Origin: Typha latifolia
Lineage: Eukaryota > Streptophyta > Magnoliopsida > Poales > Typhaceae
Length of the DNA: 64,000 nt
Assembly (NCBI GenBank): GCA_019914945.1
Contig: CM034106.1
Location: forward strand, 4,030,001 to 4,094,000
Direction: 5' to 3'
Shown here: one piece after another, positions 1 to 64,000 of the stretch
Numbering within the stretch: the first letter of the stretch is position 1
How the letters are laid out: each line of letters starts with the position of its first letter
The notes under the pieces: model-generated
What the model saw: the letters and a program-made list of their open reading frames with translations, nothing else
Database searches by the model: none
What the model was told of the DNA's origin: nothing
Position numbers and translations under genes: made by a program

Positions 1-582
1 GTAAGTGTTGGATAGATTGGACGAAAGGGGAGAAGAGGGCCACCCCTAAGGGACTAGGGTGATTAGCCGGACGAGGGAGGTTAGAAGCGGCGTCGCCGGG
101 GATTGAGAGAACGGGAGCGAAGAAGACGAAGGAGGCAAGGCAAAACTCAATCTCAATAATCAATAATAATCTTGGTTGCCCTACACATCCTTTTATAGGC
201 TAACCAACAACTCACATTAACCCTAAAACACAATTTTAGCCGACCGCGTTCGAACTCGCCCGACCGCGTTCGAACGCACTGAATTAGCTCTTCTGGATTT
301 GCGAACGCGATGCAGGCGTTCGAACGCGCCTGTCGGTATTTGTGAACGCGATGCAAGCGTTCACAGTGCGTTCGAACGCACCACGTTCGAACGCACAGTA
401 CATTCTCTTCACCACGTTCACAACCCCGTTCACAAACCGCGTTCGAACTTACTCCACCCGCGTTCGAACGCGACTTATAGAAAACTTATTTTAATGGAAA
501 TTAAACACTAAAACATGAAGCAAAAACACTCCTAAAGTGAATCCATGCTCGAGACGACGTCGGTGAAGTCCGAATCGTATCA
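1..582 (-). repeat. 3' LTR of chrA copy A (truncated by window edge)
   Basis: Matches 4331-4925 of the right LTR almost base for base; about the first 300 bp of the plus-strand form are outside the window. In transcription order (right to left) it contains the TGATACGATTCGG start, the palindrome box array (about 480 down to 240), a TATA box (plus strand ttttatagg, 191-199) and the leader. The right LTR carries one extra half-box (gatcgaacgc) in the array, at about 4671, that is missing here. Confidence 0.9.
191..480 (-). promoter_or_regulatory. LTR promoter: GCGTTCGAACGC array plus TATA box
   Basis: Reading right to left, about six TTCGAA-centred boxes, most of them full or near-full GCGTTCGAACGC, lie between 480 and 255, mixed with GCGTTCACA half-boxes. 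They are followed by CCTATAAAAGG (plus 191-199), a good plant TATA box. The same order recurs in every chrA LTR in the window. A promoter role is inferred from position. The boxes are CpG-rich and could equally be methylation targets. Confidence 0.6.
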
Positions 583-609
583 ATCCACCATGCTTCCGCA
601 ACCTTGTCC

Positions 610-807
610 TCAAGGTTTGAAGTTCGGAAAGCGATCCATGATATCTGACTCTAGCTCCCAGGTAGACTCGTCAGTAGATTTGCCCAGCCACTCAATTAGC
701 ACTTCAGTCTCTAATCTGGTCCCATGGCGTCTTCTCCTGCGGCCTAATACTCGGATTGGATCAGTGGGGCCATCCTCCTCCATTAGTTCGGGTAAGGCCG
801 AACCCAC
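610..807 (-). pseudogene. Chromodomain end of copy A integrase
   Basis: A 65-residue minus-strand frame ending close to the 3' LTR. It shows the end of a chromodomain: a hydrophobic strand with EVLIEWLG, then STWE and the terminal FPNF motif typical of chromovirus integrases, where the chromodomain directs insertion towards particular chromatin. It follows the integrase tail at 826-1023 but is in a different frame, so the integrase C-terminus is broken into pieces. The stop lies about 27 bp before the 3' LTR, leaving room only for the polypurine-type primer region, which is weak here. Confidence 0.8.
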
Positions 808-825
808 TATATGGTTAGGCCCGAT

Positions 826-1023
826 CTAGGCCTTCAATGCTGATACATGGAAGACCGGATGTATCCTGGTTCCTTCAGGTAGGTCCAACCGGTAAGCTAC
901 TGGACCAATTCGTTGTAGCACTCGGTACGGACCGTAGTACTTGTAACCCAACTTTTGGTTCAAAATTGGTCTCAATGTGGATTGTCGATACGGTTGAGCT
1001 TGAACGAACACCAATTGATTCAC
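826..1023 (-). pseudogene. Integrase C-terminal (GPYRVL) segment of copy A
   Basis: A 65-residue minus-strand frame containing YYGPYRVLQRIGPVAYRLDLP and HPVFHVSALK. This is the conserved GPY/F module and the FHVS motif that precede the chromodomain in Ty3/gypsy integrases. It continues the large frame at 1033-3384 after a frameshift near 1025. The module is thought to help integrase bind and multimerise on DNA. Its sequence is undamaged apart from the frame breaks. Confidence 0.82.
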
Positions 1024-1032
1024 CTCAAATTC

Positions 1033-3384
1033 TCACTCACGTCGGCCTTTGTCATGAGTTTGCTTCATGCGGTTTTGGGCTGTGGCTAGGTGAGTCTTGA
1101 GCAGTCTCAATGTTTCATCTCGATCAGCAAGCTCCAAGTCAAGCTCGGTCCTATCCGCCGCCGCGAGTCTATCATAGGCACGCAAGATAGGGGGAGTGCG
1201 CCCATAAACCGCCTCAAAGGGGGTCATGCCGATGCTAGAGTGATGAGCCGTATTGTATGACCACTCAGCCCATGGAAGGAATTTGACCCAATCCTTTGGT
1301 CGTTCCGCCACAAAGCATCGCAAGTATTGCTCCAGTCCACGATTCACCACCTCGGTTTGGCCATCTGTCTCGGGGTGATAAGCTGAACTCAGGTTGATTT
1401 GAGTCCCTTGCAATCTGAAGAACTCGGACCAAAACTCACTGATGAAGATGCGATCTCGGTCTGACACGATCGTCCTAGGCATCCCATGCAAGCGTGCCAC
1501 TTCCTGAACAAAAATTTCAGCAACCCTTTTTGCTGAAAACGGGTAAGACAATGTTATGAAATGAGCATATTTGCTCAGTCTATCCACCACAACAAACACC
1601 ACCGATTGTCCCCGAACCTCCGGCAGCCCCTCGATGAAGTCCATGGAGATATCCTCCCAAATACGCTCTGGTATAGGTAGTGGTTGTAGCAGCCCACTAG
1701 GCTTGAGTGCCTCCGATTTGACTCGTTGGCAGATTTGACATTCACGCACATACTTCTTCACGTCCGTCTTCATCGCTCTCCATGTATAGTTTTGGGCCAG
1801 CCGCTTGTAGGTACGTAATACCCCTTCATGCCCTGCTATAGGAGTATCATGGAAATGTGCCATCAATAGTCTCCGTAGCTCTTCGTTCCGGGGTACCTTG
1901 ATTCGCCCGCACTCTAGTACTAACCCATCGCGCTCCTCGTGCTCGGGATGGCTTGAGGGGTTCTCTCTCAACTCCTCCATGAGTTGGACCAGCTCACTAT
2001 CCTCTGCACTAGCTCTCCGCAGATCTGAGAAGAAAGGAAAGGTGGGCGCCGAGAAAGAAGCGAGCTCCCTTGCGACCCCTTCATTTGGAAGTTCAAGCAA
2101 CGGTTGGCTTCCATCTAGCAGCACTCTCTTGTCATTTCTCCAAAACATCAATGTGAGGCTTGTAAAATCAAATGTCACGGGCCCCAAGCTTCGAAGCCAT
2201 TGGGTCCCTAAAACAATATCGGCACCTTGCAAGGCCAACGGATAAAGATCCAATGTGAAAGTTTGGCCTTGCACCTTCAATTCCACACCTCCACAAATAA
2301 AATCTGCTTGCAATGTGGTGCCATCTCCGATTGTCACATCGAACCCTTCCATGGGTTCCGACTCGAGCCCAATCTTCCTAAGGAGCCTCTTGTCAATGAA
2401 GTTGTGGGTGGACCCGGTGTCAATCAAGATTCTCACTGTGGTTTTCTTGACTACCCCGTTTACCCGCAAGGTTTTTGGCGCATCTGTCCCCAAATAGGCG
2501 TGGAGGGAGATTTCGGCTATCATGTCCTCCACGGGTTGCTCCTCAGTTTCTTCTCCTTGCTGTCCAGCCACATCTGCACCTTCAGCTGCAAACTCGTCCT
2601 CCGCTTCCTCCAATCCATCGATTAGCATCACCGATCCCATCGGTTTAGCGCAGCGATGCCCGGGTACAAACTTTTCATCACAACGGAAGCATAGGCCCTT
2701 GGCTCTTCTTTCTTCTACTTGGGCTGGTGTGAGTGCTCGTCCCGGACCTCTAGGTGCATACTTCACATCTTGGGATGGCTTCAAGGGTGCTCGAGGAGGT
2801 ACCACTGTAGCAGCAACCCTTGGAACTCCGATAGTATTTCCCGCCGCTATGTTTGGTTGAGCTTGATTGCGGCTTCCTTGGCTCATCCAACTCTGTTTCA
2901 AGTGTATCTTCATGGCCCTATGTTTGTCTTCCATCAGCACCGCATCTTCGAAGGCCTCCTTTAAAGTTCTAGGCCTTAAAGCCCTCACATCGGCTTGTAT
3001 GTCACCTCGCAACCCGGAGATGAAGGTGCTGCGAAGTTGCTGATCCGTCCATGGTGGATGACATCGGCTACTAATCCTCTCAAATTCTTCTTGGTATGAC
3101 CCAACCGTGGTCTTTTGCACCGTCTTTGAGAGGAGAGCATCAAAGTCTTCATATCCCGATGCTCCAAATCGCCGTGTGATATCGGCGCAAAATTCAGCCC
3201 AAGTTTCGATAGCCTCAGTGGCATTGGCTGCTCGAAACCAATGAAGCGCCGCATCCTCAAGGTGGAAGCTCGCAAGCGTCACCTTGTACTCTTTCGCCGT
3301 TCCTTGGTATGCAAAGAATTGCTCCGCCCTATACAACCAATCGATCGGGTCGCCACCTTTGAACTTGGGGAATTCGAGACGCAC
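1033..3384 (-). CDS. Gag-protease-integrase frame lacking RT and RNase H
   Basis: A 783-codon uninterrupted minus-strand frame. Residues 1-170 hold the chromovirus gag core (FKGGDPIDWLYRAEQFF, then a DADVRALRPRTLKEAF-like end). At about 230-247 there is a zinc knuckle (CFRCDEKFVPGHRC). At about 310-335 is the aspartic protease site LIDTGSTHNFID. After the protease tail (LLDGSQP) the frame passes within a few residues to ELASFSAPTFP, the linker that normally follows RNase H, so the RT and RNase H regions are missing with the frame preserved. The integrase follows: HHCC zinc finger (H-H-C-x2-C around CQICQRV), core D (FVVVDRLSKYAHF), second D (IVSDRDRIF) and E (GQTEVVNRGLEQYL). The true start is upstream in another frame (3329-3943). 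In the family the full polyprotein would be roughly twice this length. Confidence 0.85.
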   Translation of the reverse strand: MRLEFPKFKGGDPIDWLYRAEQFFAYQGTAKEYKVTLASFHLEDAALHWFRAANATEAIETWAEFCADITRRFGASGYEDFDALLSKTVQKTTVGSYQEEFERISSRCHPPWTDQQLRSTFISGLRGDIQADVRALRPRTLKEAFEDAVLMEDKHRAMKIHLKQSWMSQGSRNQAQPNIAAGNTIGVPRVAATVVPPRAPLKPSQDVKYAPRGPGRALTPAQVEERRAKGLCFRCDEKFVPGHRCAKPMGSVMLIDGLEEAEDEFAAEGADVAGQQGEETEEQPVEDMIAEISLHAYLGTDAPKTLRVNGVVKKTTVRILIDTGSTHNFIDKRLLRKIGLESEPMEGFDVTIGDGTTLQADFICGGVELKVQGQTFTLDLYPLALQGADIVLGTQWLRSLGPVTFDFTSLTLMFWRNDKRVLLDGSQPLLELPNEGVARELASFSAPTFPFFSDLRRASAEDSELVQLMEELRENPSSHPEHEERDGLVLECGRIKVPRNEELRRLLMAHFHDTPIAGHEGVLRTYKRLAQNYTWRAMKTDVKKYVRECQICQRVKSEALKPSGLLQPLPIPERIWEDISMDFIEGLPEVRGQSVVFVVVDRLSKYAHFITLSYPFSAKRVAEIFVQEVARLHGMPRTIVSDRDRIFISEFWSEFFRLQGTQINLSSAYHPETDGQTEVVNRGLEQYLRCFVAERPKDWVKFLPWAEWSYNTAHHSSIGMTPFEAVYGRTPPILRAYDRLAAADRTELDLELADRDETLRLLKTHLATAQNRMKQTHDKGRRE

Positions 3385-3943
3385 GACTTGCCCACGGATG
3401 CCATTGTCTCGTTCGGATCATGTCCTTGTCTAACCGGGGAGGATGCACCATGAAGGGTTGATGATCCCTCCTTCGGTTTTGATTAACTAGTTGTGGTTCC
3501 GGATCGTATTGACCCGCCCACGGATCTTGATCTCCAAGGCGGTCTCCATAGTGGTTCACCCGTCGGATGGGTTCACCTGCAACTGGACCTGGTGTAACCA
3601 TCCTTGCTTGTTTCTGCCCATAGGGTGGTGGTAGCAGCGGCTCTTGTGGTTGCAAAGGCTGAACCGGTGGCGGTGGGTTCAAGGGGGTGGACTCGCGTCG
3701 TGGGGTCGATGGTGCTTTCCCGTTCGCCCGTAGTTCCCGCATCATCTCCATCATCATCTGGTTGTTGATGGCCAATTGCTCTGAAATAGACCCCAACATG
3801 GCTTGAATGCTAGGTTCTTCCGTATTCTGATTAGATCGGGCGGTTCCACGGGTGGAAGTCCTTGCAATCGTTTCTCCCTCCTCTATTGGGAGAATCTCTT
3901 CTTCATCATCTCGCCATGCAGCCATGGATCTGGTTGTCGTCAT
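3329..3943 (-). CDS. Gag N-terminal region of copy A (frameshifted from the main frame)
   Basis: Minus-strand frame beginning MTTTRSMAAWRDDEEE, with a Thr/Arg-rich segment, a short amphipathic stretch (about residues 48-72) and a Pro-rich region (about 80-110). The same N-terminus is seen in copy A2 (27352-27861) and, decayed, in copy A3, so the start at 3943 is well supported. The frame runs past the junction with 1033-3384 and ends in non-gag residues, placing a single frameshift near 3390. The PBS lies just upstream at 3970-3981. The region lies in the Gag capsid precursor N-terminus, which has no catalytic motif. Confidence 0.75.
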   Translation of the reverse strand: MTTTRSMAAWRDDEEEILPIEEGETIARTSTRGTARSNQNTEEPSIQAMLGSISEQLAINNQMMMEMMRELRANGKAPSTPRRESTPLNPPPPVQPLQPQEPLLPPPYGQKQARMVTPGPVAGEPIRRVNHYGDRLGDQDPWAGQYDPEPQLVNQNRRRDHQPFMVHPPRLDKDMIRTRQWHPWASRASRIPQVQRWRPDRLVV

Positions 3944-3969
3944 TGGAAGCGCTTGTCTGAGGAAAGGTG

Positions 3970-4026
3970 GCTCTGATACCAGCTTGATACGATCTTCTCT
4001 TTGGGGCTAAGGCTCTGATACCAGCT
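3970..4026 (-). promoter_or_regulatory. Two tRNA-Met primer-binding sites in a 42-bp repeat
   Basis: The plus strand has gctctgatacca at 3970-3981 and again at 4012-4023; the complement TGGTATCAGAGC is the usual initiator tRNA-Met primer site of plant LTR elements. Each is followed by gct and a TGATACGATC LTR start (3985 and 4027). The segment 3985-4026 is therefore a 42-bp unit made of an LTR terminus plus a PBS. Depending on which PBS primes, the 5' LTR of copy A is 4027-4925 or 3985-4925. Confidence 0.8.
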
Positions 4027-4925
4027 TGATACGATCTAGCACAGAACTTTGAAATTAGATCCCAAAATATTCTGTCGTCGGATCTACGTGAGATTTTGAT
4101 ATGTTGTATCCTCGTAAAAGAGCTTTCCAACAAATCAAGTTTCAGGCAAATCGGAGTTAGGGATCTCGAGATATCGTCTGTTTAGTGGACGAAGGTCAGG
4201 TGATCTGTTTTGGATCCGTGGATGGAGGCACGTGATCGTAGGAAATGGTAGATGGTGGTGGACCGGCGTTAATGTGGTGGCACCGGTGAAAAGTGATGGT
4301 GGAACGGTTGTGGTTGATGGAAGGATTAGGGCAAGTGTTGGATAGATTGGACGAAGGGGGAGAAGAGGGCCACCCCTAAGGGACTAGGGTAATTAGCCGG
4401 ACGAGGGAGGTTAGAAGTGGCGTCGCCGGGGATTGAGAGAACGGGAGCGAAGAAGACGAAGGAGGCAAGGCAAAACTCAATCTCAATAATCAATAATCAA
4501 TTTGGTTGCCTACCACATCCTTTTATAGGCTAACCAACAACTCACATTAACCCTAAAACACAATTTTAGCCGACCGCGTTCGAACTCGCCCGACCGCGTT
4601 CGAACGCACTTGAATTAGCTCTTCTAGATTTGCGAACGCGATGCAGGCGTTCGAACGCGTGATCGAACGCGCCTGTCGGTATTTGCGAACGCGATGCAAG
4701 CGTTCATAGTGCGTTCGAATGCACCACGTTCGAACGCACAGTACATTCTCTTCACCACGTTCACAACCCCGTTCACAAACCGCGTTCGAACTTACTCCAC
4801 CCGCGTTCGAACGCGACTTACAGAAAACTTATTTTAATGGAAATTAAACACTAAAACATGAAGCAAAAACACTCCTAAAGTGAATCCATGCTCGAGACGA
4901 CGTCGGTGAAGTCTGAATCGTATCA
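4027..4925 (-). repeat. 5' LTR of chrA copy A
   Basis: A segment of 899 bp with ends TGATACGATC and GATTCGTATCA-like (plus strand ...gaatcgtatca at 4925). The array of seven TTCGAA boxes lies at about 4570-4825 and the TATA box at 4521-4529 (plus ttttatagg), so transcription runs leftward into gag. It shows close identity to 1-582. Relative to the solo copy at 13706-14740 it lacks a short segment just inside the TGATACGATC end. Confidence 0.9.
4521..4825 (-). promoter_or_regulatory. 5' LTR promoter of copy A: palindrome array and TATA box
   Basis: Seven TTCGAA-centred boxes in about 260 bp, four of them the full 12-bp palindrome or one base off, plus a GATCGAACGC half-box and GCGTTCACA-type half-sites. 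A random 6-mer would be expected about once per 4 kb. The TATA box CCTATAAAAGG follows in the direction of gag transcription at 4529-4521. The promoter role is inferred from layout. Confidence 0.65.
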
Positions 4926-6431
4926 TGAACTTGATTCTTAGCCTAACAAATTGCACTTTGGCTATCACAGTGTACCTCCACCTTCTCTTGGTATACACCC
5001 AAGTCATCCGTCAGACCCAGCAACCAAATAGCCTCCTTTATAACCTCTATCATTGCCGTATACTCTGCCTCAGATGTAGATAAAGTAATAGTCGACTGTA
5101 AGGTAGACTTCTAACTCACCGGCCCTCTAGCAAGTGTGAAAACATATCTCGTAGTAGATCTACGCTTATCTAAATCACCTGCATAGTCCGAATCCACATA
5201 TCTACTAAGATGTAGACCAAGTCTATTATCTTTTATAAATTTTAGTCCAACTCCCACAGTACCATAGATATATCTCAGAATCCATTTCACAGCCTACCAA
5301 TGCCCTTTTCCTGGAGCATGCATACTAACAATGTTAATGGCTTATGAAATATCTGGCCTAGTGCACACCATTGCATATATTAGGCTTCCAATTACACTTG
5401 CATATGGTACCTTGGACATAGACTCTCTCTTAGCATCTGAACTGGGTGACATAGTTGCATTGAGCCTGAAATGAGGTGCCAATGGTGTACTTATTGATTT
5501 TGTTTTGCTATCAACCCTAAACCATTATAATACTTTCTTCAAATACTGCTCCTAAATTAAGCATACTATCCCTAATTTTCTATCTCTTCTAATCTCCATG
5601 TCAAGTATCTTCCTTGCTTCTCCTAGATCCTTCATTTCAAACTCCTTATTCAATTGGAGCTTCAATTTATCAATCTCCACCTTGCTCTTAGATGCTATCA
5701 ACATATTATCAACATATAAGAGCAAATAGATAAAGGATCCATCTTGAAGCTTCCTAAAGTACACACAATGATCATAGTGGCTTCGCTTGTACTTATGCCT
5801 CCATATAAACTGGTTAAACCACTTATACCACTGCCTAGGAGACTACTTCACAAAGATTTCTTCAATTTGCAAACTAAATCCTCTTTCCCACTGATTTTAA
5901 ACCCTTCCAGCTGTGTCATATAGATGTCCTCCTCCAAATCACCATGCAAGAAGGCGGTCTTCACATCCATCTGGGCAAGCTCAAGATCAAACTGAGCTAC
6001 CAAGGCTAGCAAAATCCGAATGGAGGAGTGTTTCACCACCAGAGAAAATACTTTATTATAGTCAATTCCCTCCTTTGAGCATACCCTTTTGCAACCAATC
6101 TAGCCTTGAATCTGACCCTGCCTTTTGATTGAGGATCATCCTTGGCATATATCCACTTGCACCCAATTATTTTCTTCCCTTTAGGGAGCTCCAACAAATC
6201 TCAAGTTTTATTTTTCTCAAGGGCCTTCATTTCATCATTCATTGCCCCTTTCCAATTTGCTCTTTCGGTGTTCTTCATGGTTTCTTTGAAGGTAGTAGGA
6301 AAGTCTTCATCAATCACTGGAAGAGCATAGACCAACATGTCAAAATAGCATGCCGGCCTTCTGATTTCTCTTCTTGGCCTTCTAACTGCTGTGGAGTCTT
6401 GACCACCAATTTCTAGTTCCATACTATCATC
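4926..6431 (-). pseudogene. copia-1 reverse transcriptase and RNase H remnant
   Basis: Minus-strand fragments. 6201-6422 has the pre-RT connection, with residues like W-x-GAMNDEMKALEKN. 5848-6039 holds the RT finger/palm (QMDVKTAFLHGDLEEDIYM). 5552-5764 holds the palm motif, here LLYVDNMLIA: the second catalytic Asp of YVDD has become Asn. Further left (5000-5450) RNase H-like text survives in pieces, including SVIGSLIYAMVCTRPDIS, and the frame is then lost at copy A. Frames are separated by stops and indels. It would have copied the element RNA into DNA inside virus-like particles; with YVDN and the stops it is inactive. Confidence 0.85.
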
Positions 6432-7500
6432 CTATTGCAAATTTGAATCTTCTTCATTTGCCCCTTCTGAAGGTGTATCTTGTGGTGGACTTGAATCTAC
6501 CACAAACTCCACATGCCGTGGAACATCTTTAGCACTACCATCAACCGGGCTATCTAATGCTTGACTTTGCTTCAGCATGGATGATTCATCAAATATAATA
6601 TCCCTGCTGATGATCAATTTCCTCAATTCTAGCCTCCAAACCCAAAATCCATTCACCCCAGAGCTAAAGCCCAAGAAGACGCCCTTCTTGGCTCTAGGAT
6701 CCAACTTGCTTTCCCTGACATGATAGTATGCATGACAACCAAAGATATGTAAGGAATCATAATCTGAAACAGGTTTGTCAGACCATACCTCCAATGGGCT
6801 CTTCCCATTATTTGTAGATAAAGGTAGCTGGTTGATGAATGACATGCATAGTTGATTGCCTCAGCCCAGAACTCCTTGCCCAATCCAGCATTGGACAACA
6901 TACACCGAACCTTCTCCAGTAAGGTCCAGTTTGGACATTCTGCCACGTCATTTTGCTGAGGTGCCTCTCTAACAGTGAAATGCCTTTCAATCCCTTCTTT
7001 CTTGTATAAACTTATGAAAGGATCTGAAGTGTACTCTCCACCATTATCTGATTTGAGCTTCTTTATCTTCTTGCCAGTCTGATTCTCAATCATCTTCTTC
7101 CAATTCTAAAAAATTTCAAGCACTTAGTTTTTATGGTGCATGGTATACACCCAAGATCTTCTAGAGTAGTCATCTACAAAGGTGACAAACTAGTGTTTTC
7201 CTCCCAATGAGGCCTTCCGGGTAGGCCCCTAAACATCTATGTGAATGTAATCCAAGATCCCCTTCGTCTGATGTACAGTAGTGATAAATTTAACTCTAGT
7301 TTGTTTGCCCAATACACAGTGTTTGCAAAATTCCAATTTAAGGTTCTTCACACCTTGATTTGATAGGCCTTATAAAGTTTTCTGTCCTGGGTGCCCCAAC
7401 CTCATATGCCATAATCTAGAAGAGTCAGCCTCACTAACAGAGTTACTTGAGGTGGCCGCTACACTTCCCAAATTTGTAGAGTCTTATAAGAAGTATAAAT
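6432..7500 (-). pseudogene. copia-1 integrase remnant
   Basis: Two overlapping minus-strand frames (6653-7093 and 6432-6845) cover the integrase core: KLKSDNGGEYTSDPF with the second catalytic Asp, then APQQNDVAECPNWTLLEKVRCML, which aligns with the QQNGVAERMNRTL motif carrying the catalytic Glu (the surrounding residues are changed). The C-terminal part has VFGCHAYYHV-like and KGVFLGFSSGVNGFWVW text. The N-terminal zinc-finger part (about 7100-7500) is decayed but readable in pieces. Stops and a frameshift near 6840 separate the pieces. Confidence 0.8.
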
Positions 7501-7507
7501 TGCTTCT

Positions 7508-7993
7508 TTATATGCCCTTCATCACCACCAATGCCCCCAATGTCACCTTCAATGCTCCATCCTTTAAAGTAGCAGTGAAGCCCTTTGATTCCAAAACCCC
7601 AAGGGAGATGAGGTTCTTCTTCAAATCCGGTATGTACCGGACTTCAGTTAGCTCTTTAACGGACCCATCTTGGAGCTTCAAATGAATAGTGCCAATGTAT
7701 CTTGACTCGTTGACAAAACCTCGTCTTTTTTTATGCTTGTCTACTTTGCGAATGAGAATTCGTACATCTTCAGCTCTACAAGGGCTATCATTGCCCATAA
7801 ACACAACTCCACCAGAGATCTTAAAAGTGGAGAACCAACTCCGATTTGGACACATATGGTATGTGCAACCGGAGTCTAAGATCCACTCATCTATGCTACA
7901 TGCTAGAGCCGAGCCTACCAAGGCACTTTCTAAGTCCTCATCATCTGAATGTGCCACATTTTTCTTTTGGGATTTCTTGTCCTTGTTCTTCAA
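7508..7993 (-). pseudogene. copia-1 protease and GAG-pre-integrase segment
   Basis: A 161-residue minus-strand frame. It starts in a basic/acidic linker, then has the copia protease site WILDSGCTYHMCPNRSWF, followed by the VFMGND flap-like region, the GTIHLKLQDGSVKELTEVRYIPDLKKNLISLG motif typical of copia protease C-termini, and the start of the GAG-pre-integrase domain. The frame is open here but is separated from gag (7990-8406) and from integrase by stops. The element protease would process Gag-Pol. The catalytic DSG is intact. Confidence 0.85.
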
Positions 7994-8738
7994 AACAAGA
8001 CAATCCTTCTTTTAGTGCCCTTTATTGCGGCAATAGGAACTTTGGTCTTTAGCAATCGTCTTCCTATCTGAAGATGTACCCCTTGACTTTGAGAAGATTT
8101 GCCGCTCTTCCCAAATTTTCTATTTTCTGATCTACCCCTTACCATCAATGCATTAAATGATGACTCATGTGTAGCTTGCTTGTCCAATATCCGGTACTCA
8201 TTGTTAATCAATGCATTTGCAACATCATTATAATAAATTGAATCCTTTCCATAAAGAAGGGTAGTAGTGAGGTGGTCACAAGTATCCGACAAGCAATTCA
8301 ACAATACCAATGCCTTGTCCTCATCCGAGGTTTTAACGTCCAAATTTTGCAAGTTCGCAAGTAACTTGTTGAAGGCATTCAAATGCTCCGCCATAGGTGT
8401 TCCCATCTTGTATTAAAATCTAAAAAACTTCTTCAAATAGAGCTGGTTCTCAATGCTCTTGGTCATGAATTTGTCTTCCAATTTCTTCCACAAGCTCTTT
8501 GCCGAATTCTCATTCATCATAGAGTACTTTTGGTCCTTTGCTAGACAAACCCGAATAGTGCTACAAGCTTGCCTTTTGGTCCTTCGGGTTTCTCCTCCAA
8601 GGTGATGTCCAATTCTTGTTGGAACAAAACATCCATAACTTCACATTCCCACATTCCAAAATTGTTGGTGCCATCAAACTTCTCAACTTCAAACTTTGCA
8701 TTTGAGACAAGTTTGTCCGATTTGGATGATTCCCCCAT
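7990..8738 (-). pseudogene. copia-1 gag remnant
   Basis: Minus-strand frames 8541-8738 (starting MGESSKSDKLVSNAKFEVEKF) and 7990-8406 (MGTPMAEHLNAFNKLLANLQNL and LVLLNCLSDTCDHLTTTLLYGKDSI) together form a UBN2/retrotran-gag type capsid domain of a Tnt1-like copia element. Between them, about 8407-8540, stops and indels interrupt the frame. A CCHC knuckle is recognisable only in decayed form near 8030. The start at 8738 follows the PBS by about 65 bp, a normal leader distance for this lineage. Confidence 0.82.
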
Positions 8739-8802
8739 TTTGCCAAAATTTATTCAATTTCTCACTATTCCCAAATTCAATAGCCTAGGTTTGAAACCAA
8801 TA

Positions 8803-8814
8803 GCTCTGATACCA
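8803..8814 (-). promoter_or_regulatory. copia-1 primer-binding site
   Basis: Plus-strand gctctgatacca, whose complement TGGTATCAGAGC matches the 3' end of initiator tRNA-Met. It is separated by three bases (att) from the LTR terminus tgttgtgc at 8818. This fixes the inner edge of the 5' LTR. Confidence 0.85.
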
Positions 8815-8817
8815 ATT

Positions 8818-9619
8818 TGTTGTGCAAATACCCAAATGGGTGAAGAAAGTGGAGGCCAGACCTTCACCCCCAAATACCACAAATGGGAAAGAGAAAGAAA
8901 ACCAATGCAATGCTTGGGAAAAACTCCAAACAAATGTTAATGGTGATAGAATAGCACTATCCAAGTTTTAATCATGGATTAAATACCCTAATGTAAGCAA
9001 TCACCAACAATGAAAACAATGGAGATAATAAAGAGAGAGAGAAATAAGATTTACGTGGTTCGGCGATGTGCCTACGTCCACAGGCGGAGCAATCTTCTTT
9101 ACTACGCAAATTCCTCACTTACAAACAGTTTAACAACTCTAATCACTCTCAATACAATGGTGACTCAACCCTCATAAATGTTTTTCCAATAACCAACCCT
9201 AAAAATACACTTTAGTATTTATAGTACGTTCAGATTTAGGGTTTTTCAGCGTCGCGTTCAAACGCCCTTGGGGGCGCGTTCGAACGTGCCCAATATCAAT
9301 GCAGTAGAACCAAAGGGGCGTTCGAACACAGGAGGGGCCGTTCGAATGCCTATAGAAATAGCTGCTCTTGAGTTGGTCTGCGTTCGAACGCAGCTGGGCC
9401 ATTCGAACGCCTGTAGAAAAGTTTGCTCTCGAGTTGGCTCGCATTTGAACGCGGCTAGGCTGTTCAAATGCCTATAGAAAAGTCTGCTCTCGGGTTGGCT
9501 CACGTTCGAATGCAGCTGGGCCGTTTGATCGCTTGCATCAAAGACTACTCTCTGTTTGGAACCTGCGTTCGAACACCCTTAGGCCCGTTCGAACTCACTG
9601 GCACAGAAATGCTGATACA
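8818..9619 (-). repeat. copia-1 5' LTR
   Basis: Inner end TGTTGTGC at 8818 is next to the PBS. The outer end is placed at tgctgataca near 9619 because a minus-oriented LTR starting TGT should finish ACA on the plus strand; this edge is uncertain by tens of bases. It contains the common plant copia leader text (acgtggttcggcgatgtgcc around 9053), a TATA box (ACTATAAATACTA, plus 9214-9225) and a tandem palindrome-box array at 9250-9600. No second LTR is available for comparison. Confidence 0.7.
9216..9612 (-). promoter_or_regulatory. copia-1 LTR promoter with 61-bp tandem repeats carrying palindrome boxes
   Basis: Four tandem units of 61 bp start at 9319, 9380, 9441 and 9502. Each begins with a GCGTTCGAACGC-type box and has a second CGTTCGAACGC-type box about 30 bp later, separated by text such as agctgggcc and tagaaaagt. 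Further boxes lie at about 9250, 9278, 9572 and 9590. The array ends about 20 bp before a TATA box (plus 9216-9224) oriented for leftward transcription into gag. Confidence 0.65.
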
Positions 9620-10009
9620 TGCTGAAAATTTATTGAAACTGAATTTGAGCCAATTTTTAACAAACACTTATCTCTCCATGCTAGTGTGGGCTTTCCTTTC
9701 AGCGAGAGTTCTGCACCTAATGATAGTCTCTTCATACCACAATCCCATTTTGCTAGAAACCCTGTCATTGTTCAAACCTCACCCCTGTTGGTTTATAGTG
9801 GAGACTGGTGACTTTAGTTTAACTCTAATCCTTCATTTTGTAGGGATTGTTAGATTGACATCTTTGATTCCCACAAGCCTATCTCAAGCAATCTTGCCAT
9901 TTTTAGCACCAAACTCAAAATTGGGGCTTGTAAATTAGCCACTAATCTATTGGCGTAGATAAAGAGGCTTGAATCTAAACTAAGTTCTTTCATACCTCGG
10001 CATCAACCC
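9620..10009. other. Unassigned interval
   Basis: Between the copia-1 LTR and the LINE fragment. The text at 9640-9940 has an open plus-strand frame, with residues such as HPCWFIVETGDFSLTL, that could be older LINE sequence upstream of the recognisable part, but no family motif can be named. Confidence 0.4.
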
Positions 10010-10340
10010 ACAAAAGAAGGAATACCATCTCTAGTATGATGCTTAGATTGGGTTCCTGGATGCAAAACCCTGAGATTATTAGTGATGTTTTTGTCACTCA
10101 TTTCAGAAGCATTTTCTCCTCCTAAAACCACCTTTCGTCCTGAAGGCAAACCTCAGCATGTTAGATGACATCCCTTAGGTTCCGTGAGATGGTCTTGATA
10201 GTCTCACCTCTTGTCAAGAAGATGTCCAGATTGAAGTAGCAGTTAATAGCCTTGGACTTGATAAAGTGCTCGGACCCAATGGATGCAATGCTCATTTCTA
10301 TCCTTTTTTATGGGATTCTGATATGAACCACCTTCGATTA
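10010..10340 (+). pseudogene. L1-type LINE reverse transcriptase fragment (entry region)
   Basis: Plus-strand text reads RRNTISSMMLRLGS then NPEIISDVFVTHFRSIFSS, matching the segment that precedes RT in plant L1 LINEs. After stops and indels it continues as IEVAVNSLGLDKVLGPNG and then FYPFLW, equivalent to the SLGxDKAPGPDGFxxxFY start of the RT domain. The Asp of PGPDG is Asn here. The fragment is cut off on both sides and no poly(A) or target duplication is visible. The frame changes at about 10125 and the motif assignments are by eye. Confidence 0.65.
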
Positions 10341-10740
10341 GGTGATGCCTTGATGTCTTTTACTCTGACAAGTGATTGCAAGTCCGAATATGTTCTTTGA
10401 TTCATGATCTGACATTTGGTTTGAAAACTAGGTCTACCACAATCTTTAAGGTTAAAGGGGTCTTTGAAATTCAACAAATGGATTAGAATAATATTTTGGA
10501 GTTTCATATATTAGGGATGGAGGATCGAATATTATTTAAATGGATGAGCAAAATGGGGGTCAAGTGGTGGATGTGGTGGAGCTTGGCTAGGGTTACGAAG
10601 GTGGATTAATGGAGGCGTATGGTAGGTTGGAGTGCTATGCAAGGCAAAGAAGAGGAGGGAGAGAGTAGGTCATTTCTTAAGGATGAGAGGGGCGATCAGA
10701 CAGAAGAGATGGAAGCTCAGCCAACAATGGTAGTCAGCTA
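10341..10740. other. Unassigned interval
   Basis: A minus-strand open frame at 10298-10507 has no recognisable motif. 10500-10740 is purine-rich (agaggagggagagag and similar) and precedes the old copia LTR. Nothing further can be supported. Confidence 0.4.
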
Positions 10741-11161
10741 GTGTTAGGTTTATTTATACTTATGTAATTGGCAACTTGCATTTTAAAACATAATTTATAT
10801 TTATGTAATGTATCTAGATTTTATGTTTAAGCATATGCACAAGGTATGAGATATTTGATAAAAAATATTAATGTAAAAGATTAAATTGTGAAATTAAAGT
10901 ATTTGAAATGATTTTAGAATCGTTATTGAAGTGCTTAAATGATGTCATGATGGTTGAAGAAGTATGAAATTCTACTTAAAGATACTATGCATTCAATTGT
11001 TTAGTCTACCGTTTGTACAATTCGAATGCACTCTAGGCCTGTTTGAATGCACCCTATAGTCGTTCACACTACGTTGGCACATGCAGAGAGCTTATTTTAT
11101 CCATTCGAATGCACCCTACAAGCGTTCACACATACAGCGGTAATTTTCACACATACAGAGG
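10741..11161 (+). repeat. Old copia LTR fragment related to copia-2
   Basis: Begins tgttaggtttatttat, like the copia-2 LTR start at 11162, and near 10995-11150 carries decayed boxes (attcgaatgcac, gtttgaatgcac) and GCGTTCACAC-type half-boxes. It ends where copia-2 begins, so copia-2 appears to have inserted into an older relative. It is more diverged and AT-rich than the copia-2 LTRs. Confidence 0.6.
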
Positions 11162-11289
11162 TGTTAGGTTTTTATTTGTTGGCAATTGTGTACAAAATAT
11201 TCTAAGTGTATTTTTTCATGTATATGAGCTTTACACAAGTCTAGAATATCTCTAGTTTGAAGAATTGCAAGATTATTGGAGAAAAGTCA

Positions 11290-11745
11290 TCGAGTTCACA
11301 CCGCGTTCACAAACGTGTTCGAACACGGGTACTGCATTCACACAGACAGAGAGCCGCGTTCACAAACGCGTTCAAACGCGGGTACTGCGTTCACACAGAC
11401 AGAGAGCCACGTTCACAAATACGTTCGAATGCGGGTACTGCGTTCACACAGACAGAGAGCCGCGTTCACAAACGCGTTCAAACGCGGGTACTGCGTTCAC
11501 ACAGATAGAGAGCCACGTTCACAAATACGTTCGAACGCGGGTACTGCGTTCACACAGACAGAGAGCCGCGTTCACAAACGCGTTCGAACGCGGGTACTGC
11601 GTTCACACAGACAGAGAGCCACGTTCACAAATACGTTCGAACGCGGGTACTGCGTTCACACAGACAGAGAACCGCGTTCGAACGCGGGTACTGCGTTCAC
11701 ATAGACCGAGAGCTGCGTTCACAAACGTGTTCGAACGCAACCTGA
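11290..11745 (+). repeat. 53-bp tandem repeats with palindrome boxes (eight units)
   Basis: The marker cagaca/cagata recurs at 11343, 11396, 11449, 11502, 11555, 11608 and 11661, and in altered form (tagacc) at 11702: a 53-bp period, the last interval shortened to 41 bp by loss of a half-box. A unit reads roughly GCGTTCACA, cagacagagagcc, GCGTTCACAAAC, GCGTTCGAACGC, gggtact. Some boxes have TTCAAA instead of TTCGAA, as expected from CpG deamination. The array is upstream of the TATA box. Confidence 0.9.
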
Positions 11746-11749
11746 AGAA

Positions 11750-11904
11750 TTTAAGTTGTCGCGTTCGAACGCACTCGGGCCTATTCGAATGTACCTAAGT
11801 TCAAGTCATGCCATTCGAACGCACCAACGAAGTTTGATAAAATTGGACTTTCGTGAGTACAGATAAGACTTGGATTTGGCTCTATCTTGGAGATCATATA
11901 TAAG
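11750..11904 (+). promoter_or_regulatory. copia-2 LTR core promoter region
   Basis: After the tandem array, three more boxes (11761, 11780, 11809 approximately) are followed by a TATA box, tatataagg, at 11896-11904 in the sense direction. The right LTR has the same layout with tatataagg at about 20920-20928. The transcription start would lie shortly downstream. Confidence 0.6.
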
Positions 11905-12039
11905 GATTGTGATGCCCTATCTTGAGGGTGGTTGAAGAAGCATTATTGAAGGAGACTTCTTGAGGCTACATCGGTTCTTCAACTAACAAGGTTCTACTCA
12001 TCATTAAAAAGTTAATCTTTTGTTTTAAGGGCTATCTAG

Positions 12040-13121
12040 ACGAAAAATCAATCTCGAGGGTTACTGAAAATAGAATTGTCCATAAGATCCTTAGGTCTCT
12101 TCGAGAGAGGTTTTAGGTGAAAGTTACAGCTATTGAGGAAAGTAAGGACATCGATTCTATGAAAGTTGAACAATTGGTAGAAAATCTACATACATTTGAG
12201 TCCAGCCTTTCAAAACTGAGGAAGTCCAAAGGGATTGCCCTATCCACAGTTGAACAAAGTATAGAGGAGTCTGATGATGAAGGTGATTTAGATGTTGAGA
12301 TGTTGGCCATGTTCGTCAAAATGGTTAATAAATTCTTTCGAAAGCCAAACAAGTTGAATGCTGAAAAACTTGAGAAAAGCAAAGCATTTGTGAAAAAGAA
12401 GAATACTGTGAGTTCGAACACAGGTGTGAGCAACAACGGTGTCAAACAGAAAAATAAGAATTCTGAGAATAAAGTTCGATATTTTGAATGTTCTGGTTTT
12501 GGACACATAGCTCAAGAATGCCCTAATCGCCTTAAGAAGAAGGGTAAAGCTATGAAAGTTACTTGGGATGACTTAGATGAATCTGATGATGACTCTGAAA
12601 AAGACGAAGAAAACTTTGTTGCTTTTGCCTCTTCTCTACTTAAAATTGATTTCGTTGTTGATACTGATAGTACAGATGATCAGGATATGTTACCAGCTGA
12701 AGAAGATGAATCTGAAATACAAAAGGCATATAATGACCCGTACCTAAAGTCGTTTAAACTCAAGAAAAGCAATCTTAGACTACATCAACGACTCAAGGTA
12801 ATCGAACTTGAAAGAATTTAATTTGAGGAGAAGTACAAATTGGAACATGAACGTGTCAAAGACCTTTCTGAACAACTTGACAATGAAAAAAATAAAATGA
12901 AGGCTGATGAAATTGAACTAGAGCGACTGAATAAGGAAGTGACATTTCTAAAAGGGAAGAACAAACTTGACGAGATCCTAGAGGCTCAAATCTCTAGAAA
13001 AGACAGGTATGATGTTGGATACACTAGTAATTCAAATAATAATAAAACTGTCTTCGTTTTTGCAGGTATACAAAAGTAAGAATATCTGAAGTTATCAACC
13101 GCATTTACAAAGCAATCCTAG
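12040..13121 (+). pseudogene. copia-2 gag remnant (5' end deleted)
   Basis: The frame enters in the middle of the UBN2 capsid domain (RIVHKILRSLRERF, stop, VKVTAIEESKDIDSMKVEQLVENLHTFE) and runs open at 12117-12821. A zinc knuckle reads YFECSGFGHIAQEC: the first Cys of the usual CxxC is Tyr. An acidic stretch (DESDDDSEKDEENF) follows, then after a stop at about 12820 a coiled-coil-like segment (12840-13079). The order matches SIRE-type Gag, which is unusually long. Everything from the PBS to mid-gag is missing, the left LTR joining almost directly to this point. Confidence 0.85.
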
Positions 13122-13705
13122 ATGAATACTTCTAAACTGAAGGTGAATCTACAAACTGGTGAATCGTCAATGGCACCAAAGGTAAAATTTAGTCACACTC
13201 CTCGACAAAAGGTGAGTAGAGAATGGTTTGTTCCGACATGCTATCATTGCAGCATTCTAGGGCATATTCGACCTCATTGCAAATTTTTGCAAAAACATAG
13301 AACTGCTTTTATTTATAGGATTAAAACAAAGGTCATATGGGTCAAGAAAAGTGATTTGAAATGTTATGTTGTGCATACAGCTTTGAAAGCTTTAAATTCT
13401 GATTTGTGGTATTTAGACAGTGGTTGTTCAAGACATATGTCGGGTGACAAGTCGTTATTTTCTAATCTTGAAAAACATGAAGGAGGAGTTGTGACATTCG
13501 GAGATGGTAATTCATCCAAGGTAATAGGTAAAGGAAAGGTAAGTTCTCCGGGGGTTCCTATTCTTGAAAATGTTTTTTATGTTAAGGGCTTAAAAGCAAA
13601 TCTTTTGAGTATCAGTCAATTTTTTGATGAAGATTATGAGGTAAAATTCTCCAAAAATGATTGTACTATTCTAGATCATGGTGGTAATGTTATATGTTAT
13701 GGATC
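13122..13705 (+). pseudogene. copia-2 second zinc knuckle and protease
   Basis: Plus-strand frame with CYHCSILGHIRPHC (knuckle of the SIRE pre-protease region) and the copia protease site WYLDSGCSRHMSGDKSLF, followed by GGVVTFGDGNSSKVIGKGKV and ENVFYVKGLKANLLSISQF. The catalytic Asp-Ser-Gly is intact. The frame is cut at 13705 by the chrA solo LTR and resumes in the GAG-pre-integrase domain at 14746, so the host frame was continuous before that insertion. Confidence 0.87.
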
Positions 13706-14740
13706 TGGTACGATCACGCCTCTGGCTATGGAGCTCTGATACCAGCTTGATATGATCACGCCTCTGGCTATGGAGCTCTGATACCAGCTTGATACGATCT
13801 CGCCGTTTTGGTGAAGAGTCGATCTCTTCCAATTCTTGATCTGGACTAGATCTAGCACGGAACTTTGAAATAAGATCCTGAAATATGCTGCCGTCGGATC
13901 GACGTGAAACTTTGATATGTTGTAACCCAGAAAAGAGCTTTCCAACAAATCTAGTTGCAGGCGAATCAGATGTAGGGATCTCGAGATATCGTCCAATTTG
14001 TGGACAAAGGTCAGATGGTCTATTTTGGATCCGTGGATGGAGGCACGTGATCCTAGGTAATGGTAGATGGTGGTGGACCGGTGTTAATGTGGTGGCACCA
14101 GTGAAAAGTGATGGTGGAAGGGTTGTCGTTGATGGAAGGATTAGGGCAAGTGTTGGATAGATTGGATGAAGGGGGAGAAGAGGGCGACCCCTAAGGGACT
14201 AGGGTGATTAGCCGGACGAGGGAGGTTAGAAGCGGCATCGCCGGTGATTGAGAGAACGGGAGCGAAGAAGACGAAGGAGGCAAAGCAAACTCAATTCTCA
14301 ATAATCAATAATAATTTTGGTTGCCATACACATCCTTTTATAGGCTAACCAACAACTCAAATTAACCCTAAAACATAATTTTCGCCGACCGCGTTCGAAC
14401 TCGCCCGACCGCGTTCGAACGCACCGAATTAGCTCTTCTGGATTTGCGAACGCGATGCAGGCGTTCGAACGCGCGATCGAACGCGCCTTTCGGTATTTGC
14501 AAATGCGATGCAGGCGTTCACATTGCGTTCGAACGCACCGTGTTCGAACGCGCAGTACACTATCTTCACCCACGTTCACAACCCTGTTCACAAACCGCGT
14601 TCAAACTCACTCCACCCGCGTTCGAACGCGACTTACAGAAAACTTATTTTAATAGAAATTAAACACTAAAACATGAAACAAAAATACTCCTAAAGTGAAT
14701 CCATGCTCGAGATGACGTCGGTGAAGTCCGAATCGTATCA
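13706..14740 (-). mobile_element. chrA solo LTR inside copia-2 (TSD GGATC)
   Basis: A 1035-bp insertion bounded by GGATC at 13701-13705 and 14741-14745. Ends are TGGTACGATC (one base off TGATACGATC) and CGTATCA. The minus orientation is given by the box array (14388-14640) and the TATA box at 14337-14345. Unlike a simple solo LTR, its left end holds two tandem 42-bp units (13706-13747 and 13748-13789), each an LTR terminus plus a complete PBS (gctctgatacca at 13733-13744 and 13775-13786). It splits the copia-2 coding frame. Confidence 0.93.
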
Positions 14741-14745
14741 GGATC

Positions 14746-15660
14746 TAGAACATCTGATAATTGCTATGTTGTTGGAATGTCACATAAATTGAAATGTAAC
14801 AGTGCCTCTTTTGACATTACAAATCTTTGGCATCAATGTCTTGGACATGTGAATCACAAAGAATTATTTACTCTGTCCAAACAAGAAGTGGTAAGAGAAA
14901 TACCTAAGATGAAAGAAATGTCAAAAAGAGTGTGCGGTTCGTGTCAAATTGGAAAACAAACTAGAATTTCACACAAGAAGGTAAATGCAGCTACCACCGA
15001 CCGTGTGCTCCAATTAGTTCACATGGACTTGATGGATCTAACAAAAACAGAATGTCTTGGAGGTAAACGCTATATATTCTTAATGGTCGATAATTACTCC
15101 ATATAAACCTAGGTTGCCTTTCTACGTGAGAAGTCTGAAACCTTTGATGTTTTTAAATCACTATGCTTAAAATTGCAGAATGAAAAATCTATTATCCTAG
15201 TTAGAATTCGTTCTGATCATGGTAGAGAATTTAAAAATGAAATTTTTTCCATATTTTGCGATTCTCTTGGTATTCAACATGAATTTTCAGCTCCTATAAC
15301 TCCACAACAGAATGGGATTGTGGAAAGAAAGAACCTAGTTGTGCAGGAAATGACTAGGGTTATGCTTCACGCTAAAAAGGTTCCTCAAAGGTTTTGGGCA
15401 GAGGCGGTCAATACAGTAGTACATTGATAAATCGTGTTTATCTAAGACCAGGTACAAAATTGACTGCATATGAAATCTGGAAAGGTAAGAAACATAGTGT
15501 TAAATATTTTCGAGTTTTTGGTAGTAAATGCTATATCTTGCGTGATCGAGAATATTTGACTAAATTTGACACTAGAAGTAACGAAGGCATCTTCTTAGGG
15601 TATTCGAATAATAGCAGAGCCTACAGAGTATTTAATCTTGACACTTCTACGGTTATATAA
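14746..15660 (+). pseudogene. copia-2 GAG-pre-integrase and integrase
   Basis: Fragments 14777-15106, 15173-15427 and 15394-15660. The first has the HHCC zinc finger (LWHQCLGHVNHKELF ... VCGSCQIGKQ) and the first catalytic Asp (VHMDLMDL). The second has IRSDHGREFKNE (second Asp) and TPQQNGIVERKNLVVQEM (Glu). The third has the C-terminal FGSKCYILRDRE and EGIFLGYS motifs. A stop lies at about 15104 and a frameshift at 15425. All three catalytic acids are still readable, so damage is by frame breaks rather than active-site loss. Confidence 0.88.
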
Positions 15661-15672
15661 TCTGCTAATGTT

Positions 15673-17433
15673 ATGATAGATGAATCCACTACTGATTTAA
15701 CTGAAGCTACTCCTATTTTTATTTCTGCAGATACATATGACGAAGAAATAGGAAAGGAGCTTGATCTGGAAATTGAGAATCAAGATGAGGACAAAGTTGA
15801 AATGAACAAAGATGACTGCAACGTACCTGAACCATCTGCCAGAGTGAAATCAGATCATCCACTGTCACAAGTGATCGGAGACGTAAATGAACCAATTAAG
15901 ACAAGACAACAAATCCAAAGTGAGGTATCATTTACTTGTTATACATCTTCTTTTGAACCTAAAAATGTGAAGGAAGCATTGTTAGACGATTCTTGGGTTA
16001 ATGCTATGCATGAGGAATTAGAGCAATTTTCTAGGAATGATGTTTGGTATTTAGTTCCTAGACCTAAGAATGTGAACGTCATTGGAACAAAATGGATTTA
16101 CAAGAATAAAAGTGATGAACATGGCAATATAGTTCGAAATAAAGCTAGACTCGTAGCACAGGGATATACTCAGGTTGAGGGTATAGATTTTGATGAGACA
16201 TTTGCTCCTGTTGCTAGATTAGAATCTATTCGTATACTGCTTGTTATTGCTTGTCACTTAAAATTTAAATTGTTTCAAATGGATGTGAAAAGTGCTTTCT
16301 TGAATGGTACTCTGAATGAAGATGTTTATGTAGAACAACTAAAAGGGTTCGAAGATCAAAAATTTCCTTCTCATGTGTTTAAACTGAAAAAGGCCCTCTA
16401 CGGGCTAAAACAAGCTCCAAGAGCTTGGTATGAGAAGTTGACCACTTTTTTAGTGGTTGCGGGGTTCACTCGAGGGGGAGTAGACAAGACATTGTTCATT
16501 AGATGGTCAAACAAGTGTTTAGTTGTGGCACAAATATATGTGGATGACATTATCTTCGGGGCAACGAGTCGATCATTAGCTAAGGAGTTTGTAGATCTTA
16601 TGCATAGTCATTTTGAGATGAGCATGATGGGTGAGTTGAAGTTCTTTTTGGGACTTCAAATTACTCAGTTGGAAAGAATGATATTTATCGCTCAAACCAA
16701 GTATGCTAAGGATCTTGTGACTAAATTCGGTTTAGAAAATGCAAAACATACTAGAACTCCTATGAGTACAACTACCAAACTAGGTAAGGATATTACAGGA
16801 AAAAGTGTCGATCAGACACTGTATAGGAGCACGATTGGTAGCCTTTTGTACTTAACTGCTAGTAGACCAGACATTGCATTTAGTGTCGGTGTGTGTGCTA
16901 GGTTTCAATTTGAACCTAAGGAGACACATTTGTTTGTTGTGGAACGTATTATAAAATATGTTGGTGGCACAGTTGACTCGGGAGCTATCATATCTGGATA
17001 CACGAACTTTGATTGGGCAGGTTCATGTGATGATAGAAAAAGTACCTCAGGTGGATGTTTTTATATTGGAAACAATCTGGTTGCTTAGCACAGTAAGAAA
17101 TAAAACTCGATATCTTTATCTACTGCGGAGGCCGAGTACATTGCAGCGGGAAGTTGTTCTCAGTTACTATGGATGAAACAGATGGTCAAAGATTACCGCA
17201 TTGAACAAAATACTATGGTGCTTTATTGTGATAACATGAGTGCTATTAATATATCGAAAAATCCTGTTCAACACTCGCGTACAAAACATATTGATATCCG
17301 ACATCATTTTATACGCGAGTTAGTTGAAGCCAAAATAATAGCAGTAGAACATGTTGAGACGGAGAAACAGTTGGGTGATCTATTTACAAACCTTTGGATT
17401 TACAGAGATTTGAGTATCTTCGTACTTCTTTAG
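15673..17433 (+). pseudogene. copia-2 reverse transcriptase and RNase H
   Basis: The 471-codon frame 15673-17088 contains the pre-RT linker, RT ([20 protein letters not shown] at the start, [35 protein letters not shown], catalytic [22 protein letters not shown]) and the start of RNase H ([20 protein letters not shown]). A stop at about 17086 and a frameshift separate it from the RNase H end (17173-17433), which has TAEAEYIAA just upstream, YCDNMSAINISKNPVQHSRTKHI and FIRELVEA. YVDD is intact. This is the best-preserved pol segment of the element, and RT motifs place it in the SIRE/Maximus group. Confidence 0.92.
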
Positions 17434-18404
17434 GGATTTGTGCTTTGGATTGATTTTTTTTTGTTTTGGTTTGCGTGTTTTGGTTTACATGTTTTATTTT
17501 TATTATTTCTTTTCGTTTCTTTTTAGGTTTTCTTTACTCTGAAATTTTCTTTGGTTTTAGTTTCAGATTTGTCGAGAGTTTTTGTTATATAAAAAAAAAT
17601 TTGATACACTCCTAGATTCAATAATATACTCTTGACATATAAATATAATTTTTCTCTTGATTATGAGTTATGATAGTCAATTCTGTCATCTTGCAGTATA
17701 TTATATCATTTATGATTTGTTCACTCTCTTGACTTCTATGACAATTAAACTAAATTTAATGCACTCATAACGTGTGTATATTCTTGAGTGAGCATGTCAT
17801 CATGAATTTTTTTTAAATAGCTCACTATCGACGTTGATTTGCACAGTTTGACCTCATGCTTAGTCATCACAATGTGTTCATAAAAGATCAATGAAAAGGG
17901 CTACAATGAGTTTGTGTGAAAGTCATCTTGTTTAGAGTCCAGTTTGACTCAGTATATTGCTTGCAAATTAAATAATTTTTTTTTGATGTTTGTGAATATC
18001 TTCTTGCACATTGTTTGATATGTACTACAAGAAAAGGGCACCTACTCATGGGTGAAAGCCATCATTGCACCTATATGGTTAATATATAAAAATAAATAAT
18101 ATAGGAAAAATTCCTGTTCGATTATGGAGAATAAGTCGAAAAGTGCAAATTTAAATACTAAGTCGGTTTGACTACTGTGTTGTATCATTGTTTAAATAGG
18201 AAAGTTTATTTAAGAAGAATGTTTCATGTTATCTATGCTCACCTTGCATATGTATATTGTTATGATCAATCAAGATTAATTTAATTTTGAGTGATGCATT
18301 AGAATTGATTATAATATGCTTTTGATGATCTGATTGATCTGTGTATGACTTATTTCATTCGATTGTCATATTCTATTTCTTGAATCTATTTTGAATTTTT
18401 AGAG
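17434..18404 (+). other. Non-coding spacer between pol and the extra ORF
   Basis: AT-rich, without frames of note. SIRE-type elements have a long region here, so this is probably original element sequence rather than an insertion. Short T-runs (17451-17460, 17975) are present; no repeat or box is seen. Confidence 0.6.
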
Positions 18405-18459
18405 GTGCATCTCCAAAAAGATTTTTTGATTTTTTTCTTAGATTTTTTACTAAAAAAAA

Positions 18460-18620
18460 GGGTGTTCGAATGCAAATTTTTGAGTTCGAACGCGGTGACT
18501 GGCGCGTTCAAATGCGCAGAGTGGTGCGTTCGAACGCACTCGAGGATTCTTTATATATTGCGTCCGAACCCAAGGGTTTTCATCTTCCATCTTCCAAACC
18601 CTAGAAACCCTTCATTTTCT
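18460..18620 (+). promoter_or_regulatory. Putative internal promoter before the extra ORF
   Basis: Four boxes (gttcgaatgc at about 18463, gttcgaacgc at 18484, gcgttcaaatgcg at 18505, gcgttcgaacgc at 18527) lie directly upstream of ttatatattg (TATA-like, 18551-18560). About 30-40 bp later comes pyrimidine-rich leader text (cttccatcttccaaaccctag). The layout copies that of the LTR promoters. This suggests the extra ORF may have its own transcript, but there is no direct evidence. Confidence 0.45.
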
Positions 18621-19013
18621 CCCTCTCAAATCTTCAAGATCTTGGTATTTTTCATCAAATTTCTCACTACAAACCCTTTTAGAGGGTAGTTCTCCTCCGA
18701 ATCTAGCGTTTTTCGGCCGAATTTCTAAGTTTTTCTTCACTTTTGTGAGGTATGAACATCCATCAATTTTCCTATTTTTTATTCAATTAAGTCTCTTGAT
18801 CTTGATTGATTTCGTGCGTTTTCGAGTTTTGATCACGTTAAAGTTACTATCTTGATGTTTCTTGTGTGATTGAACATGATATCTTAACGTTTTCAAGTGG
18901 ATGATGGATTTCATTTAGGGCCTTCATGGTTTCTTGGATTTTTTTTATTTCTTGCTATCTTTTTGTTCGCTTTGGGCATGTATTGAATCTTGCATCTTGT
19001 TTCTTTCTCAAGA

Positions 19014-19999
19014 ATGCCTAGAAAAGCTGCAGTTTCCAAGAAACCTAGGCCGCTTTCCTCACCTATTTCGGCTCCAAAGTTTTCTACTTCAACGGCTATA
19101 GGGCGATACAAACATAATTTTGGCACCCGTCCTGTTATCCGTGAACAACCCGTGGTCATTTCCGATTTTTCTACTTTGGGGATAGAACATATATTTACTG
19201 AGCGAGGATGGTTATCGGTGTGTCGGATGAGCGGGACTGCTTATGTGGAAGTTGTTCGAGAATTTTTTGCCCAGTTTTAGAACGTTGTATTCGTTCTACT
19301 GTTCGTGGGGTGTCTGTATACTTGGACTCAGATGTTATTCGCACTGAACTTCGTCTTCCTGATGGTGAGTTCCAGTACCCCACGTCTGCTCCACTTCCCG
19401 ATGTCGATGAATATGCGCCGGCACCGTGTCGATCAAAGGGGAACGTTGGAAGGGAAACATGATGCCGCATGCGAAGGCGACACCGAAGGGCTCGCATGCT
19501 TCACCTATTTTGTCTGTACAACGTCACCCCCAAGACTCGACATTCCAGTATTAGTCTAGATCGTGCATTCCTTCTTCATGCAATGTTAACTGGAGTTTTT
19601 GTTGATTTGGCTGCGGTGATCTATGATTCGATTCTCACAGCTGCCCAGAAAGAAGCACCTTGTGAGGGGTTACCATTTGACATCTTTATTACAAATTTGT
19701 GCATTCAGAGTGGGGTGCGTGTGGATGCTTTGGAACCTTCTCTTACTTCGCACAAGCCGTTGGATCGGATTACTCTTAAGCGGAGTCAAGCTCACGACCA
19801 GTCGTCTCCTCTCAAGCCGTCCTCTTCCGCCGCTGGTCGCTCCTCGCACCTTGACAATTCTGATGATAGCTCTGACGGTGACACATCTCACTCTAAGGGG
19901 GAGTTACCACAGTATTCTGACCGTTTTGATCAGCTTAGTACTCAAGTGCAGGATCTCCATTCGGCCATGAATGACTTACGAGCTGAGCAAGCTCGTTAG
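19014..19999 (+). pseudogene. copia-2 extra ORF (plant transposon-protein-like, env position)
   Basis: Starts MPRKAAVSKKPRPLSSP at 19014 and reads on to RGWLSVCRMSGTAYVEVVREFFAQF. After a frameshift near 19278 it continues as STVRGVSVYLDSDVIRTELRLP, and after another near 19440-19470 as DRAFLLHAMLTGVFVDLAAVIYDSI. The end (19700-19999) is Ser/Asp-rich followed by a heptad-like segment (DRFDQLSTQVQDLHSAMNDL). The RGW..F / FLLHA..TG pattern is that of a domain commonly annotated as putative plant transposon protein, found in the extra ORF of some SIRE-type elements. No transmembrane segment or signal peptide is seen, so the env label is positional only. Function is unknown. Confidence 0.65.
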
Positions 20000-20402
20000 G
20001 GGACTGTCCTTGACTTTGTGTTGACGATTCTTCAGCGTCAATTTCCTTCGAGTTCCTAGTCTTTGGCATTTGTGGCAAAAAAAGGGAGAGTGTCTAGGTG
20101 TCTAGGTGTGTAGGGGGAGCATGGTAATAGGGGGAGTTTATTAGAGTTTTTCTGTCTTTCTAATCTTGCTTATAACTTTGCTTGGAGAAATTGTGAACTT
20201 TGTATGTTTAAGTACTTTTGAACTTATGCTCCATTGATAACTTGTGTTTGGATTGTTTATTCATTTCAAGTTATTTTCACTTGATCTTGGATTGGTATAT
20301 GTTTATTTGCAGGGATTGATGTACAAAATATTCTAGTCTTGTTGATTGCTCAATTTGAAGTCTTTATAATATCTTGTAACATAGGTGTTTTGTCACAAAT
20401 TG
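20000..20402 (+). other. 3' non-coding region of copia-2
   Basis: Follows the extra ORF stop. Repeated gtgtctaggtgtctaggtgtgtaggggg and gagtttattag text lies at 20090-20140. No frame of note. Leads into the PPT. Confidence 0.6.
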
Positions 20403-20416
20403 CCAAAGGGGGAGAT
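20403..20416 (+). promoter_or_regulatory. copia-2 polypurine tract
   Basis: ccaaagggggagat lies immediately before the 3' LTR start TGTTAGG at 20417. This is the standard plus-strand primer position. Confidence 0.9.
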
Positions 20417-21000
20417 TGTTAGGTTTTTATTTGTTGGCAATTATGTACAAAATATTCTAAGTGTATTTTTTCATGTATATGAGCTTTACACAAGTCTAGA
20501 ATATCTCTGGTTTGAAGAATTGCAAGATTATTGGAGAAAAGTCATCGAGTTCACAACGCATTCACAAACGCGTTCTAACGCGGGTACTGCGTTCACACAG
20601 ATAGAGAGCCGCGTTCATAAACGCATTCGAACGCGAGTATTGCATTCACATAGACAGAGAGCCGCGTTCACAAACGCATTCGAACGCGAGTACTGCGTTC
20701 ACACAGACTTAGAGCTGCGTTTACAAACGCGTTCGAACGCAACCTGAAGAATTCAAGTTGTCGCGTTCGAACGCACTCGGGCCCGTTCGAACGTACCTAA
20801 GTTCAAGTCATGCCGTTCGAACGCACCCGGGCCGCGTTCGAACGCACCAACGAAGTTTGATAAAATTGGACTTTCGTGAGTACAGGTAAGACTTAGATTT
20901 GGCTCTATCTTGGAGATTATATATAAGGATTGTGATGCTCTATCTTGAGGGTGGTTGAAGAAGCATTATTGAAGGAGACTTCTTGAGGCTACATCGGTTC
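20417..21000 (+). repeat. copia-2 3' LTR (3' end lost)
   Basis: Aligns with the left LTR from TGTTAGG to ttgaggctacatcggttc, then diverges at about 21000, so the end and the outer TSD are missing. It has only three 53-bp units (markers at 20598, 20651, 20704) against eight in the left LTR, and a TATA box at about 20920-20928. Boxes at 20765, 20785, 20815 and 20836 are well preserved. Confidence 0.88.
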
Positions 21001-21039
21001 TTTCTCCTTCCATCTTCTTCCTTTCATTTTTTCGCCATA

Positions 21040-21270
21040 TGATACATGCATGAAAATGCCATTGAAATACTGCTTTTACTAGCTTAATTGTTAAAACATA
21101 AGTGTATTTTTAATTGTTTAATAGGTCTGCTCTAAAATTATATTTTACTTTATATAATACTTAAATATTAATTAAAATTTCCTTTTTATTGCTTGAATGA
21201 AGCTTAGGGAACTTGCACCAAGACTGCATGTGCCAAAATTATAAAAATCTAAGGTTTTAGATGATAAATA
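21040..21270 (+). repeat. Fragment of the Tat/Athila-type LTR (TGATA...CATGAAAATGC family)
   Basis: Starts tgatacatgcatgaaaatgcc and matches 50012-50245 (tgataagtgcatgaaaatgc) along about 230 bp, including the ttactagcttaattgttaaaacataa and gcttgaatgaag segments. Only the first part of the LTR is present; the next sequence belongs to another repeat. Confidence 0.7.
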
Positions 21271-22373
21271 TATACATTCATGATAAACTACTAAGTTACT
21301 ACTAATACATGGGTAAAATATAATTCAACCTGTATTATACAAATCAACATATATGAAAATAAATATATACATCATTGATATAACTCTATTTCTACATAAG
21401 TTATCCTATACTATCTCACGTCTAGCTTACCTTATCTTTGCTTTAAAATATCTCTTGATGATATCTCAAATCGCTATCAAGTACGATATATTTATGAGTT
21501 AGAAAAGAAAAAATAACAAAAGTTATGAGCTAAAAGCTTAATAAATAGATCTTACCTCAAATCAGTGATGTCAAATAGAGAGTAAATCATGTACTAAATA
21601 GTATAAATCAGAAATGAGTATCATATATTGAATAAATATATTGTAACATCCATAAAAGAAAGAAAATAAAAATGGTGCGCACATGCCTCGCACATGCGTT
21701 GAGCTTAAGGGCACGCATGTGTGGGGGCACATGTGCCCCTTTCCTTCTCCCTCCCTCTCTCTTTTCTTTCTTCTACTCTTTCTTTCCTTCTTTTCTTTCT
21801 CCTCCTCGCTAGTAGTCTCTTTTTCCCCTTTCATTTTCCTGCCGCATCGGAGCACCGCCAAGCTCGCTGACTGGGGATTGAAGCATTGAAGCTCCCTCTC
21901 TCATTAGGTAAGATTAATTTTAAAAATGTGTTAGTGTTGTCGATTTTTCTTCTCCAAAGTTTCCCTCTCGGTCTTGCCGTGATCCGGTCGGCCAGCGGCT
22001 TCATGCCTTGTCGCACCAGTTTGGTGAGCTCCCTCTCTTCACAACGATACCCCCGGTGGCTACCTTCGGCACCCTCGTGGCTGGAGCAGTTGGGTAGCCC
22101 CTCGCCTTGGCCATCAATCGCCTCTAGCAGCTGGGCTTCCCTCGGCTAGCCTTTGCTTATCGAGGGGAGCATGTCGGTGGGGTCAGATAGGTTGCTGGCG
22201 GCCGAGCTCACTGGTAGCTCTTCCTCTGCCAGCTAGGCGTCAGCTAGGCTGTTGGCCCCGAATGTCAGTGATGGTGGCCTTTGGCAGCCACCCTTCCTTC
22301 CTCCCTCCACTCGATTATGGTGAGGAAACAAGGGGGGTGTCTCGAGCTTGGGCTGGGTGCAGCCAACTCGAGT
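21271..22373. repeat. Older Tekay-like LTR debris, insertion target of element B
   Basis: 21380-21650 matches, with many changes, the N-element LTR at 23030-23250 (aaaatatctc..gatatctcaaat, ggttagaaaag, gagtaaatcatgta). At 21651 a TGTAACATCC-like start begins GC-richer text with a CT-rich tract (21735-21830). It continues to the TSD GCCGG at 22374 and resumes after element B at 47195. No coding frame is supported. Confidence 0.55.
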
Positions 22374-22378
22374 GCCGG

Positions 22379-22607
22379 TGTAATAACCCAAGCCAAAGTT
22401 AAAACAAAAAACTGCACTGTATGGCACGACAGCTCATGCCATGCAGTGGCAGCAGAGATGGGCGCCATGCGTCCCAAGCGCCAGCCCGGCCAACCTGGCC
22501 GAGCTAGCTGGCGCTGTAGGCCCCTGTCGCCGCCACAACCCCCTCCCCACCGCTTCTCTCTCTCTCTCTTTCTCTCTCTCTCTCGGATTCATTTTTATCT
22601 CTCTTTC
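22379..22607 (+). repeat. 5' LTR of element B, first part
   Basis: Starts TGTAATAACCC and matches the start of the right LTR (44359 on), including the tggcacgacagctcatgcca hairpin region (imperfect here) and the CT-rich tract. It is cut at 22607 by element N, whose target duplication CTTTC is 22603-22607; the LTR resumes at 34610. Confidence 0.9.
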
Positions 22608-24707
22608 TGTAACGCCCCGCCCGGCGAAGGAACGTGCACGCCTACGCACCCACACGGCACGCACAACGCACGCAACAGGTCGGGCGGGGCCCGTCACGCA
22701 TAGATACTCTCCTGTACACATATAATCATGACATAATCAAATAAAACTTGTGAACCTATCCATGATCACATAATCCATCATCAAATACATCATAATATCG
22801 ACCAAATAAACTTATTAGCATATGAATATCCAAGTCCATAATAATATACACTAGACCACTACATAATCTGGCAGGGCCCACGAAGGCCACAACAAACCAA
22901 CAAGATACAACTAAACAGCTGATACACGAGTGCTATAAAATCTGACATATACTATACAAATCATCATATGATACAATAAGGTACAAATATAACAAACAAC
23001 GATACAACTCAATGTCTGGTTAAACTATCTTCTATACCGTCTCGCATCAATAGCTCACCTCATCATCACTCTAAAATATCTTCTCAAGATATCTCAGGTT
23101 GCTATCACGTACCACAAATCTGAGTGGTTAGAAAAGAAATAAAGAGAGTCATGAGCAAAAGGCTCAGTGAATAGATCTTACCCCGAATTAGTGATGCCAA
23201 ACAGAGAATAAATCATGTAATGGATAATATGAATCAAAAAGAGTATCATGTCATGTCATGGCATGTGTCCGATTGTCTGTGCGCACAGACTCAACTGACC
23301 TAGGATATGGGCCACGAGATATCGCATATCAGCGACCATAATCATCACTCCAGGCACCCCTAACCCTGGTGCCTACTCGGGTATCCTCATGCTTTCTATC
23401 AGCTATCCTATTAATCACATTTCATGCTTCCCTTCTAAATGTCAGATCACATGCATATATCCAGTACGATAACGAGTCAATGTATAATAGGAATTTAAGT
23501 GGAATAGGAATCAAGAGAAAATGATGCAATGTAGTCTCCAACTATATCGTCAATACATGCATACTCATGCTAATTTATTACATACATACTCATGCTACAG
23601 ATCAACTCGGTAAACAATCATAACAGTAGATTCATCTCTGATCATCTCTATATATATCACCAATGTACTCATATTCCAAATCAGCATAATCGAATGCATG
23701 ATAAAATATGCTCGACTATAATCATCTCTAGATAAAATCATATAATCATGCTGGAGGCCAAAACATGCATGTACATAAATATATAATATAACTTAATTTA
23801 GAAAGGCGTCTAAGGGATAAGACTACTCACCCTGATCTGAAGATACAGACCACGTATCCCTTACATTCGCCCATCAACCGTGTGACACTTGTCGCTAGCA
23901 AGGTCCATGGGGTCTGAAATAAGGGGTTCGGGATCTGAAAATGTTTAAGTAACATAAAGTTAGTTGTTTATTCCATTATAATCCTTTCGAGTAAAATATG
24001 ATGATTTATTAGATTTTAGAATTTCTACTTAATTTTATAATTGGCTAGATTTTTATTATAAATAAAATATAAATATAGATAAAAACCTAATTATAATTAA
24101 ATTATATCTTGATTAATTTGGGACTATGTAGTCATTATTTTATTTGTTACAAAATAATAATGTATAATAAATTAATAGAATTACTTAAAATGTATATCAT
24201 AAGAATATTAGAATATAAATCTAATAATTTTAATTTACAAATCTATCTATTAATCTAATATACATATAAGTAAATAAATAAATAAAAAATAAACAAATAT
24301 AAGTATTACCTATATTTATGTGTAATAATTCATAACTTAATTAATCATCAATAAACTTTAATTAATAATAATCATAATGATGAATGTGTATTATTATTAA
24401 AATAAATAATGTCTAAATCTATTTGTATTAATTAAGACAGAAATACATAAATAAATAAATAATAAAATTAAAAGGGTAAAGGATCTCTGCTACAGTGCTG
24501 GGCTCGGGCCTAGCTCTGGCCTACTACAGTGCTGGGCTCGAGCCCAGCACTAGCCTGCTACAGTGCTGGGCCGAGACCAGCACTGTTGGAGAAAAGAAGA
24601 GGAGGAGAAGCAGCTGAGGAAGAAGAAGAAGAAAGGAAGAAGAAAGAAGGAAGAAGAAGAAGAAAAGAGAAGATAAGAAGAGAAGAAAGAGAGGAGGGGA
24701 GGGAACT
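22608..24707 (-). repeat. 3' LTR of N, first part
   Basis: Aligns with 31622-34120. About 350 bp present in the right LTR (about 32210-32715) is missing here near 23255. 23230-23420 retains the cacagactcaactgacc and gggtgcctactcggg region that carries the 95-codon frame in other copies. The distal part has AT-rich text (23950-24470) and repeats of gctacagtgctgggctcg (24488-24590), then a GAA-rich tract before copy A2. Confidence 0.85.
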
Positions 24708-25607
24708 TGATACGTTCTGGCACGGAACTTTGAAATTAGATCCCAAAATATGCTGTCATCAGATCGACGTGAGATTTGGATATGTTGTAGCCTCGTAAAA
24801 GAGCTTTCCAACAAATCTAGTTACAGGCGAATCAGAGTTGGAGATCTCGAGATATCGTTCGTTCAGTGGCCGAACGTCAGGATGCTCTGTTTTGGATTCG
24901 TGGATGGAGGCATGAGATCCTAGGTAATGGTGGATGGTGGTGGACCGGCGTTAATGTGGTGGCACCGGTGAAAAGTGATGGTTGAAGGGTTGTGGTTGAT
25001 AGAAGGATTAGGGCAAGTGTTGGATAGATTGGACGAAGGGGGAGAAGAGGGCCACCCCTAAGGGACTAGGGTGATTAGCCGGACGAGGGAGGTTAGAAGC
25101 AGCGTCGCCGGGGATTGAGAGAACAAGAGCGAAGAAGACGAAGGAGGCAAGGCAAAACTCAATCTCAATAATCAATAATCAATTTGGTTGCCTACCACAT
25201 CCTTTTATAGGCTAACCAACAACTCAAATTAACCCTAAAAACACAATTTTCGTCGACCGCGTTCAAACTCGCCCGACCGCGTTCGAACGCACCGAGTTCG
25301 CTCTTCTGGATTTGCGAACGCGATGCAGGCGTTCGAACGCGCGATCGAACGTGCCTGTCGGTATTTGCGAACGCGATGTAGGCGTTCACAGTGCGTTCGA
25401 ACGCACCGCGTTCGAACGCACATTACATTCTCTTCACCACGTTCACAACCCCGTTCACAAACCGTGTTCGAACTCACTCCACCCGCGTTCGAACGCGACT
25501 TACAAAAAACTTATTTTAATGGAAATTAAATACTAAAACATGAAATAAAAATACTCCTAAAGTGAATCCATGCTCGAGACGATGTCGGTGAAGTCCGAAT
25601 CGTATCT
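24708..25607 (-). repeat. 3' LTR of A2
   Basis: 900 bp, start TGATACGTTC, end cgtatct (final a changed to t). Box array 25255-25505 with about six TTCGAA boxes; TATA (ttttatagg) at 25203-25211 for leftward transcription. Confidence 0.9.
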
Positions 25608-26048
25608 ATCCACCACGCTTCCGCAACCTTGTCCTCAAGGTTTGAAATTTGGGAAGCGATCTTTGAACTCTGACTCAAGCTCCTCCATGGTATGATCTTC
25701 TGTATTGGTTTCCCACATATCTGAAGATATAGGAAATGTTGGTGCTGAGAAAGAGGCAAGCTCACTTGTGTCAGGTTGGCGCGAAAGGGCATCAGCCGCT
25801 CGATTCTCGATTAGCAAGTTCCAAGTCAAGCTCGATCCGATCCGTCGCCGCGAGTCTTTCGTAGGCACACAAGATAGGGGTAGTGCGACCATAACCGCCT
25901 CAAAGGGGTTCATCCTCAGTCGAGCTTGGATACTTGTACTCCAACTAGTCCAACGTGAAATTCGGGTCCATCTACATTGAGTCCACTTGGTCTCGGGTGG
26001 TCGAACCAATTGACTCAATGTCAGTTCAGCAATAGAAATCCAGGGCAT
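25608..26048 (-). pseudogene. Scrambled pol and chromodomain pieces of A2
   Basis: The minus-strand frame 25635-26048 contains, in this order, text like the integrase C-terminal core (NPFEAVMVALPLSCV, compare TPFEAVYGR in copy A), then ENRAADALSRQPDTSELASFSAPTFP (the end of RNase H and linker), then the chromodomain tail (ELESEFKDRFPNF). In an intact element RNase H comes before integrase, so the order is wrong. This mosaic implies at least two junctions, as expected from template switching during reverse transcription or from repeated deletion. Confidence 0.75.
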
Positions 26049-27560
26049 CCGATTGCGCTCGGGAGGTCGAGTTAGATGCGGTTGGTGGATCCAGATTAGG
26101 TTCTCCCGTGGATCGAAGTTAGGTTCAGCTAGCCAAACTGATTGTTGGTTGTGCTCATAATCATTCTGCCCACTCTATGGATTAGGATCCGAGTCAAATG
26201 TATCCTGGTATAAGCAAACTCGTCTTAAGTCAAGTAGAGGGTTTCTAATCATGTCCTTTATTTGACTTAACTGAGTCCCGAAGTCCAGAGATGACTCCCA
26301 CTTGACTTGACCCCTTTGGCTCTTAGGTCCAACCCAACTAATGTCTAGCAATTCCACCTGGTCAAGCCCAACAATGTAGCCTTCTTGAAATTCTAACCAC
26401 TTAGAGTTTTCAAAAAAATTTGAAATCCCTAATCTTTCTCTCTTAGTTCCATCTCCATTAGCCATTGCCATAGGAGTTGCCTTAGCACGTGGCAGCCTTG
26501 GCTGAGTAGTGACCACCTCCAGTAGTTGCTTAAGTAGGGTTCCTGACGGTGTGGCAGTAGTCGGCGACGATGGAAGGCCGAAGTTGGCCCAAAAAATAAA
26601 ATCTTCAGGTCCTTCTCTATCCCGTTGCAGCCATGGCAAGGAGCCTTTGGTCATCCGGAATACTACAATAGTTGCTGGTGAGGCCCCTCTTGGGGTGGCG
26701 ACGGTTGACTACTGTGGAAGGCTGAGGTTGACAAAAACAAAATCTTCATATCCTTCTTCATTTTGTCGTAGCCATGGCAGGGAGCTTTCGATCGTTTGGG
26801 TGAGAAAATCATTAGCCCACAAGGTCTTTACGAGGCTGGTGCTGCCGTGGTTGGAAGATTGCGGCCTTCTCCTTCGAGTTGTAGCTCGGCGGGGAGCTGC
26901 AACGTCATCGCCGGTAATGGCACTATCGCAGTCGACTGTCGATTAACCGAGGAGAATGGTGGAAGGTCACTAGAGGCCATACATGATCTCTTCATAGTTG
27001 CTGACTCGCTGTGGTTGCAAATGAAGGTGGTGTAAGGCGGCCCAAGTGCTGGAACTTGCGGTTCTGGATCATCTCCCTCACCACTGATGAGGATTCCTGA
27101 TGAGGAATATCCAGCGGCCACGTGTGGTCTTCCTCCATTCAATAGTGGTTCGCACGGTTGTCGACTCGTCGAAGAACTTCGTTCTGACGTCAAAAGAACA
27201 TTTCCAACCGTTGAGCTTGCCGAAGGAAACTGCTGCCTTGAAGCTAGACTCCTCGCCGTTTCTACAGGGATCGGGAATGGTGCAGCCAGCCCTTCACAGT
27301 TTGTTGACGAGGTCTCCGGTGCATGGGAATATGTGGAGGTTCCAAGGGCTGCTACAATGGTCGAGGATCCCATTGTAGCGGACAGCCGTTCGTTGCGGCT
27401 AACCATGGGTCGAGGTGTAGAAGCTCGATCTTGCCTGATAGCCGAACTCTCCCTACTTTTGTGATGAACGGGAGGCCGTGGAGGATGTTGGGTATGCTGC
27501 GAGAGGGTTCCCATGCTGCCTTGTGATTGCCCCGCTTGTTGAAGAAGGTTTCAGCCACGG
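26049..27560. other. Unidentified sequence captured in A2
   Basis: Not present in copies A or A3. It contains two diverged copies of a roughly 170-bp unit (about 26550-26650 and 26695-26795) that share ggaaggc-gaggttg, aaaatcttca, ccttct and agccatggca; on the minus strand both give LPWL and EDF.F text. Open frames exist on both strands (minus 26175-26654 and 26828-27514; plus 26509-26946), but no domain can be named. It joins the gag N-terminus at about 27560, after NNQMMMEI. It could be transduplicated host sequence or another repeat. Confidence 0.5.
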
Positions 27561-27773
27561 CCGAATTTCCCGCAAAGATCTCCATCATCATTTGATTATT
27601 GATGGCCATCTGCTTGGAAAGAGACCCCAACACGGCTTGAACGCCAGGTTCTTCCGTATTCCGATTAGATCTGGCGGTTCCGCGGGTGGAAGTCCCCGCA
27701 ACCGTTTCTCTCTCCTCTATTGGGATAATCTCTTCTTCATCATCTCGCCGTGCAGCCATGGATCTGGTTGTCG
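27560..27773 (-). pseudogene. Gag N-terminus of A2
   Basis: Minus-strand frame starting MTTTRSMAARRDDEEE (start about 27773), parallel to copy A (3943). It remains gag-like through LGSLSKQMAINNQMMMEI and then passes, in frame, into the captured sequence. About 70 codons of gag remain, with no capsid core or zinc knuckle. The leader and PBS just upstream are intact. Confidence 0.8.
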
Positions 27774-27818
27774 TCATTGGAAGCGCTTGTCCGAGGAACG
27801 GTGGCTCTGATACCAGCT

Positions 27819-28692
27819 TGATACGATCACGCCTTTTTGGTAAAGGGTCGATCTCTTCCAATTCTTGATATGGATTTTGATATGTTGTAGCCTCGTAAAA
27901 GAGCTTTCCAACAAATCTAGTTACAGGCGAATCAGAGTTGGGGATCTCGAGATATCGTTTGTTTAGTGGCCGAACGTCAGGATGCTTTGTTTTGGATTCG
28001 TGGATGGAGGCACGAGATCCTAGGAAATGGTGGATGGTGGTAGACCGACGTTAATGTGGTGGCATCGGTGAAAAGTGATGGTTGAAGGGTTGTGGTTGAT
28101 GGAAGGATTAGGGCAAGTGTTGGATAGATTGGACGAAGGGGGAGAAGAGGGCCACCCCTAAGGGACTAGGGTGATTAGCCGGACGAGGGAGGTTAGAAGC
28201 GGCGTCGCCGGGGATTGAGAGAACGGGAGCGAAGAAGACGAAGGAGGCAAGGCAAAACTCAATCTCAATAATCAATAATAAATTTGGTTGCCTACCACAT
28301 CCTTTTATAGGCTAACCAACAACTCAAATTAACCCTAAAAACACAATTTTCGTCGACCGTGTTCGAACTCGCCCGATCGCGTTCGAACGCACCGAGTTCG
28401 CTCTTCTGGATTTGCGAACGCGATGCAGGCGTTCGAACGCGCGATCGAATGTGCCTGTCGGTATTTGCGAACGCGATGCAGGCGTTCACAGTGCGTTCGA
28501 ACGCACAGTACATTCTCTTCACCACGTTCACAACCCCGTTCACAAACCGCGTTCGAACTCACTCCACCCGCGTTCGAACGCGACTTACAGAAAACTTATT
28601 TTAATGGAAATTAAACACTAAAACATGAAATAAAAATACTCCTAAAGTGAATCCATGCTCGAGACGACGTCGGTGAAGTCCGAATCGTATCA
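27819..28692 (-). repeat. 5' LTR of A2
   Basis: 874 bp, plus-strand start TGATACGATCACGCC, end CGTATCA. Array 28355-28590, TATA at 28303-28311. It has one box fewer than the left LTR: the cgcaccgcgttcgaa segment seen at 25400 is missing near 28505. Confidence 0.9.
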
Positions 28693-28697
28693 GAACT

Positions 28698-28930
28698 GCG
28701 GAACCGGGTCGGCAGGGAGGGCACCGGCAGCTGGTGGCTAGCCAGCTGCCGGCCTCTCGCCGGCGGCTCGGCTCCGACGAGCCCGCGCCCAAAGTAAGAA
28801 AAAGAGAAAGAGAGAAAGAGAGAGAGATGGATAGTGAGAGGGAGAGAGAAGAAGAGAGAAGAAGAGAGAGAGAGGGAGAAAGAGCTCACCGGCGCTCGTG
28901 GTGGTGGCGATGGCGGCGACCGGCCTCGGC

Positions 28931-28976
<46 letters not shown>

Positions 28977-29234
28977 TAGAGAGAGAGGATCGAGAGAGAG
29001 AGAGAGAGAAAAAAAATATTTAAAGAGAGAGAGGGAAGGCGGTGGGGGGGGTCTTGGCGGTGGTTGCGGCGGTGCTGGGGCTCGCCGCGGCCAGTTGGCC
29101 GCAGTCGGTTGGCTGCGGCGACACGAGGGGGGCGTGGCATGCTCCCCTCCAGCCACTACATGGCACGAGGCCAGCCACGTCGTGCCATGCAACTAGTTTT
29201 TTTTTTTTTTTTTTTTTTGAATTGGGTTGTTACA
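28698..29234 (-). repeat. 3' LTR of N, remainder (U3 end)
   Basis: Continues the N LTR after A2: GC-rich text, then (GA)n tracts (28795-28875, 28926-29035), the inverted repeat tggcacgaggccagccacgtcgtgcca at 29161-29187, a 22-base T run (29197-29218) and the end gttgttaca at 29234. In transcription sense this is the start of the LTR. Confidence 0.85.
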
Positions 29235-31621
29235 TTTTCCTTCCCCCCTTATAAAAATTTCGACCCTGAAATTTAAATCACACTAGTATTGTAAGAAAAT
29301 CTACAAATCTAGTTCTAGTACCTTCTACTTGAATCGACAACTGCATAATCTTACTTTTTGAAATCTATAATTTACACCACCACAAATAACTCCCTTACAA
29401 AATTAAAATTTCTAGATCTAAGTGAGTCAGGTAATTATACCATATCTATAAACATCAATAATACCTCTGGTCTGCAAAGAAGCGTACATTCATTCTACAA
29501 TATAAAAGCGTTGTCATCTATTAAGTAAATCATATTCTACTCCAAAATACCTCAGGCTATCCCAATTTTTGCACTTTTCCTGATAACTACCACAATACAC
29601 ATCGTAATGCCATAATCATCTATGATAATACTATACAACATATTTAAGCAAATTATCTCCAATCTACTGAATTAATACTCCGATTCCAAACATACTCAAT
29701 GGATTATCCCTTAATACTATCACTAAATACTAAGCAGAACGATAAATACAAGTTATTTCAAAAAAACATCCGAAATACCTAACTCATGCTTCTCTTTCTA
29801 GACAAATAATCTCATTAATCTAAACATACTCAGCATCATCCGATATCCTCATAGGATTTAGGCGATAGCACAAACTCTCTTATATAAAGTGCACTGCTCA
29901 TATGCTTAAACTATTATACAAATTACTAGATAAATCAATATAATAGATTATACCTATCCATATAAGACTACAATATCAACGTGTATTGTAGTCCAAAATA
30001 ACATACAGTGCATCAAATCCAACCTATCAATGTAAATCCTAATGCACCCTCAACTGAAATTTATATCCTCTTCTGATTCTCCACATTATCTTCCTTCTTA
30101 ATCTGCAATATCTAAAAGGTTAAATCCAAACTATCTCAAAGAAACATACATGATAAACTTTATAATGATCTTTCTATCAATCACTTCTATATCCAAACCA
30201 TTCATTCTTAATTCATATAATTCCAGTTTGATCATTATCTTTTTAATTACTATCACTACTAGTATATCCACCAAAATATCATTTAATAATATCGGTATTC
30301 AGATCCAGAGACTATCTACTGAGTTCTACGAAGTAATCCAATAATCTCTTCAATATCTTGACAGATATAATATTCAGTTCATAATATTAATCCATTGCCA
30401 CACAAAATATTTACTAATCCATCATACTTGATTTTTAAGAATGCATAACACATCTTAGACAAATCCACAAAATTATTGTACATGAACTAAAGCTACTAAG
30501 ATTAATCTCCCGAATTGGTAATGCTATTATGATCTGCTAATAAAATAACTGGCACTAACTAATTCATATAGATCAGAAGACATCCAAAAATATAAATTAT
30601 AACATTCTCGCAACCTGAACTTTGCAATTTACTAAAAGATTAAACTTTCACAAACTATAATGGAACTAATCATGAAGTCATTATCTTCCAATTATGAAAT
30701 CATTATCTCCCAATCAAATATCTTTATCTTAAGACTTAAATGTAAACCTGTAAGTTTTTACAATCATTAAGATCAATCTCATCATTCTAAGAGGCTCGAT
30801 CGCTCAATAACCTCCAGTAGTAACCGAACATATAACTCAACGGTTAAACAAATGCTAATATAATCATTTTCCTATACATCATTATCTGTTTATCTTCTAG
30901 CAGTATCATAAACATCCATCGATACATTGTACATGAAATATCATAGTCCTCTATATTCCTTTCATTATCGTCCTATGAAGCAATTAGTTCAACTTCCAAA
31001 TCATCTCTAAGTCATAACAAATGATCAAGTCTATAGGCTCTATGAATAACTCTATCAAATTATCTCTCCAATTAGTATCATCAAAACAACTAACATGTTA
31101 AAACACATAATATCTCAATTTAACATCTATACCAACATATCTCATTCCTAATTAAATCACTTAAACCTCTTATTTCTTCAAAAGTCTCAATTTAATATTC
31201 TATCACATCCTCTATACAAAGTCCATTATATATACTGCACAATTTAATCGTATAGTATCATCAACATCCTTCTACAACATCATTAATATCACCTAATAAT
31301 CATAATAAAATAAGACTGTATACTTGTAATTAAAATTCTTCACCCAACATACACGATCTTCATGTTATAATATTCTTATTCTCTAAATCAATGTTCAAAA
31401 CTAAACTAATAACCATAATATATTTTCACTGTCATACAAGATATATCCCGAGACTATCAACTTTAGCAACTATCATCACCCTATATAATCTATTTCATTA
31501 TCATTCTTTCTATCTAATCAAATTCACGCAATCAGCAACTTCTAAACTAAACCTAGAATCATGTCATCCAGAAAGATATACATTACTTCTCAACTACTGA
31601 CATCATTTACAATCCAATAAC
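29235..31621 (-). other. Non-coding internal domain of N
   Basis: 2.4 kb of AT-rich sequence. In all six frames I see no gag, protease, RT, integrase or chromodomain motif; the only open frames are short and low-complexity. The left edge has a B-type PPT (29235-29262, reverse complement). At the right edge no initiator tRNA-Met PBS is found; minus-strand text beside the LTR reads gttattggattg. This fits a LARD (large retrotransposon derivative), where the internal region serves as RNA template only. Confidence 0.75.
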
Positions 31622-34609
31622 TGTACGGCATGTGCACGCCCACGCGCCCACACGGCATGCGCGGCGCACGCGATAGGTCGGGCGAGGCCCGTCACGCACA
31701 GATACTCTCCTGTGCACATATAATCATGACATAATCAAATAAAACCTATGAACCTATCCATGATCACATAATTCATTACCAAATACATCATACTATCGAC
31801 CAAATAAACTTATTAGCATATGAATATCCAAGTCCATAATAATATACACTAGACCACTACATAATCTGGCAGGGCCCACACAGGCCACAACAAACCATCA
31901 AGATACAACTAAACAGCTGATACACGAGTGCTATAAAATCTGACATATACTATACAAATCATCATCTGATACAATAAGGTACAAATATAACAAACAACGA
32001 TACAACTCAATGTATGGTTAAACTATCTTCTATACCATCTCGCATTAATAGCTCACCTCATCATCACTCTAAAATATCTTCTCAAGATATCTCAGGTTGC
32101 TATCACGTACCATAAATCTCAGTGAATATATCTTACCCCGAATTAGTGATGTCAAACAAAGAGTAAATCATGTACTAGATAATATGAATCAGAAAGAGTA
32201 TCATGTCATGAATGAGTATATGAATGTATCCTCAATAATATATAAATAAAAAGTAGATAACATGTCATAACAGATACAAGTATATAATCCTCGACCATGA
32301 GTAAACAAATCTCCATATCATACTATCATCATAACTCTCTCTCAAATATGACACATGATGCATGCCGACCATGACCACGTTATGATATCAAATGCAATCA
32401 TATATGATGAATATTGACTACTCGATAATCAGGTAATCAAATGATAATGAAATCATATGCATTTCTCAACATCATAATCATCACCGCTATCTCGATATAA
32501 TATCCTCATACTAGACCACTATGCACAGTCAACACCCGGTACCCGGTCTCAACATCATGCCCGAAGGCTCCGAGCATACTCTGCCATCGGCAAGGAGTAT
32601 CTCAAATATAACCATACCCTGCCATCCGCTAAGGGTATCAATCTCCATCCAGACCGGGCACCCCACATAGTTGATAGAAACCTCATGAGGATAACTCGCC
32701 ACATATGCCCTAGCGAACGGCATGTGTCTGATTATCTGTGCGCACAGACTCAACTGACTTCGGACATGGGCCACGAGATATCGCATATCAACGACCATAA
32801 TCATCACTCCAGGCACCCCTATCCCTGGCGCCTACTCGGGTATCCTCATGCTTTCTATCAACTATCATATTAATCAAATTTCATGCTTTCCTTCTAAATG
32901 TCAGATCACATGCATATATTCAGTACGATAACGAGTCAATGTATAATAGGAATTTAAGTGGAATAGGAATCAAGAGAAAATGATGCAATGTAGTCTCCAA
33001 CTATATCGTCAATACATGCATACTCATGCTAATCGATTACGTACATACTCATGCTACAGATCAACTCGGTAAACAATCATAATAGTAGATTCATCTCTGA
33101 TCATCTCTATATATATCACCAATGTACTCATATTCCAAATCAGCATAATCGAATGTATGATAAAATATGCTCGACTATAATCATCTCTAAATAAAATCAT
33201 ATAATCATGCTGGAGACCAAAACATGCATGTATATAAATATATAATATAACTTAATTTGAGAAAGGCGTCTAAGGGATAAAACTACTCACCCTGATCCGA
33301 AGATACAGACCACGTATCCCTTACATCCACCCATCAACCGTGTGACACTTCTCGCTAGCAAGGTCCACGGGGTCTCAAATAAGGGATTTGGGATCTAAAA
33401 ATGTTTAAGTAACATAAAGTTAGTTGTTTATTCCATTATAATCCTTTCGAGTAAAATATGATGATTTATTAGATTTTAGAATTTCTACTTAATTTTATAA
33501 TTGGCTAGATTTTTATTATAAATAAAATATAAATATAGATAAAAACCTAATTATAATTAAATTATATCTTGATTAATTTGGGACTTTGTAGTCATTATCT
33601 TATTTGTTACAAAATAATAATGTATAATAAATTAATAGAATTACTTAAAATGTATATCAAAAGAATATTAGAATATAAATCTAATAATTTTAATTTACAA
33701 ATCTATCTATTAATCTAATATACATATAAGTAAATAAATAAATAAACAAATAAATAAATATAAATATTACCTATATTTATGTGTAATAGTTTATAACTTA
33801 ATTAATCATCAATAAACTTTAATTAATAATAATCATAATGATGAATGTGTATTATTATTAAAATAAATAATGTCTAAATCTATTTGTATTAATTAAGACA
33901 GAAATACATAAATAAATAAATAATAAAATTAAAAGGGTAAAGGATCTCTGCTACAGTGCTGGGCTCGGGCCTAGCTCTGACCTGCTACAGTGCTGGGCTC
34001 GTTGTTGCAGAAAATAAGAGGAGGAGAAGTAGCTGAGGAAGAAGAAGAAGAAAGGAAGAGGAAAGAAGGAAGAAGAAGAAGAAAAGAGAAGAGAAGAAGA
34101 GAAGAAAGAGAGGAGGGGAGGGAACTGCAGAACCGGGTCGGCGGGGAGGGCACCGGCAGCTGGTGGCCAGCCAGCTGCCGGCCTCTCGCCGACGACTCGA
34201 CTCCGACGAGCCAGTGCCCAAAGTAAGAAAAAGAGAAAGAGAGAAAGAGAGAGAGAGGGATAGTGAGAGGGAGAGAGAAGAAGAGACAAGAAGAGACAAG
34301 AAGAGAGAGAGAGGGAGAAAGAGCTCACCGGCGCTCATGGAGGTGGCGACGGCGGCGACCGGCCTCGGCGAGAGAGAGAAGAGAGAGAGAGAAAAAATAT
34401 TTAAAGAGAGAGGGAAGGCGGTAGAGAGAGAGGTTGCGGCGGCGCTAGGGCCCGCCGTGGCCAACTGGCCATAGCCGGTTGGCTGCGGCGACGCGAGGGG
34501 AGCGTGGCATGCTCCCCTCCAGCCACTGCATGGCACGAGGCCGGCTACATTGTGGCCAGCCACGTCGTGCCATGCAACCAATTTTTTTTTGTTGAATTGG
34601 GTTTTTACA
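31622..34609 (-). repeat. 5' LTR of N
   Basis: 2988 bp, plus-strand start TGTACGGCATG (about 20 bp shorter than the left LTR at this end) and end TTTTTACA. Holds the 95-codon frame at 32529-32816 (minus, LTR sense), AT-rich text 33420-33940, a gctacagtgctgggctcg repeat (33950-34000), a GAA-rich tract, (GA)n tracts (34220-34420) and the tggcacgag...cacgtcgtgcca inverted repeat (34531-34573). Confidence 0.87.
32529..32816 (-). CDS. 95-codon frame in N 5' LTR
   Basis: Reads MPGVMIMVVDMRYLVAHVR ... HMPFARAYVASYPHEVSINY ... MMLRPGTGC. Frames of identical length and in LTR sense occur at 35264-35551 and 46011-46298 in the LTRs of B. I recognise no family; it has no signal peptide, knuckle or clear helix pattern. 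The frame may be a chance open stretch in a young LTR family, since many of the differences among copies change residues. Confidence 0.25.
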   Translation of the reverse strand: MPGVMIMVVDMRYLVAHVRSQLSLCAQIIRHMPFARAYVASYPHEVSINYVGCPVWMEIDTLSGWQGMVIFEILLADGRVCSEPSGMMLRPGTGC

Positions 34610-36528
34610 CTTTCTCTCTCTTTCTCTCTCAAACACCCCTTCTCTCTCACTCTACCCACTGCCGTCTCCACCTCCACTAACGCCAGTGAGCTTCCCTCCT
34701 CTTTCTCTCTTTATCTCTCTCTCTCTTTTTATCTCTCTCTATCTCTCTTTCTCTCTTTATCGGCTTTCTCTCAGACCGCCGGAGGTTTGAGCCGTCGGCG
34801 AGAGGCCGGCCGCTGAGTGGCCACCAGCGGCCACACCCTTCCCCCATGGCCCAGCGCCCTTGCAGCGCCAAGTGCTGGGCTCGGCCCAGTGCCTTGCTGT
34901 GCATGGTGCTGGGCTGAGCCCAGCACTATATATAATTATATATATATATGCACAATTAATTTAGCTTAGTTAATTTAATATATTTAGGTTATACAAATTA
35001 AATATAATTATATCATAGTTAGTAAATAATTCTAATTATACCATGTTTAGCAAAACACCTCTATGTGTTGACGATACAGTTAGAGACTACATTGCATTAT
35101 TTTCTCTTGATTCCTATTACACCTAAATTCCTGTTATGCATTGACTTGTTATTGTACTGGATATGTATATATGATCTGTCATTTAGAAGGAAAACATAAA
35201 ATATGATTGATAGGATAGTTGATAGAAATCGTGGGGATACCTGAGTAGGCGCCAGGGTTAAGGGTGCATGGAGTGATGATTATGGTCGCTGATATGCGAT
35301 ATCTCATGGCCCATGTCCGAGGTCAGTTGAGTCTGTGCACACAAACAATCGGACACATGCCGTTCGCTAGGGCATCTGTGGCGAGTTATCCTCACGAGGT
35401 TTCTATCAACTATGTAGGGTGCCTGATTTGGATGGATGTTGATACCTTTAGCAGATGGCAGGGTATGGTTATATTTGAGATACTCCTTATCGATGGCAGA
35501 GTATGCTCGGAGCCTTCGGGCATGATGTTGAGACCGGGTACCGGGTGTTGACTGTGCATAGTGTGGTCTAGTATGATGATATTATACCGGGATGTCGGTG
35601 ATGATCGTGATGTTAAGAAATGCCTATGATTTCATTATTATCTGACATACCTGATGATCGAGTGGTCAATATACATCATATATGATTGCATTTGATATCA
35701 TAGCATTGTCATGGTCGGCATGCATCATATATCATATTTGAGAGAGAGTTATGATGATCATATGACGTGGTGACCTGTTCATTCATTGTCGAGGATTATG
35801 TATTCTTATCAGTTATGACATGTTATATATATTTCATTTATGTATTATTGAGGACACATTTATTTACTCATTCATGACATGATACTCTTTCTGATTCATA
35901 TTATCTAGTACTTGATTTACTCTCTGTTTGGCATCATCTATTCGGGGTAAGGTCTATTCATTGAGCCTTTAGCTCATGACTCTCTTTGTTTTCTCATTTC
36001 CCAAAATCCCAGGTGAACGAGAGGAGCATGATTCTCCCTTAGAGGTCTTGCCAGTGAGTGAGGAGTTGAGTGTGATTAGTGTTATATGGTAGATGAGTTA
36101 TCTTATCTAATGTATCAGTAGACCTCCTCCAAAGTGTATCTGTATCCTTGTCTTATATTTTAGCAAGTGACTTTGTACTTGTATAATTATGCATATACCT
36201 CTGTTGTGTATATGTAGTTGTGAAAAGCTCTTGATGATGTGTTGTGGCCTGTGTGGGGCCCTGGTAGGGTTATCTGTATGCTGTTGACAGTTAGACTTGA
36301 GTTATTCTTGGTTTATACATTATGGATAAAATTATGATGTTGCTATAGGTTTATTTGATTGTTAGTATCTAACCAAATGGTCAGGTGCTACGCACGTTAG
36401 ACATTATGGATAAAATTATGATGTTGCTATAGGTTTATTTGATTGTTAGTATCTAACCAAATGGTCAGGTGCTACGTACGTACCATATGGGCTCATGCCA
36501 CACACGTGTTTAGGGTTTGGGTGTTACA
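34610..36528 (+). repeat. 5' LTR of B, remainder
   Basis: Resumes after N (TSD CTTTC 34610-34614) with CT-rich text matching 44595 on. Contains the palindromic gtgctgggctgagcccagcac (34903-34923), AT repeats (34930-34950), a deletion of about 0.7 kb at about 35061 relative to the right LTR, the 95-codon frame (35264-35551), a near-direct duplication at 36300-36470 (gacattatggataaaattatgatg repeated) absent from the right LTR, and the end GGGTGTTACA at 36528. Confidence 0.9.
35264..35551 (+). CDS. 95-codon frame in B 5' LTR
   Basis: Same frame and length as at 46011-46298 and, on the minus strand, 32529-32816. Begins MHGVMIMVADMRYLMAHVR. It is located downstream of the AT-rich stretch that could hold the TATA region, so it would be in the transcript leader if translated. 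Unknown function; possibly not a gene. Confidence 0.25.
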   Translation: MHGVMIMVADMRYLMAHVRGQLSLCTQTIGHMPFARASVASYPHEVSINYVGCLIWMDVDTFSRWQGMVIFEILLIDGRVCSEPSGMMLRPGTGC

Positions 36529-36536
36529 TTTTAGAG

Positions 36537-36548
36537 TGGTATCAAAGC
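36537..36548 (+). promoter_or_regulatory. Primer-binding site of B
   Basis: tggtatcaaagc, one base from the usual tggtatcagagc complement of initiator tRNA-Met, eight bases after the LTR end at 36528. Confidence 0.85.
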
Positions 36549-36706
36549 TTATGTTTGTTAAGTATCCAGCATATCATCAAGAGCTTTTGTACATTGTCAC
36601 CTTGAGTCTAGGTAAATGTTGCGGTCTTAGGGTTACGCAAGAGATAAATTTTAGAATTTTACTTGATCACTAATCAGTTGATGAATTTGATCATTTCTAT
36701 AGAAAA

Positions 36707-37363
36707 ATGCCACCCCATCGTAGAGGTTCACAGTCTAGGGTGACGTCCACAGCTGAGGCTCCTACTGAAACCCCAGAAGTTCCTCCATTTGTGGAGGAGC
36801 GTGATCCTATTTCGCGCCTCTTGGACAGTCAACAAAGACTTATTGAGAAAATCCTTCGAGGTAGAGGAGCTGGCATATCAGCAGAGAGTATTGAGCTGCC
36901 TCGTATAGCGGGCATCACCTTGAATAAGTTTATGCAGTTGAACCCCCCGATTTACAGTGGAGGTGTTGATCCACTGGAGGCCAGTGGATGGTTATCGGAT
37001 ATAGAGAAAATGTTGGATACTCTAGGATATAATGATCAGCATAAGGTAGCCTTTGCTGCCTTTATGCTTAGAGGTGAGGCGGAACAATGGTGGAAAGCCA
37101 CAGAGATACTGATAAAATCAAGGATAGGGGATGCAGTCATTACTTGGGAGTTATTTCTTGATGCTTTTGATCAAAAGCATTTTCCGGCCTAGAGGAAAGA
37201 AAAGATGGAAGAAGAATTTCTGCAATTACGTCAGGGTCCTATGATGGTGGCAGAATATGAGGCCAAATTTAATGCTTTAGCCCGTTTTGTGCCCCATCAA
37301 GTTCCAAATGAAGCAGCTAGAGCTCGACGTTTCAAACATGGGCTAAATTATGCTATACGTTAG
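36707..37363 (+). pseudogene. Gag N-terminal and capsid region of B
   Basis: Starts MPPHRRGSQSRVTSTAEAP at 36707, with a Pro/Glu-rich head, then the capsid core NPPIYSGGVDPLEASGWLSD, VAFAAFMLRGEAEQWWKA and, after a stop at 37190, EEEFLQLRQGPMMVAEYEAKFNALARFVP, the classic retrotransposon gag domain. A second stop at about 37361 separates it from the zinc knuckles. Both stops are TAG, the second at a position where CAG (Gln) is expected. The start sits about 160 bp after the PBS, with no earlier in-frame ATG seen. Confidence 0.85.
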
Positions 37364-37366
37364 AGC

Positions 37367-38506
37367 TTGGAGGCAGCAGGCCTCATTCCTTATGCTGATA
37401 CAGTAGAGAGGGCTATGGCCCTTGAAGGGGTGATTCAGGAAAAGAGGGCTATGGATGCTCGGAGTTCTGGGACACAGTTTGGGCAAGGCGGGAGTTCTAG
37501 AGCTCTTTCTGCTAGCCAAAGCTTACCGTCTTCGCAGTCACAGCGTCGCCCTTCCTATCATCCTTATCGAGAGAGTTACAGTGCTGGTTCATCTATTAAT
37601 CGATCTGATTTACGAGGATCTGGGGGACTCAGCCAAGCAGTATCACAGATTAGTGTGACTGGGCCATCATCTGGTGGTAGAGGAGGTGGGATGGCTAGGG
37701 GATCATTAGGGCATAGTCGGCCTTGTTATGGATGTGGCAAGTTTGGCCATCAGCTTCGAGAGTGTCGCAAACCTTTCTTATGCTTTGGGTGTGGACAGCC
37801 AGGTCATATCCACCGTGATTGTCCACACGTCGCCACCGCCCCAACTTCTGCTGCTGCAGCATCTTCTAGAACTGCACCTTTTGGGGTTTCTACTACGGCT
37901 GGCCGAGGTAGAGGAGTTGTTGGAGCAGGTTCCTCTCAGCCTGGGCGAAAGTCTAGAGGTGGCCGGATCTTCGCTATGACAGAGCACGACGCTTTGGCAT
38001 CTAATGATGTGGCCACAGGTACTTTGAATTTATTTTCACATACATCAAGAGTTTTATTTGATCTAGGTGCCACACATTCCTTTATTTCAAATTCTTTTGC
38101 TTGCCATGCCGATATACTAATGGAACCTTTAGAGGATATTCTGTTGATTGCCACACGAATAGGAGAGACAATTGTTATTGATTCTACTTATAAATCCTAC
38201 ACAGTTAGCTTTGGGAATAGGGAGTTCAAAGTAGATCTTTTGCCACTAGAGCTGACAGATTTTGATGTTATCTTGGGGATGGATTGGTTAGCTGCATATC
38301 ATGCCAACATTGATCGTTATAGAAAGGAAATTGTGATAAACTTAGCTGATGGGGTAGAATATAGAATTAAGGGCAATAAATCTAGCAACCCTATGGAGAT
38401 AATCTCCGCATTTGAAGCTTACAGATTATTAAAGAAAGGATGCACAGGTGTCTTAGCTAGCCTGTTAGGGGATACAGATAAAAAGATCAAATTAGAAGAT
38501 GTCTGA
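37367..38506 (+). pseudogene. Gag C-terminus with two zinc knuckles, and protease of B
   Basis: A 379-codon open frame. Residues about 20-110 are Ser/Arg/Gly-rich (nucleic-acid binding). Two CCHC knuckles follow at about 120-150: CYGCGKFGHQLREC and CFGCGQPGHIHRDC. The protease comes next with SRVLFDLGATHSFISNSF, where the catalytic D-S-G is D-L-G; then the flap and FDVILGMDWLAAYHANIDRY, typical of Tekay/Del elements. The Ser-to-Leu change fits a C-to-T change (TCA to TTA or TCG to TTG). The frame ends at a TGA just before the RT region, so protease and RT were probably one frame. Confidence 0.9.
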
Positions 38507-39564
38507 GTTGTTAGAGAGTTTCCTGATATTTTTCCAGATGATTTCCCTGGATTACCCCCGGATAGGGAAGTAAACTTTTCAATTGATTTAGCTCCTGATA
38601 CTTCACCTATTTCTAAAGCTCCCTATAGAATGGCACCAATAGAATTGAAAGAACTTAAGGTATAGTTAGAAGAACTACTACAGAAAGGCTTTATAAGACC
38701 TAGTGTCTCACCTTGGGGTGCGCCTGCCTCGTTTGTTAAGAAAAAGGATAGAACACTTAGGTTGTGTATAGACTATAGACAACTGAACCAAGTGACAATA
38801 AAGAATAAATATCCTCTACCTCGCATTGATGATTTGTTTGATCAGTTAAGGGGAGCTAGAGTATTCTCTAAAATAGAGTTGAGGACTGGTTACCATCAGC
38901 TAAACGTACATGAGGAGGATATTTCTAAAACTGTCTTTCGTACTAGATATGGACATTATGAGTTTTTAGTCATGCCATTTGGATTGACCAATGCTCCAGT
39001 TGTCTTCATGGATCTGATGAATAGAGTTTTCCAACCTTATTTGGATCAGTTTGTAATAGTTTGCATTGATGATATACTAATATATTCAGCTAGTGAGGAA
39101 GAACATGAATATCACTTGAGGTTAATTCTCCACGTCTTGAGAGAAAATAAGTTATTTGCCAAATTTTCAAAATGTGAGTTCTAGCTAGATCAGGTGGTCT
39201 TCCTAGGACATGTAGTATCACAGGAAGGGATCAATGTGGATCAGTCCAAAATAGATGCTGTATTGAAATGGAGTCAACCAACTAATATCACGGAAGTGCG
39301 TAGTTTTCTTGGTCTGGCTGGGTATTATAGGAGATTTGTAGAATGATATGCAAACATAGCTATGCCTCTTACCAGGTTGACTCGGAAGAATCAAAGGTTT
39401 GAGTGGAATGAAGAGTGTAAAAATAGTTTTCAAGAATTAAAAAGAAGATTGACTTGTGCACCAATTCTAATTATTCCTTCTAGTGGAATATGATTTCAAG
39501 TGTATTGTGATGCCTCACGTAAAGGATTAGGTTGTGTTTTAATGCAGAATGGTAATGTAGTGGC
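38507..39564 (+). pseudogene. Reverse transcriptase and start of RNase H of B
   Basis: RT starts at [18 protein letters not shown], followed by [73 protein letters not shown] text and the palm CIDDILIYS with both Asp residues. A long open segment is 38762-39184; stops at 38663, 39182, 39344 and 39490 break the rest. RNase H begins YCDASRKGLGCVLMQNGNVVAY and is cut at 39564-39569 by a solo LTR. Most stops fit C-to-T or G-to-A changes of Gln, Trp or Arg codons. Confidence 0.9.
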
Positions 39565-39569
39565 TTATG

Positions 39570-41751
39570 TGTGACACCCACACTCTAAACACATGCATAG
39601 CACGAGCCCACACGTGCATAGCACCTGACCAATCGGTTTGTTACAGACAATCAAATAAACCTGTAGCAACATCAAAATTTTATCCACAATATCTAAATTA
39701 AGAATAACTCAAGTCTAACTGTCAACAGCATACAAATAACCCTACATGGGCCCTACACAGGTCACAACACATCATCAAGAGCTTTTCACAACTACATATA
39801 CACAACAGAGGTATATACATAATTATACAAGTACAAAGTCACCTACTAAAATATAAGACAAGGATACAGATACACTTTGGAGGATGTCAACTATACATCA
39901 TATAAGATAACTCATTTGGCATGCAACACTAACTACACTCTACTCCTCACTCACCAGCAAGACCTCTAAGGGAGTATCCTGCTCCTCTCGTTCACCTGGG
40001 TTTTTGGAAAGGAGAAAACAAGAGAGTCATGAGCTAAAGGCTCAGTGAATAGACCTTACCCCGAATCAGTGATACTAAACAGAGAGTAAATCAAGTACTG
40101 GATAATATGAATCAAAAAGAGTATCATGTCATGAATGAGTAAATGAATGTGTCCTCAATACTACATAAATGAAATATATATAACATGTCATAACTGATAA
40201 GAATACATAATCCTCGACCATGAATAAGGAGGTCACCACGTCGTATGATCATCATAACTCTCCCTCAAATATGATATATGACGCATGCCGACCATGACAA
40301 TGCTATGATATCAAATGCAATCATATGTGATGTATATTGACCACTCAATAATCAGGTATGCCAGATAATAATGAAATCATATGTGTTTCTCAACATCACG
40401 ATCATCACCGACATCTCGGTATAATATCATCATACTAGACCACTATAGACAGTCAATACCCGGTACCCGGTCTCAACATCATGTCCAAAGGCTCAGAGCA
40501 TACTCCGCCACCCGCAAGAGTATCTCTAATATAACCATACCTCGCCACCCGCTAGGGTATCAACATCCATCCGGACCGGGCACCCACATAGTTGATAGAA
40601 ACCTCGTGAGGATAACTCGCCACATCTGCCCTGGCGAAAGGCATGTGTCCGAATGTCTGCTGCGCACACAGACTAATGACCTCAGACGTAAGGCCAACAG
40701 AATCGCGACTATGTCGAGCGATCAATCATCTCCAGGCACGCCCTAACCCTCGCGCCCACTCGGGTATCCTCACGCTTTCTATCAACTATCCTATCAATCA
40801 CATTTCACGCTTTCCTTCTAAATGACAGATCATATGCATATATCCAGTACGATAACAAGTCAATGCATAACAGGAATTTAGGTGGAATAGGAATCAAGAG
40901 AAAATGATGCAATGTAGTCTCTAACTATATCGTCAACACATGCATACTCATGCTAATCTATTACATGCATACTCGTGCAAATCTATTACATGCATACTCA
41001 TGCAAATCTATTACATGCATACTCATGCTACAGATCAACTCGATAAACAATCATAACAGTAGAATCATCTCTGATCATCTCTATATATATCACCAATGTA
41101 CTCATATTCCAAATCAGTATAATCGAATGCATGATAAAATGTGCTCGACTATAATCATCTCTAGATAAAATCATATAATCATGTTGGAGGCCAAAACATG
41201 CATATACACAAATATATAATATAACCTAATTTGAGAAAGGCGTCTAAGGGATAAGACTACTCACCCCACTGCAAATACCAAACCACCACTCATTCATGCT
41301 ACTACGATAACGATCACGTCTCGATAGCTAAGTCCACAGAATCTTGAATAGGGGGGTCGGGATCTGAAATTATTTATAACAAATATGTCAGTCTTTCTAT
41401 TAATTAAAATTAACCAGACAAAAGAATAGTTTCTTATTGTAATTATGTACTCTTCATTTCTATATTTGTTTTTGTTATTTATTAATCATAATTATATTAT
41501 TTATTTGTGTATTTAGAATATATTTTATCCGTATATTATTCTCTTTGATAAATAAAAAAAAATTAAGTTACTGCAATTAATTACGTAAGAATATACGTAC
41601 ATAACCCTAAAAATTTCTTAGGATTAAAATAGTAATTTATATTGCAGGCATTTTGCTAAACATGGTATAATTAGAACTATATACTAACTATGATATAATT
41701 ATATTTAATTTGTATAACTTAATCACATTAAATTAACTAAGCTAAACTAAT

Positions 41752-41792
<41 letters not shown>

Positions 41793-42266
41793 AGAGAAGA
41801 GAGAGAAAAAAACAAAAATATAGAAATGCATATATTGCTGGGCTTAGCCCAGCACCATGCACAGCAAGGCGTTGGGCCGAGCCTAGCGCTTGGCGCTGCA
41901 AGGGCGTTAGGCCGAGCCTAGCGCTTGGCGCTGCAAGGGCGCTGGGCCGAGCCCAGCACCACTTGCAAGATGCAGATAGAGGAGAGAAGGGAAGAAGGAG
42001 GAGGAGGAGAGGAAGAAGAAAGAAAAAGGAAAAAAGAGGGTTGGGCCATGGGGGAGGGGTGCGGCCGCTGGTGGCCACTCAGCGGCCGGCCTCTTGCCGA
42101 CAACTCAATCCTCCGGCGGTTCCGAGTGGAAACCGACAAGGAGAAAAAGAGAAATAGAGAGAGAGAGGTAGAGAGAGAGAGAGGGAGGCTCACCGGAGCT
42201 AGAGGAGGTGGCGGCGGCAGCGGGTAAAGAGAGAGAGTGTTTGAGAGAGAGAAAGAGAGAAAGGTC

Positions 42267-42306
<40 letters not shown>

Positions 42307-42477
42307 GAAGAAAAGGGAGAGAGAGGCGGTGGGGAGGGAGGCGGCGGCGGCGGCGGCCGGGCCAGCGCTTGGGGCACGTGGCGCCCATCTCTGCTGCCAC
42401 TGCATGGCACGAGCTGTTGTGCCATGCAGTGCAGGAATAATTAATTAATATTTTTTTTTTAACCTTGGGTTATTACA
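39570..42477 (-). mobile_element. Tekay-type solo LTR inside RNase H of B (TSD TTATG)
   Basis: A 2908-bp insertion with TSD TTATG (39565-39569 and 42478-42482). Plus-strand ends are TGTGACACCC and GGGTTATTACA, the reverse complement of B's LTR ends, so it lies in antisense to B. Contains the LTR landmarks in reverse order: 39700-39990 U5 end, the decayed 95-codon region (40440-40745, frameshifted), AT repeats (41759-41790), gctgggcttagcccagcac palindromes (41838-41960) and (GA)n tracts (42150-42310). No PBS or coding sequence is attached. Confidence 0.95.
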
Positions 42478-42482
42478 TTATG

Positions 42483-44287
42483 CATCTAGGCAGTTAAAAG
42501 ATTATGAACATAATTATCCTACTCATGATTTGGAGTTGGCTGCTGTAGTGTTTGCTTTAAAGACTTGACGACACTATCTATATGGGGAAAAATGTGAAAT
42601 TTTTACAGATCATAAAAGTCTTAAATATTTGTTTACTTAGAAAGAACTTAATTTGCGGCAAAGGAGATGGTTGGAATTAGTGAAGGATTATGATTGTACC
42701 ATAAATTATCATCTAGGTAAAGCAAATGTTGTTGCGGATGCCTTAAGTAGGAAGTTAGCTGGGAGTCTAGCATTTTTAATTACCCAACAAACTATGATAC
42801 TTAAGGATCCGCAAAGGTTAGAAGTTCCAATTGTGGCCAAAGGGTGGTGGAGTTGGCTTACTTGCACAATTTACTGTCAAACCTACATTGATAGATAGAA
42901 TTAGTGCATCTCAGAAGACTGATATTAAGGCTATGCAAATTGTGAAATAAGTACAGAATTCCAGTAAACCAGATTTCTCTATAGACTCTATCGGGATACT
43001 ACGTTTTAGAGGCTGATTATATGTTCCTAATTGTGAAGGACTTAGAAATGAAATTTTAAATGAAGCTCATACTTCTACTTATGCTATGCACCCCGGGGGA
43101 ACAAAAATGTATCATGAGTTGAAGAAGAAATTCTAGTGGGAAGGAATGAAAAGAAATATTGGAGAATTTGTGGCCAAGTGTTGACTTGTCAGCAAGTCAA
43201 GATTGAACATCAGAGGCCTGCAGGCGCATTACAACCTTTGTAGATTCCTGAATGGAAATGGGAACATATTAATATGGATTTTGTGACAGGATTACCAAAG
43301 ACACAGAAAAGGAAGAATGCAATTTGGGTGGTTATTGATAGACTAACCAAATCAGCACACTTTTTACCAGTTAGTACTACTGATTCAATGGAAAAGTTAG
43401 CTATCTTGTTTAGAGATGAAATTTTTGCTCACCATGGAGTTCCTGTTAGTATCACTTCAGATAGAGATCCTCGTTTTGTGTCTAGATTTTGGAAGCAGTT
43501 TCATCAGTCTTTTGGAACAAAACTACTGTTTAGTACAACTTATCATCCTCAGACAGATGGTCAATCTGAGCGTACTATTCAATCATTAGAGGATATGTTG
43601 AGAGCATGTGTAATTGATTTTGGTTTGGGCTGGGACAAATATTTACCCTTGATAGAGTTTGCTTATAATAATAGCTATCACACTAGTATTGGTATGCCTC
43701 CGTATGAAGCATTATATGGCAGGAAATGCAAATCACCAATCGATTGGGAAGAAGTTGGAGAAAAGAAGGTTGAAAACTCAATACTAGGGCAAGCTATAGT
43801 TGAGAACATAAAGACAATTAGAGAACATATGAAGGTGGCACAAAGTAGATAGAAAAGTTATGCTGATAATAGGAGACGTGATTTGGAGTTTCAGGTTGGG
43901 GACAAAGTATGCTTAAGAGTTTCACCTTGGAAGGGTGTTTTTCGCTTTGAAAAGAAAGGAAAGTTAAGTCTTAGGTATATAGGACCTTATGAGATTCTTG
44001 GATGAGTGGGGCCTGTAGCTTATAGAGTAGCTTTACCCCCTGACTTAGCACAAATTCATAATGTGTTTCATGTGTCAGTACTAAGAAAATATATATCAGA
44101 TCCTTCGCATGTGATTCATTATGAACCAGTCCAGCTGCAGCAAAATTTATCATATGAAGAGCAGCCTATGAAAGTCCTTGCTAGAAGAGATAAAGTACTA
44201 AGAACAAAAGTTATACCTTTAGTAAAAATCCTATGGAGAAACCATGCAGTAGAAGAGGCTTCTTGGGAACGTGAAGATGAGATATGA
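42483..44287 (+). pseudogene. RNase H end, integrase and chromodomain of B
   Basis: Resumes at [23 protein letters not shown], then YLYGEKCEIFTDHKSLKYLF and the RNase H end [10 protein letters not shown] (42740). The integrase zinc finger (about 43065-43200) is broken by a frameshift. The core frame 43274-43852 has DFVTGLPKTQKRKNAIWVVIDRL (first Asp), ITSDRDPRFVSRFW (second Asp) and QTDGQSERTIQSLEDMLRAC (Glu). After a stop come GDKVCLRVSPWKGVFRF and a second stop, then 44006-44287 with FHVSVLRKYISDPSHVI and the chromodomain VKILWRNHAVEEASWERED. All integrase catalytic acids remain. Confidence 0.92.
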
Positions 44288-44338
44288 TCCAAATATCCAG
44301 AATTGTTTAGAGGTATGTAAATTTCGAGGTCGAAATTT

Positions 44339-44358
44339 TTATAAGGGGGGAAGGAAAA
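44339..44358 (+). promoter_or_regulatory. Polypurine tract of B
   Basis: ttataaggggggaaggaaaa directly before the LTR start TGTAATAACC at 44359. The reverse complement of the same tract lies at the 3' LTR edge of element N (29235-29254). Confidence 0.9.
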
Positions 44359-47189
44359 TGTAATAACCCTAGCCCAAGTTTAAAAAAAAACTGCACTGCA
44401 TGGCACGACAGCTCGTGCCATGCACTAGCAGCAGAGATGGGCGCCACACGCCCCAAGTGCCGGCCCGGCCAACCTGGCCGAGCCAGCTAGCGCGGTGGGC
44501 CTCTGTCGCCGCCGCAGCCCCCTCCCCACCACTTCTCTCTCTCTCTCTTTCTCTCTCTCTCTCGGACTCATTTTCATCTCCCTCTCTTTCTCTCTCTTTC
44601 TCTCTCAAACACCCCTTCTCTCTCACTCTACCCGCTACCGCCGCCACCTCCACTAACGCCAGTGAGCTTCCCTCCTTCTCTTTCTCTCTTTATCTCTCTC
44701 TCTCTCTCTCTACCTCTCTCTCTATCTCTCTTTCTCTCTTTATCGACTTTCTCTCAGACCGCCGGAGGATTGAGCCGTCAGCGAGAGGCCTGCCGCTGAG
44801 TGGCCACCAGCGGCTGCACCCCTCCCCCATGGCCTAGCCTTCTTCTTCTTCTTCTTTCTTATTCTTCTCCTTCTTCTTGTTTTTCTTCTCTTTCTTCTTC
44901 CTCTCCTCCTTCTTCCCTTCTCTCCCTGGCTGCACCCTACAAGGGGTGCTGGGCTCAGCCCATCGCCTTGCTGTGCATGGTGCTGGGCTGAGCCCAGCAC
45001 TATATATAATTATATATATATATATATATATGCACAATTAATTTAGCTTAGTTAATATAATATATTTATGTTATACAAATTAAATATAATTATATCATAG
45101 TTAGTAAATAATTCTAATTATACCATGTTTAGCAAAATACCTACAATATAAATTACTATTATTATCCTAGGTAGGTAATAGTAATTATTAGGGTTATGTA
45201 CATATATTCTTACGTAATTATCTGTAGTAACTTAATTCTTATTTTCTTAATTATCAAGGATAATAATATGTAGATAATTATGTTTTAAATACACTATTAG
45301 ATAACATAATTATGGTTAATAAATAGAAATACAATTATATAAATGAAGAGTACATAATTACAATAAGAAACTATCTTTTTGTCGAGTTAATTTTAATTAA
45401 TAGAAAGACTGACATATTTGTTATAAATAATTTCAGCTCCCGACCCCCCTGTTCAAGACCCCATGGACTTAACTATCAAGGTTTGATCGTTATCGTAGCA
45501 ACGCGAACAAGTGGTTATTTGGTATTTGTAGTGGTGGTGAGTAGTCTTATTCCTTAGACACATTTCTCAAATTAGGTTATATTATATATTTATGTACATG
45601 CATGTTTTGGCCTCTAGCATGATTATATGATTTTATCTAGAGATGATTATAGTGGAGCATATTTAATCATGCATTCGTTAATGTTGATTTGGAATATGAG
45701 TACATTGGTGATATATATAGAGATGATCAGAGATGATTCTACTGTTATGATTGTTTACCGAGTTGATCTGTAGCATGAGTATGCATGTAATAGATTAGCA
45801 TGAGTATGCATGTGTTGACGATACAGTTGGAGACTACATTGCATCATTTTCTCTTGATTCCTATTCCACCTAAATTCCTGTTATGCATTGACTTGTTATC
45901 GTACTGGATATATGTTTATGATCTGTCATTTATAAGGAAAACATGAAATGTGATTAATATGATAGTTGATAGAAAGCGTGGGGATATCCGACTAGGCGCC
46001 AGGGTTAGGGGTGCCTGGAGTGATGATTATGGTCGCTAATATGCGATATCTCGTGGCCTATGTCCAAGGTCAGTTGAGTTTGTGCGCACAGACAATCGGA
46101 CACATGCCGTTTGCCAGGGCATATGTGGCGAGTTATCCTCACGAGGTTTCTATCAACTATGTGGGGTGCCCGATCGGGATGGATATTGATATCCTTAGTG
46201 GATGTCAGGGTATGGTTATATTTGAGATACTCCTTTTCGATGGCAGAGTATGCTCGGAGCCTTCGAGCATGATGTTGAGACCGGGTACCGAGTGTTGACT
46301 GTGCATAGTGGTCTAGTATGATGATATTATACCGGGATGTCGGTGATGATCGTGATGTTAAGAAATGCATATGATTTCATTATTATCTAACATACATGAT
46401 TATCGAGTGGTCAATATACATCATATATGATTGCATTTGATATCATAGCATTGTCATGGTCGGCATGCATCATATATCATATTTGAGAGAGAGTTATGAT
46501 GATCATATGATGTGGTGACCTATTTATTCATTGTCGAGGATTATGTATTCTTATCAGTTATGACATGTTATATATATTTCATTTATGTATTATTGAGGAC
46601 ACATTCATTTACTCATTCATGACATGATACTCTTTCTAATTCATATTATCTAGTACTTGATTTACTCTCTGTTTAGCATCATTGATTCGGGGTAAGGTCT
46701 ATTCACTGAGCCTTTAGCTCATGACTCTTTTTGTTTTCTCATTTCCCGAAAACCCAGGTGAACGAGAGGAGCAGGATTCTCCCTTAGAGGTCTTGCCGGT
46801 GAGTGAGGAGTAGAGTACGATTAGTGTTATATGCTAGATGAGTTATCTTATCTAATATATCAATAGACCTCCTCTAAAGTGTATCTGTATCCTTGTCTTA
46901 TATTTTAGTAGGTGACTTTGTACTTGTATAATTATGCATATACCTCTATTGTGTATATGTAGTTGTGAAAAGTTCTTGATGATGTGTTGTGGCCGGCGTG
47001 GGGCCCAGGTAGGATTATCTGTATGTTGTTGATAGTTAGACTTGAGTTATTCTTAGTTTAGACATTGTGGATAAAATTATGATGTTGCTACAGGTTTATT
47101 TGATTATTAGTATCCAACCAAATAGTCAAGTGCTACGCACGTGCCGTATGGGCTCGTGCCACGCACGTGTTTAGGGTTTGGGTGTTACA
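44359..47189 (+). repeat. 3' LTR of B
   Basis: 2831 bp, TGTAATAACC to GGGTGTTACA, followed by TSD GCCGG. It has a perfect 12-bp stem-loop at 44397-44424 (tgcatggcacga, loop cagc), CT-rich tracts (44528-44755), a (TTC)n tract (44838-44930), gtgctgggctgagcccagcac (44979-44999), AT repeats (45000-45031), the 95-codon frame 46011-46298, and U5-like text ending at 47189. It is the most complete LTR of this family in the window. Confidence 0.93.
46011..46298 (+). CDS. 95-codon frame in B 3' LTR
   Basis: Third copy of the LTR frame (MPGVMIMVANMRYLVAYVQ ... MMLRPGTEC), same length and sense as 35264-35551 and 32529-32816. No recognised domain. The three copies differ at roughly ten or more residues, without stops or indels. 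Confidence 0.25.
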   Translation: MPGVMIMVANMRYLVAYVQGQLSLCAQTIGHMPFARAYVASYPHEVSINYVGCPIGMDIDILSGCQGMVIFEILLFDGRVCSEPSSMMLRPGTEC

Positions 47190-47194
47190 GCCGG

Positions 47195-47894
47195 GTTGGG
47201 CTGGGTGTGGCCTAGCCCGAGTTCTAGGTCAGGCTAGGTGAGACCTAGCCCAAGTTTTGGGTCGAGCTGGGTGCGGCCCAGCCCGAGGCCTATGTGCTGA
47301 GCTGGTTGTGGCCTAGCCCATGTGTTGGGCTAGGCTGAGTGCAACCCAACCCGAGTTTGGGGTGTAGTTGGGCTCCATCCAACCCAGCCCAGGTTTGTGG
47401 TTGATGGGGCTGCATAGAGTCTCAAGTAAGGGGTTCAGGATCTAAAATATTTAAGTAGTATAAGTTAGTCATTTTTCAATTAGAATTAATTCATATAAAA
47501 TATGATGATTTATTAGGTTTAGAGTTACTCTTTTTTTTATTTATATTATAGATATAATTTTGTACTATTATTATAAAATTCTAGTTACGAAAAAAGAATA
47601 AAAGTTGCTCTTTTATAGAAAACTAGTCTAAATATATAATTATAAAATAAAAGTTATAATTATAGATAAAACATAAGTAAAATAGTCATTAAATATTCAA
47701 TAATGTATAATAAATAGGTTATCTTATTATTTCATTTATACAAATTAAGATATATGTTGGACATTGAAATTATATAACTATGATTATGAAAAGAAATATA
47801 CATGAATTTGATCGTAATTAGTAAAACTATAATCATTAATCTAATCATATAATTATAAGTATTAATAAAAGTATAAGTATTTATCTTATGCTTA
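47195..47894. repeat. Continuation of the insertion target of B (old LTR debris)
   Basis: 47195-47400 is a degenerate tandem repeat of about 40 bp, units like gggctgggtgtggcctagcccgagtt. 47400-47560 resembles the N LTR at 23905-24010 (ctgaaataaggggttcgggatctgaaaatgtttaag), in the same orientation. The remainder is AT-rich. No coding frame. Confidence 0.6.
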
Positions 47895-48127
47895 TGAGAA
47901 CTATAAAATATCCAAAGACAAGATGAAACTTTTCCATGATAAGAGAATGGTAAAAAAGAATTTATGTAGGATCAATAAGTTCTTCTGTATGATTCCATTT
48001 ACATCTTGGCAAAATGAGATAAAATTGGAATAGATCCTTCATCGTGAAGCACATCTTTGAAAATGGCATAGTAATAGTAGAAGATCCTAAAGATAGACAT
48101 ATCTTCCAAGTCAACGGTCAAAGACTT
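47895..48127 (+). pseudogene. Athila/Tat-type integrase C-terminal fragment
   Basis: Plus-strand text, in more than one frame, reads KISKDKMKLFHDKRM, then FIVKHIFENGIVIVEDPKDRHIF and QVNGQRLK, matching the end of Athila/Tat integrases (..KxxHDKxx.. and ..VFKVNGQRLK). It is cut at 48127 by the F4 solo LTR and resumes after it as RLK with a stop. No chromodomain is present, as expected for the non-chromovirus branch. Stops and frame changes are present throughout. Confidence 0.7.
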
Positions 48128-48955
48128 TGATACATTTAGTTAGGATCTTTTCTTATTGTATTAGTTGTTTATTTTTATTAAAATAAAATTCATGTAGGTC
48201 ATATTCAAAGGGGTCGCGTTCGAACGCCCTTGCGAACGCCTGCATCAGGTTCGCAAATATATAGAGTGTGAAATGCGCGTTCAAACGCCTGCATCGCGTT
48301 ACACATACAGCAAACGCCTTTTGTGCGTTCAAATGCGATTGGGCGCGTTCGAACACGATCGGTGGGGATCCTTTAGAATTAGGGTTACTTATTATTTTAG
48401 GACTTGTTGGCTAGCCTCTATATATATGTGGATGGCAGCCAAATTTATAATGCTATTGGAATATTGATTTCTTGCCTATTTATCTTCTTTCTACTTTAAT
48501 CTCCCTCCTCCCTCTTCACCATCCTTTCACCTCTATCTATGGCAAGGTTTTTCCTAACTTCTAATCTCCCTCGTCTGTCGAGTCCTCCCTCTTTTTTGGA
48601 ATCTCGACCACTTCATTTCTTTCGTCTATATCCCTTAATCATATCCACCATCCACCATCCACCTTCATCTCCATACCCATCCATAATCCTAACATCTACT
48701 CCACCCGTCACCACCACCATTACCCACATTATTCCATATTTTCGCCCCAGTTGCAGTTCGAATCTGCGAAGGATGTAAATACTAATTGTAGATAAGGAAG
48801 TTAAGAATCTAATTCACTTGGTTTCGTAATTTTCTAACTACAGGAAAATATTTGGAGAATATTTTTTCATAATTGCGCGGACTGTTTTCTACAATAAATT
48901 CAGATCTTAAAGGAATTGTTTCATACCCTCTCTTTTGGTACCGTAGAACCCATCA
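48128..48955 (+). mobile_element. F4 solo LTR (TSD GACTT)
   Basis: 828 bp, TGATACATTTAG to GAACCCATCA, with GACTT at 48123-48127 and 48956-48960. Contains a partly decayed box array (48214-48356) followed by a TATA region, cctctatatatatgtgg, at 48415-48431 in plus sense. It is homologous to the LTRs at 60904-61562 and 62795-63427 (minus). Confidence 0.93.
48210..48431 (+). promoter_or_regulatory. F4 LTR promoter: box array and TATA box
   Basis: Boxes gcgttcgaacgc (48216), gcgttcaaacgc (48282), gcgttcaaatgcg (48325) and gcgttcgaacacg (48343) lie upstream of ctatatatatgtgg. Array and TATA are in the same order as in chrA and copia LTRs. Confidence 0.6.
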
Positions 48956-48960
48956 GACTT

Positions 48961-50011
48961 AAATAATTCATCGACACATTTATACATGTAGAAGAATCTA
49001 TCTTTCTTGTACAGCTTCTTTACAAGCCTTAATTGGTTTACATTTTAAGGTCTCAGGTCTGCTCCAACATCTCAAGTGATTTCCTTCCATTTGGTTACTT
49101 GTTCTTTTTTTTATATTTTATGACATTGAGGATAATGCAATATTTAAGTTGCGGAGGGAGAAAATATTGTATATGTTGACAATTGAATTTTCTTAGGATC
49201 ATGTTTTTGTTTCTCAATATGCCAAATGATAAGTATCACTATGCAAAAACTTTACTTTTCCTATCGGTAGCATAGTTAATTGTTGAAGTAAGAAAAATAT
49301 GTGATTCATACAAGAATAATATTGTGATTCACACACCTTTCACGTCATATATTTAAAGGATCATGCAAACTTAAGAGAAATTTAACCTGAAATTTGACTT
49401 GATTAACTTTATTTTATGTATACCGAAAAAGGAATTGAGTAATATCACTCAACCTTACCACCTCAAGTAGCAGTAAGATTTGAGTCAAAAGGAAAGGTCA
49501 TTCAATGTTGAAAAACGGCAAATAAATTCTACTAAAGTACGAAGCATAATCATCTCAAGAAGTGAAAGTGTTCATAGAATGGTATCATTTATTCTTAAAA
49601 AAATATTGTTAACCTCTAGAAATGGATTCAAATGTTTATTGAAAGGCGTTAGAAGTCTCTTATTCGTAATATAACTTTTGAGCAGATCACTTATTCTCTT
49701 TACTTATAGTTGTTGTACTTGAAGATAAGAAATTGCCTTTTAGTGATCACATGTCTATGAGTTTATGATATTATTATCATGTATTGAGTCTATATTCCTT
49801 AAATTTTAATCGCATGAGTTTAACCCTTACAAGACGGCACTTGTCTATAGGTTTAACGGCTTGTTGTATTTGCCAAATGCAATTATATTCCCTATGAAAG
49901 TGGCATAAATAGTCTTTAGATATCATTAGTTTCTTTAAACCCATTTGAGGAGTTTTCCTTATTTTATAGTTGAATTGCTAAAGCCTAGCAATAAATTAGT
50001 TGGGGAGTGTG
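48961..50011 (+). other. 3' non-coding part of the Athila/Tat-type element
   Basis: Follows the integrase end. At 49120-49165, gacattgaggataatgcaatatttaag then purine-rich text resembles the segment after the last pol codons in Tat/Athila elements. The interval ends with ttggggagtg (50002-50011), a PPT-like tract before the LTR start tgataagtgc at 50012. No frame with a known motif; 49480-49674 is open but unremarkable. Confidence 0.55.
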
Positions 50012-50349
50012 ATAAGTGCATGAAAATGCTATTAAAATATTACTTTTACTAGCTTAATTGTTAAAACATAAACGTCTTTTTGATTATTTAATAGGTCTTC
50101 TCTAAAATCTAATTTTTCTTTATAAAATAATTAAATATAATTAAAATTTATTTTTACTGCTTGAATGAAGTGTAGGGAAGTTATGCCAAGACTTCCTGTT
50201 CCAGAATTGTAAAAATCCATGATTTTAGATGATAAATACATGAAAAACATATTTTAGATGCGTCAAAACCTTGTAGCTGGCTCTACATCAAATCCTGTCC
50301 AAGCTAGCACACACCGTGGACGTCCGGCTCACTAACACTAGCGGTTGCA
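50012..50349 (+). repeat. Tat/Athila-type LTR, first part, with LINE target site
   Basis: Starts TGATAAGTGCATGAAAATGC after a PPT-like tract and matches 21040-21270. It is interrupted after 50349 by a LINE whose target duplication is 50334-50349. The right end of this LTR is not identified. Confidence 0.65.
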
Positions 50350-52288
50350 GAAGCTGGTAAACATGATAAGAGAATACCATTCTCAACCAGTGGCAGCACA
50401 ACCAGAATCGAAGCAGAAGCTAGTAACACAGCTCAGCGTGAAGCTTGGGTTGAAGGTGGCAGCCATGTCGTTCAAATACCTCAGGGTGCTTATCTCGGGG
50501 AGGAGAGTGAAGGCAAAGGAGCATCAGGTTTTGGTGGAACGCATTGACAAGAGGCTTACCGGCTGGAAAAGGAAGCTACTTTCACAAGCCGACAAACTAA
50601 CGTTGATTAATGCAACTCTAATGTCGATTCCGGCATATTGGCTGGGCAGCACTTGGTTGTCGGATGCAGTGCTGGATGAGATGACCAAAAAAGCATGGGC
50701 CTTCCTTTGGGAAAACAGTGTTGGCTGCGGGCTACACCTGCTGAACTAGGAACAGGTCACTACCGCCAAGCGGCAAGGCGGCCTCGGGGTTCGACGTCTC
50801 AGAGATGCAAGAACAGCTCACCTAGGTAAGTTGGTCTTCAAGATGTTAAATAGGAAGCAGGCTCCATGGATCGGACTAATGCAAGCCAAGTACGGGAGCT
50901 TGCACTCGTGGGAATCAAAGAAGCCAACAAATGCATCGTGGGTGTGGCGTGCTCTAACCCAAACCGCCAAGCAATTAAGGATGGGCTGTAGAGTGTTGAT
51001 AGGGAATGGCAGGAACACGAGAGCAGCCTATGATCCCTAGACGCAGGAGGTTCCGTGGAGCAGACAGCCGAGGGAGCTTGTGAGTTCTCTAATGGACGAA
51101 AACCTAATGGTGGCGGACATCACTAACAACCAGCGCTGGACTACCGAGAGGCTTTGTAGAGAGGCGGGCTCGGATATGGCGTACGAGATATCAACCTTTC
51201 CCATGGGTACTGCCACCATTGAGGACAGGTGGATATGGTGGCCGCACCCAAGGGGAACTCCATCAGTTAAAGCCATCTACCACTCTCTACAAGCGCAGAG
51301 TGAGCACCAATGGGAAGGGTGGAGGATTCTCTAGAGGCTACCGGTAGCTCCGAGGATTAGAACTTTTTGTTGGAAACTCTTGTGGGGCAGGCTCCCAACG
51401 CGAGCCTACCTTCAGTACATCCATATTGGATCAGAGGAAGGGTGCGCAATGTGCGAGCTGTTTCGCGAGACGGCCGACCACCTCATGTTTATGTGCAGAT
51501 ATAGCCGGGAGGTTTGGGAGATTCTGCGAACCAGAGAAGGGGTGGAGATCGAAATGATAGATCAGGAATGGATTACGAGAGAATGGAGCTCGAGCAAGGA
51601 TAAAGACCTAAAGACTAAAGGGATAATAGCCTGCACACTGTGGACCCTTTGGAAAAGCAGGAATGAAGTTGTTTTTGGTGAGAAGAAGACACCGGAGACA
51701 GTAGTGGTGAGAAGAGCAGTAGCTTTAGCGGAGGAGCACAGGCAAATGATTAAAGAAAAGAAACAGAAGGGAGCGAGCAGCAGAAAGAGATGGGAACCAC
51801 CACAGCCAGGGTGGATTAAGGTAAACACCGATGGCGCGCTCAAGGCAGGCGCCTGTCAAGGAGGTGCAATGGCCGTCTTCCGTGGTGCAACGGGGGAACT
51901 CGTCCAAGCGGTTTGGGAGCCTTGTCCAGGGAGCTCGGCCTTGCAAACTGAACTGTGGGCAATCAGAATGGGACTGAAGGTGGCCGGTAGAGACTGCAGG
52001 TTGGTGTTCGAAACAGATTGCCAGGAGGCCATCAGATGCCTGCAAAGAGTGGAGCACTGCCCTTGGCGCGTTAGGAACCTGGTGCAGGAGTGCGTCGACC
52101 TCGCAAAGGAATGTCTGGAAGTTAAGTTTGCTCACGTAGGTAGGGAAGTTAACAATGTTGCTGACTGGGCAGCTACTAAGGCAAGCATGGCTTCCGGCTC
52201 TAGCTTTTTCGAGCGGTTAAGCCACGCCCCCCAAGAGTTTTGTAAACTTATTGCTGTCGACGCGGCTTACGGGTCGGCAGTTAACTAA
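50350..52288 (+). pseudogene. LINE ORF2 C-terminal half: RT thumb, zinc-binding region, RNase H
   Basis: Segments 50345-50749, 50831-51040, 51080-51334 and 51380-52288 are nearly in one frame, broken by TAG stops (50747, 51038, 51332). The first has the RT connection (YLRVLISGRR, RLTGWKRKLLSQADKLTLINATLMSIPAYWL). The third and fourth lead to the zf-RVT motif CAMCELFRETADHLMFMC (about 51450-51500). The end is an RNase H: VNTDGALKAG, ALQTELWAIRMGL, ETDCQEAI and HVGREVNNVADWAA, giving the D-E-D-H/D set. This RNase H is characteristic of a plant L1 branch. The RT palm and endonuclease are missing. Confidence 0.92.
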
Positions 52289-52330
52289 TATATAGTTGGA
52301 AACAGCTCCTTGACAGTCAAAAAAAAAAAA
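50350..52330 (+). mobile_element. 5'-truncated L1-type LINE with poly(A) and 16-bp TSD
   Basis: The TSD aacactagcggttgca (50334-50349) is repeated at 52331-52346 with one C-to-T change. The element ends in a run of about 13 A (from 52319). It starts inside the C-terminal half of ORF2, as usual for incomplete target-primed reverse transcription. Sense is plus. Confidence 0.93.
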
Positions 52331-52346
52331 AACACTAGTGGTTGCA

Positions 52347-52936
52347 CCACATTTCAGTTGATCTCTTTGCAGCAAATCCCACACAAGGATGATGTCGACA
52401 TATCATGCACAGTGCACATCACATACTTGTAACCCTCATTGTAGCAAATCCCATGACAATATCTTTTGAAGATTTTATATAAATAAAGAGGTATAGGCAT
52501 GAAAAGAAATATCATAAAAATCTAGAAAATACCTAAAAGTTATTGAACATAAGAGAGAGAAAAAGATTGATCCTTCCCTCCTCCTAGAGGAAATCTGTCT
52601 CATTCGGGGTGATGGATGTTTGCGTAGGTATCAATCCTTCAATTTAGAGCTCCTTGTCATCCCGCCTTCCCTAGTTGGATATTTTAATTCTAATATCAAG
52701 CCCCAGAGAAAACACCTCGAAACAACAAGCAGGCAGAATGAATAACATACTATCCTAAAAAAAAAATTCACCCAAGGTGCTCTGTGGGCTTCTACTCACT
52801 CTAGGACACATAGAGCTCACCAGTAGCGAACATGTCAGACCAATCGTGAGGGATACCAAAAGTCTAAATATGCCTGCAAATAATTCAGTTTTTAGATAAG
52901 TGAAAAAGGCACAATGGCTTCGCCACCAGGGACCAA
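52347..52936. other. Interval between LINE and copy A3
   Basis: Presumably the rest of the Tat-type LTR and flank. Short direct repeats (gcaaatcccac / gcaaatcccatg, 52372 and 52444) and an A run (52757-52766) are present. No coding frame or known element end is seen. It finishes in ACCAA, the left target duplication of A3. Confidence 0.5.
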
Positions 52937-53118
52937 TGATACGATTCGAACTTCACCGATGTCGTTTCAAGCATGGATACACCTTATGGGTGTCTTTTCT
53001 TATTGTTTTAGTGTTTTATTAAAAAAAATTAGATATATGTAGGTTGCGTTCGAATGCGATTGGGTGTGTTCCAACGCGCTTGCAAATGCCTACAGGCGTT
53101 CACAAATACAGAGAATGA

Positions 53119-54300
53119 GAATTGTGGCTAAACAGCAAAACGAGAAGGACGAGATTTCCCCATTGGAGGAGGGGGGAAATGGCTGCGGAAACTTCCACCC
53201 GCGGAATCGCCCGACTGAATTTGAATACAGAAGAGCCTATCGTTCAAGCAATGATTGGATCTCTTTTTGAACATATGGCCATTAATAATTAGATGGTGAA
53301 GGAGATGATGCGAGAAATACAGGCAACAAGAGAAGCCATGGTGATCGAAAATGCAACGATGACTCCTCGACGCGAGTCTACCACCATGAACCCACCGCCA
53401 TCGGTTCAAAACCTTCACCAGCAAGAACCCCTGCTGCCACAACCATTTGGGCAGAGACCGGCAAGGGTGGTTCTGCCTGGCCGAGTTGCGGGTGAGCTCG
53501 TCCATCGGGCAAACCTAAATGCAGATCATCTTGGAGGTCTAGACCCTTGGGCGGAGCAAGATGAACTAGAACTACATTAGGTTAACATAAATCGAAGGAG
53601 GGATCATCAACCATTCATGATGCATCCTCCTCATCTTAAACAAGAGCTTGGATATGATCTAGACTGAGACAACAATATCTGTGGGCGAACCGTGCGTCTT
53701 GGCTTTCCAAAGTTCAAAGGTGGTGACCCGATTGATTGGTTGTATAGGGCGGAACAATTTTTCGCGTACCAAGGTATGCCGGAAGAGTATAAGGTGATGC
53801 TTGTGAGCTTCCAGCTTGAAGATGTGGCACTTCATTATTTTCGGGCAGCCAATGCGCATGATACAATTGAAAGTTGGGTCGATTTCTGCACCGATATCAC
53901 GTGACGATTTAGAGCATCGGGGTAGGAAGACTTTGATGCTCTCCTCTCAAAGACCGTACAAAGGACCACGGTTGGAGCATACCAAGAAGAATTTGAGAGA
54001 ATAAGTCTGCGCTGCCAACCTCCTTGGACCAATCAACAACTTCGCAGCACTTTCATCTCGAGGCTGCGGGGAGACATACAAGCCGACGTGAGGGCTTTAA
54101 GGCCTAGAACCTTAAAGAAGGCCTTCGAGGATGTGGTAATAATGGAAGACAAGCATCGAGCAATGATGATGCACATCAAACAGAACTGGACAAGCCAAGA
54201 TAGCTGCAACTGGGTTTGGCCTACCAAAGCGGTAGGAAATGCAGTCGGCATACCAAGAGCTGTTGTTGCAATGGTGCCTCCTCGGGCACTCCTAGGGCCC
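53119..54300 (+). pseudogene. Gag of A3
   Basis: 53170-53580 parallels the chrA gag head (AAETSTRGIARLNLNTEEP, then AINN, stop, MVKEMMREI, and a Pro-rich tract). 53692-53904 has the capsid core VRLGFPKFKGGDPIDWLYRAEQFFAYQ-like text, and after a TGA and a TAG 53940-54170 has EDFDALLSKTVQRTTVGAY and DVRALRPRTLKKAFED. Stops at 53290, 53578, 53670, 53902 and 53924 break it. The remaining frame continues to the zinc knuckle. Confidence 0.85.
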
Positions 54301-54990
54301 TCCCATGATATGAAGTACACACCTAGAGGTCCGGGTCGAGCACTCACACCTACTCAAGTGGAGAAGCGAAGAGCCAAAGGCCTTTGCTTTCGCTGTGATA
54401 AGAAGTTCATACCTGGACAATGCTGCGCTAAATCGATAGGATCAATGATGCTAACAGATGGATTGGAGGAAGCTGAAGATGAGGGTGTGGCTGAACAACA
54501 GAGAGTAGTAGCGGAGGAGCAGCCCGTGGAAGACATTATTGCCGAAATCTCCCTCCACGCCTATTCCGGGACAGCCGCACCAAAGACCTTGCTGGTGAAC
54601 GGTGTAGTCAAGAAAACCACAGTGAGAATCTTGATCGACACCGGGTCCACTCACAACTTCATTGACAAGAGGCTTCTTAGAAAGATTGGGCTCGAGTCGA
54701 AACCCACGAACGGGTTCGATGTGACGATCAGAGATGGCACCACATTGTAGGCTGATTTTATTTGCGGAGGTGTGGAGTTGAGGTGCAAGGCCAAACTTTT
54801 ACATTAGATCTTTATCTGTTTGGCCTTACGGGTGCCGACATCGTCTTGGGGACTCAATAGCTTCAAAGCTTGGGGCCCGTAATATTTGATTTTACAAACC
54901 TTACACTTATATTTCGAAGTAATGGTCGAAGAGTGCTACTGGATGGAAATCAACTGCGGCAAGGGCCAGCGTTGAAACCACTATTGGGAC
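54301..54990 (+). pseudogene. Zinc knuckle and protease of A3
   Basis: Plus-strand frame to 54750: RRAKGLCFRCDKKFIPGQCCAK (knuckle; the usual GHRC is GQCC, losing the His), then an acidic linker and the protease site RILIDTGSTHNFIDKRLL with D-T-G intact. A stop at 54748 and later indels follow. The fragment LDGNQLRQGPALKPLLGL (about 54940) continues past the point where copy A jumps to the RNase H linker, so A3 retains what A lost. Confidence 0.85.
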
Positions 54991-55059
54991 TCCCATGTGC
55001 AGAGGACCGAGCTCTACTATTGCAAATGGCTATTGCTGAACTAGAACATCCACCATCAA

Positions 55060-56470
55060 ATGGAATACCCGCTGACATGAAGGAGCTGCTGCAGGAATTA
55101 AGTGACCTCTTCGAGGAGCCCTAAGGACTGTCGTCGACCCGTTAGCATGACCACCAAATTCAGATCATTTTAGGGGCTGAACTAGCAAATGTTCGACCAT
55201 ATCGATACCCATATGTCCAGAAGGAGGAGATCAGCAAATTAGTGGTCGAGATGCTAGAGCAAGGGATCATTCAGCCAAGTAGGAGCGCCTACTCATCGCC
55301 GGTGCTGCTGGTTTGAAAGAAAGACGGGAGTTGGCAGTTTTGCGTCAACTACCAAGCCTTAAATGTGATCACCGTCAAAGATTGGTATCCAATATCGGTG
55401 ATCAAGGAGCTTCTAGACGAACTTATGGGGTTGGCTTACTTTAGTAAGCTTGACTTAAGAGCAGGGTACCATCAAATCTGCGTCAACCAGGAAGATGTAC
55501 ACTAAACGGCGTTTCAGACTCACGATGGTCACTATAAATTCCGAGTCATGCCGTTTGAGCTCACCAACGCACCGATGACCTTCCAAAGGCTGATGAATGG
55601 CTTTTTTTATCTACTCTTGTGTCGGTATGTGCTCGTCTTCTTTGACAATATTATGGTGTACAATAGGAATTGGAGCGAACACTTGTGGCATGTGCGTGAG
55701 TTGTTGAATATCTTACGACTAAACTAGTTGAAAGTAAAGATGAGCAAGTTCCTTTGGGGTAAGCCACGAGTGGAGTACTTGGGTCACATAATCTCAGCGA
55801 GAGGAGTGGAAGCCGATCCAGGCAAGATCAAACACATTGTGGACTAGCCGATTCCCACTAATCCGCGGGAATTGAGGAGATTCCTTGGGTTGACGGGGTA
55901 CTATCGGCAATTTGTTGCCAATTATGGCAAAATCACTGCCCTGCTGACCTCCTTACTCAGAAAAGGAGGGTTTCAATGGACGAGCAAGGCAACGGTGGCT
56001 TTCGAAGCATTGAAGACAGCCATGTCTACTGCACCAGTTTTGGCTTTGCCGGATTTCAGCAAGCCCTTCACGGTAGAATGCGACTTCTCGGGTGCATGCA
56101 TTGGAGTGGTTTTGATATAGGAGGCTAGGCCTATGGCATATATGAGCAAGAAACTGTCGAACAAGTCACGACAATTATCCTCCTACGAGTGCGAAATGTT
56201 AGCAATTATGCACGCCGTTACCAAATGGCGACCCTGTTTGATTGGCTGACAGTTTACTATCCTCACAGACCAGAGTAGCTTAGTCTACTTCATGGAGCAA
56301 TGTGTGCACACCCCAGCACAACAACGGTGGGTCATGAAACTCCTTGGGTATGACTACAAGCTAGTATGCAAAAAGGGGATTGAGAACCGAGCCGCCGATG
56401 CCCTTTCACGCCAACCGGATGCAAGCGAGCTCGCTTGCTTTTTAGCACCAACCTACCTTTATTTTTAGAT
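55060..56470 (+). pseudogene. Reverse transcriptase and RNase H of A3
   Basis: RT text: ANVRPYRYPYVQKEEISKLV, IIQPSRSAYSSPVLLV, ALNVITVKDWYPI, YFSKLDLRAGYHQI, FRVMPFELTNAPMTFQRLM and the palm VFFDNIMVY, in which the second Asp of FDD is Asn. Then YLGHIISARGVEADPGKI and the connection RRFLGLTGYYRQFVANYGKI (55872-56120 open). RNase H: FTVECDFSGACIGVVL, YMSKKLSNKSRQLSSYECEMLAI and NRAADALSRQPDASELA at about 56390-56430. At least seven stops, mostly TAG. After the linker the frame ends and no integrase is found. Confidence 0.88.
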
Positions 56471-56581
56471 CTGTGGAGAGCTAGTGCAGAGGATTAAGTC
56501 ACGGAGGAGCTCGAGTTCGATATAATATATCATTTCCCCAATTTCACACCTTGAGGACGAGGTGGCGGAAGCATGGTGGAT

Positions 56582-57476
56582 TGATACGGTTCGGACTTCA
56601 CCGATGTCATCCCGAGCATGGATACACCTTGTGGGTGTCTTTCTTATTGTTTTAGTATTTTATTTAGAAAAAAATAAGATTTTTGTAGATTGCATTCAAA
56701 TGTGAGTGGGTGCGTTTGAACGCGCTTGCGAACGCCTACAGGCGTTCACAGATACAGAGAACAGGAATTGTGCGTTTGAATGCCACGTTCAAATGCTTGC
56801 AGACGTTCACAAATACAGAGTACGCATTTGGTGCGTTCGAATGCGTTTGACCCCGTTCGAATGAGGTCGGTGGAAATCCACTATTTCTCGAGTTAATAAT
56901 TATCATTTTTGAATTGCTTGGTTAGCCTCTTAAGGTGTGGATGGCAAAAAGAGGATATGCAATGAATTGAGTTTTTGCCTTAATCTTCTTCTTCTCTTTC
57001 TCTCTCGTTCCCTCACCCCTCGACTTCGCCGCCTCTAGCCTCCCTCTAACGGCCACTCACCCTAATCCTTTAGGGGGCGGCCCACTCCTCCCCCTTCTTC
57101 AAATCTCTCTACCCTCGCCCTAATCCTTTCCATCATCCATAATCCTTCCACCACCATCACTCACTGGTGCCACCCCATTACCATCGGCCTACCACCTCCA
57201 TAATCTACCTACGAACCCGTGCCTCTATCCACAGATCCAAAGAACAGACTCTTTAATGTTTGCCCACTTATCTAAAGATATCTCCGGACCATGCCCTCTG
57301 ATTCTCCTGAAATTAAATTCATTAGAGAGCTCCTTTCTAGAGCTACGACCTATCAAAATTTCACATTGATCTGATAGGTATATATTTAGGAATCCTCTTC
57401 TAAATTTCCATGCAAGATCTTGTCTAGATCTGAAAACGGGATAGATCAAATTTTAATCCAAGGGGAGATCGCATCA
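56582..57476 (+). repeat. 3' LTR of A3
   Basis: 895 bp, TGATACGGTTCGG to GATCGCATCA. Box array at 56690-56870 is decayed (gcattcaaatgtg, gcgtttgaacgcg, gcgttcgaatgcg, cgttcgaatgag). A proper TATA box is not seen at the expected place (cctcttaaggtgtgg near 56928). It is more diverged from A than A2 is. Confidence 0.88.
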
Positions 57477-57481
57477 ACCAA

Positions 57482-57698
57482 TGAATATGGCCTTGCCCCT
57501 GTGGGTGTGCGGACTGAGGTGCGGTATGCCTATCAGGTGGGATAAATTTGCCAATGCAAGTCATGGGCAGAGTTGGGCACCATATTTTTAAGCGTGATGC
57601 TAATAAGTCCACTCGATAAGATACAACTTTTGAGGCCTTATGGGGAAGGGCCCACCTTGGTTTTAGCTACTAATGATGGGATAAAATTTGGGACCAGA
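57482..57698. other. Interval between A3 and the next chrA-type LTR
   Basis: 217 bp of unassigned sequence ending gggaccaga. Plus-strand text GINLPMQVMGRVGHHIFKRDAN is open for about 25 codons; no domain can be named. Confidence 0.35.
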
Positions 57699-58328
57699 TG
57701 ATACGATTCGGACTTCACTGATGTCGTCTCGAGCATGGATACACCTTATGGGTGTCTTTTCTTATTATTTTAGTATTTATTTTGAAGAAAAATAAGATTT
57801 TTGTATGTTGCATTCGAACACGGGTGGGTGTGTTCAAACGCGTTTGCAAATGCCTACATCATGTTTGCAAAAGCAAAGAATGCGAAATATGCATTCAAAC
57901 GCGATCAGACGCGTTCGAACGCCGCGCTAGAACACCTGCATCAGGTTCACATCGATAGAGAATGCCTTTTATGCGTTCGAACGCATTTGACCCCATTCGA
58001 ACACAGTCAGCAAAAATCTACTGTTTCTAGGGTTAATGATTGTCATTTTTGAATTGTTTGATTAGTCTGTTAAGGTGTGGATGGCAACCAAAGAGGCATT
58101 ATTGAATGAATTGAGTTTTTCTCCAGATAATATCTCCAGATCCCGCCGTCCAATTTTTCTAAAATTTAATTCGTTGGAAAGCTCTTTTTTAGAGATACAA
58201 CATATCAAAATTTCACGTTGATTCGATGGCTATATTTTCCGTAATCCTCTTCTAAAATTCCGTGCAAGATTCTGTCCAGATCTGAAAATAGGATAAATCA
58301 AACCTTAACCCAAGGGGAGATCGTATTA
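57699..58328 (+). repeat. chrA-type LTR fragment with internal deletion
   Basis: TGATACGATTCGG to GATCGTATTA, 630 bp. It closely follows the A3 3' LTR but lacks about 270 bp between ttgaatgaattgagttttt (58117) and tccagataatatctcc. Array at 57805-58010. No matching 5-bp duplication is seen at its ends. Confidence 0.8.
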
Positions 58329-58439
58329 TTGGAATAGGACCACGAAGCTGCTCTATGACATCCTAGATGAGTTGAGAGACTATGATCCCCTCCTTTGACA
58401 TTCACTTGCCCTAATGAATAAGCAGGAGAACCCTTAGGC

Positions 58440-58904
58440 ATGTTCGAATGCGGCCTAAGTGCATCCGAACGTGATGACTTAACTTTCACTAGCTGAGTTT
58501 GAACGTGCAAATTCACTTCTCTATATGTTTGAGCGTGCTGTGAACGTATACAGGGTGCGCGTTCGAATGGCCCTTAACAGCGTTCGAACGATAAAAATGT
58601 TTTTTATGTATTTGCGAATGCCTAAACACGCGTTCGAACAGCTTGAATGTGTTATTTGTATTTGTGAACGTCTGATCCTTCTTTCGAATGACCGAAACTT
58701 GTTACTAGTCGATGCGAATGCCTGAGTGCGCATTCAAACATGGTCTAGGTGCGTTCGAACGCGGTTCGAACGCAAAAACTTTTCTCTTCTCGATCTTGAA
58801 ATTCTTCAATCCAAATACTTTCAAAACTTGTATAAATGCTCATGTACATGTATAAAAATACTTAGAATATTTTGTACACAATTGCCAACACTAAAAACCT
58901 AACA
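58440..58904 (-). repeat. copia-2-type LTR fragment
   Basis: The reverse complement starts tgttaggtttttagtgttggcaattgtgtacaaaatattctaag, matching 11162-11210. The array here is dense (about ten boxes between 58440 and 58775) but does not show the 53-bp periodicity. The distal end is lost. Confidence 0.8.
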
Positions 58905-59960
58905 TACTAGACCAAGAACACTACTAATGAGACTCTTTATAAACTATAAGACGAGAATAAAGTATGCACAAACAACACAAATTTAACGTGGAAAAACTCT
59001 TATCAACTAAGGGTAAAAAAACCACATATTTCTTTTATGAGGTAAAACTAAGCATTATGAATCCAACAGTTACAGGAACACTTACAAATCAACTGAAATT
59101 ACCTATAATCATCATAATACTATTTTTCTTGACTCCCACTCAATACGTTGCCTCTTTTTTTTGGTTCACAACCTTGTTGTCACTAAGGTTATAGCTCAAC
59201 CTTGATAACTCTTAGGCAATCTCAAGTACCTTCTTTAATCTTGGACTAAGTGAGCACGAGATGACTCAAATATCTTCAAGCTTCAAGCATCTCCAAGAGC
59301 TCCCCTCTTTTTTCTTTAGTGTAGCTCAATGTAACCTCCAAAGGTGTCTCTCAGATTTTTCAAGTTCCCCTTTTATATCTCTGGAAAGATAGACTCCAGA
59401 ATGCCCTAATCTAAACTAATAAGAGCCATCTTAAGAAAACCATTTGAACAATTGGAGTTTCAGCTAATCGCATTCCAAAAAATCCCTTCTGAATGAGTAT
59501 CCAACATTTGAAGTCCTAAAGCCATCTATTCAAATGCCTTTCCCATGTTTGATATAATGAGCTCTTTAGAAAATCTTGTTCGAATGACTTTCTCAAGTTG
59601 GATATAGTGAGCTTTGTGAAAAATTCTATTCGAATGCTTTTCCCATGTTACATAGTAATGTGTCTCTTGACGAGCGTATCATGTTCAAATGGAACAACGT
59701 TCTACAAAACCATTTGAGCAGATTTCCAACTCTTATAAAAAGATGCCTCATGGAAATTTTGTTTTGAACAGATTGATCCTATTTGAACAAGAAATCTTCT
59801 TTGCCTCTAAGATGTGCTTTTGGTCTTTACAATTCAATCTAACAAATTACAACTCATATAGTTTTTGTTTTGTCATAAATTTGTTAATTAAAAGCTTCAA
59901 CAAAATCTGCCACCAAGAATGTTGATACTAACTGCATTAGACAAACTGGACATGTTTTCA
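58905..59960 (-). repeat. Further copia-like LTR fragment with decayed box array
   Basis: Contains the copia LTR leader motif (aatttaacgtggaaaaactc, 58980) and, in minus sense, a TATA box agatataaaagggg (plus 59371-59380). Upstream of it (59450-59700) are TTCGAAT/TTCAAAT-type boxes at 59528, 59578 and 59638 in units of 50-60 bp, with boxes decayed to forms such as gttcgaatgac and attcgaatgc. Family and exact ends are undetermined. Confidence 0.5.
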
Positions 59961-60041
59961 TGGGAGGTGCATAATTATAGCATTAGGGCTGAAGGTACTC
60001 ATGAAATTTTCGAATATGGAAAGTAGAAAAAGAACCCATGC

Positions 60042-60300
60042 CATATAGGGGTGGCAAATCTTGACCCGACCCGATAACCCGACACGATAACTCGCCTCTT
60101 AATTGGGTTTGGGTTTAGTCTAATCGAGTTCAGGTCATAAATGAGTCAACCCACCTAACTCGATTAATAATCGAGTCATGTTCGGGTTTATATAGCTGAC
60201 CCATTTTGACCCGTTTAATCCGTTTTAAGCATACAGGTCAGGTCGTGTCGTGTCGGGTCAACCCGCCAACCCACCAACCCTTACAATATAAACTAAACTA
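60042..60300. mobile_element. Possible hAT-type element end with GGGTCAACCCG-rich subterminal repeats
   Basis: ataggggtggcaaatcttg followed by many short GACCCG, AACCCGAC and CGAGTCA repeats on both strands is typical of a plant hAT family terminus (TAGGGGTGGCAA). No matching right terminus or 8-bp duplication was found, so the element is incomplete or the call is wrong. Confidence 0.4.
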
Positions 60301-60389
60301 AACCTAACCTACCCCTCACACAACCTCACCCTCACAGCAATCCACCCATTCCCAACTACCTCACCCTCACACCGCCCTCATCTCCACAC

Positions 60390-60625
60390 CCATCTCTGTC
60401 GTCTCTCGCCTCCCGCCATAGAGGTCGTAGTCTTCCTCTCACCTCTCGCCTCCTCTTGCCTCTCGAAAGCCCTCTCTCCCGCTCGCCTCTCGCCTCCCAC
60501 CACAGAGGCCATAGTCTTTCTCTCACCTCTCGCCTCTCGCCTCCTCTTTCCTCTCGAAAGCCTTATCTCCCTCTTGTCGCTGCCTGCCTCTCGCCTCTCG
60601 CCTCTCGCCGCCTCCCCTACACTAC
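60390..60625 (+). repeat. CGCCTCT minisatellite
   Basis: Two roughly 85-bp copies (starting cgcctcccgccatagagg at 60408 and cgcctcccaccacagagg at 60491) are built from ctcgcctct-type 7-mers, with a run of cgcctct repeats at 60588-60608. CT-rich and low complexity; an open frame at 60456-60689 is a by-product. Confidence 0.75.
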
Positions 60626-60888
60626 CTGCCTCTTGCCACCTCCAGCAGCTGTTAGATTAACCCTAAAACTTATGTATATATGTTGGTAACTGGTGTGGAT
60701 GTGGCTTAGCAAATATAACTCGTGTTCCTTTTTTGACTATGAATGAAAGAATATTGATATCTGAAGTTACTTCACTTTTCATCAGTAAAACATAAAGATG
60801 TCTTGGTTTTTGTCTTGATTTAATTGTGTCATGTATCTTGATTCCAAACAGGTTTATTAACGTGATGGGATATGGTACAAAAAGATAC
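60626..60888. other. Unassigned interval left of the F4 PBS
   Basis: Because a PBS and LTR end lie at 60889-60904 facing left, this may be the 5' leader of an F4-like element running leftward. The minus-strand frame 60663-60917 has no gag motif. Nothing else can be supported. Confidence 0.35.
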
Positions 60889-60900
60889 ACTCTGATATCA
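60889..60900 (-). promoter_or_regulatory. Decayed primer-binding site beside an F4 LTR
   Basis: Plus-strand actctgatatca differs from gctctgatacca by two transitions. It is three bases (aat) from the LTR start tgatggg at 60904, the same spacing as in chrA and copia-1. Its position shows the adjacent LTR was a 5' LTR of an element reading left. Confidence 0.6.
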
Positions 60901-60903
60901 AAT

Positions 60904-61562
60904 TGATGGGTTCCCATACTAAAGATAGGCTACGCAACGATTCCTTCAAGATCTGGATGTATTACAGGAATCAGTCCGCACAACCATGGGAAAATATTCA
61001 TTAACGTGGGTGATGGTGCTGGTGATAGGGTGGAGTGGATGTTAGGGTTATGGATGGATATGGAGATAAAAGTGGATGGTGGATGGTGAATGTGATTAAG
61101 GGGTATAGATGAAGACGAAAAAGTAGTCGAGATCCCAAAGAAAAGGGAGGAATCGACAGACGAGGGAGATTAGAAGTTAGGAGAGACCTTACAAATGGTA
61201 GAGGTGGAAGGATGGTGAAGAGGGATGAGGGAGATTAGGGTAGAAAGATGATAAAGAGACAAAAAATTAATATTCCAGCAGCATTATGAATTTGGCTGTC
61301 ATCCACATATATAGAAAGGCTAGCCAACAAGTCCTAAAATAAAAGGCGTTCGAACGCACAAAAGGCGTTCTCTATATGTGCAAACGCGATGCAGGCGTTC
61401 GAACGCGCATTACGCGTTCTTTGTATTTGGGAACCTGATGTAGGCGTTCGCAAGGGCGTTCGAACACGACCCCTCCTACGTTCAAACGCGACCTACGTGA
61501 ATTTTATTTTAATAAAAATAAACAACTAATCCAATAGGAAAAGATCCTAACTAACTATATCA
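60904..61562 (-). repeat. F4 LTR (left)
   Basis: 659 bp, plus-strand TGATGGGTTCCC to ACTATATCA, minus-oriented: array at 61340-61495 (gcgttcgaacgc at 61348 and 61394), TATA (ccacatatatag, 61303-61314). It is homologous to 48128-48955 in reverse. It has a PBS at its left side and an integrase remnant at its right. Confidence 0.88.
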
Positions 61563-62790
61563 TAATGTTACACGATCATGATCTGAGACAATCGTGCGTG
61601 GCATGCCATGTAACCGAGCAACATCTCTAACAAAAATTTCAGCCACCGACTTGGCTGAAAATAGATGTGACAATGCCGAAAAGTGCGCATACTTGCTCAA
61701 TCTATCAACCACCACAAAGATAACAGAATAACCACGTACTAGCGAAAGACCCTCTATGAAATGCATAGAAATGTCTTCCCAAATACGGTCCAGTATAGGG
61801 ACAAGTTTCAATATGGTTGCCTTAACCTTTGACAGACTTCGCAAGCACGGACAAAACTCCTGACATCTCACCTCAATCCTGACCACGTGCAACTCTAAGA
61901 TATCCTTCTATACGTCCTCAAGACACCCTCATGACCAGCCTCTAGAGTTTGGTGGAAGTACTCCAATAATTTCTGCCGCAATCCATCATTTGCATGCACC
62001 AGAATACATCCGCGGCCTAGTAGCAAATCACCTCGGTTCTTTAACTCAGGATGGCGCTCTGGATCATCCATCACCTCCTACAACAATCTCAAAATATCTG
62101 GATCAGATGTACATGCATACCTCAGCTCATCCAGGAAGGGAAATGTAGGAGAAGAATAAGCTGCAAGCTTAGCGATATCGGGTTGGCACGATAATGCATC
62201 CGCCGCTCTATTTTTCATTTTCTTCTTGTATTGGATTTCATAATCATACCCCAACAATTTTGTGACCCATCTCTACTGTGTCGGAGTGTGTATGCGCTGT
62301 CCCATAAAGTATGAAAGGCTCCTTTGATTGGTTCATATGATGAATTGTCTACCGATCAAATAAGGCCTCCACTTTGTCACCGCATACAAAATTGCCAACA
62401 TCTCTCTCTCATAAGTCGATAATTGCTGAGATTTTTGTGATAAAGCCTTGCTAAGATAGGCAATGGGACGTCCTCCTTGCATGAGTACAGCTTCTATGCC
62501 TACACCCAATGCATCACATTCCATAATGAACTCTTTGGTGAAGTCCAATAGCGCTAAAATGGGTGCCATCGTCATTGCTGTTTTCGGTTTTTCAAAGGCT
62601 GTAGTGGCTTCATCCATTCATCTAAAAGAGTCATTCTTCAACAAAAAAGTAAGAAGAGCAGCAATCTTACCATATCCGATGATGAAGCGGCGATAATATT
62701 TGGTCAGCCCCAAATATCCTCGCAATCCGGTGGTAGTAATGGGAATAAGCTAAGCAATCATGCATGCAATCTTTTGAGGATCCGCTGTTA
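61563..62790 (-). pseudogene. F4 chromovirus RT C-terminus, RNase H and integrase remnant
   Basis: From right to left: RT tail TTGLRGYLGLTKYYRRFIIGYGKI (about 62700), RNase H frame 62333-62617 (MECDALGVGIEAVLMQGGRPIAY, SQQLSTYEREMLAILYAV), the linker (NRAADALSCQPD, SSPTFPFLDELR), the integrase zinc finger (AGHEGVLRTYRR, CEVCQRL) and the core frame 61560-61892 (VVVDRLSKYAHF, TIVSDHDRV). It stops at the second catalytic Asp, where the left LTR begins. Gag, protease, most of RT and the integrase end are deleted. Relatedness to chrA pol is clear. Confidence 0.88.
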
Positions 62791-62794
62791 CACC

Positions 62795-63427
62795 ATCCGC
62801 TGAGTGATGGTGGTAGTGATGGGTGGAGTGAATGTTAGGGTTATGGATGGGTATGGAGATGAAGGTGGATGGTGGATGGTGGATGTGATTAAGGGATATA
62901 GACGAAGGGGAAGAAGTGGTCGAGATCCTAAAGAAGAGAAAGGAATCGACAGACGAGAAAGATTTGAAGTTAAGAGAGACCTTGCCAACAATAGAGATGG
63001 AACGATGGTGAAGAGGGAGGAGGGAGATTATGGTAGAAAGATAATAAAGAGGCAAGAAATCAATATTCTATTAGCATTATAAATTTGGCTGACATCCACA
63101 TATATATATAGGCTAGCCAACAAGTCCTAAAACAATAAGTAATCCTAATTCTAGAGGATTCTCGCAGATCATGTTCAAACATACATGATCGCGTTCGAAC
63201 ACATAAAAGACGTTCTATGTATGTGCGAACACGATGCAGACGTTCAAACGTGCCCGACCGCGTTCGAACGTGCATTACGTGTTCTCTGTATTTGCAAACC
63301 TGATGCAGGCATTCGCAAGGGCGTTTGAACACGACCCCTCCTGCATTCGAACGCGACCTACAAAAATTTTATTTTAATGAAAATAAATAACTAATGCAAT
63401 AAGAAAAAATCCTAACTAAGTGTATCA
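62795..63427 (-). repeat. F4 LTR (right), 3' part lost
   Basis: Ends GTGTATCA at 63427 on the plus strand. The TATA region (tatatatata) is at 63101-63110 and the box array at 63175-63355 is partly decayed. It lacks the last part present at 60904-61010, because a deletion joins the LTR to RT near 62790. Confidence 0.85.
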
Positions 63428-64000
63428 TAACACTATATTTTTAGTGCTTAGAAAGCTTATTATTTTTCATACTTTTTCTGCAGATGTGTGGTAAAGGCTA
63501 GCATTTTGTCTCAGCATCTTCCATCTAAACAATTAGTCAGAGTATCTTCTCTTCATGAAAATCCCTTGATTGGCTTGGGTTGCTACCAATAGCATCATCA
63601 CCTGGTCAAATTTTTGACTTAATATTTGACTATGCTTTCATACAATTATTTGTCTATATGGCCATCTATTTTGTCTTTGATGCTTCTACGCCCAAAAGTT
63701 TCTTTGGATCATCTTCTGAGTCAGGTAAGCTCCATCCATTATACTCAAGTTGCCTATAGTTCTGATTACTTACTTTGTCGATTTTTATGTTCACTCTCCC
63801 TTACATTCTCAAAATGCTACTGCTTGGCAGTAGATGCTTCCACAAGCCATCATGTGCAGTGCACATGCGATCACAGGTACGAACAGAGAGAAGAAAGTTA
63901 TTTTATGGCACTGCCTTTTGGAGCTTTAGAATGTTTAAGAGGTTAGGGAGATGCCCAGAAGGGCCCCATGTGCTGCAGCTCATGTCCCTATGCCTAGCTT
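63428..64000. other. Unassigned right end of the window
   Basis: Splice-like signals are visible: tactttttctgcag before 63485 and gagtcaggtaagc at 63718-63730. A plus-strand reading frame after the first site is open for only about 35 codons. The open frame 63626-63946 has no known motif. It may be a fragment of a host transcript or old repeat; I cannot decide. Confidence 0.25.

Follow-up and report, generated by a model that had tools for sequence, protein, structure and literature searches.

An LTR at about 4027-4925 of the DNA studied here carries, upstream of a TATA box, a series of boxes centred on TTCGAA, and the same boxes recur nearby in LTRs of both gypsy and copia elements. This raises the question of what the boxes do there, and of how LTRs of unrelated families came to have them in common. 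The window, that is the whole 64-kb stretch analysed (C8:4030001-4094000 of Typha latifolia), is a nest of LTR retrotransposons. We think it likely that the arrays are promoter-proximal enhancers in the U3 of several LTR families, bound cooperatively by one factor, and that this module has spread to both gypsy and copia elements.

The box, its arrays and their elements

Allowing up to two mismatches, the window contains 100 matches to the palindrome GCGTTCGAACGC, whereas 100 shuffles average 1.00 and never exceed 4. Of 90 palindromes built from these half-site letters, none other has more than 9 matches. Exact copies number 14,944 genome-wide (214 Mb in 62 contigs), compared with 0 for the pattern read backward and 2 for the control GCGAACGTTCGC, the genome-wide box counts being lower bounds in which many copies of the same families are counted repeatedly. 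The arrays of the window are collected in Table 1. The original prediction, that TTCGAA-centred boxes are arrayed near TATA boxes in several LTR families, is confirmed by the counts, arrays and positions, including those at the LTR that raised the question (boxes at 4576-4814, TATA box at 4522-4527, minus strand). The intervals it had named, with the F4 ends taken from self-comparison (7,989 bp), hold 83 of the 100 boxes and 74 of the 99 sites with TTCGAA alone. Sixteen of the other 17 boxes lie in 18462-18571, 53046-53077, 56712-56844 and 57810-57984, and a single one is at 12410. A further copia-like LTR that had been listed at 59450-59700 is a weak member, having just two TTCGAA sites.

Table 1. 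Box arrays and associated promoter features in the window (boxes with up to two mismatches unless stated).
Feature	Position	Strand	Remarks
chrA (gypsy) array, 8 boxes	4576..4814	-	U3 of LTR ~4027-4925, element sense minus
TATAAA	4522..4527	-	48 bp downstream of the 4576..4814 array in element sense
chrA array, 7 boxes	246..471	-	TATAAA 192-197
chrA array, 8 boxes	14391..14629	-	TATAAA 14337-14342
chrA array, 8 boxes	25259..25496	-	TATAAA 25204-25209
chrA array, 6 boxes	28359..28581	-	TATAAA 28304-28309
F4 array, 4 boxes	48216..48356	+	TATA 48419
F4 array, 4 boxes	61346..61489	-	TATA 61308-61313
F4 array, 4 boxes	63191..63354	-	TATA 63105-63110
copia-1 array, 10 boxes, pairs 19-22 bp apart	9254..9596	-	TATAAA 9218-9223; primer-binding-site word 8803
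copia-2 5' LTR array, 11 boxes, mainly 53-bp tandem	11315..11822	+	TATA 11897; LTR start 11162
copia-2 3' LTR array, 8 boxes	20570..20845	+	TATA 20918; LTR start 20417, TGTTAGG, purine tract before
copia-2-like LTR array	58440..58773	-	LTR start 81% like copia-2
Array of element without assigned family, 5 boxes	18462..18571	+	inside copia-2; TATATA 18552 between boxes 4 and 5
Gypsy-related array, 4 boxes	56712..56844	+	
Gypsy-related array, 5 boxes	57810..57984	+	
Decayed box pair, 20-bp spacing	53046..53077	+	gypsy-related: DNA match to 57690-57858
Two TTCGAA sites, 4 mismatches each	59576..59637	.	weak member of the original list

The chrA elements are assigned to gypsy by a 794-aa ORF (1036-3417, minus strand) with Pfam matches to Ty3_capsid, gag, protease, Integrase_H2C2 and rve; the ORF has no Pfam match to reverse transcriptase or RNase H, as if that part had perhaps been lost in frame. 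The copia-1 element (minus) has SH3_retrovirus, Pol_BBD and Retrotran_gag_2 between 6435 and 8412, and copia-2 (plus) has Pol_BBD at 13122-13736 and RVT_2 at 15661-17085. The arrays had been claimed to run in the sense direction of each element, which holds for chrA, copia-1 and copia-2 when checked by primer-binding-site words, LTR starts and Pfam domains, the sense of F4 being taken from its match to chrA plus its own TATA box. In the copy at 58440-58775 a TATA box was not found on the side where it is expected. F4 and chrA have DNA in common beyond the boxes and thus share the boxes by common descent, as had been proposed.

Elsewhere in the genome boxes were rarely met outside arrays. Twenty 10-kb stretches chosen by position contain 7 exact boxes, six in arrays of one stretch (L007) and one in another (L021), the latter presumed to be an array remnant because a degenerate box pair lies 94 bp away. 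At up to two mismatches the same stretches have 24 boxes (17 in L007, 5 in L019, 1 in L021 and 1 in L005, the last a solitary match with two mismatches) and the other 16 stretches have none; the stretches served to test whether boxes are equally frequent outside LTRs, the pattern that the original prediction had set against itself. For a general host factor such a rarity of exact boxes outside arrays would be odd. Around 20 of the 24 exact-site clusters listed on contig C1 we took motif-anchored stretches of 1.5 kb, 19 of which have an array of three or more boxes and one a single box. At G000:C1:13207738-13207810 the boxes form a 13-bp head-to-tail tandem. Within the window, other retrotransposon DNA lies at 28700-48200, where RVP_2, RVT_1 and rve matches of gypsy type were obtained; this block has zero boxes at up to two mismatches, which shows that LTRs do not carry the box in general.

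For grouping, the boxes at up to two mismatches were gathered into 45 places, of which 17 belong to the window, 6 to the stretches chosen by position and 22 to the motif-anchored stretches, and these places were compared with the boxes masked. When links must span 150 bp or more, the gypsy group comprises 18 places, the copia-2 group 11, copia-1 a pair, and the smaller groups G4 and G5 three and two; the pair c13/c14 and seven single places are left over. A loose comparison joins 39 of the 45. Under stricter scoring the gypsy and copia-2 groups are still joined at 60 bp (36 of 45 places) and at 100 bp (32 of 45), and are separate at 150 bp. No direct link between gypsy and copia-2 places was found at 60 or 100 bp with boxes masked; the join runs via c13 and c14, window neighbours at which a gypsy-like LTR abuts a copia-2-like LTR. 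G4 enters the gypsy component at 60 bp, and G5, by promoter words judged by eye alone, looks like a diverged gypsy relative. We count about five unrelated groups, namely gypsy, copia-1, copia-2, c6 and c33, the superfamily being backed by Pfam for the first three.

Box spacing, distance to the TATA box and divergence

In each of the seven groups counted, some adjacent boxes lie 19-22 bp apart (32/93, 16/82, 8/16, 2/5, 2/5, 3/4 and 1/4 gaps), where c11, c13 and c23 were put with gypsy and c14 with copia-2 by our judgement, and five single-box places, having no gaps, are absent from the counts. Exact GTTCGAAC pairs are found genome-wide 5,922 times at 18-22 bp (11 in the backward control), 566 times at 13-17 bp (control 21) and 287 times at 23-27 bp (control 96). 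The spacers within pairs differ among families and often contain GGGC or GGGGC in either sense. Spacings of 12, 15, 30-34, 42, 48-55 and 61-63 bp also recur, and for this reason no strict or general helical phasing is claimed.

We also noticed an asymmetric partner motif, GCGTTC(A/G)CA(A/C)ANACAGAGA, which has 787 + 761 matches genome-wide against 0 for a reversed control. Among 100 places listed (of 550 + 507; all on C1), the partner stands exactly 7 bases after the GAACGC end of a box in 79. About eight of these 7-base spacers are CTGCATC-like (gypsy type), and the rest are of the GGGTACT/GAAATCT sort (copia-2 type), many of them in tandem units. The idea of a single palindrome is too simple, as a preferred pair spacing and the partner are also present.

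TATA(A/T)A is found 30-90 bp beyond the array end in 27 of the 40 multi-box arrays (26 on one side, 1 on both and 13 on neither), one of the 27, c14, having it on the wrong side by LTR orientation. By chance, a 60-bp stretch has such a site on a given strand in 930/9,732 cases (9.6%). Over 76 array sides a TATA occurs in 11 in the 30-60 bin, in 17 in the 60-90 bin, and in 0-3 in each of the remaining ten bins; a control on the opposite strand also has its maximum at 60-90 bp, with 12 of 76 sides, which is expected because TATATA reads alike on both strands. The distance is constant per family, being 48-49 bp in six chrA copies, 30-31 bp in two copia-1 copies and 72-74 bp in both copia-2 copies that the window has; in two copia-2 relatives, 223 and 311 bp separate the TATA from the last box counted. 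Decay, or the lack of a promoter role, may account for the 13 arrays in which the 30-90 bp range has no TATA.

Divergence was measured in 13 gypsy-group copies against chrA, in columns where two chrA copies agree (c0, c11 and c12 left out). Non-CpG differences amount to 55/406 in boxes and 1,041/2,790 in flanks, so box divergence is about a third of that of the flanks, a difference present in all 13 copies and possibly overstated, since repeated boxes may slip in alignment. The corresponding CpG differences are 142/566 and 182/383, and gapped columns make up 185/1,157 in boxes and 792/3,965 outside. The least changed positions are the TT and AA of TTCGAA (12/93, 12/93, 2/83 and 10/82). The central C has changed in 24/89 and the central G in 17/83, with C>T or G>A making up 15 of the changes at either position. 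On one side the outer GCG has changed like the flanks (G 34/86, C 45/92, G 28/93), partly towards the box where chrA itself departs from it, and because of this flank-like divergence the full 12-mer is taken to be less constrained than the core. Slower box divergence, open to the same overstatement, is seen as well in the copia-1 pair (1/35 in boxes vs 45/233 in flanks), in the G5 pair (4/20 vs 37/145, or 0/17 vs 41/148 with roles swapped) and in G4 (2/21 vs 34/129).

Some arrays are plain tandems, like the 53-bp units of copia-2, and could be read as neutral tandem duplication or satellite-like growth with no function. We judge this very unlikely for the arrays as a whole, given that unrelated families have the same box and pair spacing, that the core diverges more slowly, and that the arrays lie next to a TATA box. 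Still less credible is an action in RNA or as cruciforms: the boxes are palindromic and would fall in the 3' end of the RNA, where those of the 3' U3 could form transcript hairpins, but the 1,524 half-site pairs show 225 one-sided changes as against 6 two-sided ones that still pair and 5 that do not, and this mostly one-sided change indicates that pairing is not maintained. A shared site close to the promoter in unrelated families, as originally predicted, is well supported by the TATA position, the pair geometry and the slower divergence of the core.

Putative function and candidate binding factors

From the box sequence, its arrays, their position and spacing, and the slower divergence, we infer binding, activation, the kind of factor and the route of spread as follows. 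The boxes would be bound by a dimer of a sequence-specific factor, most likely a single host protein, that recognises CGTTCGAACG and cooperates across box pairs 19-22 bp apart, or about two turns of the helix. Once bound, it would stimulate Pol II at the TATA box that lies 30-90 bp downstream. In the partner GCGTTC(A/G)CA(A/C)ANACAGAGA, a half-site may be combined with another site for this complex. The putative binding protein could be sought with the box pair as bait. If one factor does read the U3 of both superfamilies, a single host protein could switch many retrotransposons, and how unrelated elements acquire common promoters would become open to test.

That a host transcription factor relays a host signal to these elements is the conjectural part of the original prediction, and no known motif that was tried fits fully. 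The pol III B-box has the consensus GGTTCGANTCC and was rejected by eye, as the box has a G at the conserved C of the B-box. For an HSF site the nGAAn/nTTCn rule fails, with 0 TTCNNGAA and 0 GAANNTTC in 9,048 bp of arrays. VOZ proteins, according to the portions of PMC6321167 available to us, read GCGT and ACGC half-sites seven bases apart; GCGTN7ACGC occurs 0 times in the same 9,048 bp, the N8 form 0 times and the N4 form 99 times, and VOZ was likewise rejected.

The CHR element read by LIN54, whose plant homologues are the TCX proteins (PMC8500230, in part), has the consensus TTYRAA and is best if Y = T or R = A (PMC4974476, in part), and the human Bub1 CHR is TTCGAA (PMC4705690, in part). 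The core agrees with this consensus, TTCGAA occurring 202 times in the arrays, or 255 times with one-step variants. The optimum does not agree, as 202 of these 255 are TTCGAA and the partner GCGTTCRCA has no such core. Given its preference for Y = T or R = A, LIN54 has better sites than TTCGAA with the CpGs retained, and it would be the core alone that fits LIN54/TCX as binder. A CPP/TCX domain search of the genome returned 9 matches in five places.

A different role would be anti-silencing, the arrays acting like CpG islands that keep the LTR promoter unmethylated, possibly through a transposon-encoded binder, and the VANC motif arrays of VANDAL elements offer an analogue. The observed/expected ratio of CpG averages 1.83 in 39 arrays (1.05 with the boxes removed) compared with 0.76 in the window, and sites outside arrays are few, both of which would suit such a role. 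We nevertheless hold it to be unlikely: the position next to the TATA box fits an enhancer equally, the CpGs of the boxes decay too, and, as regards a transposon-encoded binder, a scan of 20 of the 42 ORFs of at least 130 aa showed no known transcription factor domain, zinc knuckles and a PF20167 match being set aside.

That PF20167 match ('Putative plant transposon protein') belongs to an ORF in the region 18462-19996, inside copia-2; about 0.9 kb separates the ORF from a box array upstream, and that array may be part of another kind of element. A short chrA element at 24708-28692 has two LTRs about 95% alike and an interior of about 2.2 kb. It was considered as the source of a transcription factor and rejected, its three minus-strand ORFs having no Pfam match above cut-off; one of them matches the chrA polyprotein over 35 aa (E 2e-07), and the other two have no match of note.

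Exchange or convergence, and relation to known systems

The original prediction left it open whether the site was spread by exchange or arose by convergence. Seven copia arrays were compared with eight gypsy arrays, boxes masked, by best ungapped matches, with G4 and G5 counted as gypsy by judgement. Of 56 comparisons in the same sense, 15 gave a match beyond all 40 shuffles, as did 6 of 56 in reverse, where chance would give about 1.4 for either sense; here and below the comparisons are not independent, since arrays within groups are related, and half-sites are only partly masked. The excess comes from the five copia-2-type arrays (14/40 same-sense, 5/40 reverse), as opposed to the two copia-1 arrays (1/16 in each orientation). 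When nine arrays were compared in all 36 pairs and both senses with 100 shuffles, 9 of 72 cases lay beyond all shuffles, 5 same-sense and 4 reverse; one of the five is copia-2 against its own relative, and three of the four are chrA half-box words, e.g. TTGTGAACG. The word CAGACAGAGAGC is common to copia-1 and copia-2 in the same sense, and the copia-2-like array at 58440..58773 contains TTCGCAAATACATA, similar to words of gypsy arrays.

The same-sense excess of partner motifs between copia-2 and gypsy arrays favours module exchange for that pair, and it is the reading that we favour there as far as sequence comparison goes. For gypsy and copia in general, entry of the module into the U3 would be somewhat likelier by exchange between co-expressed elements than by independent invention. 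Convergence, in which the availability of a single factor led every family to build its own array out of a short site already present, is compatible with an enhancer role and is possible, if on the doubtful side. It agrees with the near-complete lack of anything but boxes common to copia-1 and gypsy, with the unlike pair spacers of different families, with the lack of a direct gypsy to copia-2 DNA link of at least 60 bp once boxes are masked, and with the separate gains of heat elements in copia families described in the part of PMC5059998 available to us. Against it stand the asymmetric words common to copia-2-type and gypsy arrays, with their same-sense bias, and the identical 7-base distance of the partner from the box in gypsy and copia-2 types. 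Of the two original alternatives the comparisons thus lean towards exchange for copia-2 and gypsy, and either may apply to copia-1, which has little but the boxes in common with gypsy.

The layout itself, CpG-rich palindrome arrays ahead of a TATA box, is already known from Sireviruses, whose LTRs have palindromic repeated motifs forming CpG islands, with the TATA box a mean of 37 bp after the island (PMC2829016, like the other systems cited from excerpts). Our arrays resemble those RM boxes as multicopy CpG-rich palindromes with a TATA box just downstream. They differ in that 12 of 13 Sirevirus RMs have a CGG-CCG core, vary between elements and belong to one copia genus (PMC2829016), whereas GCGTTCGAACGC has no CGG-CCG core, is common to gypsy and copia, and comes with a preferred spacing and a partner. 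The chrA elements also fall outside the Sirevirus hosts, being gypsy by Ty3_capsid and Integrase_H2C2. As in the heat elements of ONSEN, COPIA37, TERESTRA and ROMANIAT5, the site of one host factor would be present in several LTR families, there with partly independent gains; unlike here, those sites are nGAAn/nTTCn units read by HSFs, and the families treated in the excerpt are copia (PMC5059998). Tnt1, Retrolyc1 and Retrosol of Solanaceae likewise have a U3 that is a regulatory module with its own history, but the changes described in the excerpt stay within one copia superfamily, with no sharing between copia and gypsy (PMC1838419). The Medicago Myc1 element GGGGTTCGAACCCC, predicted by MEME, is also a palindrome around GTTCGAAC; it has GGG/CCC flanks and is placed in gene promoters, with no LTR link in the part of the paper available (PMC4274732).

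In the literature searched, mostly papers open without subscription and including the available parts of PMC11267843 (Phytophthora) and PMC4274732, we found no report of this palindrome in LTRs, nor of one palindrome with spacing and partner common to gypsy and copia in one genome. What looks new here is accordingly the one palindrome and geometry common to both superfamilies. We put forward, as a tentative proposal, that the module of a palindrome pair about two helical turns apart with a partner at 7 bases moved between gypsy and copia LTRs in one plant lineage, and that much of the LTR load may be recognised by a single factor that serves few host genes, perhaps one devoted to or captured by transposons.

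As a minor observation on the chrA elements, two of their 5' LTRs are each followed by two copies of the primer-binding-site word TGGTATCAGAGC on the minus strand, at 3970-4023 and 13733-13786, with a distance of 42 bp between the copies; 13709-13804 is a 42-bp tandem.
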